The notes below the pieces were generated by a model. That model was not told the DNA's origin. It worked only from the letters and a program-made list of their open reading frames with translations, and searched no databases. A stretch of 64,000 nt of DNA. Source: Marinobacterium lutimaris. Its GTDB lineage: Bacteria > Pseudomonadota > Gammaproteobacteria > Pseudomonadales > Balneatricaceae. Of the stretch, positions 1 through 64,000 are shown piece after piece. Made by a program: the position numbers and the translations under genes. How positions within the stretch are numbered: the stretch's first letter is position 1; the number at the start of each line of letters is the position of its first letter. Where the stretch lies: positions 558,001 through 622,000 of the forward strand of contig NZ_FNVQ01000002.1 in the NCBI RefSeq assembly GCF_900108065.1, in the 5' to 3' direction.

Positions 1-1
1 G

Positions 2-586
2 GCCATGGCCTACGAACTGCAGAAGCGCCAGCAACCCTTCGGCTTGCACTACTGCACCCGCTCACGCGCACACACCGCCTTCCTCGATGAGATAGAAAGC
101 TCGAGCTTCGCCGATCGGGTCAGCCTGCATCACGATGACGACGCGCGCCTGGATATCAAGGCGCTGCTTAGCCAGACAGAGCGGAATACGGAGATCTACG
201 TCTGCGGCCCCGAGGGCTTTTTGCAGGCGGTGCTCGAAGGCGCCCGGGAGCTGGGTTGGCCGGAGGAGAAACTGCACTACGAGTACTTCGCTGCAACGCC
301 CACCAGCAGTGACGATGACCAGGCAATCGAACTGCGTATCGCCAGCACCGGACAAACGCTGACCGTGCCGGCCAACGCCAGCGTACTGTCGACCCTGGAA
401 GAAGCGGGCTTTGATATTCCCAAGTCCTGCGAGCAGGGTGTCTGCGGCAGCTGTCTGACCGGTGTTATCGATGGCGAACCGGACCACAGAGATCACTTCC
501 TGACCCCTCAGGAGAGACAGGCAAACGACCAGTTCACGCCCTGCTGTTCAAGAGCCAAGGGAGGCACCCTGACCCTCGACCTGTAA
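2..586 (+). CDS. Rieske-oxygenase reductase, C-terminal part (VanB-like)
   Basis: The frame is already open at the window edge, so this is the C-terminal ~194 residues of a longer protein. The visible part contains the end of an NAD-binding ferredoxin-reductase domain (YVCGPEGF near residue 65 of the visible part), then a plant-type [2Fe-2S] ferredoxin domain with SCEQGVCGSC (Cys142, Cys147, Cys150) and a final PCCSRA. That order, flavin/NAD domain first and ferredoxin last, is the class IA layout of VanB and phthalate dioxygenase reductase. Such proteins pass electrons from NAD(P)H to a Rieske oxygenase in the cytoplasm. The partner oxygenase would lie upstream, outside the window, so the substrate cannot be named. 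The family call is firm; the pathway is unknown. Confidence 0.85.
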   Translation, partial: AMAYELQKRQQPFGLHYCTRSRAHTAFLDEIESSSFADRVSLHHDDDARLDIKALLSQTERNTEIYVCGPEGFLQAVLEGARELGWPEEKLHYEYFAATPTSSDDDQAIELRIASTGQTLTVPANASVLSTLEEAGFDIPKSCEQGVCGSCLTGVIDGEPDHRDHFLTPQERQANDQFTPCCSRAKGGTLTLDL

Positions 587-638
587 CGGGACCTGTAACT
601 GAACCTGTAACTGAACTTGTAACTGAACTTGTAAAAAG
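579..638 (+). repeat. Five-copy 12-bp tandem repeat over the reductase stop codon
   Basis: The unit acctgtaactga occurs at 579-590 (last bases diverged), 591-602, 603-614, 615-626 (acttgtaactga) and 627-638 (diverged end). The first copy contains the reductase stop codon TAA. Because the unit is 12 bp, every later copy repeats a TAA in the same frame, giving a run of in-frame stops. It looks like slippage duplication of the gene end. Confidence 0.85.
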
Positions 639-641
639 TAA

Positions 642-679
642 CGCCTTCCGGCGAAGCCGTTCCCCCTTCCCGGAAGGCG
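642..679 (+). terminator. Terminator-like hairpin
   Basis: A perfect 10-bp inverted repeat, cgccttccgg (642-651) and ccggaaggcg (670-679), encloses an 18-nt loop. No T-run follows, so intrinsic termination is uncertain. Its position just downstream of the reductase gene fits a 3'-end hairpin. Confidence 0.45.
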
Positions 680-681
680 CC

Positions 682-704
682 ACTTGGTCAATAAAAGGCC
701 AAGT
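682..704. promoter_or_regulatory. Operator-like imperfect palindrome upstream of the TRAP receptor
   Basis: acttggtc (682-689) and ggccaagt (697-704) form an inverted repeat with seven of eight positions matching, separated by 7 bp. It lies about 50 bp before the receptor start. The XRE-cupin regulator encoded just beyond the receptor is a natural candidate to bind it, but that link is inferred only from position. Confidence 0.3.
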
Positions 705-756
705 AACCGAAAACCCAACAACATCCGTTTAAAAATAAAGATAAAGGATACGCACC

Positions 757-1782
757 ATGAAACTGACCTCTCTGATCAAGCCGCTTGCGGCCGGCGTGCT
801 GCTGGGCCTCTCCGCTTCCGCCGCCCAGGCCGCTGACTCCTATACCCTGCGCCTGGCTCATTTCTGGCCGTCAGGCTCCAGCGTCGACAAGGTGGTTAAC
901 GCCTGGGCCGAGCGCCTCAACGAGCGCTCGGATGGCCGCCTCACTATCGATATCTACCCCTCTCAAACCCTGGCCAAGGCACCGGCCAGCTATGATGCGA
1001 CCGTTAATGGCGTCGCCGATATCACCGTGACCGCCCAGGGCTATAGCGCCGGGCGCTTTCCGTTGACCCAGGTGATCGAGCTGCCCGGCATCGTCACCAG
1101 CGCGGAAAACGCCAGCTGCGTATTGCAGAATCTCTACGACGAGGAGCTGATCAGTAACGAGTACAAGGATACCCATCCGCTGTTCTTCTTCGCCCACGGC
1201 CCCGGCCACATCCATACCGGTGAGAAAATGGTGAAAACACCGGAAGATCTTGCCGGCCTGCGTATCCGTCGCGCCACCACAGTAGTCGGCGACCTGCTGG
1301 AAGGCCTGGGCGCCCAGCCGGTCGGTATGCCGGCACCGGAAACCTACACCGCCGTGCAGCGCGGTGTGATGAACGGTGTCGCCTTCCCCTGGCAGGCGAT
1401 GAAAGATTTTCGCCTCAACGAACAGCTGACTCAGCACACCGAAATCGGTCTCTATACCCTGTCATTCATCACCACCATGAACAACGCCACTTACGCACGG
1501 CTGCCGGATGACCTGAAACAGGTGATCGATAGCAACAGCGGTATGGAGTGGGCTCGCACCATGGGCAAGGAGCTGGACGATCTGGACGCCAGAGGTCGTG
1601 AGGAAGCCCTGAAGGAAGGGCACAGTTTCTATACCGTAGAAGGCGGCACCGAGAACCCGGCCTGGAAAGAGACTCTGCAGGGCGTGATCGATCACAATAT
1701 CGAGATGCTCACGGCAAAGTCATTGCCGGCTGATCAGGTCTACGACCGCGCCAAATCTCTGGTTCCTGTCTGCGCGAGTTAA
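757..1782 (+). CDS. TRAP transporter solute-binding protein, DctP family
   Basis: The 341-residue product is a periplasmic solute receptor of the tripartite ATP-independent periplasmic family. Residues 1-25 form a signal peptide ending ASAAQA. The mature start, YTLRLAHFWP, is the usual first strand of the family. The segment DLAGLRIRRATT followed by MPAPETYTAVQRGVMNG matches the conserved core in which an Arg binds the ligand carboxylate. AAAGGA lies upstream of the ATG. No DctQ or DctM membrane subunit is visible nearby, so the receptor is either an orphan or paired with a transporter elsewhere. A strong terminator follows, so it is probably monocistronic. The ligand is unknown; an organic acid is the family norm. 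Confidence 0.88.
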   Translation: MKLTSLIKPLAAGVLLGLSASAAQAADSYTLRLAHFWPSGSSVDKVVNAWAERLNERSDGRLTIDIYPSQTLAKAPASYDATVNGVADITVTAQGYSAGRFPLTQVIELPGIVTSAENASCVLQNLYDEELISNEYKDTHPLFFFAHGPGHIHTGEKMVKTPEDLAGLRIRRATTVVGDLLEGLGAQPVGMPAPETYTAVQRGVMNGVAFPWQAMKDFRLNEQLTQHTEIGLYTLSFITTMNNATYARLPDDLKQVIDSNSGMEWARTMGKELDDLDARGREEALKEGHSFYTVEGGTENPAWKETLQGVIDHNIEMLTAKSLPADQVYDRAKSLVPVCAS

Positions 1783-1794
1783 GGTTATATCCCT

Positions 1795-1828
1795 GCCCCG
1801 CCAATTCTCTGATGGCGGGGCATTTTTC
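1795..1828 (+). terminator. Rho-independent terminator after the TRAP receptor gene
   Basis: gccccgcca (1795-1803) pairs perfectly with tggcggggc (1813-1821) across a 9-nt loop and is followed by atttttc. GC-rich stem plus T-run, 12 bases after the stop codon. Confidence 0.85.
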
Positions 1829-1959
1829 CCCCAGCCTCAAAGCCCGCCGATTTTCTGGAAAAAAACTTCGCTTTTCTCGCCAAGAATCAATAAAGTTTCT
1901 TAACAGGAATGTCACACTACGTCCTGGTAACACGAAAGAACAGGTTTGAGCGAAGAATT

Positions 1960-2619
1960 ATGAGCGGAAAAAATACGGCTTCACGACACATCGATGCCCT
2001 GGAAAAAGGCGAGATCAGCCTGAGCCGGGAGAGCCAGAACCATGACCCTCGCCTGCGTCTGGAGCAGTACATCGCCATGCAGGTAAAGCGCAAGCGCACC
2101 GAGCAGGGTTTGAAGATCACCGATGTGGCGCGTATCGCCGGGCTCAGCCAGGGGATGGTGAGCAAGATCGAAAACGCTCAGGTCTCCACCAGCCTGGAAA
2201 CGCTCAGTAAACTGTGTGACGCCATCGGCCTGCCGATCTCTCAACTGTTCAGCGATTATGATCGTCCCTCCGGCGGCGCCCAGCTGACCAAGGCGGGCCA
2301 AGGGATGGAGGTGGTGCGTCGTGGTACTGAGAAGGGCCACACCTACCAGCTGCTCAACTACCATCGCGGTAAGAAGAAAAGCTACGAGCCGTTCCTGATC
2401 ACCATGGATGACGCCAGCGAGGTGTTCCCCACCTTCTCACACCCCGGCCAGGAGTTTATCTACATCCTTAAGGGCGAGATTCTATATCGTCACGGCAACC
2501 ACCTTTACGAGATGGGCCCCGGCGATTCACTCTCCTTCGATGCCGAAGTGCCTCACGGTCCGGAAGAGCTAAAGAAAGTACCGCTGCAGCTGCTGTCGAT
2601 TATCCATTACGACGACTGA
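1960..2619 (+). CDS. XRE-family transcriptional regulator with C-terminal cupin domain
   Basis: About 219 residues from the ATG at 1960. The N-terminal third holds a lambda-repressor-type helix-turn-helix (EQGLKITDVARIAGLSQGMV, then SKIENAQVSTSLETLSKLCD). The C-terminal part is a cupin beta-barrel (SHPGQEFIYILKGEILYRHG ... MGPGDSLSFDAEVPHGPEE), which normally senses a small ligand. Such proteins usually regulate uptake or catabolism genes next to them, here plausibly the TRAP receptor. An in-frame ATG at 1909 would add 17 basic residues, but its AGGA abuts the start codon, so 1960 is preferred; neither ribosome site is strong. Family call is firm, target is inferred. Confidence 0.8.
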   Translation: MSGKNTASRHIDALEKGEISLSRESQNHDPRLRLEQYIAMQVKRKRTEQGLKITDVARIAGLSQGMVSKIENAQVSTSLETLSKLCDAIGLPISQLFSDYDRPSGGAQLTKAGQGMEVVRRGTEKGHTYQLLNYHRGKKKSYEPFLITMDDASEVFPTFSHPGQEFIYILKGEILYRHGNHLYEMGPGDSLSFDAEVPHGPEELKKVPLQLLSIIHYDD

Positions 2620-2770
2620 CGGATAGACTTCATTGCCGGGATTTACTCGCGGGAAAGAGTCGATTTTCGTACAGAGAATTCGTCATTAAGCAGGGCAACA
2701 TACTGCGGTAGACGGCGCGCTCTCACGCCGATTGAACCTAGCACAGCGGTAATTCAAAACCATGGCGGGT

Positions 2771-2800
2771 TATCGCGACGGGGCGTCGCTGCTCCCTACC
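2771..2800 (-). repeat. REP palindrome, subtype A, overlapping the glycerate kinase stop
   Basis: Read on the minus strand it is ggtagggagcagcgacgcc followed by ccgtcgcgata, the same element as at 10306-10333 and 11589-11617. The TAG inside its GGTAG head is the stop codon of the glycerate kinase gene (2796-2798). Confidence 0.7.
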
Positions 2801-3935
2801 TTACCAGCGCCCAGAAAGCTCCAAGGTTACGGGCGCAGAGCTTCAGGTTGGTATCCGCCTGTTCCAGCGCCTGATCCAGATCCATAACGCCCGGCAGTAT
2901 CGGGAATACCGCTTTCAGTCCCTGTTTTGACAGGGCCTCCAGCACCTCGACCTCATCAGGTACAGATCCACCCAGTGCGATACAGGGCACGCCGTGACGC
3001 TTGGCTCTTCGCGCTACGCCCACCGGGGTTTTGCCACGTTCGGTCTGGGAGTCGATACGGCCCTCGCCGGTAATCACCAGGTCCGCTCCTTCCAGATGGC
3101 TATCCATATCCACTGCATCGAGCATGATCTCAATGCCGGGTTTGAGACTGGCGTTGAAAAAGGCCAGGAAGGCCGCACCCAGTCCACCGGCCGCGCCGGC
3201 GCCGGCAATGGTGTCGACCTTTTCCCCTATGCATTCGGTAATCACCCGGGCGTAATTAGCGAGGCAGGCATCCATCCGCTTTACCAGCGCCTCATCGGCC
3301 CCTTTCTGCGGACCAAAGATGGCAGAGGCACCATTGGGGCCGGTAAGCGGGTTATCCACATCGCAGGCGACCTGAAAACGGGCGGTTTTCAGACGTTTAT
3401 CCAACCCCGATAGATCGATGGCGGCCAGTTTCTCCAGGCCTTCGGCACCAAGGCCTATCTCAGCGCCGCTGTCATCAAGCAGGCGTGCACCCAGCGCCTG
3501 CATCATGCCGGCGCCACCATCATTGGTCGCGCTGCCGCCAAGGCCTATGATGATGTCGGTCATACCGACATCCAGCGCAGCACGAATCAGTTCGCCGGTG
3601 CCCCGGGTCGTTGCCCGCCAGGGATCGCGCTGATCCCGCGCCAGCAGGTCAAGTCCACCGGAAGCGGCGCACTCGATCACCGCCGTGTGTTCGCCGATAC
3701 GCCCCCAGAAGGCGGTCATCGTTTCACCGAGAGGGCCAGTTACGTCGCAATGTTCCAGGCGCCCGCCACTGGCGGTGACCAGCGCCTGGGTGGTGCCTTC
3801 ACCGCCATCGGCCATGGGCAGCTCGATGCACTCGGTTGCCGGCAGCGCCATGCGCCAGCCGGCAGCTATAGCTGCGGCGACCTCGGCAGCGCTAAGACTT
3901 TCCTTGAATGAATCCGGTGCGATCACGACTTTCAT
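2796..3935 (-). CDS. glxK: Glycerate kinase (GlxK/GarK type)
   Basis: A 379-residue protein of the glycerate 2-kinase family, which phosphorylates D-glycerate with ATP to 2-phosphoglycerate and so feeds glyoxylate or glycerate into glycolysis. The N-terminus MKVVIAPDSFKESLSAAEVA is diagnostic. Further conserved stretches are LPMADGGEGTTQALV (~40-55), GLGGSATNDGGAGMMQALGA (~130-150), and VITGEGRIDSQT with KTPVGVARRAK in the C-terminal third. Length matches the family (~380). It is a single minus-strand gene with no tartronate-semialdehyde genes beside it. Its stop codon lies inside a REP element, so the last residue (ALVR) abuts repeat DNA. The symbol follows E. coli usage; garK is equally possible. 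Confidence 0.9.
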   Translation of the reverse strand: MKVVIAPDSFKESLSAAEVAAAIAAGWRMALPATECIELPMADGGEGTTQALVTASGGRLEHCDVTGPLGETMTAFWGRIGEHTAVIECAASGGLDLLARDQRDPWRATTRGTGELIRAALDVGMTDIIIGLGGSATNDGGAGMMQALGARLLDDSGAEIGLGAEGLEKLAAIDLSGLDKRLKTARFQVACDVDNPLTGPNGASAIFGPQKGADEALVKRMDACLANYARVITECIGEKVDTIAGAGAAGGLGAAFLAFFNASLKPGIEIMLDAVDMDSHLEGADLVITGEGRIDSQTERGKTPVGVARRAKRHGVPCIALGGSVPDEVEVLEALSKQGLKAVFPILPGVMDLDQALEQADTNLKLCARNLGAFWALVR

Positions 3936-4054
3936 GGCGAGCCCTCGCAGGAGATGGGTAGGTTTTCCCTGATTGAGTTACCCTACCCCAAGCCCGACAT
4001 CACCACCATACGTACTACCGCAGCAGATTCAGCACCAGGTTCAGCACTGCGGAG

Positions 4055-5644
4055 TCAGGCGCCTTTTTTACTGCGTCCGGCCCAGAACTGCTGCGCCAGC
4101 TCACCAAAGCCGGTGGCGATACCGAGCATGTGGTGGCTGGTCTGCGAGCTCTGCTCCACCGCCTCCAGGTTCATTCTCGACATATCGCGGATGCTGAATA
4201 CGCTGCGGTTGATGGTCTCTGCCACCCGGCTCTGCTGATCCACCGCATCGGCGATTTCCAGGCTCATGGCGGAGATCTCCTCGATCGACTCCAGCAAACG
4301 ATCCAGGGAATCAGCGGTCAGTTCACTCTGCTCCACGCAAAGATCCGCCTGCGCCTGACCTGCGTTCATCGCCTCGACCGCCCTGCGCGCGCCCTGTTGC
4401 AGACGCTCGATCATGTCACGGATCTCGTCGGTGGAACTCTGGGTCCGGGTGGCCAGTGAACGTACTTCGTCGGCCACTACGGCAAAGCCGCGGCCCGACT
4501 CGCCGGCGCGGGCTGCTTCGATAGCGGCATTAAGCGCCAGCAGGTTGGTCTGCTCGGACACGGTCACGATCACATCGAGAATGCCGGAGATATTGCGGCT
4601 GCTGAGCTCCACCTCCCGGATCACCTCAGCGGCACGGCCAATTTCGGTTTTCATCTGGCGGATTGCCGAGGCACAGGCGTCCACTTCGGCCTTGCCTTCG
4701 CCCACCTCTTCGAGTCCCCGGGCAGCGGCCTCGGATGTACCCTGGGCACTACGCGCCACGCTCTGGATACTTTCGGTCATCTCGTTGACGGCAGAAGAGA
4801 CCTGATCTGTTTCCGAGAACTGGCGCCGTACCCCGGCCTGGGACTGCTTAACCGCCGCACTCAAGCCTGACACTCCCGCGGTGAGCGCCCCGGAAGTATC
4901 GGAAATCCGTCCGATCAGCCCCGCCGTTTCCGACTCGAGCATTTTCATCGCCAGTTGCAGCTGACCAACCTCATCCATGCGCCCGGTGTAGATGCACTGG
5001 GCCACCGGATCACTCACCAGGTTTTTCGCCCTCTCGGTCAATGCCGCCAATGGCCTGAACGCGAAAAGCAGCGAGATCACCGCCGCAACCCCTGCGCCGC
5101 CGAGCAGCATAAATGCATCATCAGATACGCCGAGAAATCCACCGATCAGCGCCGCCAATAGCAGCGGCAGCACCACGCAAAGCTGCAAACGCATCCTGTA
5201 GGAGAGTCCACGCCCTTTCAGACAACTAGGCACCTTGCCTGCACTCAGCTTGGCGTAGAGCGCTTCGGCACGGTCGACCGCCTGCTGATCCGGCTTACGC
5301 CTGACCGACTGATACTCGGCGATTTCGCCATTACGCTCGATCGGCGTGACATAGGCATCCACCCAGTAGTGGTTACCGTTGCTACAGCGGTTTTTCACCA
5401 CCCCCATCCAGGAGCGGCCGCTTTTCACCCGGCTCCAAAGATCGCCGAAAGCAGCTGGCGGCATATCGGGATGGCGTACCATGTTGTGGCTGCTGCCGAT
5501 CAGTTCCTCTCTGGAGAACCCACTAATGCTTACAAAGTCATCATTGACGTAGGTGATCTGTCCCCTGAGATCCGTGGTGGACAGTATGTTTGAAGAAGCG
5601 GGAAAGGCTTCCTCGACCTGAGTCACCGGCAAGTTTTGCTTCAC
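4055..5644 (-). CDS. Aer-like methyl-accepting chemotaxis protein with PAS domain
   Basis: The 529-residue protein starts with a PAS domain (~15-110) of the Aer type: [34 protein letters not shown] and [14 protein letters not shown]. In Aer this domain binds FAD and reports redox or energy state. Two hydrophobic segments follow (~150-200; [19 protein letters not shown] and [18 protein letters not shown]) with almost no periplasmic loop, as in energy-taxis receptors. The rest is the coiled-coil signalling module with the conserved hairpin tip, [20 protein letters not shown] then [15 protein letters not shown]. No C-terminal CheR-tethering pentapeptide is seen. It probably acts in the inner membrane through CheA/CheW encoded elsewhere. 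It stands alone on the minus strand. Confidence 0.9.
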
Positions 5645-5758
5645 GATGGCTACCCCTGCAGCAATAGAGCTTAAGAATGTAGTAAAGCCGACAAGATACC
5701 TCTGGCTTTATGTATCTTTATTGCAACAAAGAAGCCATGCCGTAGATCAATACCTAAT

Positions 5759-6286
5759 TTAGCTGTCTCTTTTTGCCAGATACTCGAGAATGGCGCGCCA
5801 GCGCTCACGCTTAAGATCAAAACTCATCGCCGCATAGGCAGGGCTGGTGGAAGGTAACTGCAGCACAGCGGGTCCATCCGGGCGCTCAGCGCCCACTAAA
5901 GAACCAAAATGACGAGTAAATAACCGGTAGGCCGTGCCGCCATTGCAGGCAATCAGACGCAGCTCTGGCAGTTGCGAGACCAGTCCTGGCAGGTCGTTAG
6001 GCTGCACCGACTCCGCCGCGATACGGCTATCAAGACTCCCCGGCCTGTGGCAACTCCCGATCACATCCCAAAGCGCTACACCTGATTCATTGAGCGCCAG
6101 CAAGCGCTCGGCATAGGTAAGCTCCGGTGAGAAGCCGCATAGCTCCGCCAGGATCGGCCAGAACGCATTGCGTGAGTGCGCGTAGTAGCGCTGCTCCTGC
6201 AGCGATACCTGCCCCGGCATTGAGCCGAGAATTAACACGCGCGCATCGGCGCGCCAGCTCGGCGGAAAAGAAACGGCGTTTTCCAA
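5759..6286 (-). CDS. DNA-deoxyinosine / uracil DNA glycosylase family protein
   Basis: A 175-residue protein of the uracil-DNA-glycosylase superfamily, in the hypoxanthine-DNA glycosylase branch. The N-terminal LILGSMPGQVSLQEQRYYAH holds the GSMPG loop and is followed by NAFWPILAELCGF. LIACNGGTAY and LPSTSPAYA mark the later active-site loops. These enzymes excise deaminated bases, starting base-excision repair. The start codon is TTG at 6286, supported by GAGGT five bases upstream; no ATG gives a complete first domain. It is monocistronic and divergent from apaH. The fold assignment is good; the exact base specificity is inferred from family. Confidence 0.8.
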   Translation of the reverse strand: MENAVSFPPSWRADARVLILGSMPGQVSLQEQRYYAHSRNAFWPILAELCGFSPELTYAERLLALNESGVALWDVIGSCHRPGSLDSRIAAESVQPNDLPGLVSQLPELRLIACNGGTAYRLFTRHFGSLVGAERPDGPAVLQLPSTSPAYAAMSFDLKRERWRAILEYLAKRDS

Positions 6287-6394
6287 AGATACCTCGACTT
6301 GCGATCAAACCAGTGTTTAACGGGCGGATGTGGCCCGGGGGCCTGATCCGGTATGATATCGGATTCGTTTTACCGGAACAGACGGCAGGAGTGC

Positions 6395-7219
6395 ATGGCT
6401 ACATACGCGATCGGCGATATTCAGGGCTGCTACGACGAATTGATGGCACTGTTAGACAGGATCGGTTTCAGCGACCAGGACCAGCTCTGGTTTGCCGGCG
6501 ATCTCGTTAACCGCGGCCCCAAGTCGCTGGAGGTTCTGCGTTTCGTCAAATCGTTGGGGCTACGCGCCCGCACGGTGCTCGGCAATCATGACCTGCACCT
6601 GCTCGCCGTGCATTACGGCATGGCCAGCGGCAAACGCAAAGACACCCTGGTGCCTGTTCTGGAAGCACCTGATCGCGAAGAGCTTATGCACTGGCTGCGG
6701 CATCAGCCGCTGCTGATCGATGACAAGGCCCTCGGTTACGTGATCACCCATGCCGGCATCCCGCCCATCTGGACACTGAAGCAGGCGCGAGAATTTGCCG
6801 GCGAGGTGGAGCAGGTTCTGCAAGGCACGCTCGCCGAAGAGTATTTTCGCCATATGTACGGCAACCAGCCGGATCATTGGCGGGACTCGGTAAAGGGCTG
6901 GGACCGGCTGCGCCTGATTACCAACTACCTGACACGGATGCGCTTTGTCAGCCCCAAGGGAAAACTGGATTTCAGCGCCAATGGTGGCCTTGAAACCCAG
7001 CCGGAGGGCTACCATCCATGGTATGAAGTGGAACGCAGCAAGCCGATCAAGCGCACCCAACTGTTCGGGCACTGGGCCGCCCTGGGGGAAACCGGCAGGC
7101 GCGATACCATCGCGCTGGATACCGGCTGTGTCTGGGGCGGAGCGCTGACCGCCCTGCGGCTGGAAGATGGCGAGCTGTTTTCCTGCGGCTGTGCCGGGCA
7201 TCTCGACTTTGCTAGTTAA
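6395..7219 (+). CDS. apaH: Bis(5'-nucleosyl)-tetraphosphatase, symmetrical
   Basis: A 274-residue calcineurin-type metallophosphatase that cleaves Ap4A to two ADP in the cytoplasm. The three metal-ligand blocks are present in order: YAIGDIQGCYDE at the N-terminus, FAGDLVNRGPKSLEVLRF (~35-52) and LGNHDLHLLAVHYG (~64-77). A conserved C-terminal part follows (LFGHWAALGE, ALDTGCVWGGALTALRLED). The ATG at 6395 is chosen because AGGAG precedes it by five bases and the protein then starts directly at the first motif. An upstream in-frame ATG at 6353 would only add 14 residues lacking conservation. Length matches E. coli ApaH (280). It is followed by glpE on the same strand. Confidence 0.95.
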   Translation: MATYAIGDIQGCYDELMALLDRIGFSDQDQLWFAGDLVNRGPKSLEVLRFVKSLGLRARTVLGNHDLHLLAVHYGMASGKRKDTLVPVLEAPDREELMHWLRHQPLLIDDKALGYVITHAGIPPIWTLKQAREFAGEVEQVLQGTLAEEYFRHMYGNQPDHWRDSVKGWDRLRLITNYLTRMRFVSPKGKLDFSANGGLETQPEGYHPWYEVERSKPIKRTQLFGHWAALGETGRRDTIALDTGCVWGGALTALRLEDGELFSCGCAGHLDFAS

Positions 7220-7252
7220 TCAATACGCACCGACAGTTAACGCACGCTAATA

Positions 7253-7282
7253 ATTAATGCTCACTAGCTATTAATGCTCACT
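7253..7282 (+). repeat. Direct repeat upstream of glpE
   Basis: attaatgctcact occurs at 7253-7265 and again at 7270-7282, a 17-bp period, 20 bp before the glpE start. It could be a regulator binding pair or a small duplication; the sequence does not decide. Confidence 0.5.
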
Positions 7283-7302
7283 GAAGTACTGGAGACCCAA
7301 CC

Positions 7303-7620
7303 ATGGACCAATACCGCTGCATCTCAACCCAACAGGCGGCCGAGCTGATCGACCAGGGCGCGTCCGTGGTCGATATCCGCGATGGACAGAGCTACGCCGC
7401 GCGCCATATCAACGGCTCTTTCAACCTGAGCAATGACAACCTGCAGGACTTTATGGCCAGCGCCGATATGGAAAAGCCACTGATCGTCTGCTGCTACCAC
7501 GGTATCAGCAGCCAGTCCGCCGCCGGCTTCCTGGTTCACCAGGGCTTTGATGAGGTTTACAGCCTCGACGGCGGCTTTGAAGCCTGGCAGCAGAGTTTCC
7601 CCGACCGCTGCGAGAACTGA
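7303..7620 (+). CDS. glpE: Thiosulfate sulfurtransferase GlpE (single-domain rhodanese)
   Basis: A 105-residue single rhodanese domain that transfers sulfane sulfur from thiosulfate to acceptors such as cyanide or thioredoxin. The catalytic loop is CCYHGISSQSAA, with Cys64 in the position of GlpE Cys65. VVDIRDGQSYAARHINGSFN is the N-terminal CH2A motif. GGAG lies eight bases before the ATG. Length is typical (108 in E. coli). It lies two bases ahead of cca, so the two are probably cotranscribed, as apaH-glpE-cca neighbourhoods often are in this group. Confidence 0.93.
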   Translation: MDQYRCISTQQAAELIDQGASVVDIRDGQSYAARHINGSFNLSNDNLQDFMASADMEKPLIVCCYHGISSQSAAGFLVHQGFDEVYSLDGGFEAWQQSFPDRCEN

Positions 7621-7622
7621 TC

Positions 7623-8768
7623 ATGCAGATTTACCTGGTGGGCGGCGCCGTGCGCGACCGCCTGCTCGGCCTTAAGGTCAAGGACCACGACTGGGTTGTG
7701 GTCGGCGCCACCCCTGAAGAGATGATCAAGGCCGGCTACAAGCCGGTGGGCAAGGACTTCCCGGTATTTCTGCATCCGAAAACCGCCGAGGAGTACGCCC
7801 TGGCGCGCACCGAGCGTAAGTCCGGCAAGGGTTATACCGGCTTCGAATTTTTCGCCAGCCCGGACGTAAGCCTGGAAGAAGATCTGCGCCGCCGAGACCT
7901 GACCATCAACGCCATCGCCCAGGACAGTGACGGCCAGCTGATCGATCCCTACGGTGGACAGCAGGATTTAGAAGCCCGCGTGCTGCGCCACGTCTCCCCC
8001 GCCTTTCGTGAAGACCCACTGCGTGTATTGCGCGTGGCGCGCTTCGCCGCCCGTTTCGCTGATCTCAATTTCCGTATCGCCGATGAAACCCTGGCGCTGA
8101 TGCGCGAGATCAGTGCTAGCGACGAGCTCGACTATCTTACGCCCGAGCGTGTGTGGCAGGAGTTCGAGCGCGCCCTGGGCACCCGGTCACCGCTGGTGTT
8201 TATCCACAGCCTGAACGTAGTGAGCGCCTGTGAACGCCTGCTGCCGGAGTTCTGCCAGCTGGATAACGAAGCCGCGGAAAAGGCCTGCGGTCAATTGGCC
8301 AAAAACGGTGGCAATGCGGAGCAGCAGTTTGCCTTGCTGACCAACCTGGCCACTGCTTCATTGGATAACGCCGCCGCCCTGGAACAGATCCGGGAGCTCT
8401 GCGTCAGAGTCAGATCCCCTAACCGATTCCGCGACCTGGCACTGCAGCTGCGACAGTTTCATCAGGACCTAGCCACCTTCTCCGAGCTGGCCGCCGAGCG
8501 GAAACTGAAACTGGTAAAACAGCTGGACCTGCTACGCCGGCCGGAACGCCTCGAGCTGATGCGCCCCTGCGTGGCTGCATTGGTTCAGACAGAGACTGGC
8601 GGCATAGCCGAGGGGATAGAAACGCTGCTGGAAAGAATGAGTGCAGTAGAACCGCGCCAGCTGATGGCCGAAGGCTTTTCGGGTAAGGCGCTGGGCGAGG
8701 AGATTGAAAAACGTCAGTTGGCGATCTGCGCTGAAGGCAGATCGGCAGGGTCAGGCAGGGCTGATTAA
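7623..8768 (+). CDS. cca: CCA tRNA nucleotidyltransferase
   Basis: A 381-residue class II nucleotidyltransferase that builds or repairs the 3' CCA of tRNAs. MQIYLVGGAVRDRLLGL with DHDWVVVGATPEEM is the head; LARTERKSGKGYTGFE and EEDLRRRDLTINAIA are conserved catalytic-core segments; FREDPLRVLRVARFAARF and LTPERVWQEFERAL are the neck. The E. coli enzyme (412 residues) carries a C-terminal HD phosphohydrolase domain. Here the C-terminal third has no His-Asp metal motif and is shorter, as in some pseudomonads. The start is two bases after the glpE stop. Confidence 0.94.
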   Translation: MQIYLVGGAVRDRLLGLKVKDHDWVVVGATPEEMIKAGYKPVGKDFPVFLHPKTAEEYALARTERKSGKGYTGFEFFASPDVSLEEDLRRRDLTINAIAQDSDGQLIDPYGGQQDLEARVLRHVSPAFREDPLRVLRVARFAARFADLNFRIADETLALMREISASDELDYLTPERVWQEFERALGTRSPLVFIHSLNVVSACERLLPEFCQLDNEAAEKACGQLAKNGGNAEQQFALLTNLATASLDNAAALEQIRELCVRVRSPNRFRDLALQLRQFHQDLATFSELAAERKLKLVKQLDLLRRPERLELMRPCVAALVQTETGGIAEGIETLLERMSAVEPRQLMAEGFSGKALGEEIEKRQLAICAEGRSAGSGRAD

Positions 8769-8772
8769 GATA

Positions 8773-9309
8773 TCAGCCCGCTACGGCTCCGCGGCTGGCG
8801 TTATCGGGCGAGGAGATTGTCCGGCCCTGCCACTCAAAGTGAATAGGCCAGAGCTTCTGCGCACTGTCATAGGAGTGCCAGAGTTCAGCGAAGGTCTGCT
8901 TTTCTACCGGGTGTGCAACTTCGGGCACCAGCTCAGCCAGTGGCCAAAGCACAAAGGCGTTACGCAGGATCTCTGCGCGCGGCAGTTGAACCTTATCGAA
9001 GTGCCCCACCTGTTCGCCATAGGTAAGAATATCGATATCCAGCGGCTGCTCCACCGGCTTGCCACGACGGATACGACCAAAACTGTCTTCCAGACATTTA
9101 AGCCAGGTGGATAACTCAGCCAGCGGCCAGTCGGTGTCGATAGCCACCGCGAGATTGAAATAGTTGTCGCCGGTGCAGCCCACCGCTTCACTCTCAAACA
9201 CGCGGGATACACGGATAGAACCAAAGGCCTCGACCAGGGCATCCAGGGCATCGGACAGGTTGGCGTGGCGGTTCTGGTTACTGCCAAGCCCGAGCAGCAC
9301 ACTGGTCAT
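8773..9309 (-). CDS. folK: 6-hydroxymethyl-dihydropterin pyrophosphokinase
   Basis: A 178-residue HPPK that transfers pyrophosphate from ATP to 6-hydroxymethyl-7,8-dihydropterin in folate synthesis. The N-terminal LLGLGSNQNRHANLSDAL and the signature EQPLDIDILTYGEQ (Asp pair for two Mg ions) are clear, as is the PRAEILRNAFVLWPLAE substrate loop. It is somewhat longer than E. coli FolK (159) owing to a C-terminal extension. Its ATG overlaps the folB stop (TGATG), so folB-folK form a two-gene operon on the minus strand. It converges with cca, with only 4 bp between stops. Confidence 0.95.
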   Translation of the reverse strand: MTSVLLGLGSNQNRHANLSDALDALVEAFGSIRVSRVFESEAVGCTGDNYFNLAVAIDTDWPLAELSTWLKCLEDSFGRIRRGKPVEQPLDIDILTYGEQVGHFDKVQLPRAEILRNAFVLWPLAELVPEVAHPVEKQTFAELWHSYDSAQKLWPIHFEWQGRTISSPDNASRGAVAG

Positions 9310-9665
9310 CAGACAGCTTCGCCCCGCTCGATTTTAACGCCTACACTCTGGGCTTCGCCCACCGCTCCGGGCTTGCTCAGCTCCAGCCGCAACCAGGGCA
9401 CGGAGAACTCGCTGCGGATCAGTGTTGCGATCTGCTCTGCCAGCGTCTCGATCAGTAAACAGCGGCTCGCCTCGACATGGGCGATGATCCGCTGAGAGAC
9501 GCTCTTGTAGTTCAGTGCGGCCTCTATATTGTCACTGGCCGCCGCTTCCGCGATACTCCAAGCCATCTCTAGATCGATCACCAGCTTCTGAGGCGCCCTG
9601 CGTTCCCAGTCATAGATACCGATGACCGTTTGCACCTCTAAGCCACGAATGTAAACTTTGTCCAT
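9309..9665 (-). CDS. folB: Dihydroneopterin aldolase
   Basis: A 118-residue protein of the FolB/tunnelling-fold family, which converts dihydroneopterin to 6-hydroxymethyl-dihydropterin, the substrate of FolK encoded next. VYIRGLEVQTVIGIYDWERR, then APQKLVIDLEMAW and LNYKSVSQRIIAHVEASRCL, give the usual order, including the catalytic Tyr/Glu/Lys region; the C-terminus is LELSKPGAVGEAQSVGVKIE. It is translationally coupled to folK and divergent from plsY, 25 bp away, an arrangement common in gammaproteobacteria. Confidence 0.95.
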   Translation of the reverse strand: MDKVYIRGLEVQTVIGIYDWERRAPQKLVIDLEMAWSIAEAAASDNIEAALNYKSVSQRIIAHVEASRCLLIETLAEQIATLIRSEFSVPWLRLELSKPGAVGEAQSVGVKIERGEAV

Positions 9666-9690
9666 CTTTTAACCTGGAGAATTCTGTGGG

Positions 9691-10281
9691 ATGCCAGAAC
9701 CCCTGACATCGACAGCTACACTGCTCGTCGGGCTGGGTTACCTCTTAGGTTCCATCCCCACGGCCGTGTTGGTGTGCAACTCTATGGGCATCGCCGACCC
9801 CCGTCAACAAGGCTCGCGCAACCCCGGCGCCACCAATGTTCTGCGTATCGGCAGCCCGTTTGCCGCCGTACTGACGCTACTTGGTGATATCGGCAAAGGC
9901 GCTGCCGCCGTGGGCGCAGGCATCCTCGCCGAACTCGAGGCGACTCATCTTGCGCTGTGTGCGCTAGCCGCCGTCGTGGGCCACCTCTACCCGGTTTTCG
10001 CGATCCGTGAAGGCGGCAAGGGTGTGGCCACAACGCTCGGGGGCTGCCTGGTACTCAGCCCAGCCCTGGCGCTGGGCCAGGTGACCAGCTGGCTGCTGAT
10101 CTTCCTGACCACCCGCATCTCTTCACTGGCCTCGGTCATGACGGCGATACTGACACCGCTTTATGCCTGGTTCCTGCGGCCCGAGATGCTCGGCACTCTG
10201 ACGCTGATTTCACTGTTACTGATCGGCCGTCATGCCCGCAATATCCGCAACCTGATCAGTCACCACGAACCCAAGCTTTAA
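9691..10281 (+). CDS. plsY: Glycerol-3-phosphate acyltransferase PlsY
   Basis: A 196-residue polytopic inner-membrane enzyme that acylates glycerol-3-phosphate from acyl-phosphate, the first step of phospholipid synthesis. The three PlsY loops are visible: GYLLGSIPTAVLVCNSMGI near the N-terminus, QGSRNPGATNVLRI (~37-50) and GHLYPVFAIREGGKGVATT (~93-111). Five hydrophobic segments are spaced through the protein. It is divergent from folB. A REP element lies in the gap to the converging tsaD gene. Confidence 0.95.
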   Translation: MPEPLTSTATLLVGLGYLLGSIPTAVLVCNSMGIADPRQQGSRNPGATNVLRIGSPFAAVLTLLGDIGKGAAAVGAGILAELEATHLALCALAAVVGHLYPVFAIREGGKGVATTLGGCLVLSPALALGQVTSWLLIFLTTRISSLASVMTAILTPLYAWFLRPEMLGTLTLISLLLIGRHARNIRNLISHHEPKL

Positions 10282-10305
10282 CATCGCTATCAGCGCAGGG
10301 GTCAT

Positions 10306-10333
10306 GGTAGGAGCGGCGACCCCGTCGCGATTA
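10306..10333 (+). repeat. REP palindrome, subtype A
   Basis: ggtaggagcggcgaccc followed by cgtcgcgatta, an imperfect palindrome headed by GTAGGAG, lying between the convergent ends of plsY and tsaD. Same family as 2771-2800, 11589-11617, 20798-20823 and 46724-46744. Confidence 0.75.
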
Positions 10334-10429
10334 ACCGCCGCTATGTCTAGTGACTCTTATATTAGTCAACGCTGCGGTAACACACCCGGGCACCCGCGAC
10401 ACCTTTAACGGCTAATGCGACCCTGGCGA

Positions 10430-11458
10430 TCAGATCGCCGGCAGGGTATCCATCGGCCAGCGTGGGCGGGCAAGAATGGTCAGATCGCTCTCCTGACCCG
10501 CCAGCAGACGCTGGCAACCGGCGTAGGCGATCATCGCACCGTTATCGGTACAGAATTTCGGCCGGGCATAAAACAGCTGGGCGCGCTCTTTTTTCATCAC
10601 CGCCTCGAGCTTTTCACGCAGGCGGGCGTTGGCGCTGACACCACCGGCGATCACCAGCTGACGGTAACCGGTTTGCTGAATGGCGCGGCGACACTTGATC
10701 GCCAGGGTATCCACCACCGCTTCTTCAAACGCGGCTGCGATATCGGCGCGGGTCTGGTCGTCGATGTTTCCAGCTCCATCCCGGTTCGCGTTGGTAGTAT
10801 TGAGGGTAAAGGTCTTCAAACCAGAAAAGCTGAAATCCAGACCCGGACGGTCTGTCATAGGACGCGGGAAGGTAAAGCGGCTGCGGTCGCCCTGCTGAGC
10901 CAGCTTGGCAACCAGCGGGCCACCGGGATAATCCAGGCCCAGCATTTTCGCAGCCTTATCGAACGCTTCGCCAGCGGCATCATCCAGGGACTCCCCCAGA
11001 AGAGTGTAGCGGCCGATCCCTTCGACCTGCACCAGCTGGGTATGACCACCGGAAACCAGCAACGCCACGAAGGGAAACTCCGGTGGTGTTTCTTCCAGCA
11101 TCGGTGCCAGCAGATGGCCTTCCATATGATGAACAGATACGGCTGGAACGCCGAGGGACAGTGCCAGCGCGCGGCCAGTGGATGCACCCACCATCAGTGC
11201 GCCGATCAGACCCGGGCCCGCTGTGTAAGCGATGGCATCTATATCGGTAAGGCCCAGTCCAGCTTCGGTCATCACCTCGCGAATCAGCGGGATCAGCTTG
11301 CGGACGTGATCGCGGGATGCCAGTTCAGGCACCACGCCACCGTATTCAGCATGCATCGCCACCTGTGAATAAAGCGCATCGCCCAGTAGACCTTTTTCAC
11401 TGTCATACAGCGCAACACCGGTTTCATCACAGGAGGTTTCTATCCCCAGTACTCGCAT
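10430..11458 (-). CDS. tsaD: tRNA N6-threonylcarbamoyladenosine transferase TsaD
   Basis: A 342-residue ASKHA-fold protein that, with TsaB, TsaC and TsaE, makes t6A37 in ANN-decoding tRNAs. The start [19 protein letters not shown], the metal motif [13 protein letters not shown] (~110), [11 protein letters not shown] (~135) and the C-terminal [16 protein letters not shown] are canonical. The open frame extends upstream to 11521, but the ATG at 11458 starts at the conserved first strand, has AGGCGAG in front and gives the family length (337 in E. coli). It is divergent from rpsU, the common arrangement in gammaproteobacteria. Confidence 0.95.
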
Positions 11459-11533
11459 TCTCTCGCCTTTCCAATAACTGTTTTCAGTCGATTTTCGATC
11501 AACGTCGCGACCTGAAGTCATCAGGCGCTATAA

Positions 11534-11678
11534 CCAATCGGCGCGAAGGCGCGCCACCTGCAACGATAAGCATTGGGGCCGTTTCCCTGGTAGGAGCGAC
11601 GCCCCCGTCGCGATCACCCGCAGAGACTTCAATATCCGCCGTGCCAAACCCAATCGGCGCGAGGGCGCGCCTCCTACC
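11534..11678. repeat. Cluster of three REP palindromes (BIME-like) in the tsaD-rpsU gap
   Basis: Three elements lie in alternating orientation: 11534-11561 (subtype B, minus), 11589-11617 (subtype A, plus; ggtaggagcgacgccc then ccgtcgcgatcac) and 11649-11678 (subtype B, minus; cccaatcggcgcgagggcg then cgcctcctacc). The subtype B consensus, read in its own direction, is GGTAGGAGGCGCGCC then CTCGCGCCGATTGGG. Head-to-head REP clusters of this kind are bacterial interspersed mosaic elements. They fill most of the 387-bp gap between tsaD and rpsU; the rest holds the rpsU promoter. Confidence 0.75.
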
Positions 11679-11729
11679 AAGGACGGCAGCGCCGTTGGGA
11701 AATTCATTGGCGAGGAATTATCCCATCTC

Positions 11730-11758
11730 TTTACAGGGACAGCCAGCCTGACTACAAT
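11730..11758 (+). promoter_or_regulatory. Sigma-70 promoter of rpsU
   Basis: TTTACA (11730-11735), a 17-bp spacer and TACAAT (11753-11758), 87 bp before the rpsU start. Five of six bases match consensus at each box, with ideal spacing; probably the main promoter of the macromolecular-synthesis block. Confidence 0.75.
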
Positions 11759-11845
11759 TTGCGGCCTTATTCTCTACGCGCAGCCTTTGGGCCTTGCGAT
11801 GAGGGTAAGCCAAACCCAAAACCCATAGCTTAAAGGTGATTAATC

Positions 11846-12061
11846 ATGCCTAGCGTTAAAGTTAAAGATAACGAGCCGTTTGACGTAGCTCTGCGTCGTT
11901 TCAAGCGTTCTTGCGAAAAAGCCGGCATCCTGGCTGAAGTCCGTCGTCGTGAAGCTTACGAAAAGCCCACCACTCAGCGTAAGCGTGCTGCAGCTGCTGC
12001 TGTTAAGCGTCACGCCAAGAAAGTATCTCGCGAAAACGCTCGTCGCGTTCGCCTGTACTGA
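11846..12061 (+). CDS. rpsU: 30S ribosomal protein S21
   Basis: A 71-residue, very basic protein of the small ribosomal subunit, starting [20 protein letters not shown] and ending [16 protein letters not shown], nearly identical in layout to E. coli S21. AAGGTGA lies seven bases before the ATG. It is the first gene of the conserved rpsU-(yqeY)-dnaG-rpoD block that couples ribosome, replication and transcription initiation factors. Confidence 0.98.
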
Positions 12062-12125
12062 TCGATCTGCTGAAATAGCAAACTACTTGTAATCGATACC
12101 CGACCTTCGAACACAGGAAACCGCA

Positions 12126-12569
12126 ATGTCTGATCTCAAAGCGCAAATTACCGCAGCGATGAAAGACGCCATGCGTGCCAAAGACAAGGCCCGCCTCGGC
12201 ACGGTTCGCCTGATTCTGTCCGATATCAAACGCATCGAGGTTGATGAACGCATCGAACTCGACGACGAACGGGTACTGCAGGTGCTGGACAAAATGGTCA
12301 AGCAGCGCCGCGATTCGATTGCCCAGTACCTGGCGGCTGAGCGCCCGGAACTGGCGGACAAGGAGCAGCAGGAGTTGGAGGTGATTAAAACTTTCCTGCC
12401 GCAGCCTCTCAGTGATAGTGAAATTAACGAGATCCTGGATCAGGCGATTGCCGAAACCGGCGCCGCCTCAATGGCCGACATGGGTAAAGTGATGGGCGTT
12501 ATCAAGCCCAAACTCCAGGGCCGTGCCGATATGGGCCAGGTATCCAAACTGGTAAAAGCGAAGCTCTGA
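12126..12569 (+). CDS. GatB/YqeY domain protein
   Basis: A 147-residue protein of the YqeY family, related to the tail domain of the GatB amidotransferase subunit. MSDLKAQITAAMKDAMRAKD, KTFLPQPLSDSEINEILDQA and MADMGKVMGVIKPKLQGRAD are the family hallmarks. Its biochemical role is not established; a tRNA-related function is suspected from the GatB homology. AGGAAA precedes the ATG. It sits between rpsU and dnaG, as in many Pseudomonas-like genomes. Confidence 0.92.
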   Translation: MSDLKAQITAAMKDAMRAKDKARLGTVRLILSDIKRIEVDERIELDDERVLQVLDKMVKQRRDSIAQYLAAERPELADKEQQELEVIKTFLPQPLSDSEINEILDQAIAETGAASMADMGKVMGVIKPKLQGRADMGQVSKLVKAKL

Positions 12570-12578
12570 CGCTAAGCT

Positions 12579-12605
12579 CTCGCTGCCAGAAGACAGCGAG
12601 GTTTT
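12579..12605 (+). terminator. Attenuator-like hairpin abutting dnaG
   Basis: ctcgctg (12579-12585) pairs perfectly with cagcgag (12594-12600) over an 8-nt loop and is followed by gtttt directly at the dnaG ATG (12606). The 3' arm contains the GAGG that would be the dnaG ribosome site, so the hairpin could reduce both transcription into dnaG and its translation. E. coli has a partial terminator in the corresponding rpsU-dnaG gap. Confidence 0.6.
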
Positions 12606-14552
12606 ATGGCCGGGCGAATCCCCCAATATTTCATTGATGACCTGCTTGCGCGCGTTAACATCGTTGACGTAGTCGACAGCCGCATCAAGCTCAAACGCGC
12701 CGGCAAAAACTACTCCGCGCTCTGCCCCTTCCACAAGGAAAAATCCCCGTCATTTTCCGTAAGCCCCGATAAGCAGTTCTATTACTGTTTTGGCTGTGGC
12801 GCCGGCGGTAACGCCCTCGGCTTTGTCATGGAACATGACCGACTCAGCTTTCCCGAAGCGGTGGAAGAACTCGCACGCCTGGCCGGTATGGAAGTGCCGC
12901 GGGAAAATGACCGCCCCGCCGATATCGCCCGCGAGAAACAGATCAAGAGCCAGTTTTCGGTACTGGAACAGGCCAACAGCTTCTACCAGCAGCAACTGCG
13001 CACCAGCGAACTGCGCGAGAAAGCGGTCAGCTATCTCAAAAACCGTGGCCTCACCGGACAGATCGCCGCCCGTTTCCAGATCGGTTACGCACCGCCCGGA
13101 TGGGATAACCTGTTCAGCCATCTGTCATCTTTGGAAAATGCGCAAAGCCAGCTCGAACGTGCCGGCCTGCTGATCCACAACGAAGAACGCGGACGCTATT
13201 ACGACCGCTTCCGCGACCGCATCATGTTTCCAATCCGCGATGCGCGTGGCCGTACCATCGGTTTTGGCGGCCGAGTGCTGGGCGATGACAAACCCAAGTA
13301 TCTGAACTCCCCGGAAACCGACACCTTCCATAAGGGCCGCGAGCTTTACGGCCTGTACGAAGCGCGCCAGATGACGCGGGACCTGAACCAACTGCTGATC
13401 GTCGAAGGCTATATGGACGTGGTCAGCCTAAGCCAGCACGGCATCACCTGGTCTGTGGCTACCCTTGGCACCGCGACGACGGAACATCACCTGGAGCGAC
13501 TGTTCAAGATCGTACCTGAGGTGATCTTCTGCTTTGACGGCGATAACGCCGGACGCAAGGCAGCCAAGCGTGCTCTCGATACCACCCTGCCCGTCATCAA
13601 AGATGGCCAGCAGGCTCGTTTTCTGTTCCTGCCTGACGGCGAAGACCCGGATACGCTGGTGCGCCAGGAAGGCGAAGCCGCCTTCACCCAGCGCGTCAGC
13701 GAAGCACTGCCACTGAGCGAATTTTTCTTCAAGGCACTGGCGGAAGACGCAGACCTGTCCAGCATGGACGGCCGCGCCCGCTTCAGTAACCAGGCATTGC
13801 CGCTGATTCAGTCGATGCAGCCAAGCCTGCTGCAGCAGATGATGATGGACCGAATCTGCGAGATCACCGGCCTGTCGCTGGAACAGCTTAATAGCGTCAT
13901 CGACCTGCACCGGGCCACCGAGCCGGCAACGCGCAGCGAGCCGAAACCACGCCCAGCCCCGCGCGAGATCCAGGGCTATGATGATATGCCGCCGATGGCG
14001 GACGAGCAGGACTATATTCCCACAGATTACCCGGATTACCACGACGAAGCACCCGGCTATCAAGAGAGCGCCCCTGCCGCACCGACACAGCGAAGCCGCC
14101 CTCGCACCGGCGGCTCTGACCGTTCGGTGAAGATCAACCTGGTCAGCAGCGCCATCTCGATTCTGTTGCACCACCCAGAGCTTGCTCCCGGCCAGTCAGA
14201 GGCCGCTGTTCTTAAGGGGCTGCAGGAACCAAACGTTGAGCTGCTGATCGAGCTGCTGGAATATCTGCAACAGACGCCGGGCGCGTCACTTGGCACCCTG
14301 GTGGTGGACTGGCAGGAAAACCCTCAGCGCCAGGCCTACCTGATGCTGCTGAACGAGATTGCTCATATGGAGCCGGTGCTGGGCAACATCGACCCCAGCC
14401 AGTTGCTGAGTGAAACCATGCAGCGCCTGCTGGGACGCCACAGCGAAGCACGTATCGACGAGCTAATGAAAAAACAGCGTCAGGCGCCGCTGACCACAGA
14501 AGAGAAACAACAACTGCAATCGCTACTGCTCAGCCGCACCCGGCCAGCCTGA
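12606..14552 (+). CDS. dnaG: DNA primase
   Basis: A 648-residue primase that makes RNA primers at replication forks with DnaB helicase. The N-terminal zinc ribbon has Cys40, His43, Cys61 and Cys64. The RNA polymerase core follows (RDRIMFPIRDARGRTIGFGG, ~200), then the TOPRIM domain (LLIVEGYMDVVSLSQHGI ~262, and VIFCFDGDNAGRKAA). Residues ~435-500 form a low-complexity, Pro/Asp/Tyr-rich linker, and the C-terminal ~150 residues are the helical DnaB-interaction domain. It is longer than E. coli DnaG (581), mainly through the linker. The hairpin overlapping its ribosome site suggests low expression. Confidence 0.97.
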   Translation: MAGRIPQYFIDDLLARVNIVDVVDSRIKLKRAGKNYSALCPFHKEKSPSFSVSPDKQFYYCFGCGAGGNALGFVMEHDRLSFPEAVEELARLAGMEVPRENDRPADIAREKQIKSQFSVLEQANSFYQQQLRTSELREKAVSYLKNRGLTGQIAARFQIGYAPPGWDNLFSHLSSLENAQSQLERAGLLIHNEERGRYYDRFRDRIMFPIRDARGRTIGFGGRVLGDDKPKYLNSPETDTFHKGRELYGLYEARQMTRDLNQLLIVEGYMDVVSLSQHGITWSVATLGTATTEHHLERLFKIVPEVIFCFDGDNAGRKAAKRALDTTLPVIKDGQQARFLFLPDGEDPDTLVRQEGEAAFTQRVSEALPLSEFFFKALAEDADLSSMDGRARFSNQALPLIQSMQPSLLQQMMMDRICEITGLSLEQLNSVIDLHRATEPATRSEPKPRPAPREIQGYDDMPPMADEQDYIPTDYPDYHDEAPGYQESAPAAPTQRSRPRTGGSDRSVKINLVSSAISILLHHPELAPGQSEAAVLKGLQEPNVELLIELLEYLQQTPGASLGTLVVDWQENPQRQAYLMLLNEIAHMEPVLGNIDPSQLLSETMQRLLGRHSEARIDELMKKQRQAPLTTEEKQQLQSLLLSRTRPA

Positions 14553-14836
14553 GGGTTCAGAAAACAAGGCAGGCGAAACGCGGCACAACGCGAACCTCAA
14601 GCAGTCACGTAAAAACCTGACCGCCAACGGCATCCTCTGCCGCTCTTGATTTCGCCGGCCCAGGCCCCACATAAAGATTAGGCCGGGGACCTGCCCTGAG
14701 GCACAGACCCGGTGGATCAAAGCAGTACAAATCTGCGTTTCCGTAATGCGCCAGCAAAGCAGAAATTTTGTTCTATTCTTTAACTGTTCGTTAGCCAATA
14801 CCTGACGGCAGCCGCAAACTCTTCTTGCATACAAAC
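14553..14836. other. Gene-free dnaG-rpoD spacer
   Basis: Together with the promoter that follows, this belongs to a 378-bp gap. No convincing coding frame, RNA gene or REP element was seen. Short GC-rich inverted repeats occur (ccggcc near 14657 with ggccgg near 14682), without a T-run. Confidence 0.5.
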
Positions 14837-14865
14837 TGGCCACAGAGGCGCAAAAACGCTATAAT
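14837..14865 (+). promoter_or_regulatory. Sigma-70 promoter of rpoD
   Basis: TGGCCA (14837-14842), a 17-bp spacer and a perfect TATAAT (14860-14865), 65 bp upstream of the rpoD ATG. It would allow rpoD to be transcribed apart from rpsU and dnaG. Confidence 0.6.
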
Positions 14866-14930
14866 GTCGCGCTTGATTCCACACTGCCATCAGTCACACC
14901 TTCAGCATTTACTCTTCAGACAGGGGTTCT

Positions 14931-16790
<1,860 letters not shown>

Positions 16791-16795
16791 AATAA

Positions 16796-16840
16796 AAGGG
16801 GCATCACTTCTTCAATTTGAAGCGATGCCCCTTATCTTTT
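16796..16840 (+). terminator. Rho-independent terminator after rpoD
   Basis: aaggggcatcacttc (16796-16810) pairs with gaagcgatgcccctt (16818-16832), one mismatch, with a short loop, then atctttt. Five bases after the rpoD stop codon. Confidence 0.85.
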
Positions 16841-16925
16841 GCAGGCTGCTGACTACCCGCCTTTCCTTTTAATTCAACATATTGCGCCCTACTCACCTCA
16901 CCGGTATCATTGGCGCTCTCGTTTC

Positions 16926-17002
16926 GGGCCTATAGCTCAGTTGGTCAGAGCAGTGGACTCATAATCCATTGGTCGCAGGTTCAAGTCCTGCTGGGCCCAC
17001 CA
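16926..17002 (+). tRNA. tRNA-Ile(CAU), lysidine-type
   Basis: A 77-nt cloverleaf: acceptor arm GGGCCTA pairing with TGGGCCC (one G-T pair), D-arm TAGCTCAGTTGGTCAGAG, anticodon stem-loop GGACTCATAATCC with anticodon CAT, T-arm GCAGGTTCAAGTCCTGC and encoded ACCA. The CTCATAA loop and GACTCATAATC context are those of the minor isoleucine tRNA (ileX type), whose C34 is converted to lysidine by TilS so that it reads AUA, rather than of a methionine tRNA. It lies between rpoD and the polysaccharide region. Confidence 0.93.
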
Positions 17003-17115
17003 CCTCCCCTTAGCCTCAAATACCCGCATAAAACGACTGTTTTTTCCTCTTATCCCTTGTCCAAATCCGGTGTAATCTGTATTCCAGAATGCCAGACGAT
17101 CATAAGGGAATATCG

Positions 17116-18183
17116 ATGCAGTCACCCGCCGACAGACACCCCGTAAGTCCCGCTAATTGCGACGATGAAATTGATCTGTTAGATCTGATCGAAGGTCTCT
17201 GGAAACAAAAGCTGCTAATCATGCTGGTGACGCTGCTATTCACAGTGGTCGGCGGCTGTTACGCGTTTTTTACCACACCGACTTACCTTGCAACCTCTCA
17301 GCTTATTCCACCTTCCACTAAAGACATTGATGAGCTGGAAAAGCTAAAGAACATCGATAGCTCCGGATCCAATTACACTACCGAAACGGTGTTCAGTTCT
17401 TTCCTTCTGACACTGCAGTCTAACGACGCTCGGAAAGCATTCTTTGAACAACCGGAGGTTAAGCAATACTTCCTTACAAAGGCCGGCAAAGACAGCATCC
17501 TGGCCTGGCATCTTTTCAACGAAGCGATCAGCATCAACACCGGTAAAGACAACAAAACTGCCAGCGTAAGCTTAGCGACAGACTCGCCCCAAAAGGCTGC
17601 AGAATGGACAAACGAATTCGTCAGCCTGGCCGCCGAACTGTCTAGCAACAAACTCGCAGCAGATCTGAAGGAAGAGATACAAACCCACATCGATAACCTG
17701 AAGCAGGAAATAAAGAACAGCAGGGTGAGCTACCAGTCTCAGATCGATACCGAGCTGAGTAAACTCAACGAGGCTCTCGGTATAGCACGGGCGCTCAATC
17801 TAACTGAACCGCTACGTACCGATTCTGTAATAGAGGGCCGCAGCGACATGATGGTCGATGAGATCCGCAGACTTTATCGACTCGGCTCCAAAGCACTGGA
17901 GGCCGAGATCGCCGCGATCGGTGAACGCCGTAAAAACGAAGTGTTTATTCCAGAGCTGAGTCGCCTTGAGCGAAACCTGAACCTGCTTGAGAAGCTCGCT
18001 GTGGATGGTCAAAATATTAAACCCGCCATCGTTGATCTGCAGGCACAGCCAAACGACAAACCGATCAAGCCCAAGAAGCTATTTATCCTGGCTCTCTCGG
18101 TTGTTCTGGGTGGAATGGCCGGTATCGTCACCGCGCTGCTGCGCATGGCAATTATTAACCGTAGAGAGAAGAGCGCTGACTGA
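17116..18183 (+). CDS. wzz: Wzz-type polysaccharide chain-length regulator
   Basis: A 355-residue inner-membrane protein with the two-helix Wzz layout. TM1 (LLIMLVTLLFTVVGGCYAFF) starts near residue 35, a ~260-residue helix-rich periplasmic domain follows, and TM2 (LFILALSVVLGGMAGIVTAL) is near the C-terminus. LDLIEGLWKQK just before TM1 is typical. Wzz proteins set the modal length of Wzy-polymerised glycans. There is no cytoplasmic tyrosine-kinase domain. The ATG at 17116 is preferred over 17089 because AAGGG lies eight bases upstream. It converges on the end of operon B and is the only chain-length gene seen in the window. Confidence 0.85.
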   Translation: MQSPADRHPVSPANCDDEIDLLDLIEGLWKQKLLIMLVTLLFTVVGGCYAFFTTPTYLATSQLIPPSTKDIDELEKLKNIDSSGSNYTTETVFSSFLLTLQSNDARKAFFEQPEVKQYFLTKAGKDSILAWHLFNEAISINTGKDNKTASVSLATDSPQKAAEWTNEFVSLAAELSSNKLAADLKEEIQTHIDNLKQEIKNSRVSYQSQIDTELSKLNEALGIARALNLTEPLRTDSVIEGRSDMMVDEIRRLYRLGSKALEAEIAAIGERRKNEVFIPELSRLERNLNLLEKLAVDGQNIKPAIVDLQAQPNDKPIKPKKLFILALSVVLGGMAGIVTALLRMAIINRREKSAD

Positions 18184-18269
18184 GGAATCTCTTCAGCGGA
18201 TAGCGTGACCTCGGTGAGTTACTTTCACTGTCGCTGAGCTATTAAATCAGAGCCTGGCAGACCCGAGAC

Positions 18270-20213
18270 TCAATGTCTCAACTCACTGACTGACCGCTCG
18301 GTATACAGCCAGTCCACCATCGGGGATGAGGGTTTAAATCCGCTCACCCCCTGCTGCAATAACGCTCGAGCATCCTCACTGCTACCCTCAGCCAGCGCCT
18401 GTTCCATCGACTGCACTAAATCCGCCAACTTATCAGAGGTAAGCCTTTCCTCCTGTGCACGCATGATCTTGGGATGCTCAGTACCTACTACATCCTCACC
18501 TATCAGGAGCTCTTCGTAGAGCTTTTCTCCTGGTCTCAATCCAGAGAAGACAATTTCGATATCACCGCCCGGAGTGTCGGCGTTGCGAATCTCATGCCCC
18601 ATCAGCTTAATCATACGACGCGCGAGATCCACTATGCGTACCGATTTCCCCATATCGAGGACGAAGATTTCGCCGCCCTGAGCGAGAGTTCCCGCCTGAA
18701 TGACCAGCGATGCGGCCTCAGGGATTGTCATGAAAAAGCGCGTGATCTCTGGATGCGTAACAGTAACTGGCCCACCTGTTTCAATCTGGCGCCTGAAAAG
18801 CGGGACTACTGAGCCAGAAGACCCCAAGACGTTTCCGAAGCGCACCATAGAAAAGGTCGTTTTTGGGTTAGACGCTGCCATATCCTGCAACACCAGCTCC
18901 GCCATCCGCTTGGTGGCACCCATGACATTGGTAGGACGAACCGCCTTGTCGGTGGAAACCAACACAAACCGCTCAACCCCTGCTCCCAGCGCCTTCTGGG
19001 CCAGCACCCGAGTGCCTAGAACATTGTTGCGCAAACCTTCCAGCACGTTATGCTCGACCAGCGGCACGTGCTTATAGGCTGCCGCGTGGTATATCGTATT
19101 AACGCCGAAATGACTCAAGGTGTTGGCAACACGAGCGCCATCGACAACTGAACCCAATACCGGGTACAGCGGTATCTTCAGCCCCTGATCGGTGAGGAAA
19201 GAGCTCAACTCCTGTTCAATCGTGTAAAGTGCATACTCACTGACCTCGTAAAGCACCAACGCCTTGGGCTGATTCGCCAAAACCTGACGGCAAATTTCCG
19301 AACCTATGGAACCACCCGCACCGCTCACCAATACCGACTTTCCGCGGATACTGCCCGCGATCAGCCCTGGCATGGGCGGTACCGCATCACGACCAAGAAG
19401 ATCTTCCGGATCCACATCGCGCAGTGCGTCCATCGACGTACCGGCGATAATCTCCATCATCGACGGTACCGTCTTAACCCGGATCGGATACTCGGCCAGT
19501 TTTTCAAGTATCCGGCGCCGCTGTTTAATACTGACCGATGGCAGTGCCAACAACACATGGGAGACCTTCAGCTCTTCAATCAGCTTGCCCAATACCGCAG
19601 GCGAATAAACCGGCATCCCTGCCACGTTGCCCTTCGACAGTGACTTATCGTCATCAAGAAAGCCTACTGCTTCAAACTCTGCCCCAGAGCTCAGCGAGCC
19701 AGCCAATTGCACACCTGAATGGCCCGCTCCGTAAATCAGTACCGGTGATTTATTCACATAGCGGGAGCGCAACGCATGGTAGTAATTCCTCACCAACAAA
19801 CGGCTACCGCCAACGTAAACCAACGCCACCAAGGCGAAAATAACAGGAACGGATCGAGGAAACTGAGCAATATGCGACAGATAAGCCGCCGCCCACATCC
19901 CGACGGCCAGCAGAACAACCCCCTTGGCCACGGCACTTATAGCCTGGGCACCCATGAAGTGAACCACGGCACGATACAGCCCAAGGCGTATAAAAATGAT
20001 AACTCCCAACACCGGAGTAAAAAGAAACAGCCACCAGCCCGGAGCCAGGAACTCCACCGGCCACCAATCCGCAAGACGCAGTGCATAGGCAGACCATAAT
20101 GCCAACGGCAGCGCTACCAGATCCGCCAGCAGCATAATCAGCTTTTTAGCGCCCCGGTTAAGTGTCATGACCCGGTGATGAAGGGAGCGCGTCGGCAGGT
20201 TGAATTGATCCAT
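18270..20213 (-). CDS. wbpM: UDP-sugar 4,6-dehydratase, WbpM family
   Basis: A 647-residue membrane-anchored SDR. About four hydrophobic segments occupy residues ~25-140. A first Rossmann-like domain follows (LIYGAGHSGVQLAGSL, ~160), then the catalytic SDR domain with SVLVSGAGGSIGSEICRQVL (~290). The catalytic stretch STDKAVRPTNVMGATKR has Met where classical SDRs have Tyr, the known WbpM/CapD variant. WbpM converts UDP-GlcNAc to the 4-keto-6-deoxy intermediate for QuiNAc, FucNAc or bacillosamine. GGAG precedes the ATG. It is the last gene of operon B, after the SDR and PglC-type genes, as in several O-antigen clusters. Confidence 0.92.
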   Translation of the reverse strand: MDQFNLPTRSLHHRVMTLNRGAKKLIMLLADLVALPLALWSAYALRLADWWPVEFLAPGWWLFLFTPVLGVIIFIRLGLYRAVVHFMGAQAISAVAKGVVLLAVGMWAAAYLSHIAQFPRSVPVIFALVALVYVGGSRLLVRNYYHALRSRYVNKSPVLIYGAGHSGVQLAGSLSSGAEFEAVGFLDDDKSLSKGNVAGMPVYSPAVLGKLIEELKVSHVLLALPSVSIKQRRRILEKLAEYPIRVKTVPSMMEIIAGTSMDALRDVDPEDLLGRDAVPPMPGLIAGSIRGKSVLVSGAGGSIGSEICRQVLANQPKALVLYEVSEYALYTIEQELSSFLTDQGLKIPLYPVLGSVVDGARVANTLSHFGVNTIYHAAAYKHVPLVEHNVLEGLRNNVLGTRVLAQKALGAGVERFVLVSTDKAVRPTNVMGATKRMAELVLQDMAASNPKTTFSMVRFGNVLGSSGSVVPLFRRQIETGGPVTVTHPEITRFFMTIPEAASLVIQAGTLAQGGEIFVLDMGKSVRIVDLARRMIKLMGHEIRNADTPGGDIEIVFSGLRPGEKLYEELLIGEDVVGTEHPKIMRAQEERLTSDKLADLVQSMEQALAEGSSEDARALLQQGVSGFKPSSPMVDWLYTERSVSELRH

Positions 20214-20233
20214 GGGGGCTCTCCGAATTGCAG

Positions 20234-20785
20234 TCAGCTCTTAACCCGGTCACCACTCCCCTTGCCTTGAAGGGTCAAGAGAATATAGCGAAAGTAATTT
20301 TTCAGGCTCATTGAATCGATCATCCGTCGATCAACCTCTGCAAGCAGCTCGGGGGTCGACATATCAATCTCGTTCACCTGGGCCAACCCGGTAATACCGG
20401 GGCGCACTCTAAATACCCCTTGCTTTTCCCGCGCATCGGTAAGCTCCGTCTGGTTAAACAACCCTGGACGAGGCCCTACCAGACTCATTTCACCTCTAAG
20501 TACATTCCACAGCTGAGGTAGCTCATCAAGTTTTGTTTTACGCAGGAAGCGCCCAAACGACGTAATTGATGAACCGTCCGCGAGATGAGTTGCAACCGAT
20601 GCCGTACCCTTTTTCATGGTGCGAAACTTCACCAGGGTGAACGGCTTTTGATGGCGCCCTACACGTACCTGGCGGAATAACGGCGCGCCGGTATCGAACA
20701 GCCCAATCAACCCTATCAATACCAATACCGGGAAACCAACGATCAATCCCAATAGCGCAAAGACAACATCAAAAGCACGTATCAC
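20234..20785 (-). CDS. Small initiating sugar-phosphate transferase (PglC type)
   Basis: A 183-residue monotopic phosphoglycosyl transferase that moves a sugar-1-phosphate from a UDP-sugar to undecaprenyl phosphate, starting lipid-linked repeat synthesis. The single re-entrant hydrophobic segment is at ~3-27. Conserved blocks are FTLVKFRTMKKGT, KTKLDELPQLWNVLRGEMSL (Asp-Glu catalytic dyad), VGPRPGLF and VRPGITGLAQVNEIDMSTPE. It lacks the N-terminal four-helix part of WcaJ and is PglC-sized. The GTG start overlaps the upstream SDR stop by four bases (GTGA). The SDR/PglC/WbpM order suggests the first sugar is a 6-deoxy-HexNAc; that is inference. Confidence 0.9.
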   Translation of the reverse strand: MIRAFDVVFALLGLIVGFPVLVLIGLIGLFDTGAPLFRQVRVGRHQKPFTLVKFRTMKKGTASVATHLADGSSITSFGRFLRKTKLDELPQLWNVLRGEMSLVGPRPGLFNQTELTDAREKQGVFRVRPGITGLAQVNEIDMSTPELLAEVDRRMIDSMSLKNYFRYILLTLQGKGSGDRVKS

Positions 20786-21798
20786 TCAGGTCTCCCCGTA
20801 GGAGCGGCGCCGTCGCCGCGAACAATGTCATTTACCTGTTCATCAAAACACCGACGCAGTCCTTCCTCCACAGTGATCGGTGGCTCCCACCCTAGAAGTT
20901 CTCGAGCTTTTGAAATATCCACCCGCAGAGAGCCCAGTAACCGATCCGCCATCGCCTGCTTGCCCAACAAGGCCGCACCGAGGCGAAGCAGGAATGCTGG
21001 AACCGGAAGAATCCACAGCTGCCGGCTCATCGCGCGGGAGAGCCTCCGAAGCAGATCGGTTGTGGAGAGATCCTCACCATCGCCGGCAAGAAATATCTGG
21101 TTCGCAGCAGCGGGATGATCAATACAGGTGATGATCAGATCCACCAGATTATCCAACGCCACCAGAGAGCGCTGGTTATGAATAGCTCCTAGAGGCAAAG
21201 GCCTCCCCTTGCGCACCAACCGGATCAGACTGGCGAAATTACCTTTGACTCCGGGCCCATACACGAGAGGTGGCCGGATAATCACCAGCTCCATTCCTGT
21301 TTCGGCGGCTAACTGCTGAAGCCCCTGCTCGGCCTCCAGTTTCGATTGTCCATAAGGGTCTTGTGGGGAAGGAAGATCCTCAGCGGTGAACGGCTTGACT
21401 TGAGAAGTTTGCTCACCGTTCACCTTGATCGAACTGATAAAGATAAAGCGCTTTACCCCCGCCCAGGCCGCCTGCCGGGCAAGATTAAGCGTGCCATCCA
21501 CATTAACGCGCCGATACTCCGCCAGCGGGTCGGCCAGTTGATCGTTCATGATTTGGGCGCGGGCGGCGGTGTGGATAACCACCTGCTGGCCACAGAGTGT
21601 GCCAGAAAAATCGGGGGCAGCGCCAAAATCACCAACGATATGCACCGGTACAATATGCAAAGGGACAGCGTCGTTACGCTGGGCCGAGCGCTGAACGGCC
21701 TGAACCTGAAACTCACTATGGCCAACCAACTGTTGTAGCAACGCCTGGCCCAGGAATCCACTCGCACCCGTTACCAGAACGTGAAGGCGTTCCTTCAT
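20782..21798 (-). CDS. NAD-dependent SDR epimerase/reductase (WbpV-like)
   Basis: A 338-residue extended SDR. VLVTGASGFLGQALLQQL is the NAD-binding motif, SSIKVNG and PYGQSKLEAE carry the catalytic Ser and Tyr-x3-Lys, and IIRPPLVYGPGVKGNF is the substrate loop. Next to a WbpM dehydratase and a PglC-type transferase, this family commonly acts as the 4-keto reductase that yields UDP-QuiNAc or UDP-FucNAc; that role is inferred from context. The last dozen residues (RGDGAAPTGRPE) are encoded by a REP palindrome (20798-20823) that runs into the 3' end of the gene. Start and stop overlap both neighbours by four bases. Confidence 0.82.
   Translation of the reverse strand: MKERLHVLVTGASGFLGQALLQQLVGHSEFQVQAVQRSAQRNDAVPLHIVPVHIVGDFGAAPDFSGTLCGQQVVIHTAARAQIMNDQLADPLAEYRRVNVDGTLNLARQAAWAGVKRFIFISSIKVNGEQTSQVKPFTAEDLPSPQDPYGQSKLEAEQGLQQLAAETGMELVIIRPPLVYGPGVKGNFASLIRLVRKGRPLPLGAIHNQRSLVALDNLVDLIITCIDHPAAANQIFLAGDGEDLSTTDLLRRLSRAMSRQLWILPVPAFLLRLGAALLGKQAMADRLLGSLRVDISKARELLGWEPPITVEEGLRRCFDEQVNDIVRGDGAAPTGRPE
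20798..20823 (+). repeat. REP palindrome, subtype A, inside a coding sequence
   Basis: gtaggagcggcgccgtcg then ccgcgaac, with the GTAGGAGCGGCG head shared with the intergenic elements. It lies within the 3' end of the SDR gene (minus strand) and encodes its terminal Arg-Gly-Asp-Gly-Ala-Ala-Pro-Thr. Confidence 0.65.
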
Positions 21799-22931
21799 CG
21801 ATCGAGCAGCTCCCGATAGATATTCATGTGCTGCGCAACGATCATCTCAATCGCATAAGCCCGTTCCGCCAGAGCCCTGCCAGCCAGGCCCATTTGCCGG
21901 CGCCGCTCTGGCTGTTCAATCAGTGATTGAATCGTATCGGCCAGCGCCACGGCATCCTTTACCGGCACCAGAAGCCCCGTTTCAGCAGGGGTAATCGCAT
22001 CCCTGCAACCGGGTACGTCGGTAGTGACCACAGCACGACCGCAGGCTGCAGCTTCAACCAGGCTCTTAGGTAGCCCCTCTCGATAAGATGGCAAGCAGAC
22101 AATATTGGCAGCTGCATACTGTTCCGCAATATCATCACGATAACCCGACAACCTAACCAACTTTGCTGCAGCCCACCGATCCAGTTCCTGCCGGCTCACC
22201 GTTGTAGGATTACCCGGATCAGGCGAGCCGATTAAACGCATATCCACCGGCAAACCCCGCTGCTGCAACAACCGGGCGGCCTCTACAAATTCCACTACGC
22301 CCTTATCCCTGAGCAAACGTGCTGCCATCACTACTACTGGCTTTCCGTCCGGTTCCGGCAGGAAGGGATAATCTAGCAGCGCAACACCTGAGCCACGGAT
22401 CATTCGCGCCTGATGTGGCCGTAACGCATTCAGGGATAAGAGTGCATCCCGATCATCCGGGTTCTGAAAAATAACCGCCAACCGCTTCTGCTTTAACGCA
22501 GCGCGATACAAACGAATGACCAACCAACGTCGCAGCCGGGCTGGAATAGAAGATGCGATAAATACCGTCCCAAGCCCCGAAATAGCCGCCACGACCGACT
22601 GGATACCCGTTATCCGTGCGGCTATACCACCGTAGAGTACGGGCTTAATTGTAATCAGATGCACCAGATCCGGCTTAATCCGGTGGAACAGGCGGATCAG
22701 TTGCACCAGCGTATTAAATTCGTTGAATGGATTTTGCCCGCTTCTGGCGAAGGGCAGCACATGGTGCACAAAACCCTGAACCAGAATGCCCTCAACACCG
22801 AGGCCCTCGGCCGTGGCCACATGCACCTCGAATCCCTGCTCCCGAGCAGCGATAGCCAACGGCAGGCGGTGGGATAAAAAGAACTCCGGTGCGTTGACGA
22901 CAAAAAGGACAACTTTTGATCCTGAGCTCAA
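21795..22931 (-). CDS. Glycosyltransferase family 4
   Basis: A 378-residue GT-B fold enzyme. N-terminal acceptor half: VVLFVVNAPEFFLSHRLPLA. Donor half: VVVMAARLLRDKGVVEFVEA (~195), ANIVCLPSYREGLPKSLVEA (~280; E-x7-E motif region) and AAACGRAVVTTDVPGCRDA. Such enzymes add the second sugar to lipid-linked repeats; PglA and WbpT-like enzymes in comparable positions transfer GalNAc-type sugars. The start is TTG, with AGGGCGG upstream; no ATG preserves the first strand. It overlaps the SDR gene by four bases. Specificity cannot be read from the sequence. Confidence 0.85.
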   Translation of the reverse strand: MSSGSKVVLFVVNAPEFFLSHRLPLAIAAREQGFEVHVATAEGLGVEGILVQGFVHHVLPFARSGQNPFNEFNTLVQLIRLFHRIKPDLVHLITIKPVLYGGIAARITGIQSVVAAISGLGTVFIASSIPARLRRWLVIRLYRAALKQKRLAVIFQNPDDRDALLSLNALRPHQARMIRGSGVALLDYPFLPEPDGKPVVVMAARLLRDKGVVEFVEAARLLQQRGLPVDMRLIGSPDPGNPTTVSRQELDRWAAAKLVRLSGYRDDIAEQYAAANIVCLPSYREGLPKSLVEAAACGRAVVTTDVPGCRDAITPAETGLLVPVKDAVALADTIQSLIEQPERRRQMGLAGRALAERAYAIEMIVAQHMNIYRELLDR

Positions 22932-22937
22932 ACCGCC

Positions 22938-23960
22938 CTATCCCACATGCTCTATATACCAGGGCATCGCTTTACTGATCCCATCCAAAATCCGGTACTC
23001 GGGCGCATAGCCCAGCTTCTCAGACGCCTTACCGATATCTGCCAGTGAGTGGCGAACATCACCGGCGCGGAACTCTCTATAAACCGGGTTCAATTCATAG
23101 CCTCTGCCGTTCTCAGCCAGGGCGGATCGTAGCGCCTGATAAAGATCATTCAGCGTAGTTCTGTCACCGACCGCTACGTTGTAGACCTCGTTTTTAGCGC
23201 TATCGGGAGCCGTTGCCGCCAACAGGTTCGCCTGCACCGCGTTTTCGATAAAACAGAAATCGCGGCTGGTTTCGCCATCGCCGTTTATATACACCTCACC
23301 GCCATGAATCATGGATGAGGTCCATTTAGGTATAACCGCGGCATAGGCCCCATTCGGGTTCTGGCGCTTACCAAACACATTGAAATAACGCAGGCCGATG
23401 GTGTTAAAGCCATAGGTTTTGGCAAACACATCCGCGTACAGCTCATTGACATACTTGGTCACCGCATAGGGTGAAAGCGGCTTGCCGATATTCTCTTCCA
23501 CCTTGGGCAGTGCCGGGTGATCACCATAGGTAGAGCTGCTGGCGGCATAGGTGAAGCTCTTCACACCCGCCTCTTTCGCTGCGACCAACATGTTCAGAAA
23601 GCCGCTGATATTGGTGGCATTGGTGGCGATAGGGTCATTGATTGAGCGCGGCACAGAGCCGAGCGCCGCCTGCTGCAACACATAATCGACCCCGGCGCAG
23701 GCCTGCTGGCAATCCTCCAGAAGACGGATATCGCCCTCGATAAAAGTGAACCTGGCCCACTGTTCATCAGTAACCAGCTTCTGGACTTCTACCAGATTGT
23801 GGCGGAAACCGGTGGCAAAGTTATCAAGCCCCACCACCCGCTGATCCAGCTTCAACAGATGTTCCAGCAGATTAGAGCCGATAAACCCGGCAACTCCGGT
23901 TACCAGCCAGGTTTTTGGCGCTTCAGGCAAGGCCTGCAACAGTTTCTGATAGGCCGTCAT
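22938..23960 (-). CDS. wbpP: UDP-N-acetylglucosamine 4-epimerase, WbpP/TviC family
   Basis: A 340-residue extended [23 protein letters not shown] is the NAD motif, [15 protein letters not shown] carries the catalytic Ser region and [17 protein letters not shown] the Tyr-x3-Lys. [20 protein letters not shown] is the sugar-binding loop typical of WbpP, which interconverts UDP-GlcNAc(A) and UDP-GalNAc(A). The ATG at 23960 has GGAG six bases upstream and gives the WbpP length (341); an in-frame start at 23993 adds 11 non-conserved residues. It follows the dehydrogenase gene, and the pair would make UDP-GalNAcA. Confidence 0.9.
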
Positions 23961-23999
23961 TACTGTCTCCGCCCGTATGCCAATACTGGGCACATTGAA

Positions 24000-25268
24000 T
24001 TACAGGCGAAGATCACAGGCTTCAGCCGGCTGGATATATTTAAGATCGTACACAACATGCTTCGGCTTACCCAGCGCATGCAACGCTTCGGCGCTCATCT
24101 CAACAAACTGTTTGTGGGCAACGGCCAGGATAATCGCATCGTAGGTACCGTCGACGAGAGACTCCACCGGCTTGATGCCATATTCGCCCTTGGCTTCGGC
24201 AGCCTTAACCCAGGGGTCATAGCAATCAACCTCTACGCCGTAATCCTCAAGTTCATGGATAATATCCACCACCCGGGTATTACGCAGATCCGGGCAGTTC
24301 TCCTTGAAGGCAAGTCCCATCACCAGCACCCGCGCCCCGGTAACATGGATCCGCTTTTTAAGCATTGTTTTAACCAGCTGACTGGCCACATAGGCGCCCA
24401 TACCGTCATTCAAACGACGCCCGGCAAGAATAATCTCCGGGTGATAGCCAACGGACTGCGCCTTATAGGTCAGGTAGTAGGGATCAACGCCTATGCAGTG
24501 CCCGCCCACCAGTCCGGGCCGAAACGGCAGGAAGTTCCACTTGGTGCCCGCGGCTTTCAACACCTCTTCGGTATCGATCCCGAGCTTATTGAAAATCAGT
24601 GCCAACTCATTGATAAGGCCAATATTCACGTCACGCTGGGTGTTCTCGATCACCTTGGCGGCCTCGGCCACCCGTATAGAGCTGGCCTTATGGGTACCCG
24701 CCGTAATAATCGAACGATAAAGCCGATCCACTGTTTCAGCCACCTCCGGCGTGGAGCCCGAGGTCACTTTCAGGATAGAAGTGACACGGTGATCCTTGTC
24801 ACCGGGATTGATCCGTTCGGGGCTGTAACCGCAGAAGAAGTCTTGATTAAAACGCAGACCGGATTCCCGCTCCAGCACCGGCACGCAATCCTCCTCGGTC
24901 GCACCGGGGTAGACGGTGGATTCGTAAATAACGACATCCCCCTTCTTCAGCACCTTGCCGATGGTCTCGCTAGCCCGGAGAAGAGGCCCCAGATCCGGCT
25001 GTTTGTTCTCGTTAATCGGCGTGGGAACAGTCACAATAAAAACGGTACAAGCACGCAGGTCTTCAATCTGGCTGCTGAACGACAGCTGAGTAGCAGCGGC
25101 CAGTTCATCGTTTTCTACTTCGAGAGTGCTGTCATAGCCCTCTCTAAGTTCGGCCAGACGGGAAGGACTGATATCGAAACCGAGCGTAGGGTATTTCTTG
25201 CCGAACTCGACAGCGAGGGGAAGGCCCACGTAGCCGAGACCAACTACCGCGATACTTTTATCTAGCAT
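24000..25268 (-). CDS. wbpO: UDP-HexNAc 6-dehydrogenase, WbpO/TviB family
   Basis: A 422-residue nucleotide-sugar dehydrogenase with the three-domain UDP-glucose dehydrogenase layout. [20 protein letters not shown] is the Rossmann motif, [15 protein letters not shown] and [17 protein letters not shown] are the catalytic-Glu region, [20 protein letters not shown] holds Lys and Asn, and [20 protein letters not shown] contains the catalytic Cys. The [14 protein letters not shown] and [12 protein letters not shown] signatures mark the WbpO/TviB branch, which oxidises UDP-GlcNAc or UDP-GalNAc to the uronic acid. Paired with the WbpP-like epimerase directly downstream. Confidence 0.92.
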
Positions 25269-25302
25269 AAAAACGAGTTATCCGTATGCGCTGCAAATAT
25301 GA

Positions 25303-26367
25303 CTAATGAATAGCCTCGGAAATGATAGCAGTCAGTCTCGGCGCCTGAGCCTTCATAGAGTACCACTCTACTACCTTTTTTCTTCCTTCCACTCCCATTT
25401 GCTGCCTCCTTTCATAGCCGCTTTGAAGCATTTCAAACAACGTTCTTTTCCAATCCTCTAAAGAGTCAGCTAGTTGACCATTTCGCCCGCGTTCAACAAT
25501 CTCGCTATTAACACCTACCGGCGACGCAACGACGGGGATACCGCATGCCATGTACTGAATCAATTTATATCCGCACTTGCCTCTCTCCCAAGGTGAGTCG
25601 ACTAATGGCATGATGCCTATATCAAATTGCTGTATAGACGCCACTTCCGTGCTTTCTGACCAGGGCCAGACTTCTACAGGAGTACCTTCGAATTCTTCTG
25701 GGTTAGCCCCAATAGCCACGAAACGGACGGGCAGCTGTTTATTTATCATTTCAAATACCGGCACCAACTGCATCAGATAACGACTGGTCTGTGGCGTTCC
25801 AATCCAACCGACAATCGGCACTTCAATCTCTGACTTCTGCTGCTGCCGTTGATACCTGTTAGTGTCTATCACCGTAGGAATCAATTCGATTCTCTTTGCA
25901 CCCGCTCGTTGAGCCCGCGCGGCGAGGTACTTGTTCCCAACAATCACAACTCTGGCGTTACGCATTACCGAGTCAATTTTTTTACCTAACAACCGCCTGA
26001 CCAACAGGTTCGAGTGACAGTCATACCGATGGAACAGAGCGTCATCATAATCGACAACATAGGAAACGCCGGCGAGCCGCAATAAAGATTCGAAAAGAGC
26101 GGGCATGAAGGGAAAAAGTTCTTTTTCAATGACAACGACGTCGAAGCGTTTGGCGCTAAACAATATGATTAATCGTGCTGCATAGCCTTTGAGTACCTCC
26201 TGCCACCTGGAGCCACCGCTGTACAGTGCATTTAGATAACTATCAGACAATAACGGTTTAACCGTTACCTGAATACCCTGAGCCTGAAAGCACGGAAGAT
26301 ACTGCAAAAAGCGCACACGAGAGCTTGCGCCAAGGGCACCATAACGGGCGAGAAGAAGCACTTTCAC
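25303..26367 (-). CDS. Glycosyltransferase (GT-B fold, group 1)
   Basis: A 354-residue protein starting MKVLLLARYGALGASSRVRF and reaching a donor-binding C-terminal half with VPIVGWIGTPQTSRYL (~190), FDIGIMPLVDSPWERGKCGY (~255) and KLIQYMACGIPVVASPVGVN, the usual EX7E-like segment of GT4-related transferases. The GTG start overlaps the preceding GT2 stop (GTGA). It lies in operon B next to the uronic-acid genes, so it may add one residue of the repeat; donor and linkage are unknown. Base composition begins to drop here toward the AT-rich core. Confidence 0.78.
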   Translation of the reverse strand: MKVLLLARYGALGASSRVRFLQYLPCFQAQGIQVTVKPLLSDSYLNALYSGGSRWQEVLKGYAARLIILFSAKRFDVVVIEKELFPFMPALFESLLRLAGVSYVVDYDDALFHRYDCHSNLLVRRLLGKKIDSVMRNARVVIVGNKYLAARAQRAGAKRIELIPTVIDTNRYQRQQQKSEIEVPIVGWIGTPQTSRYLMQLVPVFEMINKQLPVRFVAIGANPEEFEGTPVEVWPWSESTEVASIQQFDIGIMPLVDSPWERGKCGYKLIQYMACGIPVVASPVGVNSEIVERGRNGQLADSLEDWKRTLFEMLQSGYERRQQMGVEGRKKVVEWYSMKAQAPRLTAIISEAIH

Positions 26368-27299
26368 GGGTTATAGCGCCCATCACCACGAAGAATATGC
26401 CCCATAGAGCGCCAGAGCATACGATAAGCCGCCCAGGTGTATTTCACTCCTGCAAAGTCGCGCCGTAACAAACACCAGATAGTCCGCGTTAAAGGCTCCA
26501 AAAGATTGGTTACAGCCAATAGGCACCAGGCCTTCCATTGTGGGAAATGTTTAAACGCGTAAAGCAATCGACTACGAAGCGAGTAGAAAAGACGATGTGC
26601 TTTTACCTGACGTGAAGCCCCGCCTCCGGCATGAAAGGCATTAGCCTCCGTTAAATACCAGATAGAAAACCCTGCATCCTTAACTACTTTTGAAAGATCA
26701 ACATCCTCCAGGTACACGAAAAAACGCTCGTCAAATCCGCCTACCTGTTCAAACAACTCACGGCGCACCAAATAGAACGCGCCCATAACATGATCAACTT
26801 CACGCGAGGTGTCGTGATCCCAATCACTCATGTGGATACCTGAACCCGACAAACCCGGTAACTTGTTCACCCCCAAGGCCGACGATACGAAGCGCCCTAA
26901 AGTTGGGAGCCGGGCACAGGTACGGCTTACTTTAGATTGTTCATCGACCAGTTGAATACCGCAGACTCCGACTGTGGAGTTTTCTGGTTGCTCCATAAAT
27001 TTAAGAGGTACGGATAAAGAGTTGCGTTCCAAGCGTGTATCTGGGTTAAGAAACAGTATATATGGTGAATTTCCTGACTTTGCGCCTAGGTTGCAAGCAG
27101 CCCCAAAGCCAAGGTTTGTAGCAGAATACCTAACCTTGACATTCGTCAGACTTTCAAGTGCCGTAGTAGAACCATCAGTAGAGGCATTATCTAAAACGAC
27201 AATATGTGCTAAGTCTTCCTGTTCATGGATTATTAATGAATGGATGCACCGTTTTATTTGTAAGCCTGAATTCCAATTTACAATAACTATATCAATCAT
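26364..27299 (-). CDS. Glycosyltransferase family 2 (WbbL-like)
   Basis: A 311-residue GT-A enzyme. DIVIVNWNSGLQIKRCIHSL is the N-terminal nucleotide-binding strand, VVLDNASTDGSTTALESL follows, and ILFLNPDTRLERNSL holds the DxD-type metal motif. DHVMGAFYLVRRELFEQVGG and FDERFFVYLEDVDLSKVVKD are the acceptor-side signature seen in WbbL-type rhamnosyltransferases. C-terminal hydrophobic and basic segments suggest membrane association. Rhamnosyl transfer is possible given rmlBACD in the window, but it is not shown. Confidence 0.82.
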   Translation of the reverse strand: MIDIVIVNWNSGLQIKRCIHSLIIHEQEDLAHIVVLDNASTDGSTTALESLTNVKVRYSATNLGFGAACNLGAKSGNSPYILFLNPDTRLERNSLSVPLKFMEQPENSTVGVCGIQLVDEQSKVSRTCARLPTLGRFVSSALGVNKLPGLSGSGIHMSDWDHDTSREVDHVMGAFYLVRRELFEQVGGFDERFFVYLEDVDLSKVVKDAGFSIWYLTEANAFHAGGGASRQVKAHRLFYSLRSRLLYAFKHFPQWKAWCLLAVTNLLEPLTRTIWCLLRRDFAGVKYTWAAYRMLWRSMGHILRGDGRYNP

Positions 27300-27376
27300 T
27301 CTCTAACCGCTGTTTTTATATTGTAAAGCAGGCTATCAATAAATTTGTCTTTTTGACAAAGCCCATTAATAATTAT

Positions 27377-28249
27377 TCACAAGATATATTTTTTTAAAGT
27401 CCGAATAGTACGAGGATACTTAGCAGATAAATAGACATTAAGCGGCCGAATGCTGCATGACTTAAAACTTAACAACAAAACCACACCCAAGCTAAGGCGA
27501 CCGCTTAAAAGTAGACCCTTAGCATTCATTGTACAAATCCATTTTTTACCGAACTGGCTCCCATATTTTTTAGCAATATCAAAGTATCCTTTATGTTCTC
27601 GCGCAGATACTCGATAATCACTGTCTGTTTTACTAGCCACATAATCGAACCGTTTTATCTTGTACGCATCTTTTATCTTTAGCGCTCTAATAAAAAGATC
27701 CCAATCCTCAAGAGAATTTAGATTTTCATCGAACCCTTTAAGTTCAACAAAAAAATCTCTTTTTATTAACACTCCAATATCAATGTTATTACTAAAAATA
27801 ACATCATTCATTGATATGCGGCCAAACTTTTGATCACAAACCAATTCAATTCCAGAAAAATCACCAGTTTCCGTAAATCGACCAGAGGAAATAAACGAGT
27901 AATCATTACCCACTGTATTAAAAACTTCCACCATGGATTTTAACCGCCCGGGCATAAAACAATCATCATCGTCTAAGAAGGTTATTAACTCTCCACTAGC
28001 TACATTTACTCCAAAATTTCTAGCTTGCGATGCACCATGTTTTTTTGAGTTCCTAACGATTTTTATACGGCGATCATTACCCAACAACTGACGCAGATTA
28101 TTTCTACAGTCGGTGTTGTTATCATCGACGACTATCACCTCTAGATTAGGATAGTTTTGATTCAATACAGATGCCACGGAATTTTGAACGCTATTTCTAG
28201 AATAGCATGTCGGAATAATAATACTTACGGTGATTTTAAAATTCTCCAT
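27377..28249 (-). CDS. Glycosyltransferase family 2
   Basis: A 290-residue GT-A protein. TVSIIIPTCYSRNSVQNSVA and LEVIVVDDNNTDCRNNLRQL form the N-terminal half of the fold; LITFLDDDDCFMPGRLKSMV carries the metal-binding DDD; LNSLEDWDLFIRALKIKDAY is the ED-x-D acceptor motif. It is markedly AT-rich with many ATA/AAA codons, unlike the genes at either end of the locus, and belongs to the likely imported core of operon B. Donor sugar unknown. Confidence 0.8.
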   Translation of the reverse strand: MENFKITVSIIIPTCYSRNSVQNSVASVLNQNYPNLEVIVVDDNNTDCRNNLRQLLGNDRRIKIVRNSKKHGASQARNFGVNVASGELITFLDDDDCFMPGRLKSMVEVFNTVGNDYSFISSGRFTETGDFSGIELVCDQKFGRISMNDVIFSNNIDIGVLIKRDFFVELKGFDENLNSLEDWDLFIRALKIKDAYKIKRFDYVASKTDSDYRVSAREHKGYFDIAKKYGSQFGKKWICTMNAKGLLLSGRLSLGVVLLLSFKSCSIRPLNVYLSAKYPRTIRTLKKYIL

Positions 28250-28255
28250 ATTATA

Positions 28256-29125
28256 TTATTTTCTTAAAGCGATAAAAAAATTATTTAAAAACTTAACCCT
28301 AGAAAAATAAACCCTAATCTCATAAACCTTCACTAGAAAATCAGCCATAATAGCTGGAACATTCTTGCGGCTGACCATTTGAAATTTCCAATATTCCATA
28401 TGGCTTTTAATCTTTTTTCTACGCGTATCCTCACTTTCTATAGATTCCTCTGATATATCATGAAAAAACACCGAATCTAACAAAAAGAAATTTTCTTTAA
28501 TTCCTCTATAGTCCAAGCAGTATTCAGTATCAACCCCATAAAAAACAAGATTCTCGTTAAAACGAACACCTAGATTCCAAACGGGTTCTGTTATGACCAT
28601 ACCACTACCAACAGCGAAAAGATTATCTGCTTTTTTTAGACCTAGGTCAGAGTTACAATATGAGTAAATAGTTACTCGATTCATAAAACCTATAAGACTT
28701 TGTCTTCTAGGTGATATAAATGTCTCTAACTTCAGAGTCTTTACCTTTGGAACGGCCAACACATCACGCCCTAGCACCAAATCTAACTCTACAACAAAGA
28801 AATTAGACACCACTGTATCTTGGTCTAAAATAACCAAGATATCTTTCTGATCTTTAAGTAAAAAATCCCCAAAAAAATTATAAATTTTAGATAGAGATGT
28901 ATTTTCACCATCACGGTAAAATTTCACATCAGAAGAGAATGGCATACAGGAACGTACCTGATAAAGGCTATCCTGCTCAAAATCTTTCGGGCTGTTATCT
29001 TTAATTATTAAGCAACAGTTCTTATCTAATTGAGCGACTAAACTTTTAAACGTCTTTGACTCAGTAACCTTTTCCTTGTATATAACAATTAAAAAATTCT
29101 TCAAAATCCCACCAAGTCTCGGCAC
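28256..29125 (-). CDS. Putative glycosyltransferase, divergent family 2
   Basis: A 289-residue protein that is only weakly recognisable. KNFLIVIYKEKVTESKTFKS begins like a GT-A domain, CCLIIKDNSPKDF resembles the second strand, ILVILDQDTVVSNFFV has the D-x-D metal motif, and AVGSGMVITEPVWNLGVRFN and FYGVDTEYCLDYRG match the acceptor-side GVD-E-C motif of rhamnosyl/galactofuranosyl-like transferases. The frame opens with GTG at 29125 with no clear ribosome site; a TTG at 29104 would start the protein directly at KNFLIV. AT-rich. Function as a transferase is inferred. Confidence 0.6.
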   Translation of the reverse strand: MPRLGGILKNFLIVIYKEKVTESKTFKSLVAQLDKNCCLIIKDNSPKDFEQDSLYQVRSCMPFSSDVKFYRDGENTSLSKIYNFFGDFLLKDQKDILVILDQDTVVSNFFVVELDLVLGRDVLAVPKVKTLKLETFISPRRQSLIGFMNRVTIYSYCNSDLGLKKADNLFAVGSGMVITEPVWNLGVRFNENLVFYGVDTEYCLDYRGIKENFFLLDSVFFHDISEESIESEDTRRKKIKSHMEYWKFQMVSRKNVPAIMADFLVKVYEIRVYFSRVKFLNNFFIALRK

Positions 29126-29205
29126 TTAAGAGATTTAATATTAAAATACACACTTATAGGATAATTGATATTAAACATATTATTAATTAGTGGAAACCGC
29201 AACGA

Positions 29206-30249
29206 TTATTTTACAGCTACGACAGTCAAAAACTCTTCACAGTTTTTTTTCCTAGGCCAGTGAAAAAAAAGTATAAACCTTAAGAAAATCTTATTAGAAA
29301 TACTATCGTATTCACATTTTTCTATTCTAGAACTTTGTAGAGCCATCCCTTTTCTCACATCAACTCTCGACCTAAAAATAGCCTTTTTAAAACAAGAGTT
29401 AATAATAACATTTTCAATTCCTTTTTTACTAAAAAGGACTAGATGCCTCGGTGCTTCTATACCTCTCCAGCTCTTACCAAAAAACTGCATCCCCTTACTT
29501 TCAATATTAGGGGTTTCAATGTATAAATAGCCTCCAGGTTTCAGACAGCTATATGCGAGATGCACAAAGTCCGAAGGATTATGCACATGCTCTATTACAT
29601 GATTAATGGTTATAACATCGAATATCTCTCCAGAATAAGCTATTTCTTCAAGACCTCCTTGAACTACATAAAAACCTCGTTCTTTGGCAACGGCAAGGGC
29701 TTTAGGATCTGGCTCAACCCCCTTAACAATCCAACCCGCTTCGGACGCAATAGCAAGAAAATCTCCATTCCCACATCCGACGTCCAATAGCCTTTGCCCG
29801 GTTTTTGGCTTTTTAAGATAACGATAGCGAGCATTTGCCGATCTTCGAAATTTTGGATAACAGAGAAGTAACCATGCTCCAAGGCGAATAGAGGGCTTAC
29901 GCGCAGTTCCGTGATGATAGTTATAATATCCGTTTGCAAGCATACGAAGTATTTTCCGTCCAAAGCTCAACTTATCAAAGTGCGTCTGCTGCTCAGATAG
30001 AATTTCATGCGTGTAATATTCACCATAAGCCTTATGAATACTGGCTTTGTCTGGGCGCGGGTTTAGGTAACCACTTTTACAGCTATTGCATTGATATAAT
30101 TTCCACGATCCAGGCGCGACAAAAAAAGTATTATCTACAAGATCATTGAATAACAATGTACTTTTTTTATTTCCACAGACAGGGCAACATTTAACATATT
30201 CCAAATTTTCTTCTGGCCAGGATTTAATAGACACGTCAGCTTTATTCAT
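29206..30249 (-). CDS. SAM-dependent methyltransferase with N-terminal zinc-finger-like domain
   Basis: A 347-residue protein. The N-terminus has two CxxC pairs (CCPVCGNK and YQCNSCKSGYLNPRP, residues ~20-65), probably a zinc site. The class I methyltransferase domain begins at QRLLDVGCGNGDFLAIASEA (~150), continues with VKGVEPDPKALAVAKERGFY, and has FDVITINHVIEHVHNP as motif 4. KPGGYLYIETPNIESKGMQF is the conserved later strand. The same architecture is seen in sugar C- or O-methyltransferases of surface-glycan loci, so it may decorate the operon B repeat. It is AT-rich and sits between the flippase and the glycosyltransferases. Confidence 0.78.
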   Translation of the reverse strand: MNKADVSIKSWPEENLEYVKCCPVCGNKKSTLLFNDLVDNTFFVAPGSWKLYQCNSCKSGYLNPRPDKASIHKAYGEYYTHEILSEQQTHFDKLSFGRKILRMLANGYYNYHHGTARKPSIRLGAWLLLCYPKFRRSANARYRYLKKPKTGQRLLDVGCGNGDFLAIASEAGWIVKGVEPDPKALAVAKERGFYVVQGGLEEIAYSGEIFDVITINHVIEHVHNPSDFVHLAYSCLKPGGYLYIETPNIESKGMQFFGKSWRGIEAPRHLVLFSKKGIENVIINSCFKKAIFRSRVDVRKGMALQSSRIEKCEYDSISNKIFLRFILFFHWPRKKNCEEFLTVVAVK

Positions 30250-30271
30250 AAGATTATTTTATATAAGAAAT

Positions 30272-31723
30272 TCAGAAAAACCATTTTCTTTTAAAAACTT
30301 GTTCTAAGAACCTCAACAACTCTTCTGGAATATTCTTAGATACCCAATATATATAAACAAAAAACAAAGCAGACACCACACCTACCACAAGCCAAAATGT
30401 GTAGTTTAAAATCACCAAACACATAGAAAAAAACATTAGCATTACAGGTAGAGCCAAGACCTTAACTGATGATTTTAACATGTTTGCATTAAACAAGAGA
30501 ATTATAGTATCTGCAAATGCCCTCGTAGAAAATGCTATAGCCGCGCCAAGTATCCCAATATATTCCAACCCAAAATATAATAGCAGGAAATAAGGAACCA
30601 CTTCTGCCAAATGACATTTAGCGACTATATCCGGTTTACCAGAAGCCTGAAGTAAAGCATGAGGTACCATCGCGATTGCATTAGTCCAAAACCCCAGTAA
30701 AAGTATTTGTCCAATAAAAGTAGATTTGCTGGCAAAGTTTTCTCCAACCCAAAGCTCAAAAAACCATTCCAGAGACAATATACCTAACAAAAATAAAGGA
30801 GTAATAATAATAGCCAACGATCGTAGTGCTTTATCTGTCAGAAGTCTGCCGTGTTCGCCACTCCCGCTACTAGCAAGACGTGGGAACATAGCTGAAGAAA
30901 GAGCAACCGGAATAACAGTTGTCCTTTCCGCCAATTGGAAAGGGACTGTGTAATAAGTTACATACTTTGCACCTAGCAGTGCACCAATTACGAACCTGTC
31001 AAGAATAACCATCATAGGTCCGATTACAGACGATACTGTTACCCACCCTCCGAACTGAAAGAGCTTCCCTGATAGCTCTTTTGATACTTTAACACCTTGT
31101 CGTTTTAGTAAGTGTGAGTAACAACGCTGAAAAAGCATTGCAGCAACGAAAACACGTGTAATAATCGTTACAGGGAGCAACCATTTAAGGTCAGGGCCAT
31201 GGAGCACTGCTACAGCGAGAGGAATAATCTGAAGAAGGGCTGTCCCGCATACAGAGATTACATTCAATTCCAGAAACTTAGATAGTCCTTGTAATGTACC
31301 AGAAAATACCCCCGACATCGTTGCAATTGGCACCGCGAGAGCAAGCCAATACACAGAATTTACAATCTCAGGTTTAAGTACATCATCTACTGATAATTGC
31401 CTGCCAAAGAAAAACAATGCAACTGGCCACATAATAGCGGCACCTAAGACTCCAAAAATGCTATTTATTGTCAGGGCGGTCCAAAACGTTTCGGATCGTT
31501 CACCTCTTTTATTGCTCGATAACATCGCAATCCGCTGAGCCGTAGCGCGCCCTAAACCCAAATCGAAAAGGCCAAAGTAACCCAGTAACAACCATGCAAT
31601 TGCCAAAATACCATAGCGAGATTCACCAATAACACTGATATATATTGGTATCGTAATTAGAGATACTGCTATTGGAATTATTGAGCCAACCAGGTTATAT
31701 AAAGTATTTTTACGGATACTCAT
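30272..31723 (-). CDS. wzx: Wzx-type polysaccharide flippase (operon B)
   Basis: A 483-residue MOP-superfamily membrane protein with about 12-14 predicted helices. It would move the undecaprenyl-linked repeat across the inner membrane. FGLFDLGLGRATAQRIAML (~55) and FQFGGWVTVSSVIGPMMVIL (~225), then DRFVIGALLGAKYVTYYTVP, are the landmark segments. The operon A flippase (42180-43448) has closely matching segments, so the two are paralogues of one subfamily. Within the AT-rich core. Confidence 0.88.
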   Translation of the reverse strand: MSIRKNTLYNLVGSIIPIAVSLITIPIYISVIGESRYGILAIAWLLLGYFGLFDLGLGRATAQRIAMLSSNKRGERSETFWTALTINSIFGVLGAAIMWPVALFFFGRQLSVDDVLKPEIVNSVYWLALAVPIATMSGVFSGTLQGLSKFLELNVISVCGTALLQIIPLAVAVLHGPDLKWLLPVTIITRVFVAAMLFQRCYSHLLKRQGVKVSKELSGKLFQFGGWVTVSSVIGPMMVILDRFVIGALLGAKYVTYYTVPFQLAERTTVIPVALSSAMFPRLASSGSGEHGRLLTDKALRSLAIIITPLFLLGILSLEWFFELWVGENFASKSTFIGQILLLGFWTNAIAMVPHALLQASGKPDIVAKCHLAEVVPYFLLLYFGLEYIGILGAAIAFSTRAFADTIILLFNANMLKSSVKVLALPVMLMFFSMCLVILNYTFWLVVGVVSALFFVYIYWVSKNIPEELLRFLEQVFKRKWFF

Positions 31724-31840
31724 ATTATTCAGTTAAAATTAGTAAATATTACTTACCGAGCATCGAGTGGCTGGTTAGCTATAATTGAATAGAAAAATTT
31801 TTCAGTTATTCGATACAACCCAATTCACAGATAAGGCAGA

Positions 31841-33238
31841 TTAGATTCTGATTTTAATGCGGTCGTTCACTCGTCCTAATATTTCTTTAAGCGCCAACCT
31901 TGGTTCTTTATCCCCATGCACCAGCCGCACCTCCTTCGACCCATGTTTGATTCCCTTCACAAAATTAACCAGCCCCCGCTGATCGGCATGTGCAGAATAA
32001 CCACCGATGGTTTCGACCCTCGCACGGATGGTATAGCGCTCACCATCGAGTTCAACGTAGCCGTTCTTTGGTCCATAGCTTTGAATATCCCGTCCGGGCG
32101 TACCCTCAGCCTGATAACCCACAAACAGCACATCATGGCGCTCATCGCTCAGCATCGCTTTCAGGTAGTTGATGATCCGGCCCGCATTGCACATACCGCT
32201 GCCGGCGATAACGATGCCCGGGCGGCCCGAGTTCGCCAGGTGATGCACCATTTTCAGGTGTTCATCGTGGCTATCGACGGTCAGCAGAGTATCAAATGCC
32301 AATGGCTTGCGGCCCTGTTTCAACCGGGCGTGGGCCTCTTCATCCCAGAACGGCTGTAACTCCCGATAGGCATCGGTGAACTTTGATGCCAAGGGCGAGT
32401 CCAGTATCACGGGTAGATCGCCGTCGAGTATATCTTCCATCTCATAGAGCAGCTCCTGGGTACGGCCTATGCTGAAGGCTGGGATCAAGACCGTACCGCC
32501 ATTTTCCAGTCCGCGGTCAATAGCCGCCTTGAGGCGGTATTTACGAGTTGCCCGGCTTTCGTGATTACGATCACCGTAGGTGCTTTCCAGCACCAGAACA
32601 TCAGCTCGATAAGGCGGTTTGGGCGCCGGGAGCAGCGGTGTATGGCTAGCGCCGAGGTCGCCGGAGAAAACGATTCTGGTGGAGGCTTGGTTAATCGCGG
32701 CGGGGGCGCCGGTCTTACGGCTCGGAGATCGCCGCTGGCAGTCTACTTCGACATAGGCGGAACCGAGTATATGTCCCGCGCGCTGTAGCCTGATTTGTAC
32801 CTTTCGCTCATTAGAATCAAGCAGCGTAAACCACTCTTTGTATGGCAACGCTACGATGCGCGACTCGACCTCGCCCAGGTAACGCTCAACCTGGGTGCTA
32901 TCGCGACTTATCCCCAGCCTGAAGGCATCTTCCAGTACCAGAGGCAGCAGCTTGGCCGAGGGTTGGGAGCAGATGATCGGCCCCTTGAAGCCCGCGGCCA
33001 GCAACCAGGGGATGCGCCCTACATGATCAATATGAACGTGGGTGACGATCAGCGCCATCACACTGCTTATATCAAAGTCGATCGCCTGACGGTTGGCGCT
33101 GTTGCCGTTACCTGTTTCCGCCCCCTGGAACAGCCCGCAGTCGATCAACAGGCTGTGGTTATCATCGATGTGCAGTTGATGACAGGAACCGGTCACACCA
33201 TCCCGGGCGCCGTAATGCTGAATCTCTTTATATGGCAT
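31841..33238 (-). CDS. MBL-fold RNase-like protein with beta-CASP domain
   Basis: A 465-residue metallo-beta-lactamase/beta-CASP protein of the RNA-processing class. Motif 1 is LLIDCGLFQG, motif 2 VTHVHIDHVGRIPWL, motif 3 the His of GHILGSAYVEV and motif 4 VFSGDLGASH. Beta-CASP motifs follow: LESTYGDRNHE, IVIAGSGMCNAGRIINYL and GGYSAHADQRGLV, with LVHGDKEPR near the C-terminus. All metal ligands appear intact, so an active zinc nuclease, or a non-nuclease hydrolase, is likely. It is the first gene of operon B, ~50 nt after the second ops element and 117 bp before wzx. Its normal base composition contrasts with the AT-rich genes that follow. The target is unknown. Confidence 0.85.
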   Translation of the reverse strand: MPYKEIQHYGARDGVTGSCHQLHIDDNHSLLIDCGLFQGAETGNGNSANRQAIDFDISSVMALIVTHVHIDHVGRIPWLLAAGFKGPIICSQPSAKLLPLVLEDAFRLGISRDSTQVERYLGEVESRIVALPYKEWFTLLDSNERKVQIRLQRAGHILGSAYVEVDCQRRSPSRKTGAPAAINQASTRIVFSGDLGASHTPLLPAPKPPYRADVLVLESTYGDRNHESRATRKYRLKAAIDRGLENGGTVLIPAFSIGRTQELLYEMEDILDGDLPVILDSPLASKFTDAYRELQPFWDEEAHARLKQGRKPLAFDTLLTVDSHDEHLKMVHHLANSGRPGIVIAGSGMCNAGRIINYLKAMLSDERHDVLFVGYQAEGTPGRDIQSYGPKNGYVELDGERYTIRARVETIGGYSAHADQRGLVNFVKGIKHGSKEVRLVHGDKEPRLALKEILGRVNDRIKIRI

Positions 33239-33253
33239 ATCCCTTTGCCCCTT

Positions 33254-33289
33254 GCCGCTCCTTTAGATCACTCTAACGGAGTGAGCGGC
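33254..33289 (-). promoter_or_regulatory. Hairpin immediately downstream of the second ops element
   Basis: gccgct (33254-33259) pairs with agcggc (33284-33289), enclosing a second stem of cactc (33269-33273) and gagtg (33279-33283). Transcribed on the minus strand, the structure follows ops within a few bases and precedes the beta-CASP start. Its placement suggests a role in the leader, but no function is proven. Confidence 0.45.
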
Positions 33290-33300
33290 ACGCTACCGCC
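33289..33300 (-). promoter_or_regulatory. ops element (RfaH recruitment site) of operon B
   Basis: The minus strand reads GGCGGTAGCGTG, an exact match to the ops core that pauses RNA polymerase and recruits RfaH. It lies in a JUMPstart-like leader: caacctt just upstream, then gggtttgagg (cctcaaaccc at 33319-33328) and ttgtttgaa (33353-33361), all shared with the operon A leader. Confidence 0.88.
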
Positions 33301-33410
33301 CGAAGGTTGCCGGGTACACCTCAAACCCAGTGGCGCTTGTCATGATTGGTCGTTCAAACAACTGTTAGATGGTAAAGGAGTTTTAAGCAGGTAGCACCCG
33401 CCCTATCCGC

Positions 33411-33440
33411 TTTGTAGCGGAAAACAGGGGGCTGGATCAA
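33411..33440 (-). promoter_or_regulatory. Possible promoter of operon B
   Basis: On the minus strand, TTGATC (33440-33435), an 18-bp spacer and TACAAA (33416-33411). Four of six bases match at each box. It would start transcripts about 105 bp ahead of the ops element, in the 291-bp gap between the WcaJ-type gene and the beta-CASP gene. Confidence 0.4.
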
Positions 33441-33529
33441 TGGCAGGGTTATATTGGCGGGGATTATTGACGATGGATCGGCTAACGGCTCCCAGATCCT
33501 GTTGATCTGAGAGCCTGAACGTTCAAACG

Positions 33530-34912
33530 TCAGTAGGCGTTTCTGTTGATAAACCCCTTAAACAGGGTCGCCAGGATGATCTTCAGATCCAGCCAGAGTG
33601 ACCAGTTGTCGATATACCAAAGATCGTACTGGACACGCTTTTCCATCTTTTCCAGGGTATCGGTTTCACCACGGTACCCATTCACCTGGGCCCAGCCGGT
33701 GATCCCTGGCTTAACCTTATGACGGCGCATATAGGATTCGACGATATCCTTGTAGTACTCGTTATGCGCCAGGGCATGGGGGCGCGGCCCCACGATGGAC
33801 ATGCGCCCCTGGAGCACGTTGTAAAACTGCGGCAGTTCATCCAATGAAGTACGGCGCAGGAAAGCTCCAATGGGCGTTATACGACAGTCGCCCTTGGTCG
33901 CCTGGGTGACCTGGCCATCGCATTCCTGATGCACTTTCATCGAGCGGAATTTGTATACCTTGAAGCGGCACCCGTTAATACCGGTGCGATACTGTTTGAA
34001 CAGCACCGGTCCCGGTGATGTCAGTTTGATCGCCAAAGCTATCGCCAGACAAAGCGGCGAAATGAGCAACATGATCAGCCCTCCGATGAGCAGGTCCTCG
34101 CCCCGTTTGAAAACCCGGGCCGGACCACTCATCGGAGTAACACTTAAATCGATGGAGTACATCCCCGCAACCGAGCTGACGCGATGATTCAGCAAGGGGA
34201 TATCCCTCAGCTCTGGCATATAGCGGATCTCGATGGTTTCGTTACGCAGCGCATACATCAGCGCCTTGACCAGCGAGCCCATATCCAGAGGCACACTGAT
34301 CCAGACTTCATCGCACCCTGACTGGCGTATTTTCTCGACTGTTTTCTGTAAAAACGAATCGGTACACGCCTCACTGAGGCGGGTCACCCCTCCGATGGAA
34401 AAGCCTTCATTACTGTTCTTGCGCATTTTTCGCGCCACCTTCAGCAAGGTCGCCGGGGGGCCCAGCAGATAGACCTGGCGGCGATTTCGGCCGCTGGTAC
34501 GAAGGTGGCTTAACAGCAGGTGGGCAGATACACGTGCGGACCCTGCAAGCAGAAACGAGATGAGCAGGGAGAAACCAAGCCAGAGCCTGGAGTACTTTTG
34601 CGAGGTATCGGTAAAGTAGATCAGGGTGGCGATGATCAGCGAGACCAGTGCCCAGTTCTGTAGCAGGTTAACTAATAGACGCAGAAGGCTGGTGGTACGC
34701 CACTGACTGTATGACTCAGTCGTGTAGTTGACGAGGATGATACATAGCATCATGACGACCGTTGCCAACACGAAATGGTCGGTAACCGGCATCGTACCGA
34801 AACGCAGCAGATAGGCAGCGCTGCTGCCCAGTAACACCGCGAAACAGTCAGACAGCATCGCCAGTCGATGCATGGGGTACGCACGCACCTCTAACGCCGG
34901 AGCTTCAGACAT
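33530..34912 (-). CDS. wcaJ: Undecaprenyl-phosphate sugar phosphotransferase, WcaJ type
   Basis: A 460-residue initiating transferase with the long WcaJ/WbaP layout. Four N-terminal hydrophobic segments (~15-130) and a CoA-binding-like Rossmann domain (VYLLGPPATLLKVARKM) precede a C-terminal phosphoglycosyl transferase domain. The latter has FKVYKFRSMKVHQ, TSLDELPQFYNVLQGRMSI (catalytic Asp-Glu), VGPRPHALAHNEYY and KVKPGITGWAQVNGYRG. It transfers a hexose-1-phosphate, glucose in the WcaJ prototype, from UDP-sugar to undecaprenyl phosphate. It is the last gene of operon A, and the second initiating transferase in the window. Confidence 0.9.
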   Translation of the reverse strand: MSEAPALEVRAYPMHRLAMLSDCFAVLLGSSAAYLLRFGTMPVTDHFVLATVVMMLCIILVNYTTESYSQWRTTSLLRLLVNLLQNWALVSLIIATLIYFTDTSQKYSRLWLGFSLLISFLLAGSARVSAHLLLSHLRTSGRNRRQVYLLGPPATLLKVARKMRKNSNEGFSIGGVTRLSEACTDSFLQKTVEKIRQSGCDEVWISVPLDMGSLVKALMYALRNETIEIRYMPELRDIPLLNHRVSSVAGMYSIDLSVTPMSGPARVFKRGEDLLIGGLIMLLISPLCLAIALAIKLTSPGPVLFKQYRTGINGCRFKVYKFRSMKVHQECDGQVTQATKGDCRITPIGAFLRRTSLDELPQFYNVLQGRMSIVGPRPHALAHNEYYKDIVESYMRRHKVKPGITGWAQVNGYRGETDTLEKMEKRVQYDLWYIDNWSLWLDLKIILATLFKGFINRNAY

Positions 34913-35103
34913 TTATCAACGGCTCCCATAAGACGGCAACGCCTGAAATATATGAAGTCGGAGGACTAACAACTGCAGCCGACCTGTTTTTTCTATTTAT
35001 GAAAGCTGAATAGGGCACTTTAGATTAGAGCCTCTGGATTTAGGACGACCGGGCCTGATGACTCTTCCACCGGGCTCGACTCAGCTATTAGTGCCGGTAA
35101 ACC

Positions 35104-36000
35104 TCATTCAGGTTCCACATTGCCCTGTTTTAGTTCAGCCAACATTTTTTTCAAGTCATCCTTCCATTGAGGTATTTCCATCCCCAGAAGCGATGACAGT
35201 TTTGAACTGTCCAGAACCGACCAGGCGGGACGCTTTGCCGGGGTGGGATATTGCTCCGTCTTGATCGCCAGAACCTGCGGCTGACGCGTCAACAGGCCAA
35301 ATGCTTCCGCCTGCGCGAAGATCTCTTGAGCAAACTCGAACCAACTGCAGTCCGGCGCTCCGCTGAGGTGATATACGCCCCAGGGGAGTGGCTGATGCTC
35401 AAGGTGACGCTGAGCCAACAACCAAAGCACTTTTGCGATAGCGGCAGCCGAGGTCGGCCCACCCTGCTGATCCGCGACCACAGAGAGCGTGTCTCGCTCC
35501 TTTCCGACCCGGAGCATGGTTTTAACAAAGTTATTGCCCAGAGCCCCAAAAACCCAACTGGTTCGCAACACGATATAGCGGCTGCAACCTTCAGCCAGGG
35601 CCTGCTCCCCCGCCAGTTTACTGGCACCGTACACCCCGGTCGGGCCGGTTGTATCCGTTTCGCGGTATGGGCTGTCTGCATCACCGGCGAAGACATAGTC
35701 GGTGGATATATGTAAGACAGGGATACCCAGCTTTTCGGCTGCACAGGCCAGGTTTGCGACGCCATCCCGGTTCACTGCCCACGCCCGCTCAGCATCGGAT
35801 TCGGCCTTATCCACCGCGGTATAGGCCGCGGCATTAATAATCAAGCCCGGCTGGAGCTCTGCAACCTTTGCCTCCACAGCCTTCGCGTGGGTAATATCCA
35901 GACTCGCCGAATCCAACCCAATCACCTCGAACGCGTCTGGCGCAAGGCGCAATAGTTCTCGGCCTACCTGACCTCTGGCACCGGTAATCAAAACACGCAT
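35104..36000 (-). CDS. rfbD: dTDP-4-dehydrorhamnose reductase
   Basis: A 298-residue SDR that makes dTDP-L-rhamnose in the last step of the pathway. MRVLITGARGQVGRELLRL, INAAAYTAVDKAESDAERAW, LHISTDYVFAGDADSPYRET and TGVYGASKLAGEQAL give the classical order with Tyr-x3-Lys. The ATG at 36000 is preferred over 36009: AAGG is nine bases from it but adjacent to the other. Fourth and last of the rmlBACD set, 12 bp after rfbC. A 191-bp gap without a clear signal separates it from the WcaJ-type gene. Confidence 0.94.
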   Translation of the reverse strand: MRVLITGARGQVGRELLRLAPDAFEVIGLDSASLDITHAKAVEAKVAELQPGLIINAAAYTAVDKAESDAERAWAVNRDGVANLACAAEKLGIPVLHISTDYVFAGDADSPYRETDTTGPTGVYGASKLAGEQALAEGCSRYIVLRTSWVFGALGNNFVKTMLRVGKERDTLSVVADQQGGPTSAAAIAKVLWLLAQRHLEHQPLPWGVYHLSGAPDCSWFEFAQEIFAQAEAFGLLTRQPQVLAIKTEQYPTPAKRPAWSVLDSSKLSSLLGMEIPQWKDDLKKMLAELKQGNVEPE

Positions 36001-36012
36001 GGGGGCCATCCT

Positions 36013-36546
36013 TCAGTAAAGCTCTTTCAAGCCGGGATAGTGGCTATCCTTCTCCGACAGCTGAACGTCCGACAGCGGCCAGGCAATGTTCAACAGCGGG
36101 CAGTTCCAGGCGACTCCCCCTTCGTCACTGGGGTCGTAGTAGTCGGTACATTTGTAGACAAAATCCACCGTCTCGCTGAGAACGACGAAGCCATGGGCGT
36201 AACCTGGCGGCACCCAAAGCTGGCGGTGGTTGTCTTCACTCAGCTCAACACCCACATACTGCCCAAAGGTAGGCGAGTCTGGATTAATGTCTGCGGCCAC
36301 ATCATAGACCGCACCCCGGGTGACACTGACCAATTTCCCCTGAGGCTTGGTTTTCTGAAAATGCAGCCCACGCAATACCCCTTTACGGGAGCGGGAGTGG
36401 TTATCCTGCACAAAAGCCAGATCGATACCTGCTTCCTCTTTATAGCGCCGGGCACTGAAGGTCTCTTTGAAAAATCCCCGATGGTCACCAAAAACCTGGG
36501 GCTCTATGATTTTCACCCCGGCCAATGCGGTGTCTATCACTTTCAT
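36013..36546 (-). CDS. rfbC: dTDP-4-dehydrorhamnose 3,5-epimerase
   Basis: A 177-residue cupin-fold epimerase. [36 protein letters not shown] (catalytic His), [18 protein letters not shown] and [20 protein letters not shown] are all conserved, as is [18 protein letters not shown]. Length equals the family norm (~180). Its ATG overlaps the rfbA stop by four bases, so the rml genes are translationally coupled. Confidence 0.96.
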
Positions 36547-37421
36547 AGCGCTTTTTCCTCCTGCGCCAGCTTGAGCAGATACTGTCCGTATCCCGTTTTT
36601 GCGAGCTGCTGGCCCTGAGCCTGCATCCGTTCACGTGAGAGCCAGCCATTGCGGTAGGCGATCTCTTCAAGACAGGCAATCTTGAGGCCCTGGCGGTGCT
36701 CCACGGTCTGCACGAACATCGCTGCCTCAAGAAGGCTTTGGTGGGTTCCGGTATCCAGCCAGGCAAAGCCTCGGCCAAGCAGCTCCACGTTCAGCTCGCC
36801 TCGATCCAGATAAGCCTGGTTGATGCTGGTGATTTCCAGCTCTCCCCGGTGCGAGGGTTTCACCTGCTTGGCGATTTCAACCACCGCATTGTCATAGAAA
36901 TAAAGGCCTGTCACCGCGTAGTTGGACTTCGGCTTGGCTGGTTTCTCCTCGATGGAGATCGCCTTGCCGTTGGCATCAAAGTCGACCACACCGAAACGCT
37001 CGGGATCATTGACGAGGTAGCCAAATACAGTCGCCCCCGATGGACGGCTCGCAGCTGCCTGCAACTGGCGGCTAAAACTCTGCCCATAGAAGATATTGTC
37101 GCCGAGCACCAGGCAAACGCTGTCATCACCAATAAACTCTTCGCCGATGATAAACGCCTGCGCAAGCCCATCAGGCGAGGGCTGTTCGGCATAACTCAGC
37201 TCTACACCGTAATCGGAACCATCGCCAAGAAGCTTCTGAAAGTTAGGTAAATCTTCCGGGGTAGAGATCACCAGAATTTCACGAATGCCCGCCAACATTA
37301 AAACCGACAGCGGATAATAGATCATCGGCTTGTCATAGATCGGAAGCAGCTGTTTGGATACGCCCTTGGTAATTGGATACAAACGCGTGCCGGAGCCTCC
37401 GGCCAGAATAATACCCTTCAT
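36543..37421 (-). CDS. rfbA: Glucose-1-phosphate thymidylyltransferase
   Basis: A 292-residue nucleotidyltransferase that forms dTDP-glucose. [20 protein letters not shown] is the nucleotide-binding start, [20 protein letters not shown] follows, and [33 protein letters not shown] and [20 protein letters not shown] complete the signature. It overlaps rfbB upstream and rfbC downstream by four bases each, in the order rmlB-A-C-D. Confidence 0.97.
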
Positions 37422-38509
37422 CCCTTTTCCCCCAGTCGACCTAGCTGATATTCACCACTGAGCACCCGCTGCCACCATTCCGGATTATCCAGGTACCACT
37501 CCACGGTTTTGCGGATACCGCTCTCGAACGACTCCTGCGGTACCCAGCCCAACTCTCGCTGTATCTTGCCGGCATCGATTGCGTAACGTACATCATGCCC
37601 CGGACGGTCTTTTACAAAGGTAATGAGATCACGGTAGTGCGCTATCGGCTCATCTGAAGACCAGTCAGTAGATGCAAAAGTCCCCGGCGCGACCATTTCC
37701 TGCAGCAAATCGCAGATGGTTTCTACAACCTCAAGGTTACGTTTCTCGTTGTGGCCACCAATATTGTAGGTCTCACCAACCGCACCTTCTGTGGCTACCT
37801 TCACCAGAGCACGAGCGTGGTCCTCCACATAGAGCCAGTCGCGAATCTGATTGCCATCACCATACACCGGCAACGGCTTACCGGAGAGCGCATTGAGTAT
37901 CATGTGAGGTATCAGCTTCTCCGGGAAATGATAAGGCCCGTAGTTGTTGGAGCAGTTGGTTACCAGCGTGGGCAGGCCATAAGTACGTTGCCAAGCGCGC
38001 ACCAGGTGATCAGAACTTGCCTTGGAAGCAGAATATGGCGAACTCGGCTCGTAAGAGGTCGTCTCGGTGAACAGATCATCTGTACCTTCCAGATCACCGT
38101 AAACTTCATCGGTGGAAATGTGGTGGAAACGAAACCCTGCCTTTTCATCATTGCCCAGCCCGGACCAAAACCGCCGTGTTGCCTCCAGCAGTGTATAGGT
38201 ACCGACCACATTGGTCTCGATAAACGCTGCCGGACCGTCAATGGAACGATCCACATGGCTTTCAGCGGCCAGGTGCATCACATGGGTCGGTTTGAACTCG
38301 GCAAAAACACGATCCAGCCCTGCAGCATCGCAGATATCAACTTGATCGAACCGGTACCTGGAGGAATCGGTCACTCCGCTAAGAGACTCAAGGTTGCCTG
38401 CGTAGGTAAGTTTATCCAGGCAAGCTACCTGGCTGTCGGTATTTTCAATCAAGTGCCGCACAACGGCCGAGCCGATAAAACCTGCACCACCGGTTACTAA
38501 AATTCTCAT
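37418..38509 (-). CDS. rfbB: dTDP-glucose 4,6-dehydratase
   Basis: A 363-residue SDR that converts dTDP-glucose to the 4-keto-6-deoxy intermediate. [60 protein letters not shown] (Tyr-x3-Lys) and [20 protein letters not shown] are diagnostic. The open frame reaches 38620, but the ATG at 38509 begins exactly at the NAD motif and has TTTAGG upstream. First of the four rml genes, 16 bp after the glycosyltransferase gene. Confidence 0.96.
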
Positions 38510-38525
38510 AATGCCTAAACTGCCC

Positions 38526-39635
38526 TCAGTTTTCCGGATGCCAGGAAACCAGCAACTCTTCATACTCTGTAAGGATCTGTTGCCAAGTAAACCGCTCGAC
38601 AAAGCGTTTGCGACTGGCACTCTTCATCAGATTTTTCGTCTCGGTATCTGGCAACAGGCGCTCAAATAGCACGGCACACTCATCCTCATCTTTGAAATAG
38701 GCGGCGCCCTCTCCTGCAACCCAGCGATTGAAATGATTGTCCTGCGCAATGACCGCAGAGCCGGCACCCAGTGCCTCAACCAGCGATGGGTTTGTCCCCC
38801 CTACACGATGACCATGCAGATAGAACGCGGAATAAAACCGTAAAGCTCGAACCACTGCCGGTTCATAAATTGCCCCGGGGAAAATAACTTCGTCACTGGC
38901 CGCCGCCATGACGTCCCGATGATACGAGTTACCCTCTGGCCGAAAGTTACCAAGCACAACCAGTTTGTGCGCACGCGGCTTTCGGCTGAAAGCGCGTACC
39001 ATTTCCAGAAACGAGTTTTCCGGCTCCGGACGCGCAATGATCACAGAGAAACATTCCGGCTCGATCCCGAAGGTTTTTAACTGCTCGGAATCCCCTTCTA
39101 CGACCTCATCACCGCCGTAAGGAATCATAGTAATTTTGCGACCGCTCACTCGCGTTTCAAGATGCGCCTTGATTTTTGGATGGTCGGCGACCAAGTGATT
39201 GCCGATCCAGCACCCCGCACGCTCGTTTAGCCAGAACCAGGTTTTCGCGACCCAGCCCCACTTGTCCCGTTTCCATTCAATGCCATCCATATTGATGACA
39301 TTCACCTGCCCCTTTACCCGTTGCAAAAGGTTGAAAATGGCTGTGTTATAGCCCAGCGTAAGAAACAGGCCATCTCTTGAAAGCGCATGTCTGGTTGCTT
39401 TCCAATCAAAAATAATGGTGCCTGCTGCTCCGGAACGACTTACCGGAATATGGATACGGCGCACACCCTGCCAATAACTCTCAGACAGATTACCGTCACC
39501 TTCTTCCTGACAGTAAACCGTCACATCCCACCCCTTTTCGACTAGAAAAAGTGAGAGTTTTTCAGCAAATGACTCGAAGCCTCCATGCTGCGCAGGTACT
39601 CCACGAATACCTAGAATATTAAGCTTTAAATCCAT
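38526..39635 (-). CDS. DUF1972-type glycosyltransferase, probably a rhamnosyltransferase
   Basis: A 369-residue GT-B enzyme. [20 protein letters not shown] is the N-terminal signature of the DUF1972 family, which includes Cps2T-type beta-1,4-rhamnosyltransferases. The donor half has [20 protein letters not shown] (~195) and [20 protein letters not shown] (~280), the E-motif region. Placement directly before rmlBACD fits transfer of rhamnose, but specificity is inferred. The ATG at 39635 overlaps the previous gene's stop (TGATG). Confidence 0.8.
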
Positions 39636-40903
39636 CAATCTATTTTTCTCTTAAATAGAGTCGTAAAAAACCCAAACACGAAGAAAACTAAAATTGATGG
39701 TAATACGAGACAGAAACCCAGTATTCCAAACAATCTGCGGGCAAATGACATTGGCGACTCGTCCACATAGCCAATTAATTTACTGGCAAAACGAGCCCAG
39801 TAAAAATCCGGGGCCAATTCAGACATACAACGGCGCATATTTGCAACCTGCTCTGGAGACTGACTCAACCTCAGAAGCGTTGCAGACAATTCCGACTGGA
39901 GAGCAACAACCCCTGCTTTCGACTGATCTAGCCGGCGTCCCCACTCATCGTCCCTGTTTTGGACAATAGGCAGCCCCAGGGTAAGACAGTCAAAATTTCG
40001 AGTCCTGGAAGCGTAGTCGTTTTCATACCCCTCCCCTCCCCAGACAAGGGAGATATCGAAGCCACTCCAAAATTCGAAGCGCTGGGAAAAATCCACCCAA
40101 GGTAGAAAAAGAATATTTTCTCTATATTCAGGGTCGACGAAGGCGAGCAACTCCTGCCGTCGCTTTTCATCGACACCAAAGAACACAATTTTAAGTCGCT
40201 TATTTCTGCCAATCGCCTTTGATACTTCAGCGAGCACCGCGCCCAGATCGAACCAGCCATAGGTACCCCCTAACCAGCCGATCAAAAAATCGTCATCGGT
40301 GATCAGGGTGCCTCCCAGTTCCGCCAATCGCTTCCGGCCACTCTCTTTTGACCAACCCAGATGTTCGCTACACCCAAAAGGAATCACCTTTATGCGGGAA
40401 AACTCATGGGTCAGGAAAAACGGGGCGGCTATCCCCCGGAACAGGTCCAGCTGGCGTTTGTTGGCGACGATAACAAGGTTGAATACTGATGCACCCAACA
40501 GGCTACGAGCCACGTTAAAGTATGCTTTGATCAACAGTTTGAGCGATAAAGGGCCGCCAGTATTCCGAATCACTTCATCGAGTTCTATCCAGTGAGGTAC
40601 GTAACCATCAAGAACGACACGCTTGCCCAGAAGCCCCGACAGCATAGCCAGCAATAGCACTATTGGCCCGCCACCGTGAAGGACAATAACATCGGCTTTC
40701 AGAAGGCTTTTAATCAGTAGCCAAAGGTTCGCAACCGGTACAAAACCCACGTTCTCCGGGACTCCCAGGCTATCTCCTGAGCGACCGCACAACGAAACGT
40801 CATGGTTCAATTTCACCAATTCACGCGCAAGGGCGGCATAACGCATCTCGGGCCCCCTCAGGGCGGCACCATAGTCACCTTTGTATAACAGCAAAAACCT
40901 CAT
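39635..40903 (-). CDS. Glycosyltransferase (GT-B fold) with C-terminal membrane anchor
   Basis: A 422-residue protein. MRFLLLYKGDYGAALRGPEM is the N-terminal strand; DFLIGWLGGTYGWFDLGAVL (~235) and FDISLVWGGEGYENDYASRT (~310) belong to the donor-binding half, with TLGLPIVQNRDDEWGRRL after them. A hydrophobic segment near the C-terminus (LFGILGFCLVLPSILVFFVF) suggests anchoring to the inner membrane. Donor and acceptor are unknown. It lies in operon A between wzy and the DUF1972 gene. Confidence 0.72.
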   Translation of the reverse strand: MRFLLLYKGDYGAALRGPEMRYAALARELVKLNHDVSLCGRSGDSLGVPENVGFVPVANLWLLIKSLLKADVIVLHGGGPIVLLLAMLSGLLGKRVVLDGYVPHWIELDEVIRNTGGPLSLKLLIKAYFNVARSLLGASVFNLVIVANKRQLDLFRGIAAPFFLTHEFSRIKVIPFGCSEHLGWSKESGRKRLAELGGTLITDDDFLIGWLGGTYGWFDLGAVLAEVSKAIGRNKRLKIVFFGVDEKRRQELLAFVDPEYRENILFLPWVDFSQRFEFWSGFDISLVWGGEGYENDYASRTRNFDCLTLGLPIVQNRDDEWGRRLDQSKAGVVALQSELSATLLRLSQSPEQVANMRRCMSELAPDFYWARFASKLIGYVDESPMSFARRLFGILGFCLVLPSILVFFVFGFFTTLFKRKID

Positions 40904-40971
40904 ACAGCCCTCTTAGTCCAAAAACCCGGTACTACACGAACCACTCCCAGCTTTGACTGAGCCATTAAATA

Positions 40972-42183
40972 TCAGTTCTCGGCATACGAGGCTTCATCGG
41001 GGACGCTACGCCTAAGGAAAAACACGCAATAAAAAGCAAAGGCTCCGATCGCAACAAACGATATAAAATAAACATATATATAAACATAGAAAAATATTAG
41101 AGTATATAAATATAAAATTGAGTATAGAAGTGTAAATCGGCGATCCATTTTTGCCTTCCGGTACACGGCCCCAAGCAGTACCGCCAAAGAAAAGCTACCC
41201 AAGAAAACGCCAAAAGCGCCAAAATCAACATAGAAATTAGACACAAATGTAGACGTCAGCTCCGCATAAAAATCAATACCCAACATTTGATTTTTATAAG
41301 TACCGAAATCCATTTGATGCCCAGGCAATAGGGAGTAAAAGGCATAAAACGTATACCGCCCCCCTTCGAGCCCATCCAGACCCGCCTCCACCAACCAATC
41401 AAAAACCATAAACCCATAGGTCAAGGTTAGATAGAGAGGATAAACAGCATATTTTATCGCAGAAGGCTCTCCGATAAGCTGCTCATCGATCATCCCCATA
41501 TAATCGACACCAAAAGCGATCTCTCTATAAAATTTCATCAGTACAAATGCAGATATAAAAACACACCCAGCAATTGTCCATTTAAGGCTTATCATTCGAT
41601 CACGATTAAGCACAAAAAATATGCACAGTATCGCAAGCATCAACATAAAATCAGATCGATTTCCGGTGAGCGATAGTAAAAAGAAACCAAACAAACCGAC
41701 CAGAAAGACTTGAATTCTGACAAGACCTTGATCAAACGATGCAGTCACAATGAGCAGGCTAGAAACTATGCCAAGAGAAATCGCCAACAGATGCACATAG
41801 CCATTAACTTGCATGCTAAATCTTAATGACTCAACATCTTTCGACAGAATCGGAATACCACCAAGCAGATAAAATTCATAGAACAAGCAAGCACAGGCTA
41901 GAAAAAACCATGAAAAAAGCCCCCACAATAGTATAGGCCTATGTACCAATCTTACCTGACTCACCGGAACCGATTTGGTCCGAAAAAAACAGTTTTTCAG
42001 CAACCAAAGAAGATAGCAGCTTACTAAACCCACAAAAAAAGCCAGTACAGCAATCAAAATCAAGCTTTCAGTTTTCTCAGAAATATTACCAACAGTGTAA
42101 ACAAACTCTATTTTTGTAAGCAGATATGGAAATACAAACCCCATAAAGAAGGCAAATCCTGGCCTTGAATAAAAATAATTCAT
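40972..42183 (-). CDS. wzy: Wzy-type O-antigen/capsule polymerase
   Basis: A 403-residue protein with about 10-12 hydrophobic segments and little other sequence. The segment LLGGIPILSKDVESLRFSMQ (~110) and LTGNRSDFMLMLAI (~170) match the periplasmic-loop and RSD-type motifs of oligosaccharide-repeat polymerases; a large loop follows around residue 270. Wzy joins lipid-linked repeats in the periplasm. It is the only polymerase candidate in the window, so operon B has none of its own. Its ATG overlaps the flippase stop (ATGA). AT content is higher than in the flanking sugar genes. Confidence 0.82.
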   Translation of the reverse strand: MNYFYSRPGFAFFMGFVFPYLLTKIEFVYTVGNISEKTESLILIAVLAFFVGLVSCYLLWLLKNCFFRTKSVPVSQVRLVHRPILLWGLFSWFFLACACLFYEFYLLGGIPILSKDVESLRFSMQVNGYVHLLAISLGIVSSLLIVTASFDQGLVRIQVFLVGLFGFFLLSLTGNRSDFMLMLAILCIFFVLNRDRMISLKWTIAGCVFISAFVLMKFYREIAFGVDYMGMIDEQLIGEPSAIKYAVYPLYLTLTYGFMVFDWLVEAGLDGLEGGRYTFYAFYSLLPGHQMDFGTYKNQMLGIDFYAELTSTFVSNFYVDFGAFGVFLGSFSLAVLLGAVYRKAKMDRRFTLLYSILYLYTLIFFYVYIYVYFISFVAIGAFAFYCVFFLRRSVPDEASYAEN

Positions 42184-43448
42184 TTCCAGAACTCCAGGCG
42201 TGAATATTTAAGAAACTCCAACAACAACCAATCTATCAAGCATCTCAGGGCCCAAACGACAGCCACCCCTTCTAATCCGAAACCTTTTTCAATCACAATA
42301 AATATGGCGACCAGATAGAATGGCACTTCCGCAAGATGAAGCAACGCTGTCACCTTAGATTTCCCCGCCGCCTGCAGGATATTATAGGGGACACTTCCCA
42401 TGGAGTTCACTAGAACGCCACAAAGAATAATCAGGAATATAACATAGCTTTTTTCCTGATATTCCTGTCCCACCCAAAGATTCAAAAAATACTCACCAAA
42501 AAAATAAACACCAACAATTACTGGAAGAACAAGAAGAAAATTAGCGATATACGAGTATTTCTGCAGCCTTATAATTTCATTTTTATTTTTATCATGAATC
42601 AGCGCACTGATTCTTGGAAACATAACCGCGCCAATGGAAGCAGGTACGAGAAGTAATTTTGTCGCCATTTCATAGGGTACGGTATAAAACGAAACAACCG
42701 CCATGGATATCATCGAACCGATGATAAAACGATCGAAATACACCATCACCGGACTGATAGTGTTGGATAGCGTCATCCACCCGCCAAAACCTAGCAAGCG
42801 ATAAATATTCTGTTTGGATACCGAAAGATAGGAAAAAGAGACGAGCTTTCTTACGCCTGACCAGTAGTACAAACAAAGCAATACCCTGGCGAATACCAAC
42901 GAGACAACGGCATAGAAAAAATTGCCGAAGAGATGAAAAAACAATAGAGGCCCCAGAAACATCCATATACCCAGAGGGATCCTCCCAATTGAAACCAGCT
43001 TGAACTTCTCAAACCCTTCAAGCACGCCACGTAATCCCGTTGCCCAGACGGTAAAAGCGACTGCCAGCCCGGTCACTTGCAGCGCAGCCTGAGCAGTATC
43101 GACCAGATCCGCGGCTATGTTAAATACGTTGCGGCTCAGATAACTCGCGCTGAGCAGAACCAGACAGCCAGCGACAAAGCCGGCCACTAGCACAACAGCC
43201 ATACCCGTTGAGTACAGCTGGTCGACCTCATTTTCATCGCCAGCAGCCCGTGCCCGGGCGATGCTTTGGGTCAGCGCACGTCCAATACCAAGATCGAACA
43301 GGGTGAAATACCCAATAAACATCCAGAGGATAGTGAGAAAACCAAAAAGTTCGTTGCCAAACTGGGTCACCATTAAGGGAATAGCATAGAGACCCGCCAA
43401 CAATGGCAGAAAGTTTCCGGCAAAAACCCAGGCTAACTTACTCTTCAC
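42180..43448 (-). CDS. wzx: Wzx-type polysaccharide flippase (operon A)
   Basis: A 422-residue MOP-superfamily flippase with about 12 helices. FTLFDLGIGRALTQSIARAR (~50) and GFGGWMTLSNTISPVMVYFD (~220), then RFIIGSMISMAVVSFYTVPY, align well with the operon B flippase, so the two are paralogues. It starts with GTG. A 227-bp gap without a gene separates it from ugd upstream; the gap holds only an 8-bp partial ops-like core (43567-43574). Confidence 0.88.
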   Translation of the reverse strand: MKSKLAWVFAGNFLPLLAGLYAIPLMVTQFGNELFGFLTILWMFIGYFTLFDLGIGRALTQSIARARAAGDENEVDQLYSTGMAVVLVAGFVAGCLVLLSASYLSRNVFNIAADLVDTAQAALQVTGLAVAFTVWATGLRGVLEGFEKFKLVSIGRIPLGIWMFLGPLLFFHLFGNFFYAVVSLVFARVLLCLYYWSGVRKLVSFSYLSVSKQNIYRLLGFGGWMTLSNTISPVMVYFDRFIIGSMISMAVVSFYTVPYEMATKLLLVPASIGAVMFPRISALIHDKNKNEIIRLQKYSYIANFLLVLPVIVGVYFFGEYFLNLWVGQEYQEKSYVIFLIILCGVLVNSMGSVPYNILQAAGKSKVTALLHLAEVPFYLVAIFIVIEKGFGLEGVAVVWALRCLIDWLLLEFLKYSRLEFWK

Positions 43449-43675
43449 CCAACGCCCTTAGTGGAATACTGGTTCAAACTGGACAAGAAAACTCATTCAA
43501 AGTGGCAGAAACTCAGGAGTATCAAGGTTTTAGCGCTGGGTCACCAAGGTTTCTCCCGCAATAAAAACGCTACCAGTGCCGTAATGAGCTTCTTCTGTTC
43601 ATATACAGAAAGGCTGGAGCAGTTAATTCCCATTAAGCTCCTACCCTTCTGAAATAAACCTTATTGATTAAATAC

Positions 43676-44842
43676 TTAATCGTTACCAAAAAGATCTCGC
43701 GTATAGACCTTATCGATCACATCACTAAGATCATCGGCACGCCGGTTCGCGATAATCACGTCACTCACCTGCTTGAACTCTTCCAGGTTATCGATCACGC
43801 GGGAATGAAAGAACTCCGCCTGTTCAAGAACAGGCTCGTACACCACCACCTCAATCCCTTTTGCCTTGATACGCTTCATCACGCCCTGAATAGCAGATGC
43901 ACGGAAGTTATCGGAGCCGGACTTCATCACCAGGCGATAAATGCCAACGACCTTTGGCCCCTTGGCAAGAACGCTATTTGCAATAAAGTCTTTGCGGGTG
44001 GAGTTCGCATCGACGACAGCGCGGATCATGTTGCTGGGTACATCCGCGTAGTTTGCCAACAGCTGCTTGGTATCCTTCGGCAGGCAATAGCCGCCGTAAC
44101 CAAAACTCGGGTTGTTGTAGTGGCTACCGATACGCGGATCAAGGGAAACACCATCGATGATCTGACGGGTATCCAGACCGTGAGTGGCTGCGTAGGAATC
44201 CAGCTCATTGAAGTAGGCGACACGCATCGCCAGGTAGGTGTTCGCAAAGAGCTTGATCGCTTCCGCTTCCGTGCTCTCGGTGAAAAGCACAGGAATATTT
44301 TCCTTGATAGCGCCCTGCTTGAGCAGCTCTGCGAATTTTTCCGCTCGGGCGCTCCGCTCACCTACGACAATGCGTGACGGGTGCAGATTGTCATACAGTG
44401 CCTTGCCTTCCCGCAGAAACTCCGGCGAGAAAATCAAGTTGCTCGCACCGAACCGCTCGCAGGCTTCTTTGGTGTAACCGACCGGCACTGTAGATTTAAT
44501 AACCATTACCGCTTCAGGGTTGATTGCCATCACATCCCGTATCACAGACTCTACACTGCCGGTGTTGAAATAATTCGTTTCGGGGTCGTAATCGGTTGGC
44601 GTTGCGATAACCACATAATCAGCTCCACTGAAAGCGGCAGCTTTATCCGTAGTCGCCAGCAAATCCAGTTCGCGCTCAGCCAGGAAGGTTTCGATCTCCC
44701 TGTCCTCAATCGGTGATTTGCGCGCATTGATCAGGTCAACCTTCTCCTGCACGATATCCAGAGCTACGACCTCGTTGTGCTGTGCCAACAACACCGCATT
44801 TGAAAGCCCGACGTAGCCAGTTCCCGCTACTGCAATTTTCAC
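43676..44842 (-). CDS. ugd: UDP-glucose 6-dehydrogenase
   Basis: A 388-residue enzyme that oxidises UDP-glucose to UDP-glucuronate with two NAD+. [20 protein letters not shown] is the Rossmann motif, [20 protein letters not shown] carries the catalytic Glu, [20 protein letters not shown] the Lys and Asn, and [20 protein letters not shown] the catalytic Cys and Asp. Length and sequence closely match E. coli Ugd (388). The GTG start overlaps the epimerase stop (GTGA), so its product feeds the UDP-GlcA 4-epimerase encoded just upstream. All catalytic residues are intact, unlike the gene at 55524. Confidence 0.97.
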
Positions 44843-45810
44843 TGAGACGCGCTCCTGTACTCTTTGTACCAGTTTACAAATTGATTCATGCCGTCCTCGA
44901 TGTTCATCGACGGCTTATAGCCCACCGCCTCTTCAAGACGCCTGGTATCGGCAAAAGTTCTTGGGACATCGCCCGGTTGCATCGGCAGGTATATTTTCTC
45001 GGCCTCAATACCGCAAGCCGACTCAACGGCCCTTATAAACCTCGCAAGCTCTATGGGCTGGTTGTTACCGATATTAAACAGTGCGTAGGGGGTTATTCCT
45101 TGAGGCCGGACATCCTGAATACGTATTACGCCCTCTACAATGTCATCAATGAAGGTAAAGTCCCTCAGCATGCGGCCTTCGTTAAATACATTGATGGGCT
45201 CCCCCCTCATGATCGCTTCGGCAAAGAGCCAGGGCGCCATATCGGGCCTTCCTGCGGGACCGTATACGGTAAAGAAACGCAGCCCCGTGGTCGGGATGCC
45301 ATAAAGTGACGAGTAGGAGTGAGCCATTAACTCGTTCGCCTTCTTCGTCGCGGCATAGAGTGACACCGGGTTATCAACCCAATCGTCCTCGCTGAAAGGG
45401 ACCTTCTCATTGGCGCCGTATACCGAGCTCGAGGAGGCATAGACCAGGTGATCAACCGGATGATGACGACAGCCTTCCAGGATGGTCATCATTCCGACCA
45501 GGTTACTGTCTACATAGTCAAAGGGAGCTTTCAACGAGTGCCGGACGCCAGCCTGGGCGGCCAGATGTATGACACGATCAAATTTTTCGGCAGCAAATAG
45601 ACCGGCTATACCGGCACGGTCCGCCAGATCCATCTTCACGAATCGGAACTGATCGTATGGCTTCAGCCAACTCAAACGGTAAGCTTTCAATCCAGGATCG
45701 TAATAGCTGTTCAGGCTGTCCAGCCCAACAACCTCATGTCCCGCCTCAAGCAGGCGTTTAGCCGTATAACTGCCAATAAACCCGGCAGCCCCCGTGACAA
45801 GATACTTCAA
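44839..45810 (-). CDS. UDP-glucuronate 4-epimerase
   Basis: About 323 residues. An extended SDR that interconverts UDP-GlcA and UDP-Gal[21 protein letters not shown] is the NAD motif, [18 protein letters not shown] the Ser region, [17 protein letters not shown] the Tyr-x3-Lys, and [20 protein letters not shown] the GlcA-epimerase signature. Both possible starts are TTG: 45810 gives the canonical [13 protein letters not shown] with AAGGG nine bases upstream, while 45819 adds three residues. First gene of operon A, ~115 nt downstream of the ops element. Confidence 0.92.
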
Positions 45811-45925
45811 CCTGATCAACCCTTACCTTGTAAACGCCACAGCGCGGCGTTTACTTAAACAACCCGGCCTTTTCAGCCAGAAATCAAAACGCTGTAGTCT
45901 AAACCTCATTGATACCGAGATTTGC

Positions 45926-45937
45926 CACGCTACCGCC
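45926..45937 (-). promoter_or_regulatory. ops element (RfaH recruitment site) of operon A
   Basis: The minus strand reads GGCGGTAGCGTG, identical to the site at 33289-33300. It is preceded by caacctttg, by gggtttgagg (cctcaaaccc at 45961-45970) and by ttgtttgaa (46013-46021), the same blocks in the same order as in the operon B leader. The 348-bp gap holds this leader and the divergent rfaH promoter region; no gene is seen in it. Confidence 0.9.
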
Positions 45938-46103
45938 CAAAGGTTGAAAAATCGGGCGTTCCTCAAACCCTAAAACTCAGCTTTGCATCCGCCCCCGGAA
46001 ACCACACGGGACCTTCAAACAAATGAGTATCATTTTCATATCAACAACTTGGCTATGCATTCCATGCATTCAACCTGGTTACCGGGATTCTACAGAACTT
46101 TAG

Positions 46104-46127
46104 CCATGCTCCCCAGCACCTTATAAT
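46104..46127 (+). promoter_or_regulatory. Possible rfaH promoter
   Basis: A perfect TATAAT (46122-46127) lies 31 bp before the rfaH ATG; the -35 region about 17 bp upstream is poor (TTTAGC, three of six). The promoter call rests mainly on the -10 box. Confidence 0.4.
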
Positions 46128-46158
46128 AGACTTTTATGCATTAGAGATTGGATAGTTG

Positions 46159-46650
46159 ATGTCGGGCTATAACTGGTATGTCGTGCAGGCCAAGCCGGGC
46201 CAGACGGCTCGCGCTCAGCAAGAACTGGAAAATCAGGGTTTTGATCTGTTCGTGCCCTGGATCAGCATCGAAAAGATCAAGCGTGGTAAGCGGGTCACCG
46301 AAGAGGAGCCCCTCTTCCCCGGATATCTTTTTATCTGGCTCTCGGAAATGGACAGCAACTGGCGCCCGATCCGTTCCACACGTGGAGTAGCCCGCGTGAT
46401 CACCTTCGGAAACAAGCCCGCAGTTGTTCCGGGGGCTGTGATCGAGGCGCTGCGTAGTAAGCTGCGCTCTGACAAGGAGCCGGAGCAGGTTCTGAAATCT
46501 CAACAGAAGATCGAAATCGCCGAAGGTCCGTTCAAGGGGCTGAATGCCGTCTTTGTACAATACGATGGTGAACAAAGGGCGTTTGTTTTGCTTGAGCTAC
46601 TTGGCAAGTGGCAGCGACTGTCGATGGATCTGGGATCGATTCGGGGATAA
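46159..46650 (+). CDS. rfaH: Transcription antitermination factor RfaH
   Basis: A 163-residue NusG paralogue that binds RNA polymerase paused at ops sites, suppresses termination and recruits ribosomes on long surface-glycan operons. YNWYVVQAKPGQTARAQQEL is the NGN start, LFVPWISIEKIKRGKRVTEE and PLFPGYLFIWLSEM follow, and the linker and C-terminal domain (KIEIAEGPFKGLNAVFVQYD) complete it. Length equals E. coli RfaH (162). NusG itself is longer and sits with ribosomal genes, so RfaH is the better call. The frame opens with TTG at 46156, one codon before the ATG chosen. Encoded divergently from operon A, with two exact ops elements in the window. Confidence 0.92.
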   Translation: MSGYNWYVVQAKPGQTARAQQELENQGFDLFVPWISIEKIKRGKRVTEEEPLFPGYLFIWLSEMDSNWRPIRSTRGVARVITFGNKPAVVPGAVIEALRSKLRSDKEPEQVLKSQQKIEIAEGPFKGLNAVFVQYDGEQRAFVLLELLGKWQRLSMDLGSIRG

Positions 46651-46660
46651 TAAGGCGTGG

Positions 46661-46691
46661 CGGCAGGAGGCGCGACCTCGCGCCGGTTGGG
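46661..46691 (+). repeat. REP palindrome, subtype B
   Basis: cggcaggaggcgcgacc then tcgcgccggttggg, ten bases after the rfaH stop. It matches the subtype B elements at 11534-11561 and 11649-11678, with a slightly altered head. Confidence 0.6.
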
Positions 46692-46723
46692 CCGGCACGG
46701 CGATGATCCTTAACCAGGATGGG

Positions 46724-46744
46724 CTATCGCGACGGGGCGTCAAT
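46724..46744 (-). repeat. REP palindrome, subtype A (truncated)
   Basis: tatcgcgacggggcgtcaatg, matching the foot of subtype A (compare 2771-2788); the GTAGGAG head is missing. Confidence 0.5.
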
Positions 46745-46758
46745 GCCACCGGAAATCG

Positions 46759-46775
46759 ACCGGATCAATTCCGGT
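46759..46775 (+). terminator. Small hairpin after rfaH
   Basis: accgga (46759-46764) pairs with tccggt (46770-46775) over five bases, followed by ttcatt. Weak terminator candidate between rfaH and the Mrp promoter. Confidence 0.3.
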
Positions 46776-46780
46776 TTCAT

Positions 46781-46809
46781 TAGACTATATCGTCCTAAGT
46801 CGTTATAAA
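46781..46809 (+). promoter_or_regulatory. Sigma-70 promoter of the Mrp operon
   Basis: TAGACT (46781-46786), a 17-bp spacer and TATAAA (46804-46809), 102 bp before the mrpA ATG. Four and five of six bases match consensus. Confidence 0.5.
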
Positions 46810-46910
46810 TACGCGTTGCGTTCATGGAACGGAGATTTCCCGAACGCTCAGTAATGCTTTGCCATGATGGCGAGATTCATTGGCTCAACTGACAGGAGTT
46901 ATCCCCTGCC

Positions 46911-49709
46911 ATGAACCTGATCTGGGTACCACTGCTGCCCTTACTAGGCACCCTGGTGCCGCTGTTTTCCGAGCGTTTTGGCCGGACAGCCTGCGCCTGG
47001 ATGACAGCCATCCTTCCCGCTGCTGCGCTGTTAATCGTTCTGAATCACGCGCCTGATATCCTCTCCGGGCAAACTCACTTCTCTTCCCTGCCCTGGATTC
47101 CCGCGCTGGGCCTGGAGCTATCGTTCCGACTGGACGGGCTCGCTCTGCTGTTTGCGCTGCTGATCCTCGGCATTGGTCTGCTGATCATCCTGTATGCTCG
47201 CTATTACCTGTCCTCCAAGGATTCCATGGGGCGCTTTTACAGCTACCTGATCCTGTTTATGACTGCGATGGTCGGCATCGTTCTATCGAACAATATTCTG
47301 CAGTTGTGGGTTTTCTGGGAGCTGACAAGCATCAGCTCCTTCCTACTGATCAGTTTCTGGTCCAACAAGCAGGAAGCCCGTCGTGGCGCACGCATGGCAC
47401 TTACGGTCACCGGTGCCGGCGGACTCTGCCTGCTGGCCGGCGTATTGCTGATCGGCAACCTGGTCGGCAGCTTCGATCTTTCAGTGGTACTCGACCACGC
47501 CTGGAAGATCCGCAGTTCCGAGCTTTACCCTGTTATTCTGGTGCTGGTGCTGCTGGGTGCGTTCACCAAATCGGCCCAGTTCCCGTTCCATTTCTGGCTA
47601 CCCCACGCCATGGCTGCGCCGACGCCGGTCAGTGCTTACCTGCACTCTGCGACCATGGTTAAAGCCGGCATCTTCCTGATGGCGCGTTTTTACCCGGTGC
47701 TATCCGGCACCGATATGTGGTTCCTCATCGTCAGCCTGACCGGTCTTGCAACCCTGCTGCTGGGCGCCTATTTCGCCCTGTTCAAACACGATCTCAAGGG
47801 ACTGCTGGCTTACTCGACCATCAGCCATCTGGGGTTAATCACCCTGCTGCTCGGCATGGATACCAAGCTGGCGGCCGTGGCGGCGATTTTCCATATCATC
47901 AACCACGCCACCTTCAAGGCATCGCTGTTTATGGCGGCGGGGATTATCGACCACGAGTCCGGCTCCCGCGATATGCGCAAGCTCAACGGGCTGTGGAAGT
48001 ACATGCCCTATACCGCCACGCTGGCGATGGTTGCCGCCTCTGCCATGGCAGGTGTTCCGCTGTTGAACGGATTCCTGTCCAAGGAGATGTTCTTCTCCGA
48101 AACGCTGCATCAGAGCTCACTGGGCTCCCTGTCGTGGATTATTCCGGTATTGGCGACCTGCGGCGGCGTGTTCTCCGTGGCCTATTCACTGCGCTTTATC
48201 CATGACGTCTTCTTCAACGGCGAGCCGATCGATCTGCCACGCACTCCCCATGAGCCACCGCGCTATATGAAGCTGCCTGTCGAGATACTGGTAGCACTCT
48301 GCCTGCTGGTGGGTGTGATTCCCGGCTATGTAATCGGTGGCCTGCTGCACAGCGCCTCCGCAGCGGTTCTGCAGGGCATAGTGCCGGACTACAGCCTGGC
48401 GATCTGGCACGGCTTCAACCTGCCGCTGACCATGAGTATCGTGGCATTTGTTGGCGGGTTGATTATCTACTCCAACCGCAAGGTACTGTTCCAGTTCCAC
48501 GCCCAGTTCCCGGAATCGGACGCCAAAGAGGTGTTCGAGCATGCGATGAAGCGGCTCATGGCAGTCTGTCAGCGCATTTATGGCTGGCTGGAGAACGGTT
48601 CGCTACAGCGTTACCTGCTGTTGATGTTCAGTTTCACCATTATGCTGCTTGCCCGGCCGATGATGCAGTTGAGCGATACCGCGGGGTTCCGCCAGACGAT
48701 CCCGGCTGATGGCGTGGTGATCACCGGTGCCGTCCTGCTGATCCTTGGTGCATTTGCCACGGTGATCTGGCATCGCAAGCGTATGATCGCACTGCTCACG
48801 CTGTCGATTGTCGGCTTGATCGTATCCATAGCGTTTGCACGCTTCTCTGCTCCAGACCTGGCCTTGACGCAGCTCTCGGTAGAGGTCGTGACCATCATCC
48901 TGCTGATGCTGGCTCTCTTCTTCCTGCCACAGAAAACGCCGAAGGAATCGAGCCCGCACCGGGTAATGCGTGACCTGGGCGTTTCCGCCATGATCGGCGG
49001 CGTGGTTGGTACGCTCTGCTACGCCCTGATGACGCGGCCTCATTCGACAATATCGGACTTCTTTGTCGCCAACAGCAAAACCGGCGGCGGCGGCACTAAC
49101 GTGGTCAACGTCATCCTGGTGGACTTCCGAGGCTTCGATACGCTGGGCGAGATCACCGTGCTCGGTATCGCCGCACTAGGTATTTTCAAACTAATCAACC
49201 GTATGCGTCTGTTTATGCCCTCGGGTGACGAACGCGGCCGCCCCTGGTCATCTGATCGCTACCCGATGATCCTCGCCGTGGTATCCCAGCTGCTGCTGCC
49301 GCTGGCTCTGCTGGTGTCGGTGTACATCTTCCTGCGGGGCCACAACATGCCGGGCGGTGGCTTTATCGCCGGCCTGATCACCTCCGTGGCGATCATCCAG
49401 CAATACGTGGCTAATGGCGTTGAGTTCATCAAGAACCGCCTGAAACTGAATTACCAATGGCTGATTGGGTCCGGCCTGTTGATCGCTACTCTCACAGGCA
49501 TGGGTAGCTGGCTTGCCGGCCAACCGTTCCTGACCTCCTGGTTCGATCACTTCCACCTGCCGGTGATCGGTGAATTCGAACTGGCCAGCGCCATGCTGTT
49601 CGACCTGGGTGTCTATCTGACGGTTATCGGCGCCACCCTGCTGATCCTGGCGAACCTCGGTAAGCTGACCACCACCGAGCGCCCCATGCATAAAGAGGAG
49701 GAATCCTGA
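46911..49709 (+). CDS. mrpA: Mrp Na+/H+ antiporter subunit A (MrpA-MrpB fusion)
   Basis: A 932-residue polytopic membrane protein. The first ~500 residues form the NuoL/MrpA proton-pumping domain, with [20 protein letters not shown] (~140), [20 protein letters not shown] (~225) and [20 protein letters not shown] (~300). After the MrpA C-terminal region, residues ~780-930 are the MrpB domain ([20 protein letters not shown]). Fused A-B subunits are typical of the group 2 (PhaAB) type in proteobacteria. The complex exports Na+ (or K+ in PhaA systems) and supports alkaline and salt tolerance. First gene of a six-gene operon with very short spacers. Confidence 0.95.
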
Positions 49710-49710
49710 T

Positions 49711-50073
49711 ATGGAGATGGTTTACGCACTCTGCGTCGGTATTCTGACCACCTGCGGGATCTTTCTGACACTGCGCGGACGCACCTTTCCGGTGGTTATC
49801 GGGCTGACACTGCTCTCCTATGCAGTGAACCTGTTCCTGTTTGCCAGCGGCCGCCTCAGTACCGAGGATGCAGCGGTTCTTCAGGACAGCGCCACCCAGT
49901 ACGCCGACCCCCTGCCCCAGGCACTGGTGCTGACCGCCATCGTTATCGGCTTCGCCATGACCGCATTCACGGTCATCCTGGCCATGCGCGCCCGCGCCGA
50001 TATGGGCAACGACCATGTGGATGGCCGCCTGCCGGTCAGCAACGAAGAATCGCCGCAGAAGGAGAAAAACTGA
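49711..50073 (+). CDS. mrpC: Mrp antiporter subunit C
   Basis: A 120-residue NuoK-like subunit with three hydrophobic segments. VYALCVGILTTCGIFLTLRG begins the protein, VVIGLTLLSYAVNLFLFASG and DPLPQALVLTAIVIGFAMTA contain the conserved intramembrane acidic/Gln positions of the family. It starts one base after the mrpA stop and ends directly at mrpD. Confidence 0.95.
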   Translation: MEMVYALCVGILTTCGIFLTLRGRTFPVVIGLTLLSYAVNLFLFASGRLSTEDAAVLQDSATQYADPLPQALVLTAIVIGFAMTAFTVILAMRARADMGNDHVDGRLPVSNEESPQKEKN

Positions 50074-51585
50074 ATGGAGCACCTGGCGATCCTTCCCATC
50101 ATCATCCCGCTGCTCAGCGGGATACTGATGCTGCTGCCACCGGTCTGTCGCGATAACTGGCGCCAGCGGATTCTGTCGCTGGCTGCGCTCGGCGCAGTGC
50201 TGCTGGTTTCGATACGTTTGCTTGCGCTGTCCGCCAGCGGCGAGATCCAGCTGTATGTGCTGGGCGACTGGCAGCCACCGTTCGGTATCGTTCTGGTCGC
50301 TGACAGGCTGTCCACGCTGATGCTGCTGCTTACCGCGGTGCTTGGTTTTGGCGCCATGCTTTACGCCTGCGGCGGTGATGACAAGCGCGGCATGTACTTC
50401 CACCCGCTGTTCATGTTCCAGATGATGGGCATCAACGGCGCTTTCCTGACCGGCGATATTTTCAACCTGTTCGTCTTCTTCGAGGTGCTGCTGATCTCCT
50501 CCTACGCCCTGCTGATTCATGCTGGCGGCAAGCAGAAGACCCGCGCCAGCGTGCATTACGTCATATTGAACCTGGCGGGATCGTCGATATTCCTGTTTGC
50601 GCTGGGGATTCTGTACGGCACCCTCGGTACCCTGAATATCGCCGATATGGCGCAGAAAGTTCCTCATCTGGAACCCTCCGAGCAGCTGATCGCCAAGACT
50701 GGCGCACTGATGCTGCTGGTGGTGTTTGGCCTCAAATCGGCCATGCTGCCACTGCAGTTCTGGCTACCGCGCACCTATGCCAGCGCCAGCGCTCCGGTGG
50801 CCGCCCTGTTCGCAATACTGACCAAGGTGGGCATCTACAGCATTCTGCGTGTGTTCACCGTAGTCTTCGGCGAGGATGCAGGCGGCCTGGCCCAGATTGC
50901 GCAACCCTGGCTCTGGCCCCTGTCGATTCTGACGCTGATTATCGGTAGCCTGGGTATCCTCGCCGCGACCAGCCTGCGCCAGTTGATCGCCCAGTTGGTT
51001 ATCCTCTCCATCGGCACCCTTCTCGCGGCTGTAGCCATGTCTCGCGTTGAAGCCACAGGCGCACTGCTGTACTACCTGATTCACTCGACACTGGTCTGCG
51101 GCGCGCTGTTCCTGATTGCGGATCTGATCTTCCATCAACGCGGCAAGGCGGAAGATCGATTCGTCACGGCCCGTCAGATGTGTCAACCCGTGCCTCTGGG
51201 TATCGCCTTTTTCATCGGCGCCTTGGCAATTGCCGGCCTGCCACCATTCTCGGGCTTCGTCGGTAAGGCACTGATTCTGAAGGCTGCCGATATGAATGCC
51301 GAAGCCGTCTGGATCTACCCGGCCGTGCTGATCGGCGGGCTGGCTGCACTGATTGCCCTCTCAAGAGCAGGCACATCACTGTTCTGGAATATCAGCCGTG
51401 AGCCAGATGCCTGCGAACGCACCCCGAAAATCAAACTGGTAGCGGTCTACCTGTTGCTGGCCACCTCACCACTGCTGGTAATCTTCGGCGGCCCGGTAAG
51501 CGATTTCACCGAACAGGCGGCGATCCAGCTTCACGGCATGAGCTCCGATCTCGAACCTCTGCTGCGCCCGGGAGGTAAATCATGA
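50074..51585 (+). CDS. mrpD: Mrp antiporter subunit D
   Basis: A 503-residue NuoN/NuoM-like proton-channel subunit with about 14 helices. GINGAFLTGDIFNLFVFFEV (~125) includes the conserved Glu, LKSAMLPLQFWLPRTYASAS (~220) the Lys, and LLYYLIHSTLVCGALFLIAD and AIAGLPPFSGFVGKALILKA later landmarks. ATG follows the mrpC TGA without a gap; its stop overlaps mrpE by four bases. Confidence 0.96.
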   Translation: MEHLAILPIIIPLLSGILMLLPPVCRDNWRQRILSLAALGAVLLVSIRLLALSASGEIQLYVLGDWQPPFGIVLVADRLSTLMLLLTAVLGFGAMLYACGGDDKRGMYFHPLFMFQMMGINGAFLTGDIFNLFVFFEVLLISSYALLIHAGGKQKTRASVHYVILNLAGSSIFLFALGILYGTLGTLNIADMAQKVPHLEPSEQLIAKTGALMLLVVFGLKSAMLPLQFWLPRTYASASAPVAALFAILTKVGIYSILRVFTVVFGEDAGGLAQIAQPWLWPLSILTLIIGSLGILAATSLRQLIAQLVILSIGTLLAAVAMSRVEATGALLYYLIHSTLVCGALFLIADLIFHQRGKAEDRFVTARQMCQPVPLGIAFFIGALAIAGLPPFSGFVGKALILKAADMNAEAVWIYPAVLIGGLAALIALSRAGTSLFWNISREPDACERTPKIKLVAVYLLLATSPLLVIFGGPVSDFTEQAAIQLHGMSSDLEPLLRPGGKS

Positions 51586-52085
51586 AGCTGCAAAAACGCA
51601 ACCGCTGGATACCTATGCCAGCGCAGAGCTTTATCCTGTTTATCGTCTGGCTGCTGCTGAACAATTCAGTTGCCCCTGGCCAGATTCTGCTGGGCGCCTT
51701 CCTCGCCTGGGTAATTCCGCTTCTGGTTGCTCCAATGCAGGCGTCGCAACCCAGGGTTCTGCGTCACGGTCTGGCGGTGCGTTACACCTTGATGGTGATG
51801 TATGACATCCTCGTCGCTAACTTCGAGGTCGCGATGCGGGTTCTCGGGCCGAATCGCCGCTTGAACCCGGCTTTCGTGGCGGTGCCTCTGGATCTTGAAG
51901 GTTCACTGCCGATCACCCTGCTGGCCAGCACCATCTCGCTGACCCCCGGTACAGTCAGTGCGGAGGTCAGCGAAAACCAGCGCTGGCTCTATGTTCATGC
52001 ACTCCACCTTGAGGACGAAACCGCGCTGATCGAACAGATCAAGTCCCGTTACGAAGCGCCGTTAAAGGAGATTTTCGGATGCTGA
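51582..52085 (+). CDS. mrpE: Mrp antiporter subunit E
   Basis: A 167-residue protein with two or three N-terminal helices (SFILFIVWLLLNNSVAPGQI) and a C-terminal soluble part. VPLDLEGSLPITLLASTISL then TPGTVSAEV is the family signature. Subunit E is required for assembly of the active complex. It overlaps mrpD and mrpF. Confidence 0.94.
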   Translation: MKLQKRNRWIPMPAQSFILFIVWLLLNNSVAPGQILLGAFLAWVIPLLVAPMQASQPRVLRHGLAVRYTLMVMYDILVANFEVAMRVLGPNRRLNPAFVAVPLDLEGSLPITLLASTISLTPGTVSAEVSENQRWLYVHALHLEDETALIEQIKSRYEAPLKEIFGC

Positions 52086-52348
52086 GCATGACCATCACCA
52101 TCGTCAGCGTGATGATCTGCATCGCCCTGGTGATGAACCTGGTCCGGCTGCTGACCGGGCCGGATCTTTCCGACCGTATTCTTGCGCTCGACACCCTGTA
52201 TATCAACAGCATCGGTCTGATCCTGCTATTCGGCCTGTACAAGGGGTCTGCACTCTATTTCGAAGGTGCACTGCTGATCGCCATGCTGGGCTTCGTCAGC
52301 ACCGCTGCACTGTGCAAATACCTGCTGCGCGGCGACATCATCGAGTAA
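52079..52348 (+). CDS. mrpF: Mrp antiporter subunit F
   Basis: An 89-residue three-helix protein. VMNLVRLLTGPDLSDRILAL then DTLYINSIGLILLFGLYKGS and ALLIAMLGFVSTAALCKYLL are conserved. Its ATG overlaps the end of mrpE by seven bases. Confidence 0.94.
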   Translation: MLSMTITIVSVMICIALVMNLVRLLTGPDLSDRILALDTLYINSIGLILLFGLYKGSALYFEGALLIAMLGFVSTAALCKYLLRGDIIE

Positions 52349-52360
52349 AGGAGACCTGCC

Positions 52361-52741
52361 ATGAGCACAACTGTTGAACTGATCGTCTCCGCCTTCCTGC
52401 TGATGGGGGGAAGCTTTGTACTGCTCGGCTCCTTCGGCCTGCTGAAGCTACCCGATTTTTTCACCCGCCTGCATGCCCCCACCAAAGCCACCACTCTCGG
52501 AATGGCGGGGCTGTTAATCGGCTCGATGATCTACTTCTTCGCCGCTGAGCAACGCCTGATGGTACATGAACTGCTAATCACGCTATTTCTGCTGATCACC
52601 GCGCCAGTAAGCGCTCATATGCTGGCGAAGACCGCGCTGCATCATCGGGTCAAATCCATTAAACGTACCCATGGCAGAGGCCTGACCGAAGCCGCCCGCG
52701 AGCGCCAGGTGCCCTCTTTCAGCGAAGACCGCAGCCAATGA
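52361..52741 (+). CDS. mrpG: Mrp antiporter subunit G
   Basis: A 126-residue protein with three helices. FLLMGGSFVLLGSFGLLKLP and DFFTRLHAPTKATTLGMAGL are the subunit G signature; the last ~40 residues are a charged, variable tail. Last gene of the operon; its stop codon opens a strong hairpin. Confidence 0.93.
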   Translation: MSTTVELIVSAFLLMGGSFVLLGSFGLLKLPDFFTRLHAPTKATTLGMAGLLIGSMIYFFAAEQRLMVHELLITLFLLITAPVSAHMLAKTALHHRVKSIKRTHGRGLTEAARERQVPSFSEDRSQ

Positions 52742-52772
52742 GCTTCGGGCTACCCGAAGTAGCCCGAAGCTC
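52740..52772 (+). terminator. Terminator-like hairpin at the end of the Mrp operon
   Basis: gagcttcgggct (52740-52751) and agcccgaagctc (52761-52772) form a perfect 12-bp stem with a 9-nt loop. It overlaps the mrpG stop codon. There is no T-run. A second stem lies downstream (agcccgc 52831-52837 with gcgggct 52853-52859). Confidence 0.55.
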
Positions 52773-52915
52773 AGCTCTGCCAAAAATCACCCTGTAATCC
52801 TCATATTCTGTCCCCTGCACCTGACACTGAAGCCCGCCTCCCACGGGCTTGTGCGGGCTGTCATCGCTTTGTGTTATGGTTAGATCGAAATGAGCTATGA
52901 AAGGACTGCCGCACC

Positions 52916-53794
52916 ATGCTGAAGAAAGTCGTTATCCCCGTTGCCGGACTAGGAACCCGCGTTCTGCCCGCCAGTAAAGCCATTCCGAAAGAGATGCTGA
53001 CCGTTGTCGACAAGCCGGTTATCCAGCACGTGGTTGAAGAGGCCATCGCCGCAGGCTTTCGCGAGATCATTCTGGTAACCCGAAGCGGCAAACAGGCGAT
53101 CGAGGACCATTTCGACCACCACTACGAACTTGAGCATGAGCTGGCCCGCAAGGGCAAACACGAGCTGCGCGCAGCCGTCAACGATACGATTCCCGATGAT
53201 GTAGAGATCGTCTCCGTACGGCAGCCCCAAGCCCTCGGCCTGGGTCACGCGGTACTCTGCGCCTCCCATGTGGTCGGTGACGACGATTTCGCTGTAATCC
53301 TGCCGGACATGGTGATCGATAATCCTGACGGGAACCGCGACCTTACCGCCATGGCCAAGCGTTACGCTGAGACAGGCAAGGGTCAGATCATGGTGGAATC
53401 GGTCCCTGAGGACCAGGTGCAGCGCTATGGTATCGTCGATTGCGGCGGTGCCAACGTCGAGGCAGGTACCTCCGCAGAGATCAAAGGAATGGTGGAAAAG
53501 CCGGATGTAGCCGATGCGCCTTCGAACCTGGCGATCGTCGGCCGCTACATTCTTCCCGCCCGCGTGATGGAGCTGCTCAAGACCACCAAGCCCGGTGCCG
53601 GAGGTGAGATTCAGCTCACCGATGCCCTGTTGGAATTGACCGAAGAATCACCGCTGGAAGCCTACAACATGCGCGGCAAAATCTATGACTGCGGCAATAA
53701 GGCAGGCCTGCTCCAGGCTAACGTTGCCCTGGGTCTGCGCCACCCGGAAACCGCCGAGGCACTTAAAGCCTTTATTCAGGGACTGGATGTCTAA
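52916..53794 (+). CDS. galU: UTP-glucose-1-phosphate uridylyltransferase
   Basis: A 292-residue nucleotidyltransferase that makes UDP-glucose. KKVVIPVAGLGTRVLPASKA, IPKEMLTVVDKPVIQHVVEE, GLGHAVLCASHVVGDDDFAV and GEIQLTDALLELTEE are signature segments. UDP-glucose from this enzyme feeds the ugd encoded in operon A and WcaJ-type initiation. Followed by pgi 51 bp downstream; no promoter in the 174-bp upstream gap was convincing. Confidence 0.97.
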   Translation: MLKKVVIPVAGLGTRVLPASKAIPKEMLTVVDKPVIQHVVEEAIAAGFREIILVTRSGKQAIEDHFDHHYELEHELARKGKHELRAAVNDTIPDDVEIVSVRQPQALGLGHAVLCASHVVGDDDFAVILPDMVIDNPDGNRDLTAMAKRYAETGKGQIMVESVPEDQVQRYGIVDCGGANVEAGTSAEIKGMVEKPDVADAPSNLAIVGRYILPARVMELLKTTKPGAGGEIQLTDALLELTEESPLEAYNMRGKIYDCGNKAGLLQANVALGLRHPETAEALKAFIQGLDV

Positions 53795-53845
53795 CTGAGC
53801 AGGTCACCGGCTGATAGAGTTAAAAGTGGGGCATAAGGAGATACT

Positions 53846-55477
53846 GTGAACCCTGAAACTTGTTGGAGCCACCTGCGCGAATCCGCGCAGGTGTTGAAGA
53901 AGCAACACCTGAGCGAACTGCTAAGCGATTCTGAACGTTTCGAATCCTTATCATTCGGCCACGATGGGATATTGCTGGATCTTAGCCGTCACCGCTTGCT
54001 ACCGGAAACGCTTGATCAACTCGTCGCGCTGGCTGATGCCTGCGGCCTTAAAGAGAAAATCGACGCCCTGATTGGTGGCGCCCATGTCAACCCAACCGAG
54101 GACCGGGCCGCGCTGCATACCGCACTGCGTACCCCCGCAGGCAAAACGCTTGAGGTCGACGGTACCGATGTGGTTGCCGGAGTACAGAAAACCCTGGAAA
54201 AAATGGATCAGCTGGTCGGCATCCTGCATTCGGGTCAGTGGCGCGGTTACAGCGGCGAAGCGATCGACACAGTAGTCAATATCGGCGTTGGCGGCTCCGA
54301 TCTGGGCCCTTTGATGACCTGCCACGCACTGGAAGAGTTCAAGCCCGATGCCTCAAAAGGAATCGATCTACACTTTGTCTCCTCCATGGACGGCAGTCAG
54401 CTCTCAGGCCTGCTGAGCAGACTAAATCCGGCCACGACACTTTTCGTACTTTCGTCAAAGTCGTTCACCACCATCGATACGCTGGCTAACGCGGCGACGG
54501 CGCGTCAGTGGCTTATTGACGCCAGTGGCCTGGCGGTGGAAACCATATTGAGGCACCACTTTATCGGCATTACCGCCAAACCGGAAAAAGCCTGCGAGTG
54601 GGGCATCCCCGAGCAAAACCAACTGCTGTTCTGGGACTGGACCGGCGGGCGCTACTCCATGTGGTCAGCAATCGGCCTGCCGATCGCCATCGCCACAGGT
54701 ATGGACGGCTTCCGCCAACTGCTGGCAGGAGCCCACAGCATCGATACCCATTACCAGGAGGCTCCGTTCGAGCAGAACCTTCCGGTACTGCTGGCTCTGG
54801 CGGGCATCTGGAATATCAATCTACTGGATATCCACGCCCATGCAATCCTGCCTTATGATGGACGCCTGGCGCACCTGCCCTCCTATCTGGAACAGCTGGA
54901 GATGGAGAGTAACGGTAAAAGCGTCACTCTTGACGGGGCAGACGCCGAACACAGAACCTGTCCTGTTCTCTGGGGCGAGATAGGCCCCAACGCCCAGCAC
55001 GCGTTCTACCAGCTGCTGCACCAGGGCACCGAAGCGGTGATGTGCGATTTCATCGTACCGGCCAAGCGCTATACCGAGCAGAGCCAAACACTGCAGGAAC
55101 AGCACCGTCTGGCGCTGGCCAACTGCCTGGCGCAGGCACGGGTACTGGCTCTGGGTGATAAGGCACTGGATGAGGAAACCGCAGCTGCCGCTCCAGCCTG
55201 GAAACGCTATCGCGGCAACCAGCCCAGCACGGTAATCCTGATCGATGAGCTTACTCCCTATTCACTGGGACAGCTCATTGCCATCTATGAACACAAGGTC
55301 TACACCCAGGCGGTCATCTGGCAGATCAACCCGTTCGATCAGTGGGGCGTCGAACTCGGCAAGAAGATGGCGACAGCGATGCTCAATGAGCTTGATGAGC
55401 CGAATCCATCTGCCGCGCTTGATAGCGCCACCCGTGGTCTGCTGGGGCGCATAACTGCGCTGCGCCAAACACCCTGA
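53846..55477 (+). CDS. pgi: Glucose-6-phosphate isomerase
   Basis: A 543-residue enzyme interconverting glucose-6-phosphate and fructose-6-phosphate. VVNIGVGGSDLGPLMTCHAL, FVLSSKSFTTIDTLANAATA, FWDWTGGRYSMWSAIGLPIA and YEHKVYTQAVIWQINPFDQW match the active-site segments. The start is GTG with AAGGAG five bases upstream. It lies 51 bp after galU, so the pair links glycolysis to nucleotide-sugar supply. Confidence 0.97.
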   Translation: MNPETCWSHLRESAQVLKKQHLSELLSDSERFESLSFGHDGILLDLSRHRLLPETLDQLVALADACGLKEKIDALIGGAHVNPTEDRAALHTALRTPAGKTLEVDGTDVVAGVQKTLEKMDQLVGILHSGQWRGYSGEAIDTVVNIGVGGSDLGPLMTCHALEEFKPDASKGIDLHFVSSMDGSQLSGLLSRLNPATTLFVLSSKSFTTIDTLANAATARQWLIDASGLAVETILRHHFIGITAKPEKACEWGIPEQNQLLFWDWTGGRYSMWSAIGLPIAIATGMDGFRQLLAGAHSIDTHYQEAPFEQNLPVLLALAGIWNINLLDIHAHAILPYDGRLAHLPSYLEQLEMESNGKSVTLDGADAEHRTCPVLWGEIGPNAQHAFYQLLHQGTEAVMCDFIVPAKRYTEQSQTLQEQHRLALANCLAQARVLALGDKALDEETAAAAPAWKRYRGNQPSTVILIDELTPYSLGQLIAIYEHKVYTQAVIWQINPFDQWGVELGKKMATAMLNELDEPNPSAALDSATRGLLGRITALRQTP

Positions 55478-55523
55478 ATCAGCCTGCGGACCGCACTGTA
55501 AGGACTTACCCTAAGGAATAGCT

Positions 55524-56777
55524 ATGAAGATCTGTGTATGGGGAGAGGAGCTGGCCGGATGGATCGCGGCCGCTCAGTTCGCCGGTTTCGGTAACGATGT
55601 GATCAAGGCTGGCTCAGATATGACGCCGGCGGAAAGTGGTAACCGCACAGAGCCAGGCCTGATGGAGCAGCTGCAACAGGCTATTGAAGCTGGCAGACTG
55701 GTTTCCGGTGAACAGGTGGACCCCTTCTCCGCCGATATTCACTGGCTGGCCATCGGCCCCGGCGAGCTCGAAGCCGCTAGCGAAATTGTCGCGCGTATCG
55801 CGGCGGTACATAGCGGCCAGGTTCTGGTGATCAACCAGAGTAACCTCGGCAGTGGCGCCAGCGATCAACTACAGACAGCACTGGATGCCGAAAAGGATCA
55901 GCACGTCATCTACCTGCCAGATATGCTGCAGGCAGGCCAGGCGATGCGTCAGTTCGCTCACCCTGGCGTGCTGCTGGTTGGCTGCGAACACGAGGCGGCC
56001 CGGGTCATGTTTGCGGCGCTGATGCGTCCGTTCACCCGTGAAGGCACCGAACTGAGGATGATGAGCCGGCGCGAGGCCGAGTTCACCAAGTTCGCGATCA
56101 CCGGCATGCTGGCTCTGCGTCTTGGCTATATCAACGAGCTTGCAACACTGGCAGACCATGTCGGTGTGGATATCGAGACCGTGCGTGACGGTATGAGCAC
56201 TGACCCGCGAGTGGGTCCTCACTATCTTGCGCCGGGTTGCGGCTTCGGCGGGCAGCATTTCACCCAGTATATCGAGGGTCTGGCAGGCCTGCTCAGCAAG
56301 ACCCGGGGGTCGACACTGCTGGAAACCGTACTCAACCAGAACGAACAGCATAAAGAGCTGCCGTTCCGCAAACTCTGGCAGCATTTCCAGTGCGACTTGA
56401 AGGGTCGACGCATCGCTATCTGGGGCCTGGCCTTCAAGCCCGGCGTTACCAATATCGACGGTGCCCCCAGCCTTAAGACCGTAGATGCCCTGCTCGCCCA
56501 GGGAGCGATTATCCAGCTGCACGATCCCGAGGCGCTGGAGGAGTTTCGTTTCCACTACGGCGAAAGTGATCAACTGGTATACTGCGCCGAGCCCTACGAC
56601 GCAGTCAGCGAGGCGGATGCCCTGCTCCTGCTGACCGCCTGGCCCGAGTACTGGTCGCCGAACTACACCGAGCTGCATCGCCTGATGAAAGACCCGGTGA
56701 TCATCGATGGCCGTAACGTTTACGACCCGCAGTTGCTGCACGACCTGGGATTCACCTATTACGGCGTGGGGCGCTAG
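55524..56777 (+). CDS. UDP-glucose-dehydrogenase-like protein, probably catalytically inactive
   Basis: A 417-residue homologue of Ugd by length and domain order: an N-terminal Rossmann-like part, a central part (EFTKFAITGMLALRLGYINE) and a C-terminal UDP-binding part (RIAIWGLAFKPGVTNIDGAP, AYDAVSEADALLLLTAW-like). Key residues have changed. The GxGxxG motif reads VWGEELAG, with Glu9 for the middle Gly; the catalytic Cys loop reads GFGGQHFTQY, with His245 for Cys and Tyr249 for Asp; the Asn after Lys189 is Thr193. Lys189 is kept. Such changes should abolish two-step oxidation, so a regulatory, structural or altered catalytic role is likely. It follows pgi by 46 bp. A hairpin (56785-56818) follows. 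Confidence 0.8.
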   Translation: MKICVWGEELAGWIAAAQFAGFGNDVIKAGSDMTPAESGNRTEPGLMEQLQQAIEAGRLVSGEQVDPFSADIHWLAIGPGELEAASEIVARIAAVHSGQVLVINQSNLGSGASDQLQTALDAEKDQHVIYLPDMLQAGQAMRQFAHPGVLLVGCEHEAARVMFAALMRPFTREGTELRMMSRREAEFTKFAITGMLALRLGYINELATLADHVGVDIETVRDGMSTDPRVGPHYLAPGCGFGGQHFTQYIEGLAGLLSKTRGSTLLETVLNQNEQHKELPFRKLWQHFQCDLKGRRIAIWGLAFKPGVTNIDGAPSLKTVDALLAQGAIIQLHDPEALEEFRFHYGESDQLVYCAEPYDAVSEADALLLLTAWPEYWSPNYTELHRLMKDPVIIDGRNVYDPQLLHDLGFTYYGVGR

Positions 56778-56784
56778 CGCCAGC

Positions 56785-56818
56785 AAGCCGCGTATATCCG
56801 CATCAGGAAACGCGGCTT
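56785..56818 (+). terminator. Hairpin after the Ugd-like gene
   Basis: aagccgcg (56785-56792) pairs perfectly with cgcggctt (56811-56818), then cttcaacacc. No T-run. Just before it, GGCGCTAGCGCC (56770-56781) is a perfect 12-bp palindrome containing the stop codon TAG. Confidence 0.4.
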
Positions 56819-56839
56819 CTTCAACACCGGAACAGCCCC

Positions 56840-58828
56840 TTGAGTGACAAGCAGACAGCCATAGACGGCACCAAACTCACCCCAGCCCAGGTTGAGTGGC
56901 AGAATGACACTCCCGTATCGGTCCAGTTTGACGATATTTACTTCAACAAGGATGGCGGCCAGGCGGAAACCGAACATGTTTTCCTCGCAGCCAACCAGCT
57001 TCAGTCCCGCTGGCAACAGTTAACACCGGGGGGACACTTCTGCATCGCCGAAACGGGCTTCGGTACCGGGCTTAACTTTCTCTGCGCCCGCAAGCTCTGG
57101 TTGCAAACAGCGCCTGAAAGTGCCCGCCTGCATTTTTTCTCCTGCGAAAAGTATCCTCTCTCCCGCGCGGACCTGAGCATAGCACTGGAACACTGGCCGC
57201 AATTCAGCGCGGCCAACACACAGCTTGTATCCGCCTGGCCACCCGCCGCCGAGGGCTTTTATACGCTGGAGTTCGACGATGGGCGTATCAGCCTGACCCT
57301 TGCGTTTGGTGATGCCGCAAAGATGCTGGCTGCGTTCGACGGCCAGGTCGATGCATGGTTCCTCGATGGCTTTGCCCCTTCGCGCAACCCCGATATGTGG
57401 AGTGACGGGCTGTTTACCGAGATCGCCCGCCATTCCGCTGCCGGTACAACCTTCGGAACCTTCACCGCCGCCGGCATTGTTCGCCGCGGCCTCGCTAGCA
57501 GCGGCTTCCACGTGGAGAAACGACCAGGTTTTGGCCACAAGCGAGATATGCTGGTGGGCAGATTTGAGCCCCATGAAACCCAACAGGCATCCCATTCGCC
57601 CTGGCTGGCAAGGCCGACACCTCATCAGGGAGAGAAACACGCCATCATTATCGGCGCAGGTATCGCAGGCGCATGCACCGCCGCAGTGCTGGCTAACAGG
57701 GGCTGGCAGGTCGATGTTCTTGAACGTAACCCGGAAGCTGCACTCGAAGGCTCGGGCAACCCCCAGGGCGCTCTCTATCTGAAGCTACCGAAAGATCCGA
57801 CCCGTCAGGGAGAGCTGCACCAGCAGGGGCTTTACTACAGCGCCGCCCTGGTGCGCCGCCTGGCCCAAGCAGACCCAGACACGGGAGACATCTGTGGTCT
57901 TTTGAGCCTGGCACTAACGCCCCAGGAGCTTAAACGTCAGCAGCAACTACTCGAAGCTGATCGCTATCCTGACGAACTGGTACATCCAGTCGATGCCGAA
58001 CAGGCTGCTAAACTTGCCGGCGTGCCACTGGGTGCAGGCGGCCTCTACTTCCCAGAGGGGGGATGGGCGTCTCCACGCCATCTCTGTCAGCAGTTACTGC
58101 AGCATCCGGCGATCAACTGCCACTTCGAAACCAAGGTGGAATCGCTGGTCTATGACGCCATGCAGTCACGCTGGCAGATTAACGACGGTGAGTACACTGC
58201 TCCCGTGGTAGTGGTATGCAGCGCGTCCGACTCCGCTCAGCTGGAACCCCTATCCTTCCTGCCGATCAAGCCAATTCGCGGTCAAACCACTCAGTCTCCC
58301 AAGCCAGAGAACATGAACGACCTGCGCACGGTCGTCTGCGGCGAGGGTTATATCTCTCCGCCGCTGAATGGCCAGTACTGCTATGGCGCCAGCTTCAAGG
58401 TCAACGATCCTGCAAGGGAGGTCCGACAGGAGGAACAGCAGCATAACCATGAGCTACTGGCCCGCGCCATACCGCCCCTGGCAGAAAACATTGATCTCGG
58501 CGCCGCTACTGGCCGCGTTGCTTTCCGCGCAACCACGCCGGATTACATGCCTATCGTTGGTGCCGTGCCCGACCTTGAATGGACCCTGCAACGCTTCGAG
58601 CGCCTGCGACATGATGCGCGCTGGACTTTCGAACCGGGTATGCAGCACCAGCCTGGCCTGTTTGTTAACGCAGGTCATGGATCTAAAGGGCTGCTTAGCT
58701 GTCCAATTAGTGCACAGGTTATTGCCGCCCTTATCGAAGGAAGCCCCCTGCCGGTAACCCAGGCAGTAGGTGCTGCACTAAACCCGGTGCGCTTTACTAT
58801 CAAGAAATTAGTGAAGGGGACGATATAA
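56840..58828 (+). CDS. mnmC: Bifunctional tRNA mnm5s2U biosynthesis protein MnmC
   Basis: A 662-residue fusion enzyme. The N-terminal methyltransferase (ending near residue 245) has SVQFDDIYFNKDGG, ETGFGTGLNFLCARKLW and DAWFLDGFAPSRNPDMW. The C-terminal FAD oxidase starts with HAIIIGAGIAGACTAAVLAN (~270) and ends with VNAGHGSKGLLSCPISAQVI. It completes the 5-methylaminomethyl-2-thiouridine wobble base of certain tRNAs by removing carboxymethyl and adding methyl. The start is TTG at 56840; it keeps the conserved N-terminus, and no ATG does. Length equals E. coli MnmC (~668). Confidence 0.95.
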   Translation: MSDKQTAIDGTKLTPAQVEWQNDTPVSVQFDDIYFNKDGGQAETEHVFLAANQLQSRWQQLTPGGHFCIAETGFGTGLNFLCARKLWLQTAPESARLHFFSCEKYPLSRADLSIALEHWPQFSAANTQLVSAWPPAAEGFYTLEFDDGRISLTLAFGDAAKMLAAFDGQVDAWFLDGFAPSRNPDMWSDGLFTEIARHSAAGTTFGTFTAAGIVRRGLASSGFHVEKRPGFGHKRDMLVGRFEPHETQQASHSPWLARPTPHQGEKHAIIIGAGIAGACTAAVLANRGWQVDVLERNPEAALEGSGNPQGALYLKLPKDPTRQGELHQQGLYYSAALVRRLAQADPDTGDICGLLSLALTPQELKRQQQLLEADRYPDELVHPVDAEQAAKLAGVPLGAGGLYFPEGGWASPRHLCQQLLQHPAINCHFETKVESLVYDAMQSRWQINDGEYTAPVVVVCSASDSAQLEPLSFLPIKPIRGQTTQSPKPENMNDLRTVVCGEGYISPPLNGQYCYGASFKVNDPAREVRQEEQQHNHELLARAIPPLAENIDLGAATGRVAFRATTPDYMPIVGAVPDLEWTLQRFERLRHDARWTFEPGMQHQPGLFVNAGHGSKGLLSCPISAQVIAALIEGSPLPVTQAVGAALNPVRFTIKKLVKGTI

Positions 58829-58869
58829 AGGAATATAGATTCAGCGCCCCATAGGCGGGAGAGTAAAAC

Positions 58870-59547
58870 ATGGCACTGGTAGTTTATGATCAGGGGTACC
58901 GTATACAGACCCCTGTAGCTTCCCAGTTCAAACCCAAAGGGGTCGATACCCTGACGGAGCCCAAGGAGTCGGGCAGCCTTCCCTCGAGCGACGACATCGC
59001 CCATGACGAGGCGCGGGAACTAGAACAATCCTTTCTTCTGGGCCGGCAATCCGGCAAACAAACGCCACCACGCCAAGCATCGGCTGATAACAGCGCCGGC
59101 GGAAGCCCGACCCTTTATAGCAGAAGCTCCCTGGTTGGCCCCGAACGCCGAAAAAGCGGCCTCAGCGCCAAACAGCTGCTGACTGCGCCGGTCTACACAA
59201 CCCGGCTGCAGGATACACTTTACAGCGCCAACCAGAAGATGCAGGAACGCGGTATTCATCACCTGGTCGTTATCGACAGCGATTCACGCCCGTTGGGGCT
59301 GATTTCAAATACAGATCTTGAACGAGTGGGCAAGGACTCGGTTCAGCCTGTGTCCACGGCTTACCAGAGTCAGATGATCGTCGCATCCATGGATACCGAG
59401 TTGTCCGTACTGGCGAACACCTTCGTCAACTACTCGGTGCGTGCCCTTCCTGTTATCGATGAGCAGGAAAAAGTGGTCGGCATTATCACGCGCTCTGACC
59501 TGCTGCGGCTGCTGATCAATAATGGCCGGGTAGACAGCAAAGTCTGA
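58870..59547 (+). CDS. CBS-domain protein of unknown function
   Basis: A 225-residue protein. Residues 1-100 are low-complexity and polar with no recognised domain. Residues ~100-220 hold two CBS motifs: LLTAPVYTTRLQDTLYSANQ, GIHHLVVIDSDSRPLGLISN, then MIVASMDTELSVLANTFVNY and RALPVIDEQEKVVGIITRSD. CBS pairs bind adenosyl ligands such as AMP, ATP or SAM. There is no attached enzyme or channel, so it may act as a stand-alone sensor. GGGAG lies before the ATG. It follows mnmC by 41 bp; a link to it is unproven. Confidence 0.82.
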   Translation: MALVVYDQGYRIQTPVASQFKPKGVDTLTEPKESGSLPSSDDIAHDEARELEQSFLLGRQSGKQTPPRQASADNSAGGSPTLYSRSSLVGPERRKSGLSAKQLLTAPVYTTRLQDTLYSANQKMQERGIHHLVVIDSDSRPLGLISNTDLERVGKDSVQPVSTAYQSQMIVASMDTELSVLANTFVNYSVRALPVIDEQEKVVGIITRSDLLRLLINNGRVDSKV

Positions 59548-59595
59548 ACTATAGGCACTTAAGACAAGCAGATACTTAAGACGAGCCGCTTCAGC

Positions 59596-59645
59596 CAGGA
59601 GCGGCCTCCCCGCCGCGATTCCTTAAGGTGGCGCGCCCACCTTAG
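59596..59645 (+). repeat. REP-like palindrome with a second 8-bp inverted repeat
   Basis: caggagcggcctccccgcc then gcgatt (59596-59620) resembles subtype A. It is followed by taaggtgg (59624-59631) and ccacctta (59637-59644), a perfect stem over cgcgc. It occupies the 205-bp gap between the converging CBS and DUF4126 genes. Confidence 0.5.
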
Positions 59646-59752
59646 CTGCACAGACGATAGGCGCGATGCGCGACTGCTGTAGGCGACTGTTCAGAAGAGA
59701 GCGTCAATCTCGACAGAGTTACCTGCTTCTGGAAGCATCACCAGTCCCCGCC

Positions 59753-60445
59753 TTAACGCCTGCTATCAGAAGAGGGAAGCCCCTGAGGTTTAGCGGGCTG
59801 CGCGCCGGGACGGAAATCCGGTATGTCAGGCTCAGGCTCTTTAGCGCCAAATAACCGCGCAAGAAAGCCGAATACCCGTTTGATACCGCGCCAGAGCTTG
59901 GGCAGAACCCAGATAAGAAAGAGAATAAACAGGACAAAAGCGGCCAGGAACCACCAGGGATGATTCAGGGCTGTCCATAGCCCCCCCAGTACGATCAGGT
60001 CCTCACTGAAGGAGGCGGTCCAGTTGGTCACCGGCTCCGGCGAGGTATTGATCATCACCCGCGTTCCGGCCTTAAGGCTATGAGTGCCCGCCGCCACCGA
60101 GCCTCCGACGATAGCCGCCGCCAATCCGACCACAGGGGAGATATCACCGACAGCGCCAGCCGCCAAGGCCGCGCCGGCGGGAATGCGGATAAACGTATGC
60201 AGCGTATCCCAACCGGTATCCACGCCGGGCACCTTGTCAGCAAAGAACTCGACACAGTACATCAGGCCCGCCGCCATGATCACCAGCGGATCACCGACTA
60301 TTTCCAACCCCGGAGGCAGATCGATATGGCCCATATTGTTGAGCACACCCAACATCAGCAGGGTCGCATACAGGTTAATACCACTGGCCCAGGCCACTCC
60401 CATGGAGAGTGCTATCAGGCTGGTAATCTGGTCAAGTTGATCCAT
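59753..60445 (-). CDS. DUF4126 family membrane protein
   Basis: A 230-residue integral membrane protein with about five or six hydrophobic segments, including LGVLNNMGHIDLPPGLEIVG nearby, VVGLAAAIVGGSVAAGTHSL and PWWFLAAFVLFILFLIWVL. NLYATLLMLGVL and ADKVPGVDTGWDTLHTFIRI are conserved in DUF4126. The function of the family is not known. The C-terminal ~25 residues are charged and Pro-rich. It sits upstream of nothing on its strand and converges with the CBS gene. Confidence 0.78.
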   Translation of the reverse strand: MDQLDQITSLIALSMGVAWASGINLYATLLMLGVLNNMGHIDLPPGLEIVGDPLVIMAAGLMYCVEFFADKVPGVDTGWDTLHTFIRIPAGAALAAGAVGDISPVVGLAAAIVGGSVAAGTHSLKAGTRVMINTSPEPVTNWTASFSEDLIVLGGLWTALNHPWWFLAAFVLFILFLIWVLPKLWRGIKRVFGFLARLFGAKEPEPDIPDFRPGAQPAKPQGLPSSDSRR

Positions 60446-60482
60446 TCAGTCGTACCTCAGGCTAAACAGAAGGCGGCTCTAC

Positions 60483-63112
<2,630 letters not shown>

Positions 63113-63134
63113 CTATTTATACCGATATGCGATA

Positions 63135-64000
63135 TCAGTGTGCGCGCCGAACCCGTTTATGAATTTCAAAATCGCGAATCCGCTCGCGGTAATGCTCCTT
63201 GGTCTGCGGGCGCATGACCGAGCGATCACCATCGAGCATCTCCGCTTCAAGATGACGAGCCAGGGTTTCGGCCGTTGCCAGCATACACTCATAGGCGTAC
63301 ATCGGGTCGGCTGGATCCCGCATCGACATAAAGAAGGTCACCGCGGGTGTCTCCAGTTCATCAATGCTGTCCAGGTCGAAGGTCCCCGGCTGAATCGCGT
63401 TGGCCATGCTGAACTGCAGTGAGCCCTGAGCGTTGGGGTTCTCATGACGATGATAGATCTCCATCGCCCCGATCTCCATACCGCAGGCCTCAGCGATGCG
63501 ATGAATCGCCTTGCCGGGCAGCGTTTCGCCCTGGCGGGCAACGACAAAGATCACCAGCATCTCTTCAGGATCGGCTGTAATCTCTGGAGCGGGCCGCTTT
63601 TTATCACTATCGGCAGCCCTGGCCTTAGGCTCTTTTTCATCCGCTGCAGGCTCAACCCGGGCTTGCTCCGGTTCCACGGAATCACTCAGATCCGAGACCG
63701 ACTCTGCTGCCCGGTGAGCTGCCATTTCATGCTCGTCAACGCTCTCGTAGGCGTCCTCATCAAGCGCCGAACCCAGGCGGCTGGAATCTTCCACCTTCTG
63801 AACAACCGGTTGCTCTGATCTTTGAGCTACAGGCTCTTGCGCTGTCTTACGCTGACTGGCCGCCGCTGACTCAGAATCATGTCGCGGACGCACTCTGTCC
63901 ATTAACACGGGGATCGGCTGCTCGGGGTCGAAATCCAGACTTAACGGCTCAGGTTCGGAATAACTGTCCTCATCCCGCTTGGCGGTCAAGGGTGTATCCG
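63135..64000 (-). CDS. zipA: Cell division protein ZipA, partial
   Basis: The frame runs off the window edge, so the N-terminal membrane anchor is missing. The visible ~288 residues have a long charged, Pro/Glu/Ser-rich linker (~1-140) and the C-terminal FtsZ-binding domain: MLVIFVVARQGETLPGKAIH, GMEIGAMEIYHRHENPNAQG, SLQFSMANAIQPGTFDLDSI and VTFFMSMRDPADPMYAYECM. ZipA tethers FtsZ to the inner membrane at the division site. The in-frame TTG at 63989 is not the true start. Followed by ligA on the same strand. Confidence 0.9.
   Translation of the reverse strand, partial: DTPLTAKRDEDSYSEPEPLSLDFDPEQPIPVLMDRVRPRHDSESAAASQRKTAQEPVAQRSEQPVVQKVEDSSRLGSALDEDAYESVDEHEMAAHRAAESVSDLSDSVEPEQARVEPAADEKEPKARAADSDKKRPAPEITADPEEMLVIFVVARQGETLPGKAIHRIAEACGMEIGAMEIYHRHENPNAQGSLQFSMANAIQPGTFDLDSIDELETPAVTFFMSMRDPADPMYAYECMLATAETLARHLEAEMLDGDRSVMRPQTKEHYRERIRDFEIHKRVRRAH

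Follow-up and report, generated by a model that had tools for sequence, protein, structure and literature searches.

How should we understand an rfaH gene that lies beside the very operons it would control? The textbook rfaH gene is distant from its targets, which are known as long operons of lowered GC content. The window analysed here, a stretch of 64,000 nucleotides of Marinobacterium lutimaris, shows us a marine bacterium with rfaH beside two long sets of genes for a sugar coat, probably switched on by RfaH (Table 1).

The regulator and its neighbours

Judged directly from its product, the gene is a genuine rfaH. The RfaH equivalog model TIGR01955 scores the protein at 163.5 bits (cut-off 144.5) and PF02357 is found in it; the nusG model (68.8 bits, cut-off 135.7) and the NCBIfam models of LoaP (56.9 bits, cut-off 125) and UpxY (83.7 bits, cut-off 100) stay below their cut-offs. 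E. coli RfaH is its top match in the PDB (E 1e-30), with 60 of 148 aligned residues identical over the E. coli stretch used. A search for a second rfaH-like gene, as proposed in the initial annotation, found nusG as the only other NusG-family gene of the genome (n = 2).

By its predicted gene content, operon 1 is a polysaccharide operon: an NAD-dependent epimerase, a UDP-glucose-dehydrogenase-like protein, a Wzx-like flippase, a Wzy-like polymerase, an unassigned protein and a glycosyltransferase-like protein are followed by rmlB-, rmlA-, rmlC- and rmlD-like genes and a WcaJ-type initiating transferase. Operon 2 continues, after a beta-CASP nuclease, with a Wzx-like flippase, a methyltransferase, glycosyltransferases, a nucleotide-sugar dehydrogenase, epimerases, a small initiating sugar transferase and a WbpM/PseB-like dehydratase; the first gene excepted, polysaccharide genes form its majority, and a convergent wzz bounds its end. 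In operon 1 the GC content goes down to 45% at its lowest and in operon 2 to 35%, whereas the outer parts of the window have 57-60%. The initial annotation had spoken of two tandem polysaccharide operons; they are indeed in tandem and point away from rfaH, but the second starts with a ribonuclease.

Table 1. Features of the rfaH region (window positions)
Feature	Position	Strand	Basis or remark
wzz, convergent, bounding the end of operon 2	17089-18183	+	lies against the end of operon 2
Putative operon 2, 13 genes	18270..33238	-	grouped by strand and spacing
Beta-CASP metallo-beta-lactamase ribonuclease, first gene of operon 2	31841..33238	-	PF10996, PF07521, PF00753
ops element 2, GGCGGTAGCGTG	33289..33300	-	exact match
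Extended leader 2, GGGTTTGAGG...CCCG...CAACCTTCGGGCGGTAGCGTG	33289..33328	-	leader alignment
12-bp stem-loop past operon 1, without T run	33487..33515	-	101-nt stretch, z -3.18
Putative operon 1, 11 genes	33530..45819	-	grouped by strand and spacing
Terminator-like stem-loop with T-rich tail, between ops1 and first gene	45863..45881	-	about 0.5 such sites per shuffle; possibly chance
ops element 1, GGCGGTAGCGTG	45926..45937	-	exact match
Extended leader 1, GGGTTTGAGG...GCCC...CAACCTTTGGGCGGTAGCGTG	45926..45970	-	aligned with 23 other leaders
rfaH, 163 aa, NusG-family antiterminator	46159..46650	+	ATG-started ORF

The ops elements and their leaders

The 12 bp of GGCGGTAGCGTG, identical to the E. 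coli ops element, occur exactly twice in the window, both times on the minus strand and in the leader of a long operon, and by sequence they are ops elements. None of 100 dinucleotide shuffles matched this, and the two sites first reported are genuine. The adjacency of rfaH to the first leader, also noticed at the outset, holds as well: the start of the gene lies at a distance of 222 bp from ops1, and its transcription leads away from this element.

The approximately 30 nucleotides that precede ops in the window obey another consensus than those of the E. coli ops/JUMPstart. In 24 aligned leaders, TTGAGG, which starts 22-36 nt before the 13-mer GGGCGGTAGCGTG, is exact in 17, and AACCT, which starts 7 nt before it, in 18. 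The words that the two window leaders had been said to share are thus conserved as far as these cores go, but ttgtttgaa, found in 2 of the 24 leaders even with one mismatch allowed, both of them in the window, was discarded as a conserved element. The JUMPstart RNA of Rfam (RF01707) has its ops core at the same end of the leader and differs in the upstream half, where the window leaders diverge: leader 1 scores 13.7 bits and leader 2 18.3 bits, both short of Rfam's gathering score (35). Our leader model R1, to whose training set both belong, gives them 48.5 and 45.9 bits. This leader below the Rfam threshold is particular to the window's lineage.

It is tempting to ask whether the upstream half, TTGAGG..CCCGA..AACCT, folds as an RNA hairpin or pseudoknot that would act together with ops, a conjecture that we regard as decidedly unlikely. 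Two complementary stretches do pair in 89% of cells (97.8% for helix 1), slid controls reaching 30-60%. Against this, shuffles reach the covariation score in 91 of 500 cases, one slid control outscores the leader helices (0.165 versus 0.145), a two-sided change is seen in one cell only, RNAalifold predicts a different, weak helix, and the invariant letters are uninformative on pairing. A shared structure of two crossing helices was rejected as unproven because covariation is absent. In the DNA around the leaders, a simple scan for sigma-70-type promoters found none near either of them. A scan for terminator-like sites past operon 1 found none either, and the stem-loop located there does not make a clear intrinsic terminator.

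Genome-wide, the 13-mer GGGCGGTAGCGTG has three copies, each preceding sugar-nucleotide or polysaccharide genes or, in the case of ops2, the nuclease heading such an operon; the many copies at unrelated operons that the initial annotation had named as a refutation were not found. The third leader stands in front of a rhamnose operon some 150 kb away from rfaH; RfaH should therefore act at a distance too, and the idea of a regulator forming a self-contained module with its two neighbouring targets is not supported. The bare 12-mer has one extra copy (L096), overlapping a 366-aa ORF of the opposite strand, and for the bare 11-mer the genome shows no enrichment (12 matches versus 15 for the reversed control). 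The nine 11-mer matches that lie outside both the window and L091 were rejected as extra targets: eight overlap ORFs of at least 126 aa and L093 lies at the edge of a 97-aa ORF, while none is a full 13-mer, one (L096) is an exact 12-mer, and none appears in the R1 listing. Among the 150 candidates scored out of 1624 first-look candidates, R1 gave three genomic places at E <= 0.01, all three being members of its training set.

Linkage of rfaH and ops in related bacteria

The initial annotation implied that such linkage is rare. It is not unusual and, among related bacteria, even fairly common: 30 of 78 loci of the class and 16 of 45 of the family (46/123 together) have an exact ops no more than 3 kb from rfaH, each of three scrambled controls giving 1/78 and 0/45. 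Polysaccharide genes had already been noted beside many rfaH genes (PMC7593976, section 11). A statistical tie to the presence of RfaH is seen in the family, where the 13-mer occurs in 32 of 43 genomes with an RfaH over the cut-off (it is absent from the other 11) versus 4 of 73 without (Fisher p 5e-15), and a reversed-motif control in 6/43 and 7/73 (p 0.55).

The linkage is conserved among close relatives: of eight genomes searched in the window's genus, seven bear RfaH, and in six of these seven a divergent ops stands no more than 300 bp from rfaH, with a second ops 4.6-15.4 kb beyond the first in five of the seven. The divergent orientation is particular to the window's lineage, being found at 9 of 110 assessable loci, all inside one supported clade of 19 rows, with its spacing kept in nine genomes, the window counted in. 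Other NusG paralogues, UpxY, TaA and the RfaHs of Shewanella CL7, are encoded within their target operons (PMC7593976, section 11). The window resembles them in that the regulator gene adjoins an operon served, and differs in that rfaH is divergent and outside the operon, with exact ops sites and a distant ops-led operon as well.

Residues and fold of RfaH

Read directly from the protein, K10, R16, R73, E48, I93, F130, R138 and L142 are kept, among them all four interdomain residues of autoinhibition (E48, I93, F130, R138). The side chains that directly contact ops in the crystal structure of E. coli RfaH, as given in the part of PMC5995543 on these contacts, are K10, H20, R23 and R73; the first and the last are unchanged, and H20 has become Glu and R23 Asn. 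Position 20 reads N in 80, H in 20, E in 19 and Q in 4 of 123 relatives.

Autoinhibited RfaH has its C-terminal domain (CTD) as an alpha hairpin. AlphaFold2, given the full-length protein with only two sequences, drew this domain as weak beta strands, not as an alpha hairpin; the model, of too low a confidence (pLDDT 57) to decide the fold of this domain, does not speak for a switching RfaH. The isolated domain was modelled as a beta fold (pLDDT 76).

How the locus may work

The locus very probably runs on RfaH antitermination of the ordinary, ops-dependent kind, with a layout that is linked and divergent. Following established RfaH biology, from which polymerase pausing, RfaH recruitment, fold switching and the effect on expression are borrowed, RNA polymerase started upstream of each leader would pause at the exact ops; RfaH from the neighbouring gene would bind the exposed non-template strand, displace NusG and remain on the polymerase, keeping Rho and pauses from ending transcription of the 12-kb and 15-kb operons. 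Both window operons would thus come under RfaH control, and the same protein would serve the third ops-led operon, for which it must be selective at a distance, in accord with its retained autoinhibition residues. As in E. coli, the leaders of long polysaccharide operons are concerned and one target is unlinked; the nearness and divergence of rfaH and the replacement of H20 and R23 set the window apart. We count against this reading the two replaced contacts, the RfaH-bearing genomes that lack the 13-mer, the unenriched 11-mer and the failure to find a promoter.

RfaH might instead act in cis as a monomorphic NusG paralogue, one that does not switch folds, in the manner of UpxY or of the linked RfaHs described in PMC13015549; it would load on neighbouring operons because it is made there, ops being a pause site only. 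The linkage itself agrees with this, as does the low-confidence beta-type CTD; most predicted monomorphic RfaHs are reported to adjoin long operons (PMC13015549, sections 8 and 9), section 5 of the same preprint describes E48 and R138 as well conserved in predicted beta forms too, and in the wider class E48 is retained in 18 of 30 linked versus 39 of 48 unlinked RfaHs. We nevertheless consider it very unlikely, as all 16 ops-linked RfaHs of the family, like that of the window, retain E48, F130 and R138. The intact E48-R138 pair fits poorly with a recent proposal that RfaHs linked to their targets tend to be non-switching, residues alone being no proof of switching. The target about 150 kb away also argues against action in cis. 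Furthermore, rfaH is divergent from operon 1 and outside it, so that an RfaH loaded while it is being synthesised would not end up on the target transcript.

Less easily dismissed, while still on the unlikely side, is the view that the linkage is incidental, rfaH being a passenger of mosaic polysaccharide islands that works via ops from a position without regulatory meaning. On the tree the linked state (43 of 110 loci) changes 27 times, yet shuffles give more changes (mean 34.3, lowest 29), and in four genomes (G002, G027, G031, G032) rfaH and ops stand at a great distance from each other or on separate contigs. The excess of exact ops near rfaH over the scrambled controls speaks against a mere passenger, and so does a spacing that is tight in each layout (-174 to -292 when divergent, +536 to +548 in genus g6).

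In the published picture, an RfaH that switches its fold has distant targets, and one that does not switch has its operons next to it. The window's lineage seems, from its sequences, to bring together linkage, exact ops sites, an ops-led operon far from rfaH and autoinhibition residues that are intact, and it therefore offers a natural test of this view. The class-wide count of exact ops near rfaH also provides a simple predictor of RfaH targets in uncultured bacteria.

The nuclease that heads operon 2

The nuclease gene begins about 50 bp from ops2. Its product, of 465 aa with an HVHIDH motif at residue 67, matches TTHA0252 (1e-66), FttA (3.6e-36, the chain being matched only from residue 245 on) and CPSF73 (4e-35) in the PDB; the aCPSF1 model gives 243.9, below its cut-off of 580.2. 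Neither this protein nor RfaH matched a PADLOC defence family. Archaeal FttA works together with Spt5, and one may imagine that in some Gammaproteobacteria RfaH, of the Spt5/NusG family, and this CPSF73/FttA-like nuclease form one working module, in which the nuclease would travel with the RfaH-modified polymerase or keep a check on it, and would cut the leader or remove failed transcripts. In 10 family genomes the nuclease coding match does begin 25-104 bp past an exact ops. We hold such a partnership to be most improbable, and put it aside as the main reading because the nuclease also occurs in genomes without RfaH and because, of the 28 copies that RfaH-bearing genomes contain, 11 lack an exact ops 13-mer in the 1.6 kb upstream of them. 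In the RfaH-less genomes, too, it stands beside sugar genes: among 10 upstream proteins that were scanned, hand-picked rather than drawn at random from 38 upstream genes listed for 20 genomes, 8 are sugar-nucleotide enzymes. A comparable arrangement is found at the O-antigen/capsule locus of Vibrio cholerae, where the part of PMC1847822 that describes it places a JUMPstart site and rjg, a predicted RNA-processing exonuclease of beta-lactamase fold; there, rjg marks the edge of the locus, whereas in the window ops2 is followed first by the nuclease gene.

The module in the window

The rfaH-ops arrangement holds up as a conserved variant of a known system in which regulator and targets are linked; it is of moderate interest because a third predicted target lies elsewhere and autoinhibition residues are retained. 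The gene proposed as rfaH proved to be one, its product scoring 163.5 bits against the RfaH equivalog model (cut-off 144.5) and staying under the cut-offs of the curated NusG, LoaP and UpxY models; the two exact ops 12-mers reported on the minus strand are likewise there, beyond chance expectation in the window. The check for a second rfaH-like gene, run over all 21 contigs of the genome (5.57 Mb), returned nusG as the single additional NusG-family gene. Of the named relatives, a Marinobacterium MAG (L003) came out closest.

The initial annotation had spoken of two polysaccharide operons, and both carry such genes, but operon 2 begins with a beta-CASP nuclease; its end faces a convergent wzz. 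The operons are separated by a strong stem-loop that lacks a T run, so that transcription from operon 1 into operon 2 is possible. No promoter turned up near either leader in a simple scan. The terminator-like stem-loop after ops1 could be a leader terminator overridden by RfaH, but such structures occur at roughly the chance rate (about half of shuffles have one). Within operon 2, the 26000-32000 stretch has a GC content of only 35-43%, compared with 57-60% in the outer window, which points to acquired DNA.

Features of the rfaH-ops module and of the distant leader (window positions unless stated)
Feature	Position	Strand	Remarks
rfaH	46159-46650	+	transcribed away from ops1
ops1	45926-45937	-	leader of operon 1
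Terminator-like stem-loop	45863-45881	-	between ops1 and operon 1 first gene
Operon 1	33530-45819		11 genes: nucleotide-sugar, rml-like, flippase, polymerase, WcaJ-type initiating
ops2	33289-33300	-	leader of operon 2
Operon 2	18270-33238		13 genes; last, WbpM-like dehydratase
Beta-CASP ribonuclease (CPSF73/FttA/TTHA0252-like)	31841-33238		operon 2 first gene, after ops2
Third ops leader	locus L091, ~10008 (genome C10:454396)	-	exact 13-mer

Linkage of rfaH and ops in relatives

The linkage is conserved in relatives. Among the seven RfaH-bearing genomes of the genus (eight searched), six have a divergent ops, 5' of rfaH on the opposite strand, and five a second one 4.6-15.4 kb beyond the first. 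The family sample comprised 116 genomes, 43 with RfaH above the cut-off; in the 45 loci read outside the window (42 above the cut-off and three weaker), exact ops lies within 3 kb of rfaH in 16, eight divergent (-174 to -292) and eight downstream on the same strand (+536 to +620). At class level, 79 of the 369 genomes sampled have a match, and 78 loci were read besides that of the window, 30 of them linked even though the flank was about 1.5 kb or less in 29 of the 78; here 26 lie downstream and four upstream on the same strand, none being divergent. Each of three scrambled motifs fell within the same distance in 1/78 class and 0/45 family loci.

The RfaH protein tree, a quick build with 55 of 123 inner branches weak, requires 27 changes of the linked state, where shuffles average 34.3 and never fall below 29, and four of the divergent state (shuffled mean 8.7, lowest 7); all nine divergent loci, window included, fall within one 19-row set of support 100. 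Four loci (L105, L152, L158, L165) carry an exact ops upstream of rfaH and in its orientation (-98 to -536), and rfaH may therefore itself be an RfaH target there, i.e. autoregulated.

The accessible text of PMC7593976 records polysaccharide genes in the neighbourhood of rfaH in clusters CL2-CL8, as well as Shewanella RfaHs inside exopolysaccharide operons, and holds no mapping of ops sites beside rfaH outside enterobacteria; literature searches in an open-access library, on listed entries and abstract openings, yielded no description of the divergent layout.

Presence of the ops 13-mer follows that of RfaH: it was found in 32/43 family genomes with RfaH above the cut-off versus 4/73 without, while a reversed-motif control showed no tie (6/43 versus 7/73). 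The 11 RfaH-bearing genomes lacking the exact 13-mer may use variants. Genus g6 (G035-G041) has 4-14 exact 13-mers per genome, other family-sample genomes having at most six, and ops follows rfaH on the same strand in 6/7; this is possibly a large RfaH regulon.

The predicted regulon and its leaders

Genome-wide there are 12 copies of the 11-mer GGCGGTAGYGT, not above its reversed control (15); the exact 12-mer occurs four times, twice in the window, once in L091 and once in L096, where it overlaps a 366-aa ORF of the opposite strand; the 13-mer GGGCGGTAGCGTG occurs three times (control 0). The third 13-mer, on the same contig, with ops2 137 kb and rfaH about 150 kb away, precedes rmlB-, rmlD-, rmlA- and rmlC-like, epimerase and RgpF-type glycosyltransferase genes. 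A profile of 24 aligned ops leaders returns these same three sites at E <= 0.01, all three being in its training set and 150 of 1624 candidates being scored. The predicted regulon is therefore two adjacent operons and one distant operon, so that the compact two-operon module first proposed keeps its adjacent targets but does not contain the third. An ABC-transporter ATPase gene lies slightly upstream of the third leader, and genome G003 (L181) has a leader resembling it.

TTGAGG is common to 17/24 leaders, starting 22-36 nt upstream of ops, AACCT to 18/24, starting 7 nt upstream, and CCCGA lies between them in many. Compared with Rfam JUMPstart (RF01707), the window leaders match mainly at the ops end and both stay under the gathering score; they are thus JUMPstart-like elements whose upstream half is distinct. 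Covariation gave no support for possible RNA pairing in the leaders.

The beta-CASP nuclease

The operon 2 nuclease, related to TTHA0252, CPSF73, IntS11 and archaeal FttA, retains the HxHxDH motif and has matches at E <= 1e-30 in 66/116 family genomes. In 28 copies from RfaH-bearing genomes (at least 54% identity, six distant copies excluded), the match begins 25-104 bp past an exact 13-mer in ten, from ten genomes; a 13-mer lies within 1.6 kb upstream in another seven, and none within that distance in 11. Since the nuclease also adjoins sugar-nucleotide genes in RfaH-less genomes (8/10 hand-picked upstream proteins), and since V. cholerae rjg, annotated as such an exonuclease, forms the edge of the O-antigen/capsule locus in the accessible part of PMC1847822, we take it to belong to polysaccharide loci generally. 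A partnership with RfaH is kept as a bold reading, by analogy, because Spt5 bridges FttA to the archaeal polymerase (PMC11616081, available text).

Residues and fold of RfaH

The window RfaH retains the autoinhibition residues E48, I93, F130 and R138; in linked family RfaHs E48, F130 and R138 are present in 16/16, position 93 being I or V. A 2026 preprint (PMC13015549) proposes, in its accessible part, that metamorphic RfaHs are mostly encoded at a distance from their operons and monomorphic ones next to them; the Marinobacterium lineage RfaH, judged by its residues, would be linked yet metamorphic. The wider class, with E48 in 18/30 linked versus 39/48 unlinked RfaHs, runs partly opposite to this lineage. 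As the preprint finds E48 and R138 well conserved even among predicted beta forms, residues alone are no proof of switching. AlphaFold2 gave a poor full-length model with the C-terminal domain drawn beta, and the isolated domain as beta, expected whether it switches or not.

Of the residues by which E. coli RfaH contacts ops, K10 and R73 are kept in the window protein, as is R16, while H20 is replaced by Glu and R23 by Asn. Positions 16 and 73 are both Arg in E. coli RfaH, where they are needed for recruitment. In class RfaHs these two positions are often jointly hydrophobic (V/L, L/L, L/I), with an identical ops nearby in some.
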